This document shows, one piece after another, positions 1 to 64,000 of a stretch of DNA of 64,000 nt; the stretch's first letter is position 1; each line of letters opens with the position of its first letter. The stretch is from Pisolithus tinctorius (taxonomy: Eukaryota > Basidiomycota > Agaricomycetes > Boletales > Pisolithaceae). The DNA is taken from positions 180,595 through 244,594 of the forward strand of contig JANFAH010000075.1 of the NCBI GenBank assembly GCA_024663395.1. Direction: 5' to 3'. The notes below the pieces were generated by a model, which did not search any database, was not told the DNA's origin, and saw only the letters and a program-made list of their open reading frames with translations. A program made the position numbers and the translations under genes.

Positions 1-901
1 GCATAGTGCATAACCTTGTATAACGCAACATTCCAGTATGCAGGTCCGGCAGCCCAGCTTTCACTCTGCCGGTTTGGAGCTCCCGCTCTCGATGTCGAGA
101 GACTTGTCTCAGTGATGCTTCAACCACAATAGTGCAGCAGAATGCTGCACAGCGCAGGCGCATGTTGCGGGTAACTCACATTTGACACTGGACCGAACGG
201 GTCAAGGTTCTGGTATGCGTATGAATGCAAGCCCGTCCGTTGTAACCCAGAAAGGGGCTGTTCTGCAATGCGTTTCATGATTGGCCATTGTCATGTGGCC
301 TCAAGGCCTCATGAGGCACTCGGGTAAGCGGGGAAGCTCATTCAATATTTGACAGCTTGCGGGGAAGCTTCCACAATGAGTGCAGCGTTTCGCATCACTG
401 ATCGGCAGCCATCATATACCTTAATTAGCGGTGTCTTTGGTTTGCACGCGAATGTATGTATTAGTTTTCTTTGGCCTCATGATGGATGACTTTAAAGCGA
501 TTTTACAGGTATGCAGCCCGCAAGAGTCTAGACCAAGTCATGGTTTGTCGGAGGCTAAGCCCAAATCCTAATACTGGCGGTGGTACCGTTATCATAATTC
601 ATCTCACGGCCGAACCTCGCGGACGATCAAGAGGGCACTGACGATACATTCACGTACACTGGAGTTCACACGAAGGGGCCGTGACTGAGGCGTGCCATGC
701 CCGCCAGGAAGTCGCATACGGCATACAATAACAATTGCCAGCTTTCTCGTCCAAGCCTAACCCCGAAATTTGCAAGTCTCAAGACTCAAGGTTCCAAAAC
801 CTTTCTAGAATGGAACCCTAACAAGCGAGGAGCTATTCCATACAAATCCAAGCTGCTCGATATCTGATCAGCTGACTGCAGTAATCGTCACTTGCATGGC
901 C

Positions 902-908
902 TATAAAA
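902..908 (+). promoter_or_regulatory. TATA box of amine oxidase copy 1
   Basis: The sequence TATAAAA lies 64 bp before the start codon at 966. The same spacing is kept in copy 2 and nearly kept in copy 3 (73 bp), with the shared context CTATAAAATGGYCAAC in the duplicated pair. Confidence 0.75.
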
Positions 909-965
909 TGGTCAACGTAGAGAGCAGTACTGTGTGCCAACGCGTGCCCTCTTCTCCTGCCTGCT

Positions 966-2941
966 ATGTTCCGGTTTAGAGTCTCTCTTGCAACCGTTCT
1001 CCTAAGCCTCCTTACTGGTGCGGTCGCCCAGGATGCCAATACTACTGCTTGTCAATCCAACCTCACGATGGCTGGAGCAGCCCCGAATAACACCAAGGTC
1101 CTCATCCTTGGTGGTGGTATGGCTGGCGTCATAGCAGCCCGTACGCTTCATGAACAGGGTATCGACGACTTCGTGATTGTGGAAGCCAAACACGTATTTG
1201 GAGGGCGTATGGCCCAAACGACATTCGGTGTCAACGGATCCCAATATGTCCTTGAGAAAGGACCAAACTGGGTCCATGGAACCCAAACAGGTAGTGGCCC
1301 CGCTAATCCCGTCTGGCTGCTGGCGCAGAAACACAACTTGTCCATGGTACAAAGTGATTTGTTTTCGAATATATGTGTGTTTGACGTTTATGCTATCCGT
1401 TGTTTCCATCTCCGTGGGTGGTGCTCATTTTTCTGCAGCGTTCTTCGATTATAATGGGCCTAACGACTACTCCGCGACTTTCAACGCGTCTTTGACTGCC
1501 TTCAACAACGCCATAGTCCTTGCGGGTGCGACAGACCATTTTTGTGCTCTCATATCATCCTGACGATACGAAATAGGAGAACGGTGGCAGCAGAACAAAA
1601 CTGATCTGGACCTCAGATCAGCATACAATTATATGGGCGTCGCTCCGAAGACGCCGCAAGAGCAGGCTTGCGAGTATTATCAGATTGACTATGTATGTGT
1701 TCGTCTTTACTAATAATTTTGGTCTGATGCCCGCTTCAGGAATGCAAGTTTTATACTTCCTTTTCTTCGTCCCTTTAAACTAATCGTTTTTCCCTGAATC
1801 GGAAATCAGATGCACAGGTAAGCTAGGTTGCCTATCGTGCGTCCACGAGATATTGACCATTCTTATAGGACGCCTCGCAAACGTCAACATTAGCCGCTGC
1901 TTGGGTGAGTACCCACTAACGCTTATATGACTCTCTTGTCTAATGGAGGACAGAATTACAACTACACTTTTGTTCCTGAAGCCGGAGGTTTTTCGGATGT
2001 AGACATGTTGTGTGTGGACCAACGCGGTTTTGCATGTATTGTCCAAGCGGAAGCTGCTACCTTCCTCAACACGAGTCAGGTGCTCTTCAACCAGATTGTC
2101 AAGACCATTCAATACAATCAGAACGGAGTGACCGTCCAGACGACAGATGGATACAACCTCACTGCAGATCACGCCCTGGTCACGTTTAGCGCCGGTGTAT
2201 TGCAAAACACTGACGTCGTCTTCGACCCCGTGTTGCCAGACTGGAAACGAGAGGCTATCAGTAGCATAGAAATGGTAAGATAATCAAATCACCGAAGGTC
2301 ATTTTCCTAACGTCCAAGTTAGCCGGTGTACACCAAGATCTTCTTGCAATTCGAGAAAAAATTCTGGTTCGACACTGGGGTGGGACTTTATGCCGATCAG
2401 CAAAGAGGCAGATATCCGATATGGGAGAGTTTAGATCTTCCGGGCCTTTTCAACGGCTCTGGGATCATCTTTGTCACCGTGACGGTAAGTTGTCGTTGGC
2501 TGTGCCATTTCCTCGGCTCATGAGGTTAAGGGTGATTACGCAAACTATCTCGAGCAACTCAACAAAAAACATAACGCAAGTACAGCTAGAGGTGATGGAG
2601 GTTCTTCGGAGGATGTACCCTGACGCCCCCGATCCAATCGATATCTGGTTGCCTATGTGGGGTAGAGATCCCTTGTTCCGTGGCTCGTACTCTAACTGGG
2701 GAGCGTCCTTCGTACCTGAACACGCGTACAATCTGAGTGTTCCAGTAAACGGTCACCTTTGGTTTGCAGGTGAAGCTACCAGCGTTAAATATTTCGGTTA
2801 GTCTCGATCTCTCTTCGTGGCTACCCGCTAACCACGTAGGACGTAGGCTTCTTGCATGGCGCATACCTGGAGGGTCAGAACGCGGCGAACAACATCGCTG
2901 CGTGTATCAAAAACCCTCAGCGTTGCCCGCCTACTACATGA
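966..2941 (+). CDS. Secreted FAD-dependent amine oxidase (polyamine-oxidase type), copy 1, with a probable frameshift
   Basis: The predicted product is a flavin amine oxidase, a family that oxidises polyamines or other amines and releases hydrogen peroxide. A hydrophobic leader (MFRFRVSLATVLLSLLTGAVA) ending AVAQ suggests secretion. The FAD-binding start reads VLILGGGMAGVIAARTL, followed by FGGRM; the C-terminal flavin motif reads WFAGEATS then FGFLHGAYLEG. Ten exons are read: 966-1374, 1439-1525, 1577-1692, 1740-1743, 1810-1817, 1869-1904, 1954-2274, 2323-2484, 2531-2796 and 2847-2941. Exon 9 is one base out of frame compared with intact copy 3 (around 2561-2590), which would stop translation early. 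Copy 2 has the same shift, so it predates the duplication or reflects a splice pattern I cannot see. Family assignment is firm; function of this copy is doubtful. Confidence 0.8.
1740..1743 (+). other. 4-nt microexon followed by a GC-AG intron (amine oxidase copy 1)
   Basis: The four bases GAAT lie between an intron ending TTCAG and a GCAAGT donor. The following intron (1744-1809) runs from GC to AG and leads into an 8-nt exon (1810-1817). Splicing this way gives the residues E-Y-A-Q, matching the D-x-E-x-A motif of polyamine oxidases. The same signal occurs at 6362-6365 and 12461-12464. Confidence 0.65.
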
Positions 2942-4340
2942 CGCCACGGTTTGGAACATCCGGTCCTACCCAGATAGCTTGCAATAGGCACCTTCGAGAT
3001 TCTTCTAGCTGTACGATAGGAGCGGAAATGTTTCTCTGCATATACTCACGCCTCCTGTGATATCTGTAACTCTGTACAACACTACTCTCTGTACAATCGA
3101 ACTTTTTTGACCGTGTTCTTCCACTGCGCAAACTTTCATGGTGCTATTTTTCTAAGGGGCCTAAATACTAAGTTCTGTTTGACACTGGATGTCCGTACGA
3201 AGCTGACAATAATCACCATCAACATTTTGTGTGATCCCCTGTGGTATGTCCTGTCGGATGTCAGTCACAACAAAGTGGGACAACCTGATTCGGACATTAT
3301 GAGAGGCCCAACTCCAACCAGCATTCGGACTTTCTGACCGTCATGTCTTCTATGCCATCTGCAGCGTTCTTGACGACAATGTAAATGAGCGCATGGAACG
3401 TCCCCCTGTCCTCTAGGGCACTCGGGATCTCGGGGCTATTGGGCTACACTGGTCTACGGTCGCCTTCTTCAAACCATCATCACGAACGAATCAACATTCA
3501 TGGTACTTAGGATCCAGGACCCGACACAACATTGCGCATGAGCAGGTCAGCCCGAGTTGCAAACTATAGATTGCTTGAAGTCGCTTGGAAAGACGGAACC
3601 TATCGTGGTATTCGGAGCTTGGGTCAGTTTGTCTCCATCTCCGTTTGCTCCAATAGCCCTTTCTCCAGAAATGCTTCGAGTACCTAATCGATGGTCTTGG
3701 AAAGTTCTTAAGTACAGTTTCTGTTGTGTGTCCGTCCGCTTACTGATGACAATCCCCAGCAAAGTCAGCAGGTCCAAAAGGGGGGGCGAACTACATTCCA
3801 TATCCATCTCCCCATAATATCACGCGCAGGCTGTGGATACCTTTTGTGAGTAGCTGGAGCGAAACAACAAAGCATCTCGTCTTTGTAAACATAAAGGTGT
3901 CTGTCCCACGAACAGAATTTAGCATAGTACGTGGCGACGTACTGTGCCAAGTTTTGTTCTATCGTCCAAAGCTCTAGAACTGGCGAGTTACGCCTCCTGT
4001 TTGAAGTACGTCCTTTGTCATGCAATCTTCGGCTTACCCCATCCAGCTTTCAGGGAGGGTGTTGTAGTGCTGTATGTGAACCTCCGGCTATCTGACAATG
4101 ATCCTGGCTTGGGATAACTGAGATACTGACAGAAAGGCAGGAACCTACAGCTGCCGTATTCTTCGCGGCTGTTTTCGACACGCGCGTCGTGGATATCTGT
4201 CTCCTAACTTAGCCCCCGGGAGCTCGGAAGTCGCTCTCGGGCGGAGCAAGAGAGACGACCTCTCAGGTGTTCGCATTTCGGACACTACATTTCAATCAGA
4301 CACATCGCCGAATTGCCCTCGACTGGAGCATTCGGGCATA

Positions 4341-4639
4341 AGAAGATTGTCGCGAATTTCTTGGACACGTGATAAGAACCTTATAAATACTTGTTAAGGG
4401 TGGCTGTTCACACAAGATGCCACCCAAGTGTCATGGGATTGCCAAAAAACGGATGTTACATACATAATATCTTACACATTTACTCTATTTCTTAGATAAT
4501 CTATCACATATTTGCCATAACCTAGCCAAAACCGACCATGATAATGGCAAGTGGTTCACTAAGTCAGTACGTGCTACTTACCTATTGGCGCCACATGACA
4601 ACGGCCCAAATAAATTTGTGACATTTTTTAACCACGTAT
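4341..4639. other. Gap between the duplication units, no gene seen
   Basis: About 300 bp, rich in A and T, with no coding sequence or RNA gene that I can recognise. Confidence 0.6.
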
Positions 4640-5525
4640 AACGCAACATTCCAGTATGCTTTCACTCTGCCGGTTTTGGAGCTCCCGCTCTCGCTGTCGA
4701 GAGACTTGTCTCAGTATTGCTTCAGCCACAATAGCGCAACAGAATGTTACATGGCGCAGGCGCATGTTGCGGGCAACTTACATTTGACACTGGACCGAAC
4801 GGGACAAGATTCTGGAATGATACGGATGGAAGCCGTCCGTTGTAACACAGAAAGGGGCTGTTCTGCAATGAGTTCCATGATTGGCGACTGTCATGTGGCC
4901 CTTAAGAATGCAACAAGCCTGTCTCATGTGCACTCAGGGAAGCGGGGAAACTCATTCAATATTTGACAGCTTGCGGGGAAGCTTCCACAATTAGTGCAGC
5001 ATTTTGCATCATTGATCGGCAGCCATCATATACCTTCGTTAGCGTTGTCTTTGGCTTTCACGCGAATGTAGGTATGAGTTTACTTTAACCTCACGGTGGA
5101 TGACCTTGAGGCAATTTCTAAAGGTATGCAGCCCGCGAGGGTCTAGACCAAGTCATGGTTTGTCTGAGGCCAAGCCCAAATCCCAATACTGACGGTGGTA
5201 CCGTTATCATAATTCACCGCAGGGCCGGGTCTCGCGGACGATCAGGAAGGCACTGACGATACATTCACGTACACCGGAGTTCACACGAAGGGCGAGAGGG
5301 GTGTGTGACAGGGGCATGACATGCCCGCCAGGATGTCGCATACGGCATACAATAACAATTGCCAGCTTCCTCGTCCAAGCCTGACCCCCAAATTTGCGAG
5401 ACTCAAGACTCAAGGCTCCAAAACGTTGCCGGTATGGCACCCTAACAAGCGGGGAGCTATTCCATACAAGTCCAAGTTGCTCGATATCTGATCAGCTGAC
5501 TGCAGTAATCGTCACTTGCAGGGCC

Positions 5526-5532
5526 TATAAAA
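5526..5532 (+). promoter_or_regulatory. TATA box of amine oxidase copy 2
   Basis: TATAAAA lies 64 bp before the start codon at 5590, the same spacing as in copy 1. Confidence 0.7.
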
Positions 5533-5589
5533 TGGTCAACGCAGAGAGCAGTACTGCGTGCCAACGCGTACCCTCTTCTCTTCCTTGTT

Positions 5590-7570
5590 ATGACCCGGTT
5601 CAGACTCTCTATTGCAACCGTTCTCCTAAGCCTCCTTAGTAGCGCGGTCGCCAAAGATGCCAATGCCACTAAGTGTCTAGCTGACCTCAAGCCCGATGGA
5701 GCACCACCAAATAACACCAAGGTCCTCATCCTTGGTGGTGGTATGGCCGGCGTCATAGCAGCCCGCACACTTCATGAGCAGGGTATCGACGACTTCGTGA
5801 TTGTGGAAGCCAAGCACGAATTCGGGGGGCGTATGGCGAAACAGACATTCGGTGTCAACGGATCTGAATACGTCCATCGAGAAGGGAGCAAACTGGATCC
5901 ACGGAACCCAAACAGATGATGGACCCCGCTAATCCTGTCTGGCTGCTGGCGAAGAAACACAACTTGTCAATGGTAGCGAGTAATCTGTCTACGGACATAA
6001 GTGTGTTTAGCGTTTATGCTATCCAACTCCGTGGGTCGCGCTCATGTTGCTGCAATAGCGTTCTTCGATTACAACGGGCCTAACAACTACTCCGGCAACT
6101 TTCGAGGCGTCATTGGCCGCCGTCGAGAGCGCCAGGGCCCTTGCGGGTGGGAGAGATCATTTCAGTGCTTTCACAAGATCCTGACAATATAAAATAGGGC
6201 AACGGTGGCAGGAGAACAAAACCGATCTGGATCTCAGATCAGCCTACAAATTTTGGGTGTCGCTCCGAAGACGCCACAAGAGGAGGCTTGCGAGTACTAT
6301 CAGATCGATTATGTATGTGCGTTCAGCTTCATCAATAACTTTGGACTGATACCCGATTCAGGAATGCAAGTCTTGTTGTTCCATTTACTTCGTTTGTCTA
6401 AACTAACCCGTTCTCTCTGGATCGTAATTTTAGATGCACAGGTAAGTTGGGTTACTTGTCGTGAGTGTCAAAGATATTGACCATTCTCATAGGATGCCTC
6501 GCAAACGTCAACATTGGCCGCTGCTTTGGTGAGTACCTACTGACGCTTATATGCTTCTCCTGTCTAATCGAGGATAGAGTTACAACAATACTTATAATCC
6601 CGAAGCCGGAGGCTATTCGGATGTGGACATGTTGTCTGTGGACCAGCGCGGCATTGCATGTATTGTCCAAGCGGAAGCTGCTACCTTCCTGAATACGAGT
6701 CAGGTCCTCTTCAACCAGACTGTCAAGACCATTCAATACAATCAGAACGGAGTGACCGTCCAGACGACAGATGGATACAGCCTCACTGCAGATCACGCAC
6801 TAGTCACGTTTAGCGCCGGTGTATTGCAAAACACTGACGTTGTCTTCGAGCCCGCGCTCCAGACTGGAAACGAGAGGCTATTAGTAGCATAGAAATGGTA
6901 AGATGACCAACCACCCAGGGGCATTTCTCTAACGTCCAAGCTAGTCGGTGTACACCAAGATCTTCTTGCAGTTCAAGGAAAAGTTCTGGTTCGACACTGG
7001 GATAGGACTCTATGCCGATCAGCAGAAAGGCAGGTATCCGGTGTGGGAGAGTTTAGATCATCCGTGCCTTTTCCCCGGCTCTGGGATTATCTTCGTTACC
7101 GTGACGGTAAGTTTGTCGTGGCAATTATATACATGTTTCCTCGGCTCAAAAGATCAAGGGTGATTACGCGAATTATCTCGAGCAACTCAACAAAAATAAC
7201 GCAAGTGCAGTTAGAGGTAATGGAGGTTCTTCGGAGGATGTACCCTGATGCCCCCGATCCAATCGATATCTGGTTACCTATCTGGGGCAGAGCTCCGCTG
7301 TTCCGCGGATCGTACTCTAGCTGGGGAGCGCCCTTCGTCCCTGAATACTCGTACAATCTGAGCGCCCCGGTAAACGGTCACCTTTGGTTTGCGGGTGAAG
7401 CTACTAGCTCTAAATATTTCGGTTAGTCTCGGTCTCTCCTGCGTAGCTATTCGCTAATCACGTAGGATGTAGGCTTCATGCATGGCGCATACCTGGAAGG
7501 ACAGAAGGCAGCAACCAACATCGCTACGTGTATCAAAAACCCGCAGCGTTGCCCGCCTACTACTACATGA
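5590..7570 (+). pseudogene. Amine oxidase copy 2, multiply frameshifted
   Basis: This is the second tandem copy of the FAD amine oxidase and follows the same ten-exon layout, microexon at 6362-6365 included. It keeps the leader peptide and the ILGGGMAGVIAARTL flavin motif. By comparison with copies 1 and 3 the frame is lost at several points: one extra base near 5874-5890 and another near 5915-5925 in exon 1, one extra base in exon 2 near 6095-6105, one missing base in exon 7 near 6850-6856, and the exon 9 shift shared with copy 1 near 7185-7210. The TATA box and splice sites remain, so it may still be transcribed. It is unlikely to make a working enzyme unless these indels are assembly errors. 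Confidence 0.85.
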
Positions 7571-9085
7571 CCCCACGGTTTGGAACATCCAGTCCTGCCC
7601 AGATAGCTTGCAATAGGCACCTTCGAGATTCTTCCAGCTGTATGGTAGGAGCGGAAATGTTTCTCTGCATTTCCTCACGCACCTCCTGTAAACTTGTAAC
7701 TTCGTGCTACGACAGCGACGCAAAGCTTTTCTCTGTACAACACTACTCTCTGTACAATCGAGCTTTTTTTTACCATTTCTTCCACTTGTCTAAATGCGGT
7801 GCCGAACGTTCGAAAGTTGTTGACTGCGCAAACTTTCATGGTGCTATTTCTCGAAGGAGCAAATTCTGGATGACACTTGGATGTCCATGCGAAGCTGACG
7901 ATGATACCATCAACCTCTTGCATGATCCTCGGTGGTATGTCCCGTTGGGTGTCAGTCACAACAAAGCGGTATGGCCTGACTCGGAGATTATAAAATCAGC
8001 ATTCGGAGTTTCCAACTATCATGTCTCTCTCTTCCGTCCACGATGTTCCCGACGACAACACTCATAAGACGCTTGGCAACAACGTGAATGAGTGCACGGA
8101 ACATCCTTTTGTTCTCTAAGGCACTCGGAATCTCGGGGCTATTGGGGTACTTTGGTCTACGGTGGCCTTCTTCAAACCGCCGTCACGAACGAATCAAACA
8201 TTCATGGTACTTGGGGTTTCGGACCCGACGCAACGCTGCGCCTGAACAAGAGTCGACCCAAGTTGCGCACTTTACTTGAAGCTGCTTGGAAAGACAAGAC
8301 CTATCGTGGTATTTGAAGCTTGGGTCAGTTCGACTCCTTCTCCCATTGCTCCATTTACCCTTTCTCCGGAAATGCTTTGAGTACCTAAATCGGCGACCAT
8401 GCGGGGTTCTTAAGTACTGTTTCTGTTGTGGGCCCTTCGCTTACCGATGCCAACCCTCTAGCGAGTCAGCGGGTCCAAATGGGGGTTGAACTACATTCCG
8501 CATCCATCTCCCCATAATATTGCAGGCAGGCTGTGGATGCCTTTTGTGAGTAGCTGGAGCGTAACAACGCAGCATCATCTCGTCTTTGTAAACCTAAAGG
8601 CGGGTCCGACGAACGTAACTTGGCGTAGTACATGGCGATGTACTATGTCAAGTTCTGTTCTGTCGTCCACAGCTTACAGCCGGCGAGTTACGTCTCCTGT
8701 TTGAAGTACGTCCTTTGTTATGCAATCTCCGGTTTATCCCATCCAGCTTTTCAGGGAAGGTGTTGTAGTGCTGTGTACGAACTCCGACTATCTGACAATA
8801 ATATTGGCTTATCCGCCTTGGGATGACGTGCCAACTGAGATACTGACAGAAAGGCAGGAACCTACAGCTGCGAATTACGGTACTCCGTGCTGTGTATTCT
8901 TTGCGGCTGTTTTCTACACGCGCCGCGGATACCTGTCTCCTGAGTTAGCCTCCGGGAGCTTGGAAGTCGCTCTCGAGCAGAGCAAGAGAGAGGATCTCTC
9001 AGGTGTTCGCATCTCGGACACTACAGTTCAATCAGACACATCGCCAATTTGCCCTCGACCGCAGCATTCGGACTTGGTATGATCT

Positions 9086-10408
9086 AGTCTTGTTGCCTGT
9101 TGTGGTACTTGCTCGAAACTCATAGCAAAAAAACGTCTACCAGTCGAGACATCGGGCAGAAATACAACCAACTACATTTTGGGTGTAGACCTCGAGTCAA
9201 ATCACGCACAGAATAATCCCGTTTCCGCTGTGCGTTAATGTGTTGCTGAGAGAATGTCGATCTCGGGCCGCAATGATACCCAAATATCGACATGTTCCAT
9301 ATGTGTGCGATGATATTCGCACCTGACATGAAACCGGAGCTCATTCAGTGGTTCATCTCCCTATGCTTGCAGCCCTGCGTGATGTGAGTGTTCAAGGCGC
9401 CACATCAATAATATTCTTAAGGAACAGGCTCCGTGGACCTAAATCGTATTCAAGGAGTTGCATCAAATGCAGGGGACACAAGAGGTCCTAGGTTTCAGCA
9501 GCCAAAGTGGGGTTGATGGACCGTCCAATCCACACTTGGGGCACTGCAAAAATGACACGCAGTGTATCTGCTAGGTAATGATTGTGCGGATATACTAAAC
9601 TAGAAAAGCGACATTGGCCAGGACCCACAAAGGAATGCTTGAACCCTAAACACATGTGGGCGTGAACCTACGAGCGCGTATCAAACCTTTGCGAGCGCGT
9701 GCTTATTTTCCCAGGCTTTCTGCGCTCTTAGGGGGAACATCAGTATCGAGTTTTCCAACAAAGCATCCCTCTATCACCACGCATCAAGAAACCGTCACCC
9801 TGAACGTACCTAAGTTTTGTATGCAAGCCTGCGGGCTCAGTTGTACTCCCCGGAACACGCGGCGACACGCCACAGACAGTGCTTGAAGGGCGGCACAGAT
9901 TCGGCGCCTCTCGGGTCATGGGTGGCCGTAATCTGACGTTCACCCACCTCGTAAAGCCCTCCTTCCTCCGGATCACTGTTTGTGCGTGCCTTGCGCTTGT
10001 AGGCGTTTCTGCGGAACGATGGCGCCCCCTGATTCTGGATGTGCATTGATCTGTTGCATAGAGGTCCTTCGGATCGGAGCACGTCCTCTCGATGTTCACA
10101 CAACACTAGCGGTAGACCAAAAGCCCGCCTCGCGAAGAATGTCTCGCCTGGACGCGATGCATCATGCAGGTATGGACAGCCAATCGAACTCACTAATATG
10201 ATCAAACCACATTCCAGCTTGCTTGATGACACTGGTGGATTAGAGAGTACGTGTTGGAAGGGCCTACTTACGACGACGACGACATGCTACTCCGCCTCAG
10301 GGCCCGCTCTAAGTACTTGACCCCGCACTGCGACCAGAGCGTCGCACGACCCCACCCCCACTCGTCAAAAGTTTGTCCGGAGATTAAATCATTGGTTCCG
10401 TCGTGCGC
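9086..10408. other. Intergenic region, no supported gene
   Basis: Several short open frames run on both strands, but none shows a family motif or a consistent set of splice sites. The far end probably holds the 3' untranslated region of the BolA-like gene. Confidence 0.5.
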
Positions 10409-10837
10409 TTAATTACCCTTTGCCAAGTATGCTTCGTACTGTTTCGGGGTGAAGGTTTTCTGACGCGGAGAAGTCTGACCAAGCAAGATGAGACGTCTGC
10501 AGCAGCCTCACCTGGGAAAATGCGTGCATCTGGGAGATCTGTTCTTTTAAAGCCTCGTTCACTGGGAGAGAAAGGGTGAGGCCACAACAGCAGCGTCGAG
10601 AGTGCAGTCCACAAACCCATTCTATGTTTCGCGAGGCTAAGTTTGCCTTCAAAATCCTGCAAGGCGGGCGCTTCATGAGCCTCGTCTAAACGAACGGAGC
10701 GATGACACACGTACTTCGCTCACGAGCACGATGGCATAATTTGCACCGCAGCCGCTCGACTGGTCTTCGATTTCTAGATGCGACACTCGGAACGAATCAT
10801 GGATGGCTTTTTCCAAATCTTCGCGGGTCGTAGGCAT
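10409..10837 (-). CDS. BolA-like protein (BOLA2/Fra2 type)
   Basis: Four exons on the minus strand join in frame: 10837-10715, 10656-10617, 10561-10512 and 10459-10409, giving 87 residues, the usual length for BOLA2-type proteins. The product starts MPTTREDLEKAIHDSF and contains SSGCGANYAIVLVSE, FEGKLSLAKHRMVNEALKEQ and HAFSQKTFTPKQYEA. The cysteine in SGCG and the histidine in HAFSQ are the residues with which this subfamily, together with a monothiol glutaredoxin, binds a [2Fe-2S] cluster. The known role of Fra2/BOLA2 is iron sensing and cytosolic iron-sulfur delivery. No lesion is seen. The start was placed at MPTT because the in-frame upstream methionine would add an unconserved tail. Confidence 0.93.
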
Positions 10838-11622
10838 AACGAAGTGTTTCCTGTTGGTGGGATAGTGGAATCTGATAAGATGGTGGGCAGTGTAATGATG
10901 GCACGGCATCTCCCGATACAGTAGTCAGACTAGTTCAGCCTATGACAATATCCGGAGTTCAAACGGTGTTGGTTGGTGCGCGCTCATACTAGCAATTACA
11001 GTACAAGTGGCGCGGGAGCGGGTGGCCATTTCAACGAGAGTTGATTCCTTGTAAACGGGCGTCCGCACTTCCCAGCGCTGTCGTTAACGAGTAAGATTTC
11101 TCAAGGTTGGTGGAGCTTCTGGGAAAAAACCCGCCCATGTCATTTCCATCAAGACCTACGCGACTTTAGGACGGGTCACGTCAGTCGTTCAGGTTTCCCA
11201 GAGCAGCTGCACTGTTTTTGAGGCCAGGTTCTTGGTGGCACTGCCCAACCACAGCCAATCGACAGATTGAATCGGGTTGTACGGGTGACATGCCATCGCC
11301 TGCCCAAGCCTCAAACATACAGCACTGATCAGCGGCTGTTGAACACCCCGAGGCATTATCGCTGTCCATACGGCGCGCGGAGCCATCTCCCGGCGGCCCT
11401 TATGTAGACTACGATGGCCGGCCATCATGCAATATATTCAGGCTGATCAAGCATTCCGAGTTGATATCATGAGGTACTGCCAGGTATGAATTTGTATGTG
11501 GCGACCCGCACAACACCCGCGATTAGCAGGCGAATAGCCTGGGAGCCAGTTCCGGGACACCTGTTAAACTTCGCGTAATGGTCGCAGTTGAATTAAGTCG
11601 GTTCTACATCGCTTCCAGGACT
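10838..11622. other. Intergenic region between divergent BolA and amine oxidase genes
   Basis: About 0.8 kb with no supported gene. It must hold the promoters of the two divergent genes; only the TATA box at 11623 stands out. Confidence 0.6.
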
Positions 11623-11629
11623 TATAAAA
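11623..11629 (+). promoter_or_regulatory. TATA box of amine oxidase copy 3
   Basis: TATAAAA lies 73 bp before the start codon at 11696, in the same kind of context as copies 1 and 2. Confidence 0.72.
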
Positions 11630-11695
11630 TGGCCAACACAAAAAGAATCCTGCGCGCTGCTCTGTCACAATCTTTTCACTGATCCCTCTCTTCCC

Positions 11696-13723
11696 ATGTC
11701 TCTAATCAGGGTCTCTGTTGGGACCGTGCTGCTCAGCCTCCTGGCTGGCGCGGCCGCTCAAGGTATCACCGCTTCTCAAAGTTTGGCCAACTTCACCCAA
11801 GCCGGTGTTGCCCCGAATAACACCAAGGTGCTCATCCTTGGTGGTGGTATGGCCGGTATCATCGCAGCCCGTACTCTCCATGAGCAAGGCATCGACGACT
11901 TCGTGGTTGTGGACGCCAAAACAGAATTCGGCGGACGCATGATTCAAAAGCCCTTCGGTGTTACGGGTAGACAAATCGTCGTCGAGATGGGTCCGAGCTG
12001 GATTCAGGGAACTCAGGATGGTGATGGAAATGCTAATCCAGTTTGGGAGTTGGCACAGAAACACAATTTGAGTGTGGTGGAGAGCGACCTGTACGGGAGC
12101 GTATGTGCGTTTGTAGTTTACACTACGTCTTTGCGGTCACACTCATCCCGTCGTAGCCTTCTTCGATTACACTGGACCCAGTAACTACTCGGACACCTTC
12201 ACAGCGTCGATAGACGCGTTCACCAACGCTACAGTGGTTGCAGGTACGCCAGGGAATTTCAGTGGCTATTTAATCTTTCTAAGGTTTATGAAATAGGGCA
12301 GCGATTGCACGAGAACAAGGTTGATATGGATCTCCGGTCAGCTTACAGTTACTTGGGCATGGCTCCCACGACCCCACAAGAGGAGGCTTGCCAGTACTAC
12401 CAGGTTGATTTCGTAGGTATCCTTCATATTCGGTAGGAGTGCGGCCTTACCTTGTTTCAGGAATGCAAGTTTTGTTTCCCCCCTTACATTGTCACTTTTA
12501 AACTGATCCGCTCTCTCCGCACCGGAATTTAGATGCGCAGGTAAGACGGGTTTCCTTCACTGCCACTGGACGACGCCATTGACCCATTTTTGTAGTCCCC
12601 TTCACAAACATCGTGGTTGGCCTCTGCATGGGTGAGCACATGTGTAGCGTTTTACGTGGCTGCGATGTCCCTGATTCATTATAGAAACACAATTTCACCT
12701 ACGTTCCTGAGGCCGGAGGTTATTCGGACGTGCACATGATGTCTATCGACCCGCGTGGTATTGCATGGATCGTTCAAGCGGAGGCTGTCGATTTTCTTAA
12801 GACAAACCAGATCCTCTACAACCAGACCGTAACGTCCATCCACTACGACCAGAACGGGGTGACCGTTCTGACAGCAGGCGGATACAACCTTACCGCGGAA
12901 CATGCGCTGGTTACGTTCAGTGTTGGTGTGCTGCAAAACACCGACGTTGTTTTCCAACCTACTCTTCCCGACTGGAAACGAGAGGCTATCAACAGCATAG
13001 AAATGGTAAGAATTGACCTGCTGATCAAATGCCGTATTCCCTAACGCGAAGGCAGGCGGGGTACAACAAGATCTTCCTGCAGTTCAACGACACTTTTTGG
13101 TTCGATACGGAGATGGGACTCTATGCGGACCTGCAACGAGGAAGATTCCCGGTATGGCAAAGCTTAGACCATCCCGACTTCTTCCCTGGTTCGGGAGTCA
13201 TTTCTGTTACTGTGACGGTAAGTGAACGTCGACTGTGCCATAAATTTCCTCTACTCAACGAGGTTTCAGGGTGACCAGTCGCCCTACGTTGAGCAAATGA
13301 ACACCACGCAGCTCCAGAACGAGGTCATGGAGGTTCTTCGCACAATGTACCCCGATGCCCCCGATCCGGTCGATATCCACATCCCTACCTGGGGCACCAA
13401 TGCCCTGTATCGCGGCGCATACTCCAACTGGGGGGCGTCTTTCGTACCTGGACACGTAGAAAACTTGGGGGCCAACGTGGATAATCACCTCTGGTTCGCG
13501 GGTGAGGCTACCAGTCTCAAGTACTTCGGTTAGTCCACGTCTTCTATTTACCTAAGAGCTGCAACTTACTTGATGGGGTTGTATAGGCTTCTTGCAAGGT
13601 GCCTACCTTGAGGGCCAGAGAGTTGGAAAAGAAATTGCTGATTGTATCTACCACGGAAGCTGTTCGGTAGCTCATGAGGCCACGATTACAAACGCCCAGC
13701 CTTACCCAAACAGTTTGCAGTAG
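11696..13723 (+). CDS. Secreted FAD-dependent amine oxidase (polyamine-oxidase type), copy 3, intact
   Basis: Ten exons join without a break to give 512 residues: 11696-12104, 12157-12243, 12297-12412, 12461-12464, 12533-12540, 12596-12631, 12685-13005, 13056-13217, 13270-13528 and 13587-13723. The order of parts is a secretion leader ending AAAQ, the flavin-binding VLILGGGMAGIIAARTL, FGGRM, the segment FVPEAGG-like YVPEAGGYSDVHM, and the C-terminal WFAGEATS plus FGFLQGAYLEG. Members of this family oxidise polyamines and make hydrogen peroxide; the leader points to an extracellular or secretory-pathway enzyme. The substrate cannot be read from sequence. It lies outside the 4.4 kb duplication and is more diverged, so it is probably the oldest or the best-preserved copy. 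Confidence 0.93.
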
Positions 13724-14381
13724 AGTAGCCGTAGTCACGGACCACATTCCTTTTCCCTGTCATTCGTTAGCACAGCTATGATCTAGACTTATCAGATAAA
13801 ACATTTAGTCGATTTGCTCATTCTTTTTTCATTCTTCAGGAACTTCGAGTGCATATGTATATCCATTACCCTGTTAGCGCTTCGGCGTCTGCATTGTGCG
13901 ACGCCTGTGGAATCTGCGTTGATCACAATTTAGTTAGGATCCTTGGGTTGCTGGTAGGTGCCACTTGGTATGTGCTTACAGCCAGGTATATCCCCCATCG
14001 TGATCAACAAGAGCTGTGCAAACGGTGATCCGTATCTTATCTTTTCTCTCAGTGATTGGTTCTCACCGTCAGGGCGATATAACAGTAAGATGGACATATC
14101 GGACTGGAGGAATTGCCTCCGCCTGGCACCTGCCAAAGTACACATATCGACCTTATAAAAGTACCAGGCAGTGCGTATCTGAGGCGCTGCTCGCCCTTTC
14201 CCAACCGTAACCTGGTGTTACCGGGTCACCTCTCGGTCTCCCCCTCAGTCGCTCCCTTAGAAAGGGCTGCCTTGTTTTCTTTCATTCTTTTAGATATCCA
14301 GCTGGCTGGATTTTCACGACTGGTTCGTAGTTTTGGCGCCCCCGCAGAGCAACAGAATTGCTTCACAAGCACGAAGTCGAT
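13724..14381. other. Intergenic region with a candidate TATA box
   Basis: No gene is seen. A TATAAAA sequence at 14154-14160 lies about 230 bp before the predicted start of the downstream membrane protein and could be its core promoter. Confidence 0.5.
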
Positions 14382-16877
14382 ATGACATGGCTGTCCAGAG
14401 ATGTTTTCAACGCGTCCTTTCTATCCGCGTTGTGGAAACGGGTATGTCTTTTTTGATTGTTCTCCTTGTGGAAGCGTCAAAACTGAGCCGTGGATATCTT
14501 CTGTCGCATCGTACAGCACACCCGCGCAACCACATGCCGTGTCACTCTGTGTTTCTTTTTCCTGGCACTCGCAACATGCGTCACGCAATCGACGTTGCTA
14601 GGCTTGTCAGTCAGTGTCAGTGCTCAAGGGAGGAAGCTCGTATCGGACATCATTGACGCCGCTGGCGTACAGAGGGGATTTACGGTCGTGCATGGTGACG
14701 TGATTGAGATATGCTACGGAATCCCAAGTCTTCGCGGCACATCCTGCGATGTCGTGTATAATGGAACGGCAAGCAACAATCAAGGTGAGGTTAACTATTG
14801 TATATGTCGTGGCATGCGTATTCCCTCGTGACAAGTTCGCTAATCGTGACATTGGGCATTGTATGCGTAGTTACCACCGATGCTGCAGGGCTTGCTAGTC
14901 GGGACGTGTCCATAAACCCCCTCGTTGATAGTGCAGGCACGACACAAGGAGTGGTCGTGTCTAATCCGGGTTCTTCGACGACTCTCAGCCTCCAGTGTGT
15001 CGAATCTCTTACCTGGTTGGAAACTTTGTCAGTTTGCTCCTGTGCCCACTACTGTATCACTTGGAGCTGACGCCGGTCTTTTTCATTACCATAGCCTCCG
15101 CGATGCCAAGAGTGAAGACATCATCCACATCGCTTTCCAGTGTTGGCTGTTCTCAAACTCCCTGGTGTCTGTGCGTGTTACCCTTTTGTATTCGTGCCTT
15201 TTCCTCTCGTTACTTAGGAATTTCGTATCAGTTGATCACGGAATCGATTCCACATCTGTACGTGTAGACGATTCAGAAAAACCGAGGTGAATTCTCAACT
15301 TTCTTTTCGCAGAGTCGTCGTTCTAGCTAGTCACGGTGCCAATACTGCGTGGTCTATTTTCCGCCTCTACAGTGAACGAGCTGCGGAGAAAACGTATACC
15401 GATATCGTTAATGGAGCGTGCGATGGCGTAGATGTTCTTGGTGGCTGGCCAAGCAATGTCATCCGCTATGCTGTAAGTCGACTTCCTTCCTTAGACTTGA
15501 CCCTCAGTGGATATCTCCACTCACCTTACTCGTCGTCCCCAGATCCTCGGGATCCACGGCAGTGTCTTTTTATGTACGATCTTCCTTGTTTACCAGTTGG
15601 TGAAGGTGGGAACTCGCCCGGACTCGTATTGGCCACATATCACTGACCACGAGTTTCCATGTAGATCTACGGAAAAGAGATGTTCAGTAGTGTTGGTTCG
15701 TCACCCGCAGTCACCCGTGTCTTGAAGGTCCGTCCATTTACAAAATCGCCATGAACATATGTGGGATTTACTTGACTCATCACGCACAGCTCCTACATTG
15801 GCTGACAGTATTCCTTCAATTCGCCTCGTTTTACGTTGTCGCTTCTGCTGCGGCCTGGTTCGACAAGCGCAAGACTGGCATTGTTTCTCCCTACTCGCAC
15901 AGCACATTGTTCGATGTGGCCTTCGTTGTTGTTTCTGCTGTACGTATCTGTCTTCTTTTATTAGTATGGCTTGTTGCTGATCAGCGGCTGGGTACTATAG
16001 ATCATTCTTCCATGGTGGCTTTTGGTACGTATAACGACATTTGCTTCGCGTCCGTTCAACAGTTCACCGCTATCTTATGCAGGGTTTACGTTCGATCCGG
16101 CTCGAACAGAGAAGCTGGTTCTCGGTCTTTTCTCTTCTTAGCGTTGTCCTGCTCGTATTCTCCGCTCTCTTGTTCACCAGCGCGCTGTACCGCTACGAGA
16201 TTGGAGCGTGGGCGTTTTTGGGTTCCCTTTCGATAATAGCTGGCCTCCTACTCATTGTTTCCTGCATTCTGGCTTTGGTGTGTAGGGTGCATTTCGGGCT
16301 TGGGCTCAAACAATTTCGTGAGTGTCATACTTCTTCCCGCTTATCTATTTACCTACTAGCGGTGGCGGGGTACTGATGACATCCTTCTTTCTAAAAAAAA
16401 TCCCCGTTCGATGGGAACACTTCAGTCATCGTGCAAGCTGAGCTGCGGAAGTCAGGATTCACCCAGGACAGGTTCGTCCTGGATCCAAGCAGGGTTACTG
16501 TCACCATCACCAGTACCACAACAACAACCGCCTTTCCGGAAAAAGTTAGGGTTCTCTGCGGTAGCGTCGGACGACCCTTCTCATCTACGTTCTTGCAGCA
16601 CGACAAGCGGGAATCTGATTCCTCGTCAGAACGTTCCAGGCGCTCCGTACATTCTGAAACGTTTGCGACGTGGCTAGCAGCCACTGAAAAGTATGGACCG
16701 TCCGATGAGGAGAAGAATGGGTTGTCGGAAAAGTCGTGTGGTTATCCACATTGGCCGCCTGGGTTGGGACATGTGGCACCCTCCATCGTGGAACATGTTC
16801 TTCGTCGTGCCTCGCACTCCTCGTCGGAGGGAATAGATCCGGAATTTGGAGATGACGAGAGGGAACACTCGGTGTAG
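14382..16877 (+). CDS. Uncharacterised multipass membrane protein (agaricomycete family)
   Basis: About twelve exons join in frame from MTWLSRDVF (14382-14441) through to a stop at 16875-16877; an alternative start is the ATG at 14490. After an N-terminal hydrophobic stretch comes a luminal or extracellular part with N-glycosylation-type sites (VVYNGTASNN). Transmembrane segments follow, including ILGIHGSVFLCTIFLVYQLV, LLHWLTVFLQFASFYVVASA, the segment ending IILPWWLLG, and two long helices in the exon 16083-16317. A conserved-looking cytoplasmic turn reads VCRVHFGLGLKQF and continues after an intron as VQAELRKSGFTQDRFVLD. The tail is polar and Ser-rich. I recognise the general pattern from uncharacterised mushroom proteins but know no function. 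No frame lesion was found. Confidence 0.8.
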
Positions 16878-17179
16878 CGAGGGCACTGGTACGGGACACA
16901 GAGCTGCCGAACGAGGCACACAGGAGTGAACCTGCGTTCAAGGCCAAGTTGTGAGGAATACGAGAGAAGTTGTGCATGTGAACGTGTCCCGCGTCGCCGT
17001 AGGCCTGAGCAAAATTGTACACCAGCGTGAGGGAAGGATACTGATGGCACATGGAACTCGAGTTATCCAAGAAGTCTACAATCTTTCAAGTTGATTCTCT
17101 GACCAAGTCCAAAGCGATACAAGACTGATACAAAATCGTACCTTTCCACTGAGACTGACAGTGCATCCGTGAACGGCCG

Positions 17180-17640
17180 GCCCCGCATACTTACAATTGC
17201 GTCAGTGCGCCGTAGGATACTTCGTAAACCACCCTTGTGATAGGCCGACCAAAGCCAAAGGCTTGTTCCACAAACACGATGCGTCCCTCTGGGATCTACA
17301 TGGAAAGTGGTACGATAGGCTGATTCAGAGATAAAGTGGGCCCCATGCTCGTCTGCTGTTCACCCGCACCCGCACCTTCTGATCAGCGTGTCTGTCTCCA
17401 TCCGCCTTGATGATGCCTTTGACACATATATAAGCGAACAAGTCCCTTGAACCCGTTTTCTGCGAGGAAGCCCGTGAAACACCCAAAATTTCTGGGTCCC
17501 ATGTACGTGTCTCATTCGGCGCAGTATCGCCAGTCAAGAGGCACCCCGAGTTCGCCAAAATGCTTCACGTCGCTGGCAATAGCCGGTCCTCTCACCAGAA
17601 TCGAGACTTCGCTTAGTACCTGGGCCATTGACTACGAAAG
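17180..17640 (-). other. Possible minus-strand coding fragment
   Basis: On the minus strand, segments such as GRIVFVEQAFGFGRPITRVV (near 17200-17290) and GPAIASDVKHFGELGVPLDW (near 17545-17620) look protein-like, but they lie in different frames and I could not connect them with splice sites. It may be a decayed gene. I do not recognise the family. Confidence 0.25.
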
Positions 17641-19814
17641 ATTCTAACTTCTTACCATTTCTGTTTTATCTCCGCTCACTGGCCAATCATAAACCCACAC
17701 AGAGTCAGCTGGCCGAAATAGCGAATTTGCATACCGCGTTCATGTTCCCATATCACGGACTGGCTATGAATGCCTTTTGTGAAGGAATTCTTTGTTGTTT
17801 TCTCTGTAGGTATTACCTGGAGCATAACAACAAAGGGTTCCCTCATTATGGATCCGAGGGGGGAACTCCCGGGTACAATGGGCCGCAGGTATTTCCGGGG
17901 TATAAACAATCTGCCCTTGAACCTCATCACGAGACGCAAGGGCAAATTGTCAATGGGACATCGCAACCACCGACATGGCACAACATCATAGGCTAAGGCC
18001 AACTGCTGTAATGTGAAATGCACGCACCATCATCACCAGGACCTCCGTGTATATGGCCTGTTGAACGAGGTGACTATCAAAGATGCATCGTCGTTGTTTT
18101 CAAACCTGCGATACGTTCCACTTATGCGTTTCCGGCCATCAACGTGTCTCTCGCTACTTCTAGGGATGCCTTGTCCGTTCTTGAGTTTGCTCATGGCTCG
18201 GCTCGTTTATGGTACAGTTACGCTTTAATCGTTCTACCGCAGGCGAGTCAATTCGTCAAGCTTACATCTGGAGCTCACCTCCCACGCTCGCAGGTACTTT
18301 CCAGCGAGTATCAATACGAAATTGCTTGAACAGAACAGAGCAAATCGAATGGAGACGGTGGGAATATAGGCATCCAGAACCACATTGTCGGAGTGCAGAA
18401 GCAGGTGAGACATAGGCTACACACATACGTTGCAAGGGAGAATTCGATGGTGTGCCTTACTACTGGTTTTCATCGGACCAGTGAGCTGTGGTCACGCACA
18501 GTGGGCAGTCGGAAGAATTGTCATGCTGGTGAGTTCCCCGTGTCTTGTTTTCCTACTCGCTTCAACATTCCGAATCAGACAATGCGACTGCCGGCCGGAC
18601 GCTCATCCAGTATTATAGGTGGCGCCTTGATATCCTCTTGAAAGGCCGGTGTGACATACGTCAAGCGCGAAATCTAGCACAGGGAAGCATGGCAGCAACT
18701 GACCCAAATACGAACCATGGGTCTATCCCCGAGCGTTCAGATAGTGAACGCTCCCTCGACGACTCCCTGTCTCTCGAGATGCCCTCAGAATCAGACATAC
18801 ATATTCAGCAGAAAAAATCAACCTTCACGCTGTAATTCATACAAGCGAGAAGGGCAGGCTTCATAAAGGTCGCCCGCTAGAGGGGAAAAACGAAGATGGA
18901 CTAGGGATGCATTACGACTCGTACCTTGAAGTTGTCATAGGTTGGCGCTGAAGAAGCCTTGACGACGTGGGCCAATCAGCGTTCACACCTGCTACCAGCC
19001 AAGGGCGTTCAGTACTATTGTGCACCCAAAACTCGACGCTGCCGACGGCGATTCACTATATCCCCTAAACCACCTTACCTGCAGGTCAGTCTACCATCGA
19101 TTTTCCAGGAGAGGAACCATACTACTCAAAGTGCTTCCCCTACGACAACACCAACAACCGCTTTTACCCTCTATGTACAAGACTAACGGATTTATGGATA
19201 GCATAATCCACCGCCGGCAGGGGGCAGAGTCGTCCGAGTGCGCCGAGGGCAACTAGTACGTTGCCAACAGGCACAGCCTGTCAAATTGAGGCTGGAGGTG
19301 TGGTCAAAGCGGAGACACCCGAGCCTCCGGTGCAGACTAGGCGTGGTCTGAGCGGGTTGCTGAGGAGATGGTGGGGACGGAAGCAACGATGACGTTTACG
19401 ATGATGAGTAAGGTGTTTGGATGTGTTTGGCGGAAGGATATGCCTAAACTGAGAGACGAGGACTTTACAAGGGCTTCGCCTCAGCTATTGTTATCATTCG
19501 CCGTTGTCGGTTTCGATTTTGATCACTTTCACCGTCGGTCTGGTAGCAGTAAGTCTTTATCGCTACCTATGTCCCGCATGGCATGCACGCAGCAGAATCC
19601 CTTAATATGTGGTGATATGAGCAGTGCGGATAGCAATCATCTTCCCATTTCGAATCGATACAAGTTGACGCAACGCAGTAGAATGCGAGGGAACATATAG
19701 TGTTGTGAGTAAATGTATTCTAGCATGAACGGTAATCTGGGTATACCCGTCGCGTTACAAGAATTATCTAAGAAACGAAGAAGAGCACACCAAGGCTGAT
19801 TACAACGCGAAAAT
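17640..19814. other. Unresolved region with scattered plus-strand open frames
   Basis: Plus-strand stretches look coding in places: a Gly/Pro/Tyr-rich tail ending at a stop near 17996, and a Ser/Asp/Glu-rich tail (near 18690-18835) ending in a stop at about 18835. Another C-terminus-like stretch ends near 19391. None could be assembled into a gene or matched to a family, so these may be remnants or lineage-specific genes. Confidence 0.3.
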
Positions 19815-22440
19815 CTACACGATCTCCAGGGTCTGGCATTGACTATCGAGAACACCAGCCACATCTTCAACGCGAACATTGATTAAGCAACTAGATGCGA
19901 TTCTCTTCCAGTCGTTGTGAAGCGACGACTCTAGCAGAAGGGCATTAAATGGCTGTCCGAGCCATTCTAATAAACTCCCTAGAACATCACCGGGTGCGAG
20001 CAGATCAAGTACTTTCGGGCTCCAAGGACGAATGAGGGCATATGGCAAAGTTGTACCTGAACCCTCCTGAAGATGGGATGACATTGTGAGCTTCAGAGGT
20101 ACCAGGTTAGTTGCAGCAATTTCATAGTCATGACACGAAGTGTTGGATGAGGTTGCTAGTAGTTTTACCCTTGTGATCCGATGGACGATGCAAGGCAACG
20201 CAAGCCTACGACCGACGAACCGCGGGGAAGGTAACTGCACAAGGGCGTTGTACAATATGCGCTCCTCTCCGCGATCAACGCCATTGTATTTGGAAGGGTC
20301 GCTCGGAGTTGACTGCGCACAAGACAAAGTCTGGTACGGCGTGAGGCTTGCAGGGAAACAGCTATGGAACGGCGATGCTTCCCCGACCCAGTCTAAAACT
20401 GAGACATCTCCTGACCGTGAAATGATCTCCACCAAGAGCCGTCCAAGGGCTCCCTCTGCGAATTCACCGTAGATAACAGGCAAATGAACCTGGAAAATTC
20501 CGAAAAGCGAATAAGCAGAATCTTCTGACCGGGTGGTAGAACGTGCCGATGCCCATCGAAGCCTAGAGCGTGCATCATCTATGCCTGGGCTAAAGTTCTT
20601 AAGATGTGACTCTCCAATTCCTGTTGCCTCTTGGAGCTCTGCGAAAATAGCGCTGTCCACCTTGTGGTTTGGAGAAGTGCAGCCCTTGTAGAGGGACCAG
20701 TCCTGAGTGTAAAAGAGGATCCTAGGAGAAGCCAGCAACTCCTGGAGAGTCCAACCCCGTCGGAACCAGACGCTATTGGTGAATGAAGCTGAGTCGGATA
20801 CATCGGAGAGATGCACGATGGTTAAGGCCGAATGATGATACCAAGAGAACATAGACGCGATGGCTTCTTGTAATTCCGAACTACTGTCCTTATTGATGCA
20901 GCACGTATCACTCCATGCCCATGAGTAGCGGTGTCGAAGAGTGAAAGTGAGAAGTTTCGGAGCTTTGCGATGCCTTCTCCATCGCCCAAATCATAGATAT
21001 TATTTCCTTGGATGTCACGTAGTAGGGGTTCGCCAGTGCCCCACCTATGAGACAGTGTACCGTACCGAAAGAATTTCGAGATTGTTGAGTGAACTAACGC
21101 CTTGCATGCAGGATCGTCATGTATGGAGGATATGGAGGATAAGGAGGATAGCAGCTCATCGTAATGAACGCTACCCTCAAAATACGATATCTGCGCATCC
21201 CGATCACACAGGACGCCCGTTATCGTGTTCAGTAATCGTGGTGGGAGAGTCTTGATGGTTTCAGCGACAATGTTCCGAACCATCTGTTTGACACCCGACG
21301 ACCCGGCGCCAGAACCAATGGCTTGCATCGTAAGGTTCGGCAGACGCCATTTTCTGGTCAGCAAATCCACGCAGTCTGCAAGAAAGTCGAGGCACGAATC
21401 ATAATGTTCCAAAGGGCAGAGCGCCAGGGCAGCACGAGCATGCGTGACAGCCTCAGCTAAATCATCCTTGACACATAGCCTCTGGTATTTTTCACGGAGA
21501 CATGTCGCGAGGTTTAATAGAGACATGCACTTGTCGGAGGGTGATGGTGGAGTGCATTCTAGTGCAGTTCGGCGGAGAGTTATAACCTCATCTAATCTGC
21601 CAAGTCGTCACCTCTTCTGAAACGCTCGTGCAGGCTATTTGAGAGGCTGACAAGAGATGCGAAGCGTCCTGGATGACCGGGGGGAGTGAATTGCAAGGCA
21701 GTAAGTCGGAGGGTAATGATTTCCGTCAAATCCTTTGTGCCACCCTCCTTGCTAAACCGCTCATCGAGACAATCCAACAGCTTGGCAAGAACACGGGGTG
21801 TTCCGGATGCTCTGGTGGAGTGAGCTGCAAGGCAGTGCGTCGGAGGCGAACGATTTCCGCCAAGTCTGATGCACCGGGCTCACGCCTGTGCCGTTCGTGC
21901 AGGCTATCCGCAGATTATCGAGAAAGACGACATGTCCTTGGCGCCCCGGGGGAGTGAGTTGCAAGGCAGCGCGCCGAAGAATAATAATTTCCTCCAAGTC
22001 TGATGCATCGGCCTCCCTCCTGAATCGTTCGAGCAGGCTATTCGCAGGTTGTCGAGGGACGCGACGTCCCCTTGATGCCCCGGAGAAGTGAGTTGGGGCG
22101 AAGCACGTCGGAGGGTAATAGCTTCCTTCAAGTCTCCGTATCGCCATCCCTCAGGAATCGTTCTTTAGGGGCATTTGCAAGGTCGTCAAGAGACATCACA
22201 CGTCCTTGGTGCCCCGGGAAAGTGAGCTGCAAGGCAGCGCGTCGGAGGTCGATGACTTGACCCAAATCTTCGATACCGCCTCTTCGCCTTGAATCGCTTG
22301 TCCAGGCTATCGCGAGGTTGACAACGGATGTAAGACGTTCTCGGCGCAATGGGGGAGTAATATCCAATATAGCACGTTGAAAGTTGATGGATATCCGCCA
22401 AAGTATCCATGTCACCCTCCCTGCTAAACTGCAGGTTCAG
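19815..22440 (-). pseudogene. TPR-HET module: tetratricopeptide array followed by a HET domain, frame-broken
   Basis: Reading on the minus strand, 22440-21530 holds repeats of about 42 residues with motifs such as LRRAALQLTPPGRQGHVVFL, typical of fungal TPR arrays, but the frame changes every 100-200 bp. A longer frame (21526-20822) gives the last repeats, then LPPRLLNTITGVLCDRD and the HET-domain start YGTLSHRWG. One missing base near 20930-20955 separates this from the frame of the HET core: WAWSDTCCINK, then WFRRGWTLQELLASP and TTRSEDSAYSLFGIF, running to a stop at 19815. HET domains act in heterokaryon incompatibility and can trigger cell death in fungi. The C-terminal 345 residues are open, so the HET core may have decayed last. 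This may be the 3' part of the gene at 22437-24989. Confidence 0.8.
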
Positions 22441-24989
22441 TCATTAACCAGATTGGCGAGCGATGCAAGGCGTTTCTCGAAGCGCTGAATCGTCGCTATT
22501 TTGTATACCACTCTTCGACCCGCTCCGGCTCCTGGAGGAATCCTTTCAAGCGCCCAGGAGATGTCCTTGTCGTCAAAAGGGCTCATCACGACCAAGGAAG
22601 CAATCTTGTCAAGAACGGCGTCGCGACTCGGGATCCTACAATCGAAACCCTTGATCTGCAAGTGAGCATTGCGCCACATTTCCGACTGGCGGTATATGTT
22701 GAAAGCTAAATTTACGGCGTCACGTGTAAGATTCTTGTCGTCCATGACTGCGAACAATATCTCCAAGATGTGTACCAGATGGACAATGTAAGCCATGAAG
22801 CTATGGTGCACGTCGCGTCTAAAGAGGAGGCAACTCGTAAGGAATATTGAGTACGATACAATGTCACCCACATTCGCCGGTGAATGGACCTCGGAAAGAC
22901 AGGGTCCGCTTTATATGGCTGAACAGTAGGCGCAGAAGTCACGAGGGAACTCCAGACCTTGAACTGTACGGCTGCCTTAAGTATGATGTTGGCGCGTCCT
23001 GAATAGTGGCGGTAGCACTTACTCGTTCGTGAAGTTTGTAGTAGCGACGCGGGGGAGACGAGAGAATGCAGGAGTTGATGCATTGGTGATCCCCGCTATG
23101 TTTGCCATAACTTCTCGAAATTCATCGCTGTACAGATACTGCGGTGAAGGTTTCAGCAAATAACTGCGGTGTTAACTGGGTGACACTCACCTGAGATGGG
23201 TCGTTGAAATTCCAAACAGACGCGATGTCGGTATGAATGGCAGCAAGGCAACTAACAATCGCGCGTCCCCCTAAATTAACGCATGAAAACAGTGTCCTCC
23301 AATATCCTTAGCAGAGTGGCATGAATATCCGAGTAGTTCCAGGCTATAATGACTGCTTACTCTGCTGCCCGACGCTATACGAAAACTCTTCAGGTCATGA
23401 CACGAACACAAGTGAAGAGAACCAACATTATTGACCCCTCGATCTTCAGACGCGGTCTCATTCTTAGTGCACTTGCAGTCATCGCCGACTTTAGCAATGG
23501 TGTACCTAACTGAGACGCGAAAGTCTCGGCGATCTTCACATGAGTGAGTTGGATTAATTCATGGAGGCTTTGCTCGAGCCCGGCGCTTGCTAATAGTGCA
23601 ATGGTTGAACCGCAGAAAAGAATCAAAACAAATATAACCCACAGCTGACCGCAACAATGAGAGTTCTGTGTCTTTGACGAGGTCCTGAATTGGCTGGATA
23701 CAGTTCCTTTGTAAATACACCTTCGCCGCCACCTCTGGATGCATTTCTCTTTGTATTGCAAGGTGAATTAAAAGCTTGTCGTATTTCGTGAAGACGACGA
23801 TCGCTGGAACTAATGACAATGATGATTCAGGAAGTGGGTCGAAAAAGGCAGACTCTGCTCACTGTCGTGAAGAACGTTCGCATGCTGTTTCAAAAATGTC
23901 TCCGCACCCTCGTACAGAACCCTTTCTCCATATTCTACAATAGGTGTTTCCGAAGCACAGCCTGCAACATGAACCGTTTGTTGGGGCCCTTGCAACTCTG
24001 AGAAACGACTTACCAGACCGCATGCAGCTGATCTTTGACGTGCTCCTTCTCCTTCCGTTTTTTCATGAATGCCTTCACCCCTCACAGTTGGCGTCAACTG
24101 CGGGATCGAAACCGTCACTATAATGCAAGACCAATCGACGTTTTGCGGTGAGATGAATTCCTTCTCAATATCTGCTTGTCCTGGCTCGAAATTTTCGGCG
24201 GACTAAGCATCTCATCCTCAACGTCAGAGTGTACGTATGTTGACAGTCACTCAACTGCTTGTTCGATTCCAAAGACTCTGTTGAGCAGCGTAGATTTTCC
24301 AACACCGGGCTGCAAAGATATCTTCGTTGAAAATCATCTGAGTGGTACCTACAAATGCTCATTACCTGTCCGATTACCAGTATCCGACAACTGACATAAA
24401 AGTGTAAGATACTTGCGCCGCAGGGAGTTAAACGTACTCACCGAGGAAATAGGTTCAGGAGTTTCTCAGCAGTAGGTTGTAGGAAATTAGGGTCCCGACC
24501 GGGGCCTGCGTTCTGTAGATACTACATCAAATGTTTCAAGGTCAAATCCACTGCGCACGTACATCTGAGACAATACTGGATGACAGGCCAAGGGTGATGA
24601 TCAGCCTGTTACACACAGTCTGAAACTCTGACATCATTTAGATAGAAAAGAGGAAGAGAAAATAGCGCATCGGACTCACTCTGCGTCGGCAGTTTGGATA
24701 GTATATCGTGAACATTGATTTCGATCACCTCGGGGGCCTTGGGTAGAACAACCACCCTCGATGTGTAACCGAGAAAGCAATGTCTCGCCTCGAACTGCAC
24801 TATTAGATACAGGCCAAGGGTTTGAGAAACGGATACATATGCCAAACAGAAATCCTTACAGAGGTTGACTGAAATCCTCACGAAAGTGGTATTTTCCTCG
24901 CCGGGGGATACTTCGTCGATGATCGTCGAAAATGACTTCGATGGATTCAACATTATACCCAGCGCTTTGCAACTCGATGTCTGTCTCAT
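22437..24989 (-). pseudogene. P-loop GTPase-like module upstream of the TPR-HET module, frame-broken
   Basis: Minus-strand reading gives a P-loop GVGKSTLLNRVFG (about 24320-24280), a switch-II-like stretch LVLHYSDGFDP (about 24140-24110), KEHVKDQLHAVW (about 24050-24015), a G4-like VPAIVVFTKYDKL (about 23815-23770), then ASVWNFNDPSQ and YLYSDEFREVMANIAG near 23200-23100, and FMAYIVHLVHILEILFAV near 22790-22740. This order fits agaricomycete GTPase-domain proteins with a helical C-terminus. Single-base indels break the frame in an A run near 24150, a G run near 24080 and after 22440 where the TPR part starts. Repairing the last would fuse this module to the TPR array. The upstream open frame 24989-24609 may be its N-terminus. 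Function is inferred only from the nucleotide-binding motifs. Confidence 0.7.
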
Positions 24990-25652
24990 GCGACGTCGGA
25001 ATCAATGGAAATGACGGTCTGAAAACCCATACATGATACTCGCAAAGGTTGGAGTATAGGCATGCTTGGAGATCAATTTGAACCTGCGCCGTGGTGGTAC
25101 AGGGTTGCCAAACGGCTGGTGGAAACAGAGGTTTAAACCTTTACGCCCTTCAGTTAAGCGCCAAACTCGTTAAACAGTGAGCGCGAGGTTGACGGGAGGC
25201 CGACGGCAAGATCGATACACTGATTTCAAGTACAAAAACACACTACCATGAGGGATGGATAGAATGATTCGATGCAAACAGTGGTAGCGACCCGCAGCAG
25301 CGAAGTCTTTATCAGCGGAAGCGCCAACACTGGTACCGGGTGGCCGGCTCGCTATTAGAATCACTACTGTGGGATGAAGTATCCTATTCGGTTCTCATGG
25401 AGACGAACAACCGCAAACGATGGTATGCTTGAGGCATAAAAGGGACTAAAGGTTGAGAGGAGAAATAGGGATCATACATAAGAATATCGCGTGCAAATTT
25501 GGCAGCCCGTTTAACGTTTAGGCTTCAGGGCTGCGCAGTAACAGAACGGAGTATTAGACGGAACGAAAGTCGGATTGGAAATTCTAGTCACCACACACCA
25601 TGCAACAAGAGGTCGTACATATACAGATCACTGGACTCTCACGGAAATCATC
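24990..25652. other. Intergenic region, no supported gene
   Basis: Short open frames only. This stretch probably holds the promoter of the minus-strand GTPase-like gene and the 3' end of the dehydrogenase gene. Confidence 0.5.
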
Positions 25653-27009
25653 TTAAACGTTCTCCACTTGCTCTTCCAAATAAGTCCACAATTCTTTTCC
25701 AAGTTGCGGATCCTGTGTATATGAGTGGCATTCCCCACCCGCGCCCATGGCACGAAGTGCTGCAGGCACATAGATCAGTTTTGCTATATATCGCGCGAAC
25801 AAGGGAAAGGAGAGATCGGCACCTGACCGCCAAGTCCAGCAGTCTCCAGCGATGTACCCGCGTACAGTTGCGTGAGCGCACCGTCCGAGACTTGGTACAG
25901 AACCACGCCCTTGAAGCACAAAGTAACACATCAACAAGAGCACAGAATGACATGGCACAGCATACCGCGATCCATCGAATAATGCCTGTGTGATTCCGAA
26001 AAAGTTTGGTCGCAATCAGACCTAGTTCCAAGGTTCAGGAGGTCGCCATACGCGCAGAAAAATCCGAGACAGACCTGGGTTGGCAGAGGTCGACACTATA
26101 CCCTGATCTCCGTACCGGCGGTACAACTCCGCAGAGAATACGACGTTAGCCTGACGAGTTCATCTCAGAAGATCATGCACATATACAGGTTGGTCATATG
26201 GTCATAGCCATACCGCTTTACTCTGGCAATACAATGACACCGCGTGCTGCGCTCTCCGTTTTGGAGTGTCTTTGAAAGTGTCGAAGTCAAGACTTCCGAA
26301 CCAGTGTGCCGTCGAAGAGGTGTTCACAACGCGGACAGTACCAGCAGGAGAGGACTTTGCGGTTGAAAGAAGGATAGGAAGGAGGAGTTTAGTAAGGTAA
26401 AAGTGACCAAGTACGTTAGTGCCGAATTGCAGGTCATATCCGTCATCTGTGAGCAGTTCAACGGGCGGGTGCATGACACCTCTAAAGAGAGGCGCAAGTC
26501 ACGAAAAATGTGTGTACGGATTCGAATCATACATGCATAAACTCACGCATTGTTGAAGAGCACGTGGAGCTGCGTTTCCTTGCTGTCATGTAAATATGGA
26601 TATGTACAGTGAAGAAACGATGACGAGAAACCTAGTACATACCTCAGAAACTCCTCGGAAGCTTCTTTGATGGACCGGAGGTTGGCAAGGTTTAGCTTGA
26701 GGAGATGTGCATCGCGGCCAATGCGTTCCTTGAGTTCCTTGAGAGCCGCCTCTCCTTGGCAGTATCCCGACAGGCAATCCAGACTTTGGCGTTCTTCGTA
26801 AGAAGTACCTAGGAAGTCCGGAACGTGAGCAGTTAACGCGTATCCGGAACACCTTTAATTGGCAACCATACTCTAGCGGTTTCTTTCCCGATCCCGGCAT
26901 TAGCGCCAGTTACAAGGACAACCTTTCCAGTCAGGTCGGGGATATCGTCAGTTGTGAACTTTGGCCTCGGCGGAACGAATTCGCTGAGGAACGAGAATGT
27001 ATGACCCAT
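25653..27009 (-). CDS. Short-chain dehydrogenase/reductase (SDR), with probable frameshifts
   Basis: The product begins [11 protein letters not shown] and reads [20 protein letters not shown], the TGxxxGIG nucleotide-binding motif of classical SDRs. It continues with [12 protein letters not shown] sequence into [44 protein letters not shown] (catalytic Ser region), a Y-x-x-S-K region near 26220-26180, and STSANPG. The C-terminus reads [11 protein letters not shown] and [13 protein letters not shown]. At least seven exons are implied. Two single-base deletions in purine runs disturb the frame: near 26755 (CCAAGGAGAGG) and near 25735 (a G run just before GNATH/ECHSY). The enzyme family uses NAD(P) to reduce or oxidise alcohols and ketones; the substrate is unknown. 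It resembles the WW-oxidoreductase/retinol-dehydrogenase-like SDRs common in fungi. Confidence 0.82.
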
Positions 27010-27419
27010 GAGATGGTGCTGGCAGGTTCTGATTGGGGGGGTCCCGTTAGCCGAATATGCGGGCGACGAAATAATGCTAATGCAAGTGTATTGGATCACA
27101 ACGAGTAGTCCGTTCTGTCTTTCAGCTGCTCAAGAAGAACTGGCCGAAAGAACTGTGTCCTTATATACGTTCAGAGTGTAGCGGGAGACAGACGAGTAAC
27201 CAAGAAGGAATACAAGGGAAAAGGAGGCAAACGAGCGGCTGCCGAACGGGCCCTAAGGCGTTTTTGGTCATATGTAAGTGACCGTGAGCATTTACACTAG
27301 TGCGGCTGTCGGCGGTCGTGGAGCATTTCCATCACGCACATACATCCATAGTTAGGTGGACACCGCGTTGAACCACTTGCCTGCTGCATTGCAGCCAAGC
27401 AGGTCGACGCGGAATTACA

Positions 27420-27635
27420 AGCTCGTTATTTGACCGGAATTTGACAGAGGAAGGCTGGTACACGGACTTTTGGCAGGGTATCGACATCAACTTGACCGGT
27501 GTGACATATAAGCATGTTTACCAGTGCATCGCTGCGGGCCTCGAGTTTATGGCCGCCGCGCGGCCACCAGATCAAATCGTGATGGAAAGACAACAATCTC
27601 GAATTCAAAGAATCAAAAGCGTCAAAGGGGAATAA
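27420..27635 (+). other. Orphan plus-strand open frame
   Basis: A 65-residue frame with protein-like composition (EEGWYTDFWQGIDINLTGV) follows a possible splice acceptor near 27394. No upstream exon could be joined and I do not recognise it. It could be the last exon of a lost gene or chance. The rest of 27010-27800 shows nothing else. Confidence 0.25.
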
Positions 27636-27800
27636 TAGCCATCCCATTACCGCATATACACAACTCTCTCACTCAGAGCACTACTGTCAATGACCCGTAA
27701 TACAGGGTCAGTCACACTCTCTGTACCACCTCCCAATTAATAGCTATCCATCATGTGGTCAGTGAATGCACTTGAATGCTGGAATTAGTTTACGATACAA

Positions 27801-29303
27801 TTAATTTGTTTTGCTTAAGTTGCCGAAAATGCTGGTGGTGGCCTTTGTGGTCGAGAAACCGGTCGGAAACGAGAATGGTGGCTGTGTCGCCGGTGTCGCA
27901 GTGGGAAGAGTAGAAAACGGGAATGCAGTAGTTGCGGCAGGCTGGGTCAGCGGGACTGTGGTGGCGGGCTGGACCGGCGGGACTGTCGTCGTGGGTGGGG
28001 TCGGCGAGAACGTCGGGGTGGGCCGGGTAGACGAACTTGTTGTGTTGGGCACAGGCAAATAGTGTTGCCGAATAATCCGTGTGTGAAGCCCAATCAAAAT
28101 ATCAGCCCCATGGGCCAACTCATTCTTGGCGATGCGTCTCATGAGCTGTGGGAAGCCTTGGATAACGGGGATGGTTGCTAAATTCTGCGCAAGCAAGTCG
28201 AGCTCGAATTCAAGAACATCTAGATACCTAATCATGTTGTCGCTCTATGAGTGTGCACGAGTCAATATATGAAGTGCGTACAAACCTTCCAGCAAAGCTG
28301 CAAGCTAATTCTTGCAACACGTTGTTTTCGTTCACATTCTTACGAATGAAGGCGAATGCTTGATCACGAAGTTGGTTGAGACCAAGCTGGGGGGGCAGTG
28401 ACTTGTCAGAAGCACGGCTATGAGTGATAGGAAGGCTATGGTTTCCTACCTTTGTAGCGAGGGCATACATGGACTTGGCAGAGCACAGCGGCCTTTTGTC
28501 GCTGTTGGGAGCGAGGCTTTGGGAATCCCGTGAACCTGAAGACCTGAGCGGCGAAAAGGTAATCACGCCTGTGTATAGATAGTACACGAGGCAGTACCAC
28601 CTTCCAGGTGGGTCCACGTCAGCCTCGCATACTTTCACAGCGGCGAGACGACGTACGTCTGAAATGCAGTATCCTTGACAAAGATACGGCGGCCTTTATA
28701 TGACACCGAAGGCCTCGCGCCGTTCGCTCGGGCAATCTTCGTGTCGAGTTTCTCGTCGTTACGCTCGTCCGGACCTGAAATGGTGCCTGGACTTTTCTTG
28801 ACATCGTAATTCACCTCGTAACCTGGGGTCCCTTGTGCGTAAGTTCAGATCTTACAGTGAAACATCAAAGGCCACATTGACTACCACTGACCATCATCAT
28901 CTTCGTCAGTGTTTCCATCGTCCTCGTCCTCGAGATCGCTGTCACTTTCGTAACCATAGTCACCCAGCGGAAGCCCGTCAAATAATTCGTCGCTATCCTT
29001 GACGTCTACCGCCTTCGGGCCAGATGGAGTCGTTTCCGAGCTGAACACTAAGTCGAGGTGATTGGTGCCTTGGAGGACATTGCTGGAGATAGCATAGCAC
29101 TCACAGTCAGCAAAATATTTTGCACTGTTCTTGAGGAGGACGGTGTTGGAGTTCAACACGCGAGGGTGCCGCACTCTCTTCGAAGATTTTGACCTGGAGG
29201 AGAACAAATGAAAATGAACGTCAATGATTTCCTCCGCCAGCAAGGATCGCCTGAGCAGGTCCTCCGTCCACGCCGGTGTACTAGTGCTCTGCTGGGATGA
29301 CAT
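27801..29303 (-). CDS. BTB/POZ-like domain protein, paralogue A
   Basis: At least six exons on the minus strand. The first (from 29303) encodes a BTB-like start, RSLLAEEIIDVHFHLFSSRS, then RHPRVLNSNTVLLKNSAKYF. An acidic linker follows (YGYESDSDLEDEDDG), then FYYLYTG-type sequence, an ordered helix block ending LRDQAFAFIRKNV, and a BACK-like C-terminal helix region (FPQLMRRIAKNELAHGADIL). The tail is rich in Pro, Thr and Phe and ends STTKATTSIFGNLSKTN. Fungal BTB proteins of this layout are expanded in mushrooms; BTB domains bind partners, often cullin-3, but the targets of this group are unknown. The tail differs completely from the Ser/Lys tails of paralogues B and C. Confidence 0.82.
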
Positions 29304-30454
29304 GGGGGAAGGGGACCTCGAACGCTAAACAGGGCCCAAGCGCGCGGTCGTCTTTTATGTGCCTTTCAGCAAATATGGTGCCTTTGTATTGCTTCTTGCG
29401 TACTCAGCACGAGGTGGCTCTCGTCGTCGGCGCGTGTCGTGGCATAGTTACGTGGGCCGCAATCACCGCAGTACCCTACCCCATCTCCTCTCCAACCCCG
29501 ATTGTCGTGTTAGGAGACATGCATATACGACTACGTTTCTTGTACTTTCTCCTCTTTACACATGCGGACACGCGCGTCGAACTATCCGTACTGGCTTTCT
29601 AGAATGGTCAAAGTAGTGATACGAGCTGGAACTGAACTGATTTCCCGCAACACTCGACGACTTGCTCTCGACATAATCAAAGGATGCTGGTGAGCTATAA
29701 CCTACGGTCTTAGGGGCCTATCTCAAGCCTGATACAAGTAATTGGACGTTCATGGTGAGTGTTTCTACCGCGTCTCTGAACATTATGGCACCCGATTTCA
29801 AGCTTTGCTGGCATCAATTTTCTCGACTGGTGGGTTGGTAAGAGCCGTTCAATACTGAGTAATTTACATGTAGAAACGAGGAAACGCACGGCGGAAGATG
29901 AACGTCCTGCGAACGACGATGTCCTGTTTTTTGTTTTGTCTTCGCCACCGATGCTAATTTTCACGACGTACGGAGGACATTTACACATCCTTCACGGAGC
30001 GTGCAAACTTTGCCACTGACGAGACACTTCACGGCATTGCGGATTAGTGAGTTTCTATACTAACCATAACCGTGCGCCGAATGACACTACCCAATCTCAC
30101 CCAAGTCGGACTCTACCTTCGGAGATGAAAGAGGGAGGGTTGAGCACCAGCTATCAAGTATTATCTACATTAGTAGTTAACGAATGATTCGGCGCTGGCA
30201 AGTGCATTCTTGACTTCGTCCGCTGGTTCTTCAAAGTAATGACCATAGCAGTGCACGGCCACTTCCTGGAACCTCGAGCGGCATGATCGGCACCTGTTTC
30301 TAGGACAGAGTCCTAGGCGACCCGAAGACAAGTGCAAGCATCTCGGATAGACGAGTGTATCAAGTACACGTACAAACTGTAATGTCCGACTCTAAACAAG
30401 CCCGGAAGTACGGTGCATTTTGCTCTGGGTAGAATGTACTCAGATGACGGCCTT

Positions 30455-32021
30455 CTAGTATTTCTTCTTCACCCTCTTCTGAATCGAGCCGTCCGCATTC
30501 TTAGTGGGAGCTGCGCTACCATACAATGAGAGCCACGACGTCGTAGGATGTGTCGAGGATGATGACGGACACGGTTGTTCCTCTTTGTCTGAGATGTTAT
30601 GTTCGACAAATTCTTCCCGGATCCACTCGGAAGTGGTAACTGAATTGGATGCTTTGAGTTGTATAGGAACTCCTTCCAGGGATGATGGCGGGCGGGATAG
30701 AGCTGGAGTGGGTCGTGCAGGTAAATAGTGTTTACGAAGAATTCGAGCATTGTATCCAATCAAGATATCAGCCCCATGGGACAGCTCCTTCTGAGCAATC
30801 CGTCTCATGAGGTGGGGTAAGCCTTCAACAATGGGCGCACTTGCTATCTCTTCCGCAAGTAAATCCAGTTCCAGTTCTAGGACGGCCGGATACCTGCTTA
30901 TCACATCGCTCAGTGGGAATGTACAGGACATGTGAGAGGTGCACGAACCTCCCGGTAAAACTACTGGCCAATTCTTGTAACAAGTTGTTTTCATCCACAT
31001 TGCTGCGAATAGAGGCAAAGGCCTGATCACGGAGTTTGTCGATTCCGAGCTGGATTGCAACTCGTCAGTGAAATGCCTCAACCTAACGGGATTTGCTCAA
31101 ACCTTCGTCGCCAGGCTGTACATAGACTTCGCTGAGCATTGCGGCCTTGGCTTTGCCGTGCGCGAAAATTTCTGAGGCCCCTGAGGACCCGACGATTTGA
31201 GAGGCGAAAATGCAATATTATCTGTGTAGAGATAGTACATAAGGGAGTACCACCTACATGGTATAAGTTACGCAAAGTTCCGTGGTGGAGGGACAACGTA
31301 CGTCTGGAATGCAGTATCCTTGACGAAGATGTGGCAGCCGTGGTCGGACAACGACGGCATGCCGTCAGGCTGGAGGTTCTGAGAACCCCACGATGACATC
31401 GCACTTGTCACACCTAAGCCATTCTGTTTGACGGGAAACGTATAATCATCTGCAGAACTTGATGTATCCGGTAAGTGGGTATATGAGACCGTCTCCTCGT
31501 GATCAGAACCCGTGGTCACAGGTGTGCAGGCGCGTGATGCTAAGATATCTCCTGGACGTTATAGCACCAATGTTAAAAGGTGTACTGGGTACACTAACCA
31601 GTATCACTTTTGACAAAGGTGCCATCGTCCTCGTCCTCGAGGTCACTGTCACTTCCATAACCATAGTCATCCAGCTCAAGTCCGTCAAAGATAGAATCCG
31701 TTGTCTTGACATTGATCATCAGTGCAGGAGACGGAATCGCAGCTGAGCTGAACACTGATCAAGAACAATCAGTAACTACTAGGATGTTGTAGTACCAGCA
31801 AATCAATAGAGCTTACGATCATCAAAGTATTTTGTACCAGTGCTCTTGAGGAGGGCAGTGTTGGCATTCAACGTACGCGGAAGGAGTACTCTCGCCTTAG
31901 ATTTATACGAGAACAAATGGAAATGAACATCGATAATATCCTCTGCCAACAACGATTTTCGTATAAGTTCATCGGTCCATGCTGGCATTCCGATACACGT
32001 CTTGAAAGATGAGGATAGCAT
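30455..32021 (-). CDS. BTB/POZ-like domain protein, paralogue B
   Basis: About six exons. The first, from 32021, encodes TDELIRKSLLAEDIIDVHFH and LPRTLNANTALLKSTGTKYF, a BTB-like fold start. Next comes an acidic exon (DDYGYGSDSDLEDEDDGTF), then an exon with HIFVKDTAFQTYV, a YYLYTDNIAFSPLKSSG exon, KLRDQAFASIRSNVDENNLL, and a C-terminal helix block AVLELELDLLAEEIASAPIV ... RRIAQKELSHGADILIGYN. The tail is Ser-rich and ends in a basic KKRVKKKY-like run (RVKKKY). It is nearly identical to paralogue C and about equally distant from A. Partners and role are unknown. Confidence 0.82.
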
Positions 32022-32844
32022 CTGGAGCTGTGAAAAGAGAATGGGGGATCAAGAATGCGTGCACACTTATACACCCTCATTCCAATTCTCCGGGAGCCCG
32101 TTTTCCGATGCTTCTTGATATACCCATCTTGGACCAGCGCAGATCGTCCTTTGAGAAATGCTTCCGTGTTAATCAATTAAGCGTTTGGTTTTCATGATGA
32201 AATACGTTGGAGCAGTGGGAGAGAGCCTCACGAGCAATGAGCTGAGCTCCAGGCAAGCCGTAGGAGGATGTAGCTTAGTACTAAACTCTACATGCGTGCA
32301 ACCGGACTCTGACCATGCTGACTCAGCATTCAGCGGCTGTGCTCCCCGCCAGTCCGGCCTCGTTAAGGCGGAATGCAGAACGCATTTCTTTGCTGTGGAT
32401 ATCAATATGTACTAATGTTTGTTGGCAGAATCTCTTTTTCTTGAAGTTGGACAATGGATGACCATACCCAACAGTGATTGCGGCTGAAACCCCGGAACGC
32501 CACGCCAGGTCAGCCCCGCTATGTGGTTACTGTAGTTCATATGCCGATCATCAGAAGGAACCCGGGGGTGACTCATATGTGTCTCTTTCTAGAAACCAAC
32601 AAGTACGGACAATGTCACAGACGCTTTGACTTCGCTCCGACCACCGTGACGGCTGATTGCCTCATCGACTCCAGCGGGTCTTACCATCAAAGCGTAGTTG
32701 AATCGCGCATTCAGCAAGGAGGTCAATGATTTTAATGCAGTCCACCATTGCCTTGCTGCCGTCCGCATAAAATATCCAGTCTTTATCCGTCAAGTCTCTA
32801 CAATCCCACCTGTAACCTCTTCCTCTTTTCTATTCATACACGGA

Positions 32845-32919
32845 ATGTCCAACTCCGAAACCCAGTCAAGTGACCACACCTACTCTAATCTCTCGCTTGA
32901 AGAGCCACTCGAGCTATGA
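32845..32919 (+). pseudogene. Truncated 5' end of the unknown gene found complete at 36562-37599
   Basis: The first 25 codons (MSNSETQSSDHTYSNLSLEE...) match the start of the complete gene, then the reading frame runs straight into the junction with duplication unit 2 and stops at 32917-32919. The break therefore marks the duplication breakpoint. Confidence 0.8.
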
Positions 32920-35900
32920 CCTATGGCCTTAGGGGCCGTCTCAAGCCTGATATAAACGATTGGACAATCATGGTGAGTGTTTCTACCGCGTCTCTGAACA
33001 TTATGGCATCCGATTTCAGGCTATGCTGGCATCAATTTTCTCGATTACTTGGTTGGTAAGAGCCGTTCAATACCGAGCAATTTACATGTAGAAACGAGGA
33101 AATACAGAGAGGAAGATGAACGTCCTGCCAACGACGGTGTCCTTTTGTTTTGTCTTGTCTTCGCCACCGATGCCCATTTTTACGACGAATGGAGGACATC
33201 TACACATCCTTTACGGAGCGTGCAAACTTCGCCACTGACGATACATTTCACGACATTGCGGAGTTTCTATACTAACCATAATCGTGCGCCGAATGACAAT
33301 CTTCCATCACGATTTTGGTCGCAGGGGGCCGGTTCTGAGCTTGACCATTATTCAATAGTAGATCTATATGCGTTTTTGGTAATACATCCAATGCCACCAA
33401 AACCACGGTGGAAACGTTACTATGACCGTCCAATGTATATGCGTGGTATCACTTATCGTCACCTTAAAATTTCAGCCATGTCGAATGTCATCTTCAGAGA
33501 CGAAAGAGGAAGGGTTGAGCACCAGCTATCAAGTACTCTCTAAACTAGTAGTTAACGAATGATTCGTCGCTGGCAAGTGCATTCTTCACTTGGTCCACTG
33601 GCTCTTCAAAGTAATGACCATAGCAGTAGGCGGTCACTTCCTGGGACCTCGAGAGGCATGTTCTGCACCTGTTTCTAGGACAGAGTCCTAGGCGACCCGA
33701 AGACAAGTGCGAACGTCTCCATTGTGATGTGATAGACAAGCATATCAAGTACACATACAAACTATAATGTCCGACTCTAAGCAAGCCTGGAAGTTCGCAG
33801 AGCGTACTCAGATGACGGCCTTCTACCTCTTCTTCTTCTTCTTCTGATTCGAGACGTTTGCAGTCTTAGTGAGAGCCCCGCTACCATAAGACCGTGACGT
33901 CACAGCTTGTGTCGAGGATGGTGACGACGGGCATGATTGATCCTCTTTGTCTGAAATACGATCGGCAAATTCTTCCGGGGACCACTCGGAGATGGTAACT
34001 GAATTGGATGTTTTAAGTTGTAGAGGAATACTTTCTCGGGATGATGGCGGGTGGCGTGCAGCTGGAGTGGGTCGTGTGGATAAATAGTGTTTACGAAGAA
34101 TTCGAGTGTTGTATCCAATCAAGATATCAGCCCCGTGGGACAGCTCCTTTTGAGCAATCCGTCTCATAAGGTGGGGTAAGCCTTCGACAATGGGCGCACT
34201 TACTATCTCTTCCGCAAGTAAATCCAGTTCCAGTTCCAGGACCGCCGGATACCTGCTTATCACATCGTTCAGTGGAATGTACAGGACATGTGAGAAGTGC
34301 ACGAACCTCCCGGTAAAACTACTGGCCAATTCTTGTAATAAGTTGTTTTCATCCACATTGCTGCGAATAGAAGCAAAGGCCTGATCACGGAGTTTGTCGA
34401 TTCCGAGCTGGATTGTAACTCGTCAGTGAAATTCCTCAATCGATCAGAACGTACTCAGACCTTTGTCGCCAGGCTGTACATCGATTTCGGTGAGCATTGC
34501 GGCCTTGGCTTTGCCGTGCGTGAAAATCTCTGTGGCCCCTGTGGACCCGACGACTTGAGCGGTGAAAATGCAATATTATCTGTATAGAGATAGTACATAA
34601 GGGAGTACCACCTACATGGTGTAAGTTACACATAGTTCTGTGGTGGAGAGATAACGTACGTCTGGAATGCAGTATCCTTGACAAAGATATGGCAGCCACG
34701 GTCGGACAGCAATGGCATACCGCTAGACTGGAGGTCCTGAGAACCCCACGATGGAATCACACTGGTCGCACGTAAGCCATTCTGTTTGACGGGAAACGTA
34801 TAATCATCTGCAGAACTTGATGTATCCGGTAAGTAGGGATATGAGACCGTCTCCTCGTGATCAGAACCCGTGGCCACAGGTGTGCAGGCGCGTGATGCTA
34901 AGATATCTCCTGGACATTATAGCACCAATGTTAAAAGGTGTACTGGGTACACTAACCAGTATCACTTTTGACAGAGGTGCCATCGTCCTCGTCCTCGAGG
35001 TCACTGTCACTTTCGTAACCATAGTCATCCAGCTCGAGCCCGTCAAAGACGGAATCCGTTGTCTTGACATTGATCATCAGTGCAGGAGACGGAATCGCAG
35101 CTGGGCTAAACACTGATCAAAAACAATCAGTAACCACTGGGGTGTCGTCGTACTAGCAAATCAATAGGGCTTACGATCATCAAAGTATTTTGCACCAGTG
35201 CTCTTGAGGAGAGCGGTGTTGGCATTCAACGTACGTGGACGGAGTACTCTCGCCTTAGATCTATAGGAGAACAAATGGAAATGAACATCGATAATATCCT
35301 CAGCTAACAACGATTTTCGTATGAGTTCATCGGTCCATGCTGGCATTCCGATACACGTCTTGAAGGATGAGGATAGCATCTGGAGCTGTGAAAAGAGAAC
35401 GGGAGATCAAGAATGCGTGCACACTTATACACCCTCATGCCAGTTCTCCGGGCACCCGTTTCCTGATGTTCTTGAGATACCCATCTTCGACCGGCGTAGA
35501 TTGTCCTTGGGAAATACTTCCATGTTAATCAATTAAGCGGTGGGTTTACATGATGAAATACGTGTGTGCGTGTTCGTGGCGCACTCTGGTGGAATGAACG
35601 CAGCATCGATCGAACCGGGTGTTGGTAGATTCCGATCTACGCTTGCCCCAAGTCGCCATCATTCAACCTCAGATCAAGTCGGCTACTGACGTGGAAGTTT
35701 TGCTAAAGGCTTGGAAGCACCAGTGCCGGTCCTCGAGAAATGAAATTGTGCACGACAGGGAGGGTCGGGTCCAGTGATGGAAGGACTGGGTCGAACAATT
35801 CACGAACGGCTTTGCCCGAGTTCGAAGTGTGGTGAATACATCCTGATATCACGTCTACATGGAAGCATCACGGAAGTCTCAGTGCCGTGACATATATACA

Positions 35901-36620
35901 GCCATACGTCGGCCTCTGCGTCCTAGAAAATTTACGCTCACCTTGTGTCGTTTGGTATAATACACCTTCTTCCAACTTTAGTGTGAGTGGTATTCCCTTT
36001 AATCGTCACACTGACCCTCACTTTCCCTTTCATCGTCACATCTGTGCCACTGTCCGCGACAATCTTATGTCCAACCTCGTTAATGCGGCATGCAGAACGC
36101 ACTTCTTTGCTGTGGTTATCGATATGTACTAATGTTTGTTCGCAGAATCTCCCATTGTTGAAGTTGGACAATGGATGGCCATACACAACGGTGGTCGTGG
36201 GCTGAAACCCCGGAACGCCACGCCGGGTCGGCCCCGCTATGTGGTTACTAGGCAGTTCATGTGCCGATCACCAGAAGGAACCTGGGGGTGACTCATATGT
36301 GTCTCTTTCTAGAAACCAACAAGTGTGGACAATATCACAGACGCTTTGACTTCGCTCCGACCACCGTGACGGCTGGTTGTCTCATCGACTCCAGCGGGTC
36401 TTGTCGAAGCGTATTTGAATCGCGCATTCAGCAGGAGGACAATGATTTTAATGCAGTCCACCATTGCTTTGCTGCCGTCCGCATAAAATGTCCAGTTTTT
36501 ATCCGTCAAGTCTTTGCAATCTCACCCGCAACCTCTGCCTCTTTCTCTATTCATACACGGGATGTCCAACTCCGAAACGCAGTCAAGTGATCACACCTAC
36601 TCTAATCTCTCGCTTGAAGA
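32920..36620. repeat. Tandem duplication unit 2 (BTB paralogue C and flanks)
   Basis: Second copy of 29697-32919. It differs by about 0.5 kb of unrelated sequence near 35560-36070; the copies match again at CCTCGTTAA (36075 and 32359). Unit 2 continues into the complete version of the gene that is cut short in unit 1, so unit 2 carries the ancestral right-hand junction. Confidence 0.85.
33823..35379 (-). CDS. BTB/POZ-like domain protein, paralogue C
   Basis: This is the duplicate of paralogue B, with the same exon order and start (TDELIRKSLLAEDIIDVHFH from about 35340). It keeps the acidic linker, the HIFVKDTAFQTYV exon, and the C-terminal block RRIAQKELSHGADILIGYN. The tail ends in a run of lysines (NQKKKKKR) instead of RVKKKY. 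All exons look open. As with B, a protein-binding role is likely from the fold, but nothing shows the partner. Confidence 0.82.
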
Positions 36621-37599
36621 GCTACTCGACCTATTTGATTGCCACTACGGACTAGCCGACACTTTCCCCAGGGATGCAGCGCTGGTGCTGAAAGAAACCA
36701 GGAATACTTTCATAGGGCAGTATGGCAGACCAGATGCTGACGCATTTAAGCAAGCTTGTCTCAAGCTGTCTAATTTCATCCATACTAAACCATTTCTGAC
36801 TCAAGATGAAAAAGAAGAGGCAAGTTCATTCACCGGGCGGGGCAACAGGGTCACTATTGAGCACTTTCATTTGTACAGCTCGTCAACGTCCTTTGGGTAG
36901 GCAACCCGGCTTAGCATATGATGCGTGTTGTTCATTCCCCATATCTTAGCTTGCCGACGGAGTGTATGAGAGCTACCTTCTCTTGGATCTCGTTCTACAC
37001 ACAAATTATAAAAGCATGGACTTCCGTCTCTTGCTCTATTGCCTCGTCTACGAAGTACTGTGCGAATCCTATCTGCAAACTCCGATAGAAGGAACGCTCA
37101 AAGGTAGGATTTTGAAAGCAAATCTGACTTGATGCTTATTTCGAATGTTTCCATTCTAGGGCGTTTGGAAGATCTCGCGAGTCGTATGCTGACCCGGATT
37201 GATGAAATTTGGAGGTGGGAGCGAGAAGAGAGGCTATCATTCCTGGATGATTTCGAATGGGACCTACCATGGCCACAGGATCAAACCTCGAATTCAACTG
37301 AATTGTGGCCCGTCTCTTCAGTTGAACATGCACTCGAACAAATATCTCCTGCAACGCAAAACGTGGCGCAAAGACGGCAATCACTCGTGTCAGCTCCCCC
37401 TCCACCAGCGACTCGCGCACGACCCAGGCCTCTCTCAGCATCGCAGTCGTTACCTACCCTGGAATCAGCCTCGGAGCCTGCTAAACGCCGAGTTGCATCG
37501 TTGAAACGTTCTTTGTCAATGTCAGGGGCGCGTGCGGGAAGTGCTCCCCAAAATCTCACCACTATCGGGACACTGCCTACGCTCGCAGAGGAGGAGTAA
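36562..37599 (+). CDS. Unknown protein, complete copy, with a GC-AG first intron
   Basis: Four exons join to give 289 residues: 36562-36819, 36879-36896, 36950-37103 and 37160-37599. The first intron starts GCAAGT (GC-AG type) and the second exon is only 18 nt, encoding LVNVLW. The N-terminal half is helical (LEELLDLFDCHYGLADTFP, YLLLDLVLHTNYKSMDFRLL), and the C-terminal half is Pro/Ser/Arg-rich and disordered (SAPPPPATRARPRPLSASQS), ending TLPTLAEEE. I do not recognise a family. The start is supported by the same ATG in the truncated duplicate at 32845. Confidence 0.72.
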
Positions 37600-37891
37600 A
37601 AACAAGGGTCGCGCCCAGCATTCGCAGCGACGAGTCGGATATGGATATATCATCCACTAGCTTTTTGACGGGGTCATTGTGTTCTAAATTCTGCTACTAT
37701 CCACGTATGCAACTATGCAAATTATGCACTATGCTTCATGAACACTGTTTTTCTTCGTTCATTTTTCCTGAGCGTGCAACACTTGAAAGTCCTAACTTAT
37801 AAGTTGTAAGTGCTGTCGTTTCCCCACGCAGCCACTAGTTTGCTTTACAACACACTACTACGGACGGCGCTGCCCACGTCACTAGTCTGGC

Positions 37892-40185
37892 ATGTTCGAA
37901 TCCCCGTATCCTCCCTACGACCCCGAAGATAAGAGGAGGCGAGTACGGGTCCAAATTTTCAGTGTGCATCACCTCTCACACCCACTACGCCACTCAGCTT
38001 CGCGTAAGTTTGTTCGTCCCCGGTCTGTGACGACACATCTCATCGGAGGGACTCGGCAAGCTACAAGACAGTGGCCAAACGGTGGCCGGTTATCATCACC
38101 GACCTGATTAGCCATGTTCACAATCAGGTCCATAACCTGACAATGGAGGAACGGACTCCCGCTGACAATGGGTCGACCGACCGTACTATCCAGTTAAAGA
38201 TCGAAGAAGGAAAAAAGATCGTCGCGAAAGCTAGCCACCTCAAGTATCGCATGGAGAGAAATCAGGAACTCGAGTAAGTCTTTGGGGTCGATGCGTAGTG
38301 TGGATTCGTGACGCTTGGATTTACAGAAAGATCCCAGAGGACGGGGAGATTTACGTTCACGAATACAACTCAGAATTAGAAAAGCTCGCTCAGATCGGCA
38401 AGAATACGTGGTATACTGCCCCCTGGCTCTATGCGGAGTAAGGATGATCCTGTGCAGACTTGATATTCTCTCGCTCACCCGTACGGTTCGTAGGTGCTAC
38501 CTGTAAGTGCCCCGATATACAATGAGACCCTCTCACGGCAAGCTTTAGATACCGCCTATTCCGGTCTTATTTCAAGCAGACCACTTACTGGGTGGACTTT
38601 GATCCATTCGACTCAAAGAAGGAAGAAACGTTTCGAAGTAGTGTAACCGCCATACATCGTAAGTGAGACCATGCGACCCTTGAAATCATCGATTAACATC
38701 TACCCCATAGAGATTGCAACGACGATGCACGAGTTGGAGACAGAGAAAGATAAGCTCATAGATGATCCCGATAAACTCTCCGTACTCTTCAAAGAAATGG
38801 TCCAGATGTGCCTTTGGTACGTGCTTACTCTCATGTCCAAGACAGACTGTCATAGTGACTCTCGAACGCAGGGGAAATGCCACTGTGAGAGAGTGTGGTG
38901 TAGCAGCCGCTCTGACAGACAAAATTGACGTACTCCGAACCAGGACCTTTCTCTATTGACACACCTCACTCCCTCCGATATCGAACACCTACAGACGGTT
39001 GGGAGGGAGGCCCAGCAAGCCAGGAAGGAATTCATCCTCAAAGACGATCAAGAAGCAGCCTGGGAGTATATCAAGAGTTTGAAATCTCAAGCTGGGACTG
39101 TCGCCACATGCGACTTCATTCTCGATAACGGTACTAAAAGAACTCCTCTATAGTTGTATTTGACTCATATAAATTTTAGCTGGGTTTGAGGTGGGCAAGG
39201 AACACCTTTCTGCTTCCATCGACTCCTGACCTATTGGAAGCTTTTTACTGACTTGGTGTTCGCCGACTTTCTGGTCACTTACACCCCCTATTTCTCTAAA
39301 GCTGTCTTTCAGTGAGTGACGAAGATGAATCTTGTCACAGCCAATTCATGCCCACAGCCCGAAGTTGATCCCTTGGTTTGTTTCTGACGTCACACCAACC
39401 GACTTCCGCAAAGCCATAGAGTCGCTATCGTTACCCACATTTTTCGATACAACTTTGGGGACCACGCCGGAGTCAGCTCATCATCTCAGCGAAATGGTAA
39501 AACGGTGGCAAAGGTATTTGGAACAGGGCATATTTTGCCTAAGTACGGAAGTCGGGGATGGGCATAAGAAGGCTCAGTTTTGGACCGGTCCCTGGCCGTA
39601 TTGGTACATGGAAGACAAGGCGAATGACTTGTGGCGTTTACTCACCGAAAGCAGTCTGGTGATATTTAAGGTCAGTATATGACTCATCTTATTCAGTGCG
39701 GCTTCTCATGCCACTAACAGGGAGATCTCAAGTATGTACTGTGTTCATGAGGTCATTACCTTTGTTCATCCTGCCTCTCTAGTTACCGCAAGTGTGTCAC
39801 GTTTTTTTTGTTTGCCACCTCACAGGAGTTCATCCAAATGTGGCGTATTGTAGATTGACAGGGGATGTCAAATGGCCGGTAACGACGCCTTTTGCTGCGG
39901 CCCTTGGTAGCGGTCTTTCGAATTCATACGAGGATATCTTGACGACCGTCTTTTCCACAGGGCCACTTGCAGGATCGTTCCCCATACTGAGTCTTCGTAC
40001 GAACAAGGCGGAAGTTGTAGTCGGAATATCACAGGACGTCGCTGACAAATTGGACGAGAAGGACGAAGAATGGAGAGTGAATGGAAAGTATGTTCGACGA
40101 GTTTGCTATGTCTGAGATCGCGAGAGGCTGATGATGACACCTGTCCAGGTATGCCCTCGTGAGTTTCCTGCCGAAGAAGCTGTGA
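37892..40185 (+). CDS. Damage-control phosphatase, ARMT1/DUF89 family
   Basis: A multi-exon gene starting MFESPYPPYDPEDK. Later exons read KTVAKRWPVIITDLI, ELEKLAQIGKNTWYTAPWLY, YLYRLFRSYFKQTTYWVDFD, then W-GNATDLSLLTHLTPSD after removing two short introns, DFILDNAGFE, FTDLVFADFLVTYTPY, KLIPWFVSDVTPTDF, RAQFW-like KKAQFWTGPWPYWYM, LTGDVKWPVTTPF, ILSLRTNKAEVVVGI and a last exon GKYALVSFLPKKL ending at 40185. The Asn/Asp in GNATD and DNAGFE are metal-binding positions of the family, which removes phosphate from damaged or excess sugar phosphates such as fructose-1-phosphate; older reports call human ARMT1 a protein carboxyl methyltransferase. The exact splice between the first exon and KTVAKRWP is uncertain. 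No lesion is seen. Confidence 0.9.
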
Positions 40186-40986
40186 GAATCGTCTTTCATC
40201 ATAGACAGCACAAGACGGATAGATGCGTATCGATTATCATTGTCGCATTAGTTAACCTTGAATTATAAAGAGGAAACGTGTAAGATGCATGGGACGTCTC
40301 CTCGGGGTGGAATGCTCCGTTGCGCCAGCGCCTTCGGAGACTCTAAATGCTTTCAATACATTCGACAGACGCCGGAAGCGAGTCACTGCAGGTCACTGCC
40401 ATTTGAATCCACCAAATTGGCGAAAGCCACTATCCCGTTCGAACTTTGAACTCCCAGTGATTCTGAGCCATGAGTATCACTCGTTAGGTTTCGTTCCGTC
40501 CTTGTCTGTCTCATGATATGATTAAAGTGGTCTCGACGTACCAACAGCCAAAACTTCATCTAGGCGACATCTTTGCCCTTCAAGTAATTCACATGCGCTG
40601 CAGTTTCATTAATCCCTTTGGAGGTCCTACTACATCAACAGACCGCTATGTATCTCCCTTGATAACTAACACTGTTTGAGCTCAGGTCAGTTTTCTCGAT
40701 TTATCTTTTCAATCTCCGAGCACTCAGCCTTTTCAGCGCCAGTGCAGACTCCAATTAACTCTGAATTAGTGTGCGCAAAGGGTGCCGGTATGGTAGGGAA
40801 TCCATTTGGGAATATGACCCTGTAGTCTCACTGACAGTTATTTCCCTACATCTATCAACCTCTCAAGACTGATGGGAGTGCTAACTCTGTTTAGACTCCG
40901 TCAGGGTCTGAGCAAACTTGGTTCCTGGGAAGGTACTTATCATACATCCGTAAGTACATTTAGACCCGGTGACCTCCATCTCACAA
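40186..40986. other. Intergenic region, no supported gene
   Basis: No gene found. The last part (about 40860-40960) resembles the sequence upstream of the paralogous gene at 43203, so promoter elements may be shared. Confidence 0.5.
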
Positions 40987-42120
40987 ATGTCCTCCGTTAC
41001 TGGTCTAGAAACCACTCTCAACGGATTCGTTGATGAAATACGTCAGAACTTTAACTATGTCCTTGCCGGCATTGCGTGCTCTTCTCGTCTGTTCACTCTC
41101 CTCGTTTGGCTTCTTGGATTCTCTTCCAAGGAGTCCCGACGCCGCGTGGTATTTCAGCTGAACGTGCTCGTCATTGTCATTTGTGTCGCCCTGACACTGG
41201 GCATCTTAGTCGGTTTGACTAGTGAGAAGGCGATCATCGACGGGTACAATCAGGTGTCGAAAAGCGTCTATATTGCTGCGATTACCTTTGCTCTCTACCC
41301 GCCGTTATTGTCCGATTCGATATTGCTAATTCGGCTCTTGCGCTCTACCCTGTCACTAGCACGTCTTCAGTCACCCCAGTAAAAAATATTTGTATTCCCT
41401 TTTTGCATCAAATGCGGTCGAGTAGTGGTCCTTGTACATACCTTTGTTGTTACCAGGTCCGCAGCTGATGGTGCTTTTTACAGACCCTCTTCCTGGACGA
41501 ACTTGTCAAATCTGGGTCTTACCACTCAGGCTCTCGTGCAGAACCAGGAGGCTGCCTGGTATCGGTACCCCAAAATTATCGCTGAATGGGCAATGGAAAT
41601 AGTAGACAACTTGTGAGTTGATAACTACCGATGTGGTTTGCTGAAGAATTAGCTGTTACGTTTTCGAAAGATACTCTGTCAGTATCTTCCTAAACAACCT
41701 CCATGTACGCACGTCATCGATAAAAAGGGTGAGCTCCTCCTGCGGGCTTCCTAACCAGTGAACTGAATAATTCATGTTCACCCGGTATGCAGTAGGCGAC
41801 CTGTCAGAGGACATCCGACAAATCCTCTACATTTCTGTCGCCAATTTTGTCTTCCCTCTTATGTTCAACATCGCACAGATCATCTTGATCATGGCAGATC
41901 GGTCCCCCAATGCCGGCGTCCTGCTGTCATGATTAACAACTACGTAACCGCCATTGGTGTATTATGTGCCACACTCTGGTTCTCAGGATCAGAGTGGGTT
42001 CAGAGTCGCAGAGAATCTGAAGACATGTTCTTGCTCAATCCGAACCCGGGTAGGGCAAATGGTGTTTTCAGGAAAAATGAGAATGAAGTTGTAGTGATTA
42101 AGAGGCTTTCCACACTCTGA
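40987..42120 (+). CDS. Uncharacterised multipass membrane protein, paralogue 1, with two compensating indels
   Basis: The product starts MSSVTGLETTLNGFVDEIRQ and has hydrophobic helices such as YVLAGIACSSRLFTLLVWLL, VFQLNVLVIVICVALTLGIL and YIAAITFALYPPLL. Against paralogue 2, one T is missing in a T run near 41338 and one A is extra in an A run near 41385, so about 15 residues are read out of frame between them. After that come WYRYPKIIAEWAMEIVDNL, SVSIFLNNLHVRTSSIKR and VFPLMFNIAQIILI, then NNYVTAIGVLCATLWFSGSE and a polar tail. About seven helices are predicted, reminiscent of a receptor-like fold, but I know no function. The homopolymer sites suggest sequencing error as much as decay. Confidence 0.7.
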
Positions 42121-43202
42121 TACGGCAGACTTTGTGCTATGGAGCGGCGACGGACTCCAAGCTGCTTGTGGGACTCGTGAGAGAGTATAAGTATTTTATG
42201 GAGTAACCTCCCAAATCGATCGCATTACGACATTACCTTACTTTATTTAGCCGCCATCGCTGTTCTTCCTCAGGTCCTGCCTTGGCGGAGCGCAATCACA
42301 CCCTTCTATTTGTTCGTTTGTGCACGAGTCCCAAGTTATGTATCCCATTGGCACCGTTCACCGGGTCCGGATCCGAGATTGGGGTCAAGGTTCGTCTGCC
42401 ACATAATAATTCCCGTCCTATGGAGACGGGAAGTAGAAGGCCGTCACGAGGTTCGTGAAAGTAAATTAGGAGAGTTTATAATCATAGCCATCAGGGACAT
42501 ATATATATCAGCCCATACCAGTTAGCGTCTTTTTTTCAAAACCCAACCCTGGGTCCCGTTCTATTATCCTGGGCCGCCACCTGATAACAATCAAGTCGTC
42601 GTCAAGGCCCGCATCAGTCCATCTGTAAAACCTGCTGTTTCAGGTCGATCAGGTCATACATACACTTCAAAAGTACTGTTGCTATTCGCAGGTGATTCGA
42701 ACCCTTGGCGCACAGCAACATCCTGCAACGTATTCCGCCTACTTCTTGAGGCTAAATTGCTTCTCCAAACACTCAACGCGTCGTTTTTTGCTTTGTGAAC
42801 AGCACCTCAACTTTCCATCAATACCCAAAACTGTCGAGAGCTGCCCGACATTTCAACGTGCGTTTATTACACCAACTCCATTATAGTATGCCGGTAGCAT
42901 CCCTACCTGCTCGCACGTATGCTGCTTTGTATACAATACACACAATAGTAATTGGGCTTGGTGAGTTTCACTACTCTTATTTTGCAAGCAGGGTACGGAA
43001 AGTACTCTTTAGTTGCTATAAGGCGAGAAGTCCGATTGCAAGCCATGTGGTTTCTCTGATGAGCCTTGTCCGCTGTCACGGATCTCAAGCTGTGGAGGGA
43101 GTACTAACTCTATTAGACTGCGTGCTGTGCAAACCAAAGAAGGTCAAGAGGTAGAGTATATCATCGTTGTATGTGTGGATTCTGTTAGAACCATTACCTC
43201 AC
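42121..43202. other. Intergenic region, no supported gene
   Basis: No gene found. The final 300 bp match the region before 40987, consistent with tandem duplication of the gene together with its promoter. Confidence 0.5.
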
Positions 43203-44412
43203 ATGTCCTCAGTGACGAGTTCAGAAGCTGCCGTCAATGCCTTCGTGAACATCATACGTCCGAATTTCGACTGTCTTATCATAGCGACCGCTTTCTCTGC
43301 TTGTTTGCTCACCCTCTTCGTAGTCCTTTTTGCACTATCTACCAAGGAGTCTCGGCGCCGCCTGGCATTCCGACTGAATGTCCTTGCCCTTTGTCTCGCC
43401 CTAACGACGAGCATATTGTCTTTCTTAACTGATGGGAAGTCCATAGTCGACCCGTTCAATCCGGTGTCGACAAGTGTGTACCTTGCTGCAATTGTCGTCA
43501 CTGTCTTCCCACCGTTGTTATACGACTCAATATTGTTAACTCGACTCTTTGCACTCTATCCCCTCTCCAGCACACCTCCGACCACTCTATTGAAGATATT
43601 TTCATTCCCCTTCTGCGTCAAATGTGCTCGGGTGGTCGCTATTGTAGGTTTTTTCATCGATATTTAGTTCCATTCCTGGGTAACGCTTTTCACAGACAGT
43701 TGGTATTCATCACTACGTCGTGCCCGGGATGACCACCGAGGTTCCCATCGAGGATGCGTCCTCATACTGGTTTCGTAGCCCTTATCTGATCGCTGAGTGG
43801 ACATTGCAAATTGCCGACAACCTGTAAGTTGGCATCCTTCTACGTGATCTGTTGGACATTTTTTCCTCGGAAGGTACTCTGTTAGCTTTTTTCTTTACAA
43901 CCTCCACATCCGCACATCGCCAATAAAAAGAGGTGAGGATACCTCCGTGTTTCTCCATACAAATGGATAACTAATGCATTTCCCGACATGCAGCGCACAG
44001 CATTGCGGAGCGCATCCAACAAATTTTCTATGTCTCTGTTGCCAATTTTGTCTTCCCTCTTATGTTCAACATCGCACAAATCATCCTCGTAACGACTGAT
44101 CGGTCCCCCACTGCTGGTGCGGTGGTGCTCTTGATCAACAACTATGTAACTGTCATGGGGGTGTTGTGTGCAACGCTGTGGTTCTCAGGGTCAGAGAGGG
44201 TTCGGACTCGCAACGAACTGTTACCTGAACACATGCTCAACTCGCCCAGAACAAACTTTGGAAGCCATCATGTGGCTGACAGGAAGAGCGGGAGCTCAAT
44301 TATATTAATAGGGAGGGATTCTGTTACACATGACACTACGAGCTTGGACACTGGGACGGATCGCAAGCATCTCACCACTCCGGAGAAAGAGAACAAATAT
44401 ATCTTGGTGTGA
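43203..44412 (+). CDS. Uncharacterised multipass membrane protein, paralogue 2
   Basis: Tandem paralogue of the gene at 40987. Exon 1 encodes MSSVTSSEAAVNAFVNIIRP, then helices IATAFSACLLTLFVVLFALS, FRLNVLALCLALTTSILSFL and YLAAIVVTVFPPLLYDSILL, and ends near KCARVVAIV. Later exons give VGIHHYVVPGMTTEVPIED, WFRSPYLIAEWTLQIADNL, SVSFFLYNLHIRTSPIKR, then VFPLMFNIAQIILV and NNYVTVMGVLCATLWFSGSE, with a polar tail ending EKENKYILV. The frame is intact through the site that is broken in paralogue 1. The KESRRR motif between helices 1 and 2 is kept in both. Function is unknown. Confidence 0.75.
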
Positions 44413-44667
44413 TTTGCCGTGCCCGTCCGCAGTGCACTTACAGGTCTTAAAATGATGATGACGCTTCTGAAGTTTCATTTCGATGAGCGTTGTACCCGTG
44501 ATACTCTTGTATGTATTCCTGGACGCATCCTGGTCCAGGTCTGAAAGTTGTTTTGTCCCCCGAGTTTTTGCCGGTCCGGAAATGCCGGGACATCCATTTA
44601 GGGAAAGCGTGGGAGATATGGGGATGGCTTGATATTTGGGGAATCTTTCTGTGCACCTGTGTTAATA
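44413..44667. other. Gap before the Helitron gene
   Basis: About 255 bp with no gene. It may contain the left end of the Helitron, but I see no certain terminal signal. Confidence 0.35.
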
Positions 44668-46035
44668 ATGTCATGCGATACGCAGGCGACTCAGGTCCAT
44701 GTGGACGAGGACAGTGGCGCGCGCCGCTTGGTGGTCAACTCTCGGGACTTGGATGGCGCTCGTGATGTTTCCTATGAGTTTCTTCGTCGGGAATATTCTT
44801 TTGATCATGTTACAGTTACAGATGTTATAAACCGGCTTTCTGAGAATCCATTAGGTCCCTATCTTACATGCGTTCCTTCGAGCGTGCGCGAATTGGTTGA
44901 ACAGTTTCCCTTTTTTTCGGTGGCTCATCTGAGGGCGATCGCGCAGATTCATGGGGTCTCGCTGCACGGAAGGTTGCAGCGGGGGATGTGTAAAGATGCT
45001 CTACGCTTGCATGATTGTGAAGGATCCTGTCCCTCTGTGTCATATGTATTCCACGTCCTAAAGCGCCCACGGCACAATTATATATTCGTGCCCGACCTGC
45101 ACCGGCCATCCAACTCCTATTCCAATGAGTGTTACATGAAGGCGAAGGAAAACACTAAGAAGCAACGGCAGCGACGAGCGGCAAATGCGCTAGAGGGTCT
45201 GGCTCCGGTGGGCCCTCCTGCCGAACCTCCTCTGGTCTCGCCGTTTCCGCCCGTACAATCGTTTGCAGCAAAGCGCGAGATTATTCGGGAGTGGCAGGTG
45301 GAGATGTCCCCTGATCATTTGCAGGAGGGGGTATGCGCTGTCTGCGTCCAGATATTTGCTGCTGAGTTGCTTGTCGACGTTGTCCCGAGTAAAGAGATGT
45401 TATTGACTCTCAATAATAATTGGTTGCCCGCGGAGACACGGCCTCGTACATATGACATCGCCAAATACGAGGGCGCGATTCTGTGTTGTCATGGCATGTC
45501 CTGCCTTGGCAACATCGGGGACCTTCGTATGTGCCTGTGCTGTCGCAGATCCTTGAGCAGCCCGAAGCCGAGGCAGCCAAAAGATGCGATTGCGAACTTT
45601 CAGTACTATGGCGTTAGTGAGCTACCTGTGGATGTGAAATCTGCGCTGGCATGTGCTAGTCAATTTGAGCTACAGCTGATTGCGCTGGCCCGGGCGACTG
45701 TGATTACCCATCATTATCAAACAAAGGGTGCACGTGGTGGTCGTTTGCCAGAGGAAGCGAGCCAGCGCTTTAATAGAGGAAATGTCGCGATTCTGCCGCA
45801 GGATCCCGGTGCCTTGCGAACGGTACTCCCCCCAACCACTGCTGAGATTGAGGGCGCGATGTGTGTTGTGTTTGCAGGTGGCTCTTATCGGCCAACTTTG
45901 GATGCTTTATGCAAATTTCCTCCGGTGCTTGTGAATAAGAGCAGGGTGCAGTTGTTAATTGAGTGGCTCATTGCTCACAACATGTGGTATAAGGCCAACG
46001 GCGTTACATTTTCGCAGGATATTTTGGAGTCCTTG
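44668..46035 (+). pseudogene. Helitron replication/helicase protein, 5' part
   Basis: An open frame starting MSCDTQATQVHVDEDSG encodes the N-terminal region of a fungal Helitron Rep/helicase. It includes a zinc-binding-type segment (CAVCVQIFAAELLVDVVPSK, then CCHGMSCLGNIGDLRMCLCC) and ends SQDILESL, where the KDZ transposon begins. The frame is uninterrupted up to the insertion. The protein resumes at 62652 in the same frame. Helitrons replicate by a rolling-circle-type mechanism; this copy is inactive because of the insertion and of frame lesions in the 3' part. Confidence 0.85.
46029..46035. repeat. Target site duplication, left copy
   Basis: The heptamer GTCCTTG immediately precedes the left terminal repeat of the KDZ element. 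The same heptamer follows the right end at 62652-62658. Removing the element and one copy joins the Helitron reading frame exactly. Confidence 0.85.
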
Positions 46036-46121
46036 CACATGATTCAGTCACTTGTAGTCCTAAAAGTGGGTCATCCGACATGTACATTTCGTCCTGAAAC
46101 TGGGACTAACCGACATTGGCC
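46036..46121 (+). repeat. Left terminal inverted repeat of the KDZ element
   Basis: It matches the reverse complement of 62567-62651 from the CA at the tip through TTCAGTCAC, AAAGTGGGTCATCCGACATG and GGGACTAACCGACAT to GGCC, with a handful of mismatches and a one-base indel. Confidence 0.88.
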
Positions 46122-46149
46122 GGTGGTCCCTAGGGTTGGGTAGGCTGGA

Positions 46150-47810
46150 CTGTGAAGGTGGGGTCGGCCTATGTCACAGGATGATGGATCAACTTCCCTG
46201 GAAGTGGGGTCAGCTGACATGACTATAGGATGGATTGATGACCTGGAAGTGAGGTCGGCTGATGCAGCTATGGGATGAATTAGTGTCCTGGAAGTGGGGT
46301 CGGCCGACACAGCTATGGGATGAATTAGTGTCCTAGAAGTGGGGTCGGCCGACACAGCTATGAGATAGATTAGTGTCCTAGAAGTGGGGTTGGCTGACAC
46401 AGCTATGAGATAGATTAGTGTCCTAGAAGTGGGGTCAGCCGATGCAGCTATGGGATAGGTTAGTGTCCTGGAAGTGGGGTTGGCCGACACAGCTATGGGA
46501 TGAATTAGTGCCCTAGAAGTGGGGTTGGCCGACACAGCTATGAGATAGATTAGTGTCCTAGAAGTGAGGCCAGCTGACACAGCTATGAGATAGATTAGTG
46601 TCCTAGAAGTGGGGTCGGCCGATGCAGCTATGGGATGAATTAGTGCCCTAAAAGTGGGGTCGGCTGACGTAGCTATGAGATAGATTAGTGTCCTAGAAGT
46701 GGGGTCAGCCGACACAGCTATGAGATAGATTAGTGTCCTAGAAGTGGTGTTGGCCGATGCAGCTATGATATAGATTAGTGTCCTAGAAGTGGGGTCGGCT
46801 GATGCAGCTATGGGATAGGTTAGTGTCCTGGAAGTGGGGTTGGCCGACACAGCTATGGGATGAATTAGTGCCCTAGAAGTGGGGTCGGCCGATGCAGCTA
46901 TGGGATGAATTAGTGCCCTAGAAGTGGGGTCAGCTGATGCAGCTATGGGATGAATTAGTGCCCTAGAAGTGGGGTCGGCCAATGCAGCTATGAGATAGAT
47001 TAGTGTCCTAGAAGTGGGGTCGGCCGATGCAGCTATGGGATAGGTTAGTGTCCTAGAAGTGGGGTCAGCTGACACAGCTATGGGATGAATTAGTGCCCTA
47101 GAAGTGGGGTCGGCCGACACAGCTATGAGATAGATTAGTGTCCTAGAAGTGGGGTCGGCCGATGCAGCTATGGGATAGGTTAGTGTCCTGGAAGTGGGGT
47201 CGGCCGACACAGCTATGGGATGAATTAGTGTCCTAGAAGTGGGGTCGGCCGATGCAGCTATGAGATAGATTAGTGTCCTAGAAGTGGGGTCAGCCGACAC
47301 AGCTATGAGATAGATTAGTGTCCTAGAAGTGGGGTCAGCCGATGCAGCTATGGGATAGGTTAGTGTCCTGGAAGTGGGGTCAGCTGACACAGCTATGGGA
47401 TAGATTAGTGTCCTAGAAGTGGGGTCGGCCGACCCAGCTATGAGATGAATTAGTGACCTAGAAGTGGGGTCAGCCAACACAGCTATGGGATAGATTAGTG
47501 ACCTGGAAGTGGGGTTGGCCAACACAGCTATGGGATGAATTAGTGACCTGGAAGTGGGGTCAGCCAACACAGATGGGATAGATTAGTGACCTGGAAGTGG
47601 GGTTGGCCAACACAGCTATGGGATGAATTAGTGACCTGGAAGTGGTGTCAGCTGACACAGCTATGGGATACGTTAGTGACCTGGAAGTGGGGTTGGCCAA
47701 ACCAGCTATGGGATATATTAGTGACCTGGAAGTGGGGCCAGCTGACATGGCTGGGGGAAGGGATGATGTCCTGGCAGTGGGGTCAGCTGATGTGGCTGGG
47801 GGGAATGAAC
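46150..47810 (+). repeat. Left subterminal array of 45-bp repeats
   Basis: About 36 tandem units of 45 bp. Each contains the core GGAAGTGGGGTCGGCCGAC or a close variant followed by CAGCTATGGGATGAATTAG. The GTCGGCCGAC part is palindromic. The right array uses the same core in the opposite orientation. Because 45 is a multiple of three the array stays open on the minus strand for about 500 codons, which I treat as a by-product. Such arrays near transposon ends usually bind the transposase. Confidence 0.9.
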
Positions 47811-48188
47811 CATGACCTGGAGTTGTGGTTGGGCAGACACTTTGCAAGAAAGACCAATATCTTGCTAGTGGGTTAGTGGGGCTGGCCAATCTTATTACTC
47901 AGTACACTACTTCCTTGGTAGTTAGCTGGCTGAACCCACATGGTTGTGGAAAAATCCTATATCCTATCCTTATCCTGTGGTATTGAAGTTAACTCTACCA
48001 ATCTGGCCATTGTATTGGAATTAACATTGGGCAAATTTACTCAGTTGTGTATCAGTACTTAAGGAGGAATTGTCCTGCAGGAAATTACTTTTTTTTCTGA
48101 ACATTCAATGTCATATGAAATTTGAAAACACAAAGCAGCTATTTTTGATTGTAGTACATGCATATCATATGTATCAAGGTAGGGTATT
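47811..48188. other. Spacer between the left array and the H3-tail gene
   Basis: AT-rich and CpG-poor, with no gene. It should contain the 3' end of the minus-strand H3-tail gene transcript. Confidence 0.5.
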
Positions 48189-49776
48189 TTACAAAGATTC
48201 CAACAGCCAGGATGATGTTTGCCCCTTTCCCTGTGTCAGTTTGGTAGCCCCTTTGGACATGCAGATAGTATAGGTTTGGGGAGGCTGAGATGTGCCTTGT
48301 GTGTCCTTCCCACAGCCAGGATTCTTGCACTCATAGGAATAAGTCTGCCCTGAACAACCAGCTTCCCACTTCTGAATGCTATAACACTGAGGGCACTGGG
48401 CAGGCAATTGTTGTCCCCAAGGCCTGATGAACTTGTCAGTCCAGACAAATTTCTCCACCACTACCTTCTCCTGCCACAACATCAGGATGATGTTGGAGTG
48501 CCTACCCAACATACCACAGTCATTCAGGGCATACCTGACTGCACTTTGGACATGGAAGCCTTGAACAAGGGTGGAGTCAAGGACACTCATGAGGAAGGGA
48601 ATGGTGGTGACTAGTTGAAGTCTCTCAGCATCAAAAAGCAACATGGACCTTGGCTTGAAACTGATATGGTGTCAGCCATAGCCACCAACATTGAAAGAAA
48701 ACCTACTGTTGCACAGCTGCCTTCAGTCCTTGGAAGCTCTGCTCCTTCCTTACAGTAGAACCACATACAAAGAAGATGAGGTCTCCACCCTTGACAATGT
48801 TGGAGAGGGGTAACAGAAGGCCTTGCAGAAACTGCAACTGGTCAGATGGGAGTGACAGTCAAACAATGGTGACTTACCTCAAAGACCTCTGTGGCTATTG
48901 GAACCTTATTCTCCATTCCAGAGAACAGATCCCCCCTGTCTTCATCAGTATGGGTAGTAAGGAAAATGACTACCTTAGCAAAGGTAGTCAGACTTGAAGC
49001 TAGCTTTGATGCTGCAGTGTCATAGGCAGCTCTGGACTCCTCAGTGGCAAAGTTGAAGGACAGTTGTGAGAAGTGGTAGGTGTCTTGTCTGAAATATCCC
49101 TGCAACATGGTGTGAAGGATATGCACAGGGGCATGGCCAAGCTCTAGAGACTCAAGGTGGAGGTGGATAATGGCAGTAGAGTTACCAGCCACTTCAGAGG
49201 TGGTGGCATGCTCAAACCCCCCAATGACCACAAGAGGGTGTTTCAGGACTGGCTTGCCTGACAAGTAGAAGCCCTGTACTTGGAGTTAGAAGTGATTGGG
49301 GTGGCAATATGCACTTACAAAATAGGGCTGAGGACTTTCAAATCTTGTCATTTTCCAATGACAGGCAACACACCTGAAGTTCATCCAGAGTTTGAGTCAA
49401 TGGAATTAATTCATAAAAGGGAGGTTAACACACCTGAAGGTCACAGGAAGCTGGGTGACCTCTGCAAGGCAATCCTCAGGTACTACAACACACTTGTTAC
49501 ACACTACCCTTCTGCATCCTGCCTGATCACAAGGCCACAATGTCCCTCCATCCCTGCACATCACACAGAACTGCATAGAATGTTAGAAAGATGGATGGAA
49601 TATAACAAGAGACTTGCCAAGTTCCTCATCCTTCTCTTCTTGGCAACAGGGGCCTTCCTAGCATGGGCCTTGCTTGACTTGGCAGCATGTTTTTCCCTAG
49701 CTTTCAGACCAGCAAGAGATACCCTGGGAGCTCTACCCCCAGTGGTCTTCTTAGCTGTCTGCTTGGTCTTCACCAT
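48189..49776 (-). CDS. Histone H3-tail look-alike with PHD-like zinc finger, transposon-encoded
   Basis: Six exons join in frame: 49776-49618 (GC-AG intron follows, 49571-49617), 49570-49434, 49373-49319, 49273-48878, an exon near 48800-48690, and a last exon ending at 48189. The product starts MVKTKQTAKKTTGGRAPR, which copies the histone H3 N-tail (A-R-T-K-Q-T-A-R-K-S) with the positions of K4, K9 and K14 kept and followed by a lysine/alanine-rich stretch (HAAKSSKAHARKAPVAKKRR). Then comes a cysteine-rich PHD-like finger: FCVMCRDGG, CDQAGC, CNKC and CVACHW. A globular region (GFYLSGKPVL, VIFLTTHTDEDRGDLF, LIFFVCGSTV) leads to a zinc-ribbon-like end (AQCPQCYSIQKW ... CKNPGCG). The tail could recruit or decoy histone readers or writers. 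No lesion was found, and the coding sequence has almost no CpG. Confidence 0.85.
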
Positions 49777-50129
49777 CTGAGTGTATTATGCCAACATTAG
49801 TGAGTGGCAGCAACATGACACAGAAGGGAACAGTAGCATACCTTATTATCTTTACAAGACACAGAAGGTGTAGGGGACAAGCAGTAAGATAACAATAAAT
49901 GCATTTAGTTTAGTACATATATCATGCAGCAAGGATGGATATCTACATATTTATGGAAAAGACAAGCCAATGTATGCAACTACACAACACTGGGCACTGG
50001 ATAAGCAGACCAAAGAGGGTGATATGTAAGTATCATCTGGACACCATGAAGTAGAAGTCCAACAACATACCTTATTGGATGAGACACAGCAAGGGAGATG
50101 CAGTGTGGCAGGAGGGAGATATGAATTGA

Positions 50130-51200
50130 TAGCCTACTAGTGTGTTTTGTGAGTGGTACAGGGACACCAGGAACTGGGACAACATACCTTTTGTAGGATG
50201 AGACACAGCAAGGGGGTGTTCTGTGAGTGGTAGAGGGATGCCACGACCTGGGACGACATACCTTTTTTTTTTTGATAAGGCACGGCGAGGGGGTGTTCTG
50301 TGAGTTGTAGAGGGACGCCGCGAAGCTGGGACAACACACCTTTTTTTTTGGATGAGCACAGCGAGGGGGTGGTCTGTGGGTGTTTTGTGAGTTGTAGAGG
50401 GACGCTGCGCGAGCTGGGACGACGTACCTTTTTTTTGGATGAGGCACGGCGAGGGGGTGTTCTGTGAGTTGTAGAGGGATGCCGCGAAGCTGGGACGACA
50501 TACCTTTTTTTTTTTGGATGAGCACGGCGAGGGGGTGTTCTGTGAGTGGTAGAGGGACGCTGCGACCTGGGACGACTTACCTTTTGTTTTTTGATAAGGC
50601 ACGGCGAGGGGGTGTTCTGTGGGTGTTTTGTGAGTGGTAGAGGGACGCCACGAGCTGGGACGACGTACCTTTTTTTGGATGAGGCACGGCGAGGAGGTGT
50701 TCTGTGAGTGGTAGAGGGACGCCGTGACCTGGGACGACTTACCTTTTTTTTGGATAAGGCACGGCGAGGGGGTGTTCTGTGAGTTGTAGAGGGATGCCGC
50801 GAAGCTGGGACGACATACCTTTTTTTTTGGATGAGCACGGCGAGGGGGTGTTCTGTGAGTGGTAGAGGGACGCCGCGACCTGGGACGACTTACCTTTTGT
50901 TTTTTTGATAAGGCACGGCGAGGGGGTGTTCTGTGAGTTGTAGAGGGATGCCGCAAAGTTGGGACGACATACCTTTTTTTTGGATAAGCACGGCAAGGGG
51001 GTGTTTTTGTGAGTGGTAGAGGGACGCCGGGAAGTAGGACGACATACCTGTTTTGTGGATGAGACAAGGCGAGAGGGTGTTCTGTGAGTGGTAGAGAGAT
51101 GCCGCGCACTGGGATGACATACCTGTTTTTTGGATGAGACCCGGCAAGAGGAGGGGGGTGTTTTGTGAGTTGTAGAGGGACGCTGCGAGCTACTTACCTT
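50130..51200. repeat. Minisatellite of about 77-bp units with splice-donor-like hexamers
   Basis: About fourteen tandem units. Read on the minus strand each has an exon-like part (AACACCCCCTCGCCGTGC, then an A run) followed by GTATGT, GTAAGT, GTACGT or GTGTGT and about 40 nt ending CTCACAG. The array lies upstream of the H3-tail gene in its transcription direction. Units of different length drift in the A run. Confidence 0.88.
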
Positions 51201-52102
51201 CTTTTTGAATGAATGGGCTTTGTGAGTAGTATGGGACACTGAACAACGCGCAATAGACTGAGAAGAATGGCAGTGTCCTGGTGTGTGATGTGAGTGTTGA
51301 AGCCATGAGAGGTTCGACAACATACCTTTTTTGTTTTTTTTTTGAAGGGAGACACGGCACGACGTACCTATTTTGTGTTTAGAGAGGGAGAGGTGCGAGA
51401 GATCCAGAGGACGACGACGTACCAAAAATTTCGCTGAGACGCAGCAGGGCCAGAGAGTGGGATAACGCAACGACGGTCGGTGAGGGAGACACTGTGTGGC
51501 AAGAGGAGAGGAGCAAAAGACCGTGTCAATCTGGATACTCGGATGCACAGATCTCGATTTTGGACAGGTCACGTAGTGAGACCTATGATAATCTTGGACA
51601 CAACCTTAATTGTGACATGAACAACGTCACGGCTGTCATGATTATCACACGTGTCTACCCGTACTTCGGATGCGTCTCTGGAACATTACGTAGGACTATA
51701 TACGGAGTGGTCCATCGCCGCTAGGCCGATTTCCGGTTTCAATAAGTGACTACATGTATTAAATGATCTGGTAGTGCTACTACAATACATTTTCTGTGAA
51801 ATCCCAAGGGTAAGCCACCACTACCGCTCAGCCAACGGCACGAGGGAGTGCTTGCTCGGCTCGACAATGCAATTACGAGAATGTCAAGCGAACATTTAGT
51901 ATTTAGTATATAGAAGCCGAATCCGGTGACAGTGGAGTCACGTGACATCGCTATTCACGATGTATAGTACGACACGCGGTACTGACTCAGAGGAAGTTGC
52001 CAGCACTCACGGCAACTGAACACGCACTGAGGCCGAGAACGTGACATTGACAGCGACCTCACTAGTTGGACTGTGGCCAAACAACGGTACATAAGACTCA
52101 AG

Positions 52103-52110
52103 TATATAAA
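52103..52110 (+). promoter_or_regulatory. Candidate TATA box for the plus-strand transposon genes
   Basis: TATATAAA followed by a C run and a pyrimidine-rich stretch (about 52150-52250), typical of fungal core promoters. A splice donor (GTAAGT at 52289) lies downstream, so the 5' leader is probably spliced. Confidence 0.5.
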
Positions 52111-52483
52111 TCCCCCCCAGTCAGTGGCATATTTTTTCCCTTACTGCGTTTCTCTGCGATGTGATGCTTCCCCTCCGTCGTCCTCCCTCTCCCTCCATCT
52201 CCATCTCCCTTTCCCCCTCTCTCTTTCCCGTTTTCTGTGCTACGTCATCTTCGTTTTTATCTCAGCCCATCGTCTCGGCTGTCATAAGGTAAGTGGCACC
52301 TCTGATCCCAGAATTTTCACATTACTTGATTACCGTTACTTTGCAGCATCCTTGGCGCCTCACTATTGACTGTAGTCTGCAGCTACAGGATGTAGGGAGG
52401 GGCTACCCTTGACCTTAGATTGTGCTTGGCCAGCGCAATTTTTGGTTGTTGGGTAATATGTTGGGTCTGGGGGAATAGTCTGT

Positions 52484-52585
52484 GCCTACATTGTAGGCCA
52501 GCTCATGGGATCTGGGGGCTAGTCTGTACCTACATTGTAGGTCAGCTTATGACATTTTATTTGGTCTGTACCCACCTGTGTGGGT
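52484..52585 (+). other. Three successive hairpins with covarying stems
   Basis: Stems are GCCTAC-ATT-GTAGGC (52484-52498), ACCTAC-ATT-GTAGGT (52528-52542) and ACCCAC-CTGT-GTGGGT (52570-52585). Paired bases change together between copies (G-C to A-T, and T-A to C-G). The surrounding phrase (GTCTGT ... CAGCYTATGAC) repeats as well. They sit in the leader of the dioxygenase gene. Confidence 0.55.
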
Positions 52586-52589
52586 CAGC

Positions 52590-53642
52590 CTATGACGTTT
52601 TTTTGTGTGGTATGTGTTGGTATATATTGGTAGTAGCTAGTTGGTCAGGCTTTGGTGTAGTGAGTATTCAACTTCTGTATAATCTATGTTGTACTGACAT
52701 AAACTTTCTAGAGCTGTTTATCTTTGACTCCTGGTGAATAAAGAGTGCACCTCAGGTATGTGAACTTTGCAAAGTTCTGTTGATGCTAATGTGTTTTTAG
52801 GATCTTTGTTATCAGCTTTTGTGCGCTTTTTTGGGAACTTGGTTGAATTGAGGACGGTTTTTATTGGCCCAACTGTACTTCTGGAGGAGGGCCCCCTCTG
52901 GAATGCAGGCAAGCCTTGGTTTCTTATGAAACCATTATACCTTTGTAGTTGAAATTGTAACTGTAGTTGAATTTATGTATGACCTTGTAAATGTCACTGC
53001 TTTGATTGGATTTGAATGCTGTGTGGGAATCTATGCTTCTTTTTTTGAATGAAGCATGTGCTAACCCTAACCCTAGCATAAGACTTGGTGTATTTCTTCA
53101 TGCAAGTCTGCTTCTAACCCTAACCTTAGCAAATGACTTGGTGTATTGTTTCATGTCAGTCTGCCTGGCTGGTGGATGGTGCTAGATTAGCACTGGTGTT
53201 CCATGGCTGATCTTCTTAAGCAAGGTTTCCCTTTGATGCTCAAGAGCTTGCCAATGGCATTACTAGCAACCCAACATCTTCCCTTCAAATGCTGTCTGGA
53301 TGTGTTCCTAGCTGTTGGATGTTGCTAGATTGCTAGATTAGTATTGGTGTTCCATGGTTTCCCATGATGCTCAAGAGATTGCTGGACTGGATTGACTTGG
53401 AGTTCAACTGCTGCTGAGTTTGATTGCACCATTCCAGGCCCCTGCTTACATGACTAGATGTTTCAAGAAACATGGTGTATCTAGTAGACTAAGTTGGGTT
53501 TCTGGATTCTGGATCTTCCCCCAAGTCAAGCAAGGTCCCTTGTGGAGAATAACTTCCTACTTATGTACTGAGTGATTTTTAACTATTTTTCTTGCGGTTG
53601 AAAAATTTTCCTTTGACTTTTCCAACACCCCCCACATCATCA
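52590..53642. other. Leader region of the dioxygenase gene, no gene
   Basis: CpG-poor sequence with short direct repeats. It includes two copies of a phrase with CTAACCCTAACCCTAG / CTAACCCTAACCTTAG (53050-53065 and 53114-53129), which look like telomere repeats, and a repeated GTTGGATG...TGCTAGATTAG phrase near 53170 and 53320. Confidence 0.5.
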
Positions 53643-54987
53643 TGGATGATTCCCTGCATACAATGGTGGTTGGAATGCTGAAGGCTGCCTTTGGAACAGT
53701 CCCTATGATCTCTTCCAGCTCTATTTTCTCAAATCACCAGCTCAGGAAGCCAAGGTAAGCCATAAGCAGTGATGCTACACTTGCTATGTATTTAGTTGGA
53801 TAATAGACTTCAATCCTTGGCTGAGTTAACCCAAGTCAGGGCAACATTGCAAGGGGAATCTGGTCTAACTTCAGATGCTATTACATCTTTGGAAGTTAGG
53901 CTGGCATCCGCAGTCATTACACATGCCATCCTCAATCCCTGTAGGTGATTTCCACAACAATTCCAAGTGATCCAAGTCTGACCCTTAATAGATGTGTTGC
54001 ATTGGGATGCAGACAGGTTTTCTGAACCATTGGTGCATGCCAAGGACAGGACCATCCATTTTGAAAACCCAAAAATTGGGTATATCAATGCTCCTGCCAC
54101 AGTTCTGGATGTGCATGGCAGGGTGATAGTATGGTATCTGCCTGGTATTGTCCCAGATGCACGGATAGTGAGTGTTTTCATTCTCTGACAACCCTTCACT
54201 ACAGCTTTTATATCATAGGAACTTCTCAATTCCCTTCTCCTTTCCATAAAAGACAATCTTCAGACTGAGCCCAAGAACAAGCCAAAAGACAAAAGCAAGC
54301 TTAACAAACGATATGGCCATAAGCATCAGCCTGTTGACCAAGTCATGTATGGACATGGCAGGATTTCCATGTCTCCTGCCACATTCCAACAGGCTCATGA
54401 GGTTTGTCCAGGTGCTGTGATTTCCATGGTAGGGGCTGACAAATTTAAAGAGGTTGGTTGATACACTCTATCAAAGCACATCCCTCAAACAGAAAGCCAA
54501 TAGGGAATGGCTGCTCAAGATTTCTTATGTGGAACACTTCTGGAGCAATATAGCAAAGGTCTCATTGCCAGATATGGCCAGGGCTGGTGATCAAGCAATG
54601 TTGGCCAAGGCTGGCAGGGTGGAGAATGAGATATCCCTGGATTGGCCATCGGTCTATACCAACATTGATATTATTGTCAATCAGGAAACTCCCTCTCACC
54701 GAGATGTCACATCCACCCCAACCCTTCTGGATTCATTAGTGAGCCTGGGTTCTCACAATGCTAAATTCCTTATTCCAGATCTGGGGGCCGAACTGGCTTA
54801 TTCCCCAGGCACCATGATTTTCCTATCAGGAAAAATCCTTCAACATTCTGTGCCAAAGTGGGAGAAGGGAGAAAGAATTGCATTGGTGCATTATATGAAG
54901 GACAAAGTACATGACCGACTCAAGGTCACAAGACCAGCATGGACTACCCAAAAGGACATTCTTGGGTTGGCTGTCAGATACACTTAA
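53643..54987 (+). CDS. TET/JBP-like 2-oxoglutarate/Fe(II) dioxygenase, transposon-encoded
   Basis: Exons read MDDSLHTMVVGMLKAAFG (start uncertain), then LTQVRATLQGESGLTSDAI, VLHWDADRFSEPLVHAKDRT, ELLNSLLLSIKDNLQTEPKN, and a long last exon with the catalytic core. There the iron ligands can be seen: His and Asp in SHRDV, the distal His in LQHSV, and the 2-oxoglutarate-binding Arg in GERIALVHY. The order (TNIDIIVNQETPSHRD, LGAELAYSPGTMIFLSGKIL) fits the fungal TET/JBP family, which oxidises 5-methylcytosine. It sits just upstream of the KDZ transposase, the known arrangement in fungal genomes. The enzyme could protect or reactivate the transposon by demethylating it. Splices between early exons are not all certain. 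Confidence 0.82.
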
Positions 54988-55131
54988 AACACATTTTAGT
55001 GGCAATTTTTGGGTACAAATATTTTAAATACATTTGATAACCTTGTTCTGGACTTGTGTGGTGTTGTTTTGGGGATGAAAAATTTTCAATACAGCTGAAA
55101 ACCTTGCTTTTGACTCTTCCTGTGCTCAATC

Positions 55132-58100
55132 ATGTGTCGTCGTAGAACCAAAGTCCTTGGCAAAAGCTCTGCAGGAGGTTTGTATAAATTTGAAGTCACT
55201 AAAACCTGGAGAGGAAAGGACACCTACAAGGAGGTGGATGCTAGACACCTCTACCTCCCATCTCAGAGTCAACCTTCAACTCCAAGGACCCCCAGGACAA
55301 TAGGCTCCCAAAATGTTGTCCCAGACTCCTTTGACATGCCTACCTTGGATTGGAATGATGAGGAAGATACCCCAAATACTAGGAGGGTTACCAAGGTGGG
55401 AAGTTTTGCCTGATACTGCATTGGCTAAATTATCCCCTAGAGTCAAAATGATTTCATCAGAGAATGGCTGCCTTGGAGAGCAGAATATCTCAAAGTCATT
55501 CTCAAGGGAGAGCAGCTGGCTAAGGGGGGGATATGTGAGCAGTGCTGTCAGGCAGAAGGAAGTATCAGATGCATGTCCTGCATTGGTGTGCATGCCTGGT
55601 GTGGTCCTTGTGCTGTGAAAGTGCATCAAAATCTTCCATTCCACAAGGTACAAAGATGGAATGCTACTCATTACCAGGCTACCTCTTTGATGGCACTTGG
55701 GTTCCTTTGGCACATTGGCCATGGGGGTCGTCCTTGCCCTCAAAACAGACAGAATCAGGATCCAGACTCAGAGGAGTTGGGCTATACTTCTGGGGAAGGG
55801 CCTCCCAATTACAGGTCAATGGCAGTCATATCCTGTAGCCTCCATGTTAACCTCTGGTAGCAGGAGATCCTTCAGATCAAAAATGACCATAGTGCACACA
55901 GAAGGAATTTTCACTCATGAGATTTCTTGGTGCAATTGCCCTGGGTCAGATCCAATGGACTGGCACCTTGATTTACTCAGGGAAAGACTCTTTCCAGCCA
56001 GTATAACAAAGCCCAAGACTGCTTTCACCTTTGATGTTCTTAATCACTTTCTCATTGATGCCCTGGAATGCAAGACTTCAGCTATGAGTTTCTATCAGAA
56101 GCTGAAGAGGTTCACCAACAATGCATTTCCTGACTGTATACCAGTTGAGTGCCATGCACTATTTGCTCTTAGGGGGTTCTATTAATGCATTCATTTCCAA
56201 TTAGGACAGGTACCGAGAGCTGATGAGGGTTTCCAGACTGTGGAGGGATTTGAAACATAGGAAATGGTTTGGCTTTGGTCATGATAAAGAACAAGATCCT
56301 AGACAAGGAGAACTTGCACTCTTTTGTCCTGCCTGCCCACAACCAGGTATTAATTTACCTCCAGATTGGAAAACCTGATATGACAGGTATGGAGTGATAA
56401 TCTGTAGGGTTTTGATTTCTAACTCCCCTCCCCCCTTAGTGATACCATAATGAGGCAATATGTCATGGATGGCAACTTCACTGCTCAGCATATGAAAATG
56501 AACAAGCCTGAGTTGGATGTGTCATTATCAGATGGAACTGGTTACATGGTTGCTGAAAAGCCCTACCAGGCCCATCTTGAGCAGTCTTTGGATAACAAGG
56601 AGGTGAGTTGTCCCAAGGTCATGGAGTTTAAATGACCCACTGTACTGGTAGAGATCCACCTGCAGCAATCACAGGGCAATCAATGCTGCTAATATTAACA
56701 AGTCCAATCTCCGGTCCACTGGGATTGGTGCCACAGCCTGTGCTCGGCATGGTTGCTTTGTTCCCCATTCTGTGGTGGACTTTCAGAAAGGGGAAAAGTG
56801 AGTGGACCTGATGGATGTACTGGAAGCCTTTGGAACTCATTTTGTGCTAGGTACATGAACACAGATTACTCCATCTGCAGTGCTCTTGATTATCATTCAG
56901 AAAGCATCACAAAGGCCCTTGTCATTTATGATGTTGGGTGCCAGTGGAGTATTAACTTCCAGAGTCGGGTAAAATCCAGCTGCTCTCTCCATCTCCCTCC
57001 CTCCCTGGAAATCATTCCTGCTGTGGGGAAGTTTCATCTTGCTGCCCACAAACTCTCTTGCTTTCCAAGATATAGCCTCAACTTTATCAAGGGTGCTGGT
57101 CATCTGGATGGTGAAATTTTGGAGACATTGTGGGCTCCATTCAATAAGATCTCTCCCACTGCAAGGTCTATGACTCAGGCCCACAGACAAGAAGTGTATG
57201 ATGACCATATGAGAGATTCTAACTGGAAAAAAATTGTCAACATGGGTGAGAGACCTTTTCTTCAAAGAGAAGTTAATTTACCCTGTACATCTCAGTTCCT
57301 GCACTGTTGAAAAAATACAAGACCTCACACAAGTGCCTAGAAGAAATGAATCAGGCATATGAGCAGTTGACAGCTGTTCTAGACCCTGGCCAACTTGCCC
57401 AATGGGAGTCGGATGTTCTTGAGGCAGAAGCAAATCGAGGTGATTCCCTAGACATTTATTTGTTGAAAGGGGAAAAAGGTCAGTATGTTCCTAAGAAACC
57501 CTGGGCATGTCTGATGGCCTGTAGCCCCTACCATGGGTGAAGTGCAGTTAAAGCTCATGAAAAATCCACCTGTGTCCCCAGGGAGCCATGGTTCTGTGGC
57601 TTGGCTTGTGGAAGGAATTAGCATAGAGGATGCACAGTATGGTCTGTGGTTTCCAGAAGCAATAGGTTGCTAACCAGACCTGCAGGGACCAGCTAAGATC
57701 TGAGCTTAGACAGAGCCACATGTCTACCAGACAAGAAATCAAAGTCTCAGAGAAAAGAAAAAGACTTTCTGCCAGGATTGACAAATTCCATGGCACCAGC
57801 CAGGCATTTCTCAAAGGTTTGGAGGTGGATGATGTCTTCATACCCCAGGATGATCCAGCATTCCTTGGGCAAGGTGAAGAAATTGATGACAATGGAGAGT
57901 ACTGGGAAGATGATGAGGATTGGGAGGCTACAGAAGAAGGAGAGGAGCTACCTGCTGAGCTCATGAGTATATGGATGCCCTCATCCATTGGAGCAACCAA
58001 ACTGATGGAGCTTGGCCTTCATGACCTCCTCAAAGAAGAAATGGAACTCAGGATTGGGCAAGCTAATGATTGTCTAGACCAGCTCCAAACCAACCTTGGA

Positions 58101-58732
58101 CACAAGGCAATGTTATACAGACAGAACTTCCGCAGTGCACAATCAACTAGGGAAGGTACAAGAACCAAGCAGGACATCCAAAAAGTGGTGGCTCGGATAA
58201 ACAAGCAGGTCAGAAGTTATCAGAGGGCAAGGCAGGCCATTCTCCAGTTGGAACCCAATCAAGAGATTGGACAAAGATATCAGGCTATTCAGCCCCAGGA
58301 CCTGGCAGTGAGTAAGGATGTTACAGAGGAGAACCGGTTTGGGCAGGGAACCAGCAAAATGGCATGGTTTTGGATGATGGATGGTGAACAGGGTCAACTG
58401 AATGCTGAGAAGGGGGGTTTAATGGAGGAGTGTAAGTGTTAATACTACTCAAAAAAATCTCACCAATAAATTGTGGGGCAGTTTACAGGATCAACTGGCT
58501 CAAAGCAAGGGCAAGAAGGGACAGGTGGAAAGAAGAATTGTCATTGGTGAGGCATGAGATGGTTTGGGCCATCTTATGGTTTGAGTTCCAGAAGGACATA
58601 TGGGAGAAAAGGGCTCTACAATTGTTGGAACCAGGGAAAAAGGCTTATGCTCATAAGCAGATAGTGTTGTGGACTGACTTTTCCAAAAAGGCCCAATTGA
58701 TGTTCCAAGGTAAACAAATGGATTGTATTTAG
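55132..58732 (+). CDS. KDZ transposase with CxC2 cysteine cluster
   Basis: A multi-exon gene starting MCRRRTKVLGKSSAGG. The CxC2 cluster reads CEQCCQAEGSIRCMSC then WCGPCAVKVHQNLPFHKVQR and HIGHGGRPCP, followed by SWCNCPGSDP and LFPASITKPKTAFTFDVLNH. The nuclease core has the pattern of KDZ enzymes: the first Asp in DGNFTAQHMKM (about 56467), the second in IYDVGCQW (about 56932), and the Glu in GEILETLWAPFN (about 57112-57147). The C-terminal half is helical with coiled-coil character (LDQLQTNLGHKAMLYRQ, ARINKQVRSYQRARQAIL) and ends GKQMDCI. The cysteine clusters probably bind DNA. No clear lesion was seen, but I did not verify every splice. Confidence 0.9.
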
Positions 58733-58965
58733 AACATGGGTATATGTGTATAGTTTTCCGATTACCCTTGCTTTGCACTTGGTATCTGAATCAAAGTGAA
58801 TAGCAAATACATCAAAACAATCATACCATAATGGTACCTTTCCTAAAAGAGTGATGGCCGAAAACTTCAACCTCCTGCCTAAATTGGGAAAGGCTGAAAA
58901 ATTTTCACCTTGCTTCCAACCTCCATCATCTGTGCTGCTAATTATCCCCCTGATTTTATTCTCTC
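58733..58965. other. Short spacer between transposase and HMG-like gene
   Basis: About 230 bp, with no gene, presumably terminator and promoter. Confidence 0.5.
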
Positions 58966-61343
58966 ATGGCTGATTGGTCTGAAGTCTACTCTGATCTGCT
59001 GTCCTCCTATGTGGAGCAGTACACAGATGCCCGAGGGAATCCTGACCTCAGGGCCCAGATCCTGGCTGATGTGAAATCCCAGATCCTTCAGCAAGCATCT
59101 TCAGGATCTGTGGAATTGCCCCAGAACTTGAGAGTGGTAGGGTATCTTTTTCATCAAGTTTCACATATCTCAAGTGTATTTAGGCCATCAGAAGGGTGTT
59201 TTTGCCAGAACTAGACCCTGAAGACCAGGATGATGAGGAACACATCATTGAGAGCATCCTGGCTGCAACAGACAAGAGGAAGGAGCAGCCTGGGACTGGT
59301 GAGGATGAGGATGGCAGAGAGGAGAGGACCAGACCTACCAAGGCTGGAAATTACAGAAAACCCTTCACTGATTTTACTGCCTCCCAGCAGCTCTTCAAAG
59401 AGGACATGGATGCCTATGATAGGGAGAGGAGGGACACCAAGGACCCCAAGACCATAGGTCAGAGGACCAAAATCATCCAACAGTGGTGGGAGTCTCTTGC
59501 AGATGACAAGAAGGCTGAAGCAGGGAGGGCTGCTTCCAAGTGGAATAAGTTGGGAGCTCCAAAAGAAACTCATGAATTGTCAGTGCTGGTCTACTTCAAA
59601 TGTCTTATACTAATCATGCAATAATTCAGGTACAGGAGAAAAAATTTTCCCAACATGGCCAGAGACTTTATTGAAACAGTCAGGAGGACCATGGGGTCAA
59701 ATATAGTGATGTTTCTGGCTCATGAGACTACTGATTCTCAGATCAAGATGGCAGTGTAGGTTCCCCTTTACCTTGTCTATCCAATGCTAATGAAGAAACC
59801 TAGCTTTGAAACACAACCCCCTGATGGGAAGAAGGCCTTCTCAGAGTCTTCAGAGCCCACCAAGGATTGGGTTCTAAAGGGAGAGCAAATGTTAACCAAT
59901 TATCTTTGACTGAAGCTGGTAAGTGATAAACATTGGTGATCAATGTAATATGTGTACCTAGGTTGATTCCATACTCAGCTGAGGAAGATTTGAATGATGA
60001 GAATCCAAAGGTGGAGATAGCCTTGGATGATGAAGGAAACCCAGAGGTACCAGCTTGGACTGGTCAGAAACTCAAGGTCCAGCAGAGTTTGGCAAGAATG
60101 GTCTTCCAGGCTGCCTATGGTATGTTCTTGATTGTCAAGTGCATCTACAGTTGTTGATGGAAGTTGGAAACATAGCAAAGTTTACAGGGAAGCCCAAGGC
60201 CAAGGTTCCCTGGGGCCTGCTTATCAAGTCCCATTTGGAGTATCTGAGTTCCGATTCCATCCCAGAAGGATTCATGATGAAAGATCCTTCAAAATGGACC
60301 AAGGCCGACATGTGGATGCTTTGGAATCATTGGAATTCCCAAGAGGAGGAGGATAAGGTGATTGTTTCATTCATCAAGTGCAAAAAGGAGGATGAGCCAT
60401 TGGGAAGGCCCTGGAACAGGAAAACCCCATCCAAAAAGAGAGAGTGGATGAGCCCTGGGGAGGACAGTGAAGCTGGGGTGGAGGCCAAGCCCTCAGATTT
60501 AGGGGAAGAAATTGGTGGGGCTGGTATGACCCCTATAGCAACTTCATCAGGGGCCCAGGATATCCTTGACTCTGGGAGGGCCCCATCTGAAGATACCCCT
60601 CATGAATCCAGCCCTGCTTGTCATGCCAATGGGGACAGGGTGAAATATTTAAAGTCCCTTTGCATCATGCCCAGGTACCAGGAACTTGTTGAGCTTGTAG
60701 ATGGCTTGCCAGAGACAGTAAGTGATAAACTTTCTTCAAATACCAGGTTAACAAACATTTTGTACAGGAACCTGATGCTGGACCAGTCAACCTGCTTGTC
60801 TGGGCATCTTGGGCCTGGAGTGCCCAGTATTTGCCCCAGGAGATGCATGGCAATGGGGATTCCTTCTGGAAGGCACTGTATCAATTGCAAAGTGAAAAGT
60901 TTGCATCCACCCAAAAAGGTCTTACCATTGTACTGGGATTTGGTTTGTTGTGGAGGGAGTGCAAAAGAGCGCAGGACATAGAATCAGATGACCCTGAAGC
61001 TGCTAATCTGGGCTTTTTGCTAGGCTCAGGTCTTGATATCCACAAGGGGGAAGATGTTATGGGTGCAGTGGGGCTGGTAGTTGCAAGACTGCAGCAGAAT
61101 TCTGGTGGCTCAAGCAGAGGGATTGGTGCACAGGAAACAACTGGGGTCAGTGCAGGGGATTCCTGTCCCACCCAGGGGGGTGGCATGAAGGAATCCCAGA
61201 ATACAAGAAAGGATGTGAGGAAAAGAAAAAGGGGAGGCAGTGGGGATGTTGATCAGAAGATGGCAAAGGAGGGTGAAGAGGCAAGCAAGAAATCAACTAG
61301 AGCTCGTCAACCAACCAAGAGAGCTCTGGGTCTTGGTCTATAA
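58966..61343 (+). CDS. HMG-like basic nuclear protein, transposon-encoded
   Basis: The gene starts MADWSEVYSDLLSSYVEQYT and has about seven exons. A helical acidic N-terminus (DPEDQDDEEHIIESIL) is followed by a region that resembles an HMG box, with the pattern QQWWESLADDKKAEAGRAAS and KWNKLGAPKE, then RRKNFPNMARDFIETVRRTM. Further exons give PWGLLIKSHLEYLSSDSIPE and WTKADMWMLWNHWNSQEEED. The C-terminus is low in complexity with a likely nuclear localisation run (RKDVRKRKRGGSGD) and ends RALGLGL. It follows the transposase in the same direction and is probably a DNA-binding accessory protein. The HMG call is by pattern only. Several splice sites between 59600 and 60150 are uncertain. Confidence 0.6.
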
Positions 61344-61609
61344 ATAAACTGTAGATGGTGTGAATCAAAAGGATCCCTATATATGGCTACCCATGCTCAT
61401 TGCAAGTTTCAAACCCTGTGAGATCACTGACATCACCTGGAGGTGAAGAATGGCCATGGATTCAGGGGGTAAGGCCACCCCCCAGTGAGGTTGGCCAACA
61501 ACTGGTCTCAGGGGTATGTCCATCTGGAAGTGTCATCAGAGTCAATACTTCTGGTAACATCTAAATTGACAAGCAATTGATTATGCCAAGGGAATTTTCA
61601 GGTTTGGCC
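61344..61609. other. Spacer between HMG-like gene and right array
   Basis: No gene found. Confidence 0.5.
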
Positions 61610-62530
61610 AACCCTACTTCCAGGTGGTGAGGTCTGTGTCCATCCCCCAGTGAAATTGGCCAACACCACTTCCAGGGTGTGAGTCCATCCCCCAGTGAGG
61701 TCGGCCGACACCACTTCCAGGGTGTGGGTCCATCGCCCAGTGAGGTCGGCCGACACCACTTCCAGGGTGTGGATCCATCCCCCAGTGAGGTTGGCTGACA
61801 CCCACTTCCAGGGTGTGGGTCCATCGTCCAGTGAGGTCGGCCGACACCACTTCCAGGGTGTGGGTCCATCGTCCAGTGAGGTCCGGCCGACACCACTTCT
61901 AGGGTGTGGGTCCATCCCCCAGTGAGGTCGGCCGACACCACTTCCAGGGTGTGGGTCCATCATCCAGTGAGGTCGGCCGACACCACTTCCAGGGTGTGGG
62001 TCCATCGTCCAGTGAGGTCGGCCGACACCACTTCCAGGGTGTGGATCCATCGTCCAGTGAGGTCGGCCGACACCACTTCCAGGGTGTGGGTCCATCCCCC
62101 AAGTGAGGTCGGCCGACACCACTTCCAGGGTGTGGGTCCATCCCCCAGTGAGGTCGGCCGACACCACTTCCAGGGTGTGGGTCCATCCCCCAGTGAGGTC
62201 GGCTGACACCACTTCCAGGGTGTGGGTCCATCGTCCAGTGAGGTCGGCCAACACCACTTCCAGGGTGTGGGTCCATCCCCCAGTGAGGTCGGCCGACACC
62301 ACTTTCCAGGGTGTGGGTCCATCGTCCAGTGAGGTCGGCCGACACCACTTCCAGGGTGTGGATCCATCGTCCAGTGAGGTCGTCGGCCGACACACTTCCA
62401 GGGTGTGGATCCATTGTCCAGTGAGGTCAGCCAACACCACTTCCAGGGTGTGGGTCCATCGCCCAGTGAGGTCAGCCGACACCACTTCCAGGGTGTGGAT
62501 CCATCCCCCAGTGAGGTCGGCCGACCTCCC
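61610..62530 (-). repeat. Right subterminal array of 45-bp repeats
   Basis: About 20 tandem 45-bp units. On the minus strand each reads GGAAGTGGTGTCGGCCGAC followed by CTCACTGG and GATGGACCCACACC. The core equals that of the left array in inverted orientation, while the other 24 bp are unrelated. The array stays open in several frames on both strands, which is a by-product of the period. Confidence 0.9.
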
Positions 62531-62566
62531 TCCAACATGTCAGCCTATCCACCATCAGGGTCTATA

Positions 62567-62651
62567 GGCCGATGTCGGTTAGTCCCACTTCAGGACCAAA
62601 TGTGCATGTCGGATGACCCACTTTCTGGATTACATGTGACTGAAGGGTCTG
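62567..62651 (-). repeat. Right terminal inverted repeat of the KDZ element
   Basis: Reverse complement of 46036-46121, ending at the CA tip (TG on the plus strand) next to the GTCCTTG duplication. Confidence 0.88.
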
Positions 62652-62658
62652 GTCCTTG
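62652..62658. repeat. Target site duplication, right copy
   Basis: GTCCTTG, identical to 46029-46035. The last three bases form the Leu codon that continues the Helitron frame. Confidence 0.85.
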
Positions 62659-64000
62659 GTGGTTGGTGACGGAGAGGAGGGTTTGTTGGCTGGGATGCAA
62701 ATTACACACCTGCCTGATGCGGGTTCGATGCCCACATCCTGTGGGGCAGAGTGGGACATGCTGTCGAATGACCTTGTTACAGAGTGTGTGGCCTATACTC
62801 AGGGGGACCACTCAGAGCGTTCTCGTCGGGCAATGAAGGCTGGGGCCCTTGCCCATGCATTGCAAGGCAAGAAGTTCGTTGTTAGTCATTCGGGTTCCCA
62901 GTTCCTTGGCGACGATTCCTCCGTGTTTTCTGAGTGCGCTGTTTCCACATTTGGATCCGTGGGGTATTGGGGGCTTCAACCATCCTGCTCGGGAGCCTAG
63001 CCAGCGTTTGTCATTCCAATGGCAGGTTAGAAATTTGTTATGCCAGGTCGACTCGCCTTTTATGCGTGATCCTTCCTTCGCATTCATCTGTTGGAACATT
63101 ATGCAGAAGCGTGCGGCAAATGATAACACAGTGTTTTGCATTCCATCAGCACGTCGTCACTCTCTGGTCAAAGAGTTGCATGAGAACGAGGGGTTCGTGC
63201 GCTCGCTCGCCGCAGAGATTCGAGTGCGACGCGCACGCTAAGGTTGTTTCTCCAGGCGAGCGTCAGGCCTTGCAGTTATTCCGTGAGCTTAGTGTCGTTT
63301 CCAGAACCTTGCCAGGCAGTGATGGCTACAAGTTATGTAGACGGAATGAGATATGCTCGCTCATTCGCAGATTAGGCACACCTGCATTTTTGTTGACGTT
63401 AAACCCGCACGACCTCACCATTGTTCTTGTAGGGCATTTTGGGGGGTTGGAAGCATCTCGCTGGCGTACCCTCTCTGCGTACGATCATGCAAGTTTTGTT
63501 GCCTCCCATCCTGGTGCTGCCGTGAGGGCGTTCGATTGTATTATTCAGGGCTTTCTTCTTCGTATCGTGGTCAAATACAACAGGGGGGTTGGACTGTTTG
63601 GGAAATGTTCGGGGTATTATGGGATGGTGGAGGCCCAGGGTCGCGGTACACTTCATTGTCATATGTTGTTGTGGGTGGAGGGCAATCCGAATCCTGAACG
63701 TCTGTGATCTTTGATGCTGGAGAGCACTGCATTTGAAGATGAAGTGTTGCAGTGGTTGGAAGATCTCATCAAATGTGAGCTGCCGGGGACAACCATCAAG
63801 AACATGTTTTCGTTGTTCGGTGACTCGAAGAAACCCCATCATCGGGAGGGCACAGAGGATCCCCAGTTGCTTGCCCCTCCTTGTGTGGATGACATGGAGG
63901 AGGACTTGTTTCGTCTGCAGTACGAGGATCTTGTACAGCGGCTAGCTGTGGAATGTAATTGGCACGAACATACTGCAACATGCTTCAAAAACCTTCGCCT
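62656..64000 (+). pseudogene. Helitron replication/helicase protein, 3' part (continues past the window)
   Basis: The Helitron frame resumes with VVGDGEEGLLAGMQITHLPD and SGSQFLGDDSSVFS. A one-base shift near 62925 moves it to the frame of FPHLDPWGIGGFNHP and DPSFAFICWNIMQKRAANDN, and a second shift near 63190-63240 leads to LPGSDGYKLCRRNEICSLIR, TPAFLLTLNPHDLT and the two-histidine replication-initiator motif GTLHCHMLLW (about 63650). A stop codon at 63705-63707 follows NPNPERL, after which similarity continues to the window end. The family is certain; the copy is dead. Confidence 0.88.

Follow-up and report, generated by a model that had tools for sequence, protein, structure and literature searches.

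A Kyakuja-borne gene of Pisolithus tinctorius encoding a histone H3-like tail, a PHD/ADD-like finger and a predicted caspase-like domain

A 64,000-nucleotide stretch of the Pisolithus tinctorius genome, referred to here as the window, carries a TET+ Kyakuja (KDZ) element with a gene whose product begins with a copy of the histone H3 N-terminal tail. The parts of the protein follow in the order H3-tail mimic, flexible linker, PHD/ADD-like finger, predicted caspase/CHAT-like domain and zinc ribbon. The reading we favour, at somewhat less than even credence, is that of an accessory protein of the TET/JBP-carrying element in which the tail forms a latch on the protein's own finger, and a chromatin-aimed protease acts against silencing. 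The tail would be the ligand of that finger, in cis or between protomers, until displaced by nucleosomal H3 or by K4 methylation of the mimic. The protease would then act on the silencing machinery or on histone tails in the vicinity of the element, and DNA methylation would be oxidised by the TET enzyme encoded alongside. Self-recognition is the simplest reading because an H3 tail and a finger of the H3-reading type share one chain, and the gene may in this way help the element resist silencing. The sequence-only reading lacked the protease fold and the likeness of the finger to H3K4me0 readers, and put forward a decoy or a tether to chromatin; either may apply, but the two missed features bring self-recognition and proteolysis to the fore.

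Gene structure and the element that carries it

The tail gene occupies the minus strand from 49776 to 48189 and encodes a stop-free product of 447 amino acids with the N-terminus MVKTKQTAKKTTGGRAPR. The six open exons that a sequence-only reading had described were borne out, as were the cysteine-rich finger and zinc-ribbon-like end that it had placed after the tail. Five short introns (45–60 bases) separate the exons, and in the unspliced sequence an in-frame TAA lies four codons 5' of the start. Codons 1–18 (49723–49776) form the H3-tail mimic, recognised from the sequence, BLASTP, shuffled controls and block identities; the remainder of exon 1 (49618–49722) encodes a basic linker that is poorly conserved, as judged from its translation and the same block comparison. 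Intron 1 (49571–49617) has a GC–AG border by splice reading, and a diverged lineage of the same genome, L068, has an intron at this position when examined by eye. Exon 2 (49434–49570) encodes the PHD/ADD-like finger with C55, C58, C67, C72, C77 and C80, identified by alignment and PDB profile matches, and exon 3 (49319–49373) supplies the final finger cysteines, C100 and C103, and the beginning of the next segment. The predicted caspase-like domain, which is absent from the sequence-only reading, starts in exon 4 (48878–49273; His225 codon at 48950–48952), continues in exon 5 (48707–48831; Cys272 codon at 48763–48765) and ends in exon 6 (48189–48660), which also holds the C-terminal zinc ribbon (C380 to C407, codons between 48395 and 48312) and the stop. 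All six exons lie on the minus strand.

The surrounding element is 16,616 bp long (46036–62651), has the termini CACATGATTCAGTCAC...GTGACTGAAGGGTCTG, with borders set by independent insertions, and is flanked by the target-site duplication GTCCTTG on the left (46029–46035) and right (62652–62658), both read from copy ends. A KDZ element with a TET/JBP-like enzyme had been proposed from sequence, and this held: a TET/JBP dioxygenase exon (54433–54984, plus strand; Tet_JBP match 54616–54900) is divergent to the tail gene, and is accompanied on the plus strand by open frames with the CxC2 cysteine cluster of a KDZ transposase (55691–56182) and with the transposase core (56699–57307). Fungal TET/JBP genes and KDZ elements were reportedly treated together in a PNAS paper of 2014. 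Among six copies compared at both ends (window, C2, C19, C36, C17 and C20), five have perfect 7-bp target duplications and C17 has none. Such duplications and CA..TG ends, both of which are present here, characterise TET+ Kyakuja in the main text of a 2025 survey (Kojima 2025, PMC12730594), and the element fits that group, sharing with it the 7-bp duplication, the CA..TG ends, the KDZ transposase and the TET/JBP gene. That main text names neither Pisolithus nor Suillus and describes no histone-tail accessory gene for TET+ Kyakuja; two Laccaria families are said there to be without inverted repeats, whereas the element here has ~180-bp inverted repeats near its ends that are 79% alike.

Further features were noted within the element. 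A 45-bp tandem repeat is subterminal at the left end (46197–47737, ~34 units) and the right end (61631–62525, ~20 units), with a common GGAAGTGG..TCGGCCGACA-like core in inverted orientation by eye; these repeats are possible binding sites for an element protein. Directly upstream of the tail gene lies a 75-bp tandem repeat (50142–51188, ~13 units), open on the minus strand, and several public P. orientalis gene models apparently take repeats of this sort for coding sequence that extends the N-terminus. Downstream of the transposase, 59184–61340 on the plus strand holds more long open frames, with no Pfam match at E ≤ 0.1.

Searching the 92.5-Mb genome with a 60-residue query gave 59 matches, merged to 57 places, among them the two genes for host H3, a pair of H3 exon-1 fragments and some older lineages. 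Pairing was scored where TET lay within 30 kb and KDZ within 35 kb, in the same element family and in divergent orientation, using 41 of 53 TET rows and 40 of 150 KDZ rows, those omitted being second pieces or distant relatives. The gene does not always lie inside such an element: 38 of the 57 places have both partners, one has TET only and 18 have neither; in the window's own subfamily, TET and KDZ were present and divergent at 37 of 44 places. That the tail gene belongs to a TET+ KDZ element as an accessory gene is supported. The full gene was read in the 31 best-scoring of the 44 places; 25 of these 31 are without stop, gap or exon insertion, a figure biased by that choice, and 26, counting that of the window itself, depart from the window sequence at no more than 5 of 1,344 bases. 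Exon 1 alone was read at the remaining 13 places, where seven have a full-length tail exon and in six (L062–L067) that exon carries deletions, frame changes or a stop. The spread of the element is recent. Some copies are perhaps second haplotypes, so that not all would be independent insertions. The C12 copy is 99.7% identical to the window across the whole 19.7 kb including flanks; as the flanks match too, it represents the same insertion on a duplicated or second-haplotype contig.

Five mimic lineages coexist within the genome. Other diverged lineages there are L049, L054 and L068–L074, with Arg at the K4 position in L054 and no start codon in L068 and L069.

Conservation and origin of the H3-like tail

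In the window, the tail has 12 of 17 identities to H3, and BLASTP against H3 aligns 15 of 22 residues from Met1 (E 2e-8, an E-value for a single comparison). Of the H3 tail copy with lysines at positions 4, 9 and 14 that the sequence-only reading had seen, the tail, K4 and K9 stood and position 14 proved to be Arg; R2 and R8 are Lys, and A1 is Val. The best of 3,520 shuffled family sequences reached 8 of 17 identities, and the N-terminal match to H3 1–17 exceeds chance. Resemblance by chance or artefact was rejected on the basis of BLASTP, the shuffles and between-genus conservation.

Protein searches returned 177 proteins, of which one, a true insect H3, was dropped before counting, leaving 176. 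Their named sources are Pisolithus, Suillus, Rhizopogon, Leucogyrophana and Mycena. They are labelled hypothetical, uncharacterised or unnamed, save for P0158, automatically called 'phage FluMu protein Com'. Precomputed Pfam domains are lacking in all 176, and no known family was recovered by Pfam or NCBIfam. A gene family without a Pfam model is present in Pisolithus, Suillus and Mycena genomes. In a tree of the protease part, Mycena and Boletales rows are strongly separated (100/100), Pisolithus and Suillus each form clades within the Boletales, and the placement of L054, L049 and Leucogyrophana is unsure owing to long branches.

Calling the tail present at 9 or more of 17 H3 identities, 139 of the 176 proteins have it. 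Of 98 in which the finger motif is preceded by 25 residues or more, 86 keep the tail and 12 do not. Two of these 12, P0082 and P0086, still show a recognisable tail, their models beginning at an internal Met within it, and some of the others may be real losses. Met immediately precedes the tail in 127 of the 139, some gene models extending upstream, and in 133 the next residue is small, which by the usual rule makes the Met removable; the mature mimic would then begin at the position of H3 A1.

Within these 139 tails, which comprise 88 distinct 17-mers, K4, K9 and G12 are each kept in 136, followed by T6 (126), A15 (125), T3 (123) and P16 (119). This pattern favours an alternative in which host H3K4 and H3K9 factors (SET1, DIM-5/SUV39-type, HP1 or UHRF1-like) would read or write the tail as bait, with the protease cutting the recruited silencer or the tail titrating it. 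Such a role would suit an element with a TET enzyme, presumably directed against DNA methylation, and the UHRF1 PHD reads the N-terminal VRTK of PAF15 in the available part of PMC8034647. Against it, position 8 is Lys in 81 tails and Arg in 51, and position 10 is Ser in just 52. In the portions available of two sources, DIM-5 activity is abolished by R8A and greatly reduced by S10A (PMC3248561), alanine changes where the mimic mostly has R8K, and R8 is required by SUV39H1 (PMC8303541). With R8 and S10 often missing, the tail looks a poor classical K9 substrate, although it could still bind, and we regard the bait alternative as unlikely while giving it real weight.

The same counts bear on whether the tail is merely a nuclear import signal copied from H3. 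H3 1–28 is an importin cargo signal and Kap123 binds K14 and K23 (PMC5677370, in the part available), and the linker here is basic. However, only 37 tails have Lys at position 14 (21 have Arg) and 75 have Leu at position 23, in contrast to the well-kept K4, K9 and G12. Import as the sole role is disfavoured by this poor retention of K14 and K23 and is very improbable.

Constraint also extends beyond H3 resemblance: position 18 is V or I in 125 tails, whereas H3 has K18, and L20 is likewise kept in 125. Position 17 is Arg in 117. Between genera, the tail is the most conserved block, with mean identities of 58–60% compared to 13–42% for the others (linker 13–15%, finger 35–42%, protease domain 22–27%). 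These values come from 8 Pisolithus-type, 15 Suillus and 7 Mycena rows, or 30 of 38 alignment rows; P0006, P0010 and P0177 were omitted, together with P0082 and P0086 (the Suillus models starting inside the tail) and the Mycena proteins P0169, P0171 and P0172, which have an insertion in the tail.

Among the lineages of the genome, pN/pS for residues 2–18 is 0.18–0.41, synonymous sites being saturated or nearly so. L070 and L072 are almost identical, with one nonsynonymous and no synonymous difference, and are uninformative for the ratio; L070 and L074 have 13 of 17 residues in common, 12 of them by different codons. As judged from these comparisons, the H3-like tail is under purifying selection, and its resemblance to H3 is accordingly functional. 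Recent capture of host H3 was rejected: the four lineages compared have 12 to 14 residues in common with host H3, and 7 to 9 of these are written with different codons. Together, the codon differences, pN/pS and between-genus identity show that the tail is old rather than a fresh copy of host H3.

The natural guess is that the tail originated as host H3 exon 1 captured by the element. That exon encodes exactly MARTKQTARKTTGGKAPRKQ, followed by an intron, which approximates the span of the mimic, and stray host exon-1 copies exist (L050 and L051, at C2:4630013 and C2:4721873), making exon capture plausible as the origin. The same observations would fit a captured first exon without function, but selection on the tail, near-saturated synonymous sites and its retention across genera make this the least credible of the explanations considered. 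Neither finger nor protease of the family was found behind L050 and L051, and L050 retains H3 intron 1-like sequence by eye. Host H3 exon 1 itself (L052 and L053; C41 and C47) reads MARTKQTARKTTGG..., with Thr rather than the usual Ser at position 10.

The finger and the predicted protease domain

The finger resembles PHD/ADD-type readers of H3K4me0 in its sequence. Ligand 5 is Cys in all eight aligned finger sequences, as in the matched ADD, and the canonical C4HC3 PHD His is absent, which agrees with the C8 PHD of the ADD domain (ATRX-DNMT3-DNMT3L). No GATA-like C4 finger precedes it, the window protein having no cysteine before C55. At E ≤ 0.1, a Pfam PHD match was obtained for 8 of 38 members, the best at 9.6e-4, and PDB profile matches include SP140 (E 4.5e-6). 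For K4, AIRE uses an acidic residue placed two positions ahead of its first finger cysteine; in the aligned fingers no acidic residue is conserved there. The best PDB profile match is the engineered H3.1 tail–DNMT3A ADD fusion (3a1b; residues 2–103, E 7e-10), in which an H3 tail is likewise N-terminal to a C8-type PHD/ADD finger. That fusion is man-made, with an extra ADD segment before the finger and no protease, whereas the natural family usually has a linker of ~27 residues or more, plus the caspase-like domain.

Residues ~146–355 are predicted to form a caspase/CHAT-like cysteine-protease domain. In the models the chain adopts a caspase fold, the His placed after one core strand and the Cys after the next, and the corresponding His225 and Cys272 are invariant. 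In Foldseek, the best caspase match has E 5e-4, which is weak alone, and one search ranks unrelated proteins above the first caspase; a search of viral protein structures placed a Megaviridae caspase-domain protein on top (E 4e-4) and was otherwise uninformative. CHAT and caspase (Peptidase_C14) families were not among the 14 Pfam families matching any of 38 members at E ≤ 0.1, and the window protein alone matched DUF7168 only (E 0.045). The predicted fold and His, Cys order are those of SAVED-CHAT (8tl0) and caspases, but no recognisable sequence family was recovered here.

Several observations weigh against the favoured reading, among them the unconserved acidic position before the finger, the weak Foldseek matches and the 12 of 98 homologue models without a tail. 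AlphaFold gave no sign of ARTK seated in the finger, and both models place low confidence on tail residues 1–7 and better confidence on approximately H3 positions 10–18 (block means 74). Recognition of residues 1–6 alone would also leave the conservation of G12, A15, P16, R17, V18 and L20 unexplained. This confidence pattern and the constraint from G12 to L20 lead to the bait alternative described above, and to another in which the second half of the tail is a pseudosubstrate, an autoinhibitory strand in the predicted cleft of a zymogen that would clip H3 after a basic residue such as R17. Strand-type residues are modelled at H3 position 17 in one model and 16–17 in the other, and the retention of V18 and L20, in the case of V18 beyond H3 resemblance, points the same way. 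The tail of Mycena vitilis and M. polygramma carries an insertion that parts ARTK from KSTGGKAPR, as if the two halves were read separately. Arg17 is, however, not invariant, and we consider the pseudosubstrate rather improbable.

Related systems and neighbouring genes

Histone mimics are usually short motifs within viral or host proteins. The mobile element described here retains 17–20 residues of the H3 tail, and no block of the protein is better conserved. To our knowledge PAF15, a host protein, itself carries neither a finger nor a protease. Like the mimic here, it has a free N-terminal H3 mimic that starts with Val and is read by a PHD (that of UHRF1), but its H3-like part is short, according to the available text of PMC8034647. 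The cysteine-rich domains of Paramecium PiggyMac and Tetrahymena Tpb2 are transposase-linked zinc domains that bind the H3 N-terminus; they read H3, and the accessible part of PMC8086355 describes no H3 tail or protease of their own. Fungal CHAT proteins carry NLR, WD40, TPR or ANK parts rather than an H3 tail and PHD finger, in the portion of PMC12881547 available.

The combination of H3 tail, reader-like finger and caspase-like protease was not found in searches of open-licence PMC literature. We know of no earlier protease headed by an H3 tail. It is conceivable, though we would lean against it at present, that the family represents a natural chromatin protease aimed by histone self-mimicry, whose three-part architecture would let the element counter silencing both on DNA, through TET, and on chromatin proteins. 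If true, this would be a new class of anti-silencing system. Should either the preferred latch or the bait alternative be correct, a transposon would directly attack heterochromatin proteins, the tail variants of the family would amount to a natural experiment on which H3 residues recognition depends on, and the high copy number of such elements would have a testable reason.

Elsewhere in the window, three similar neighbouring genes on the plus strand (921–2798, 5509–7423 and 11597–13041) form a local family that appears by eye to be FAD-dependent amine oxidase-like (KVLILGGGMAGVIAARTLHEQG).
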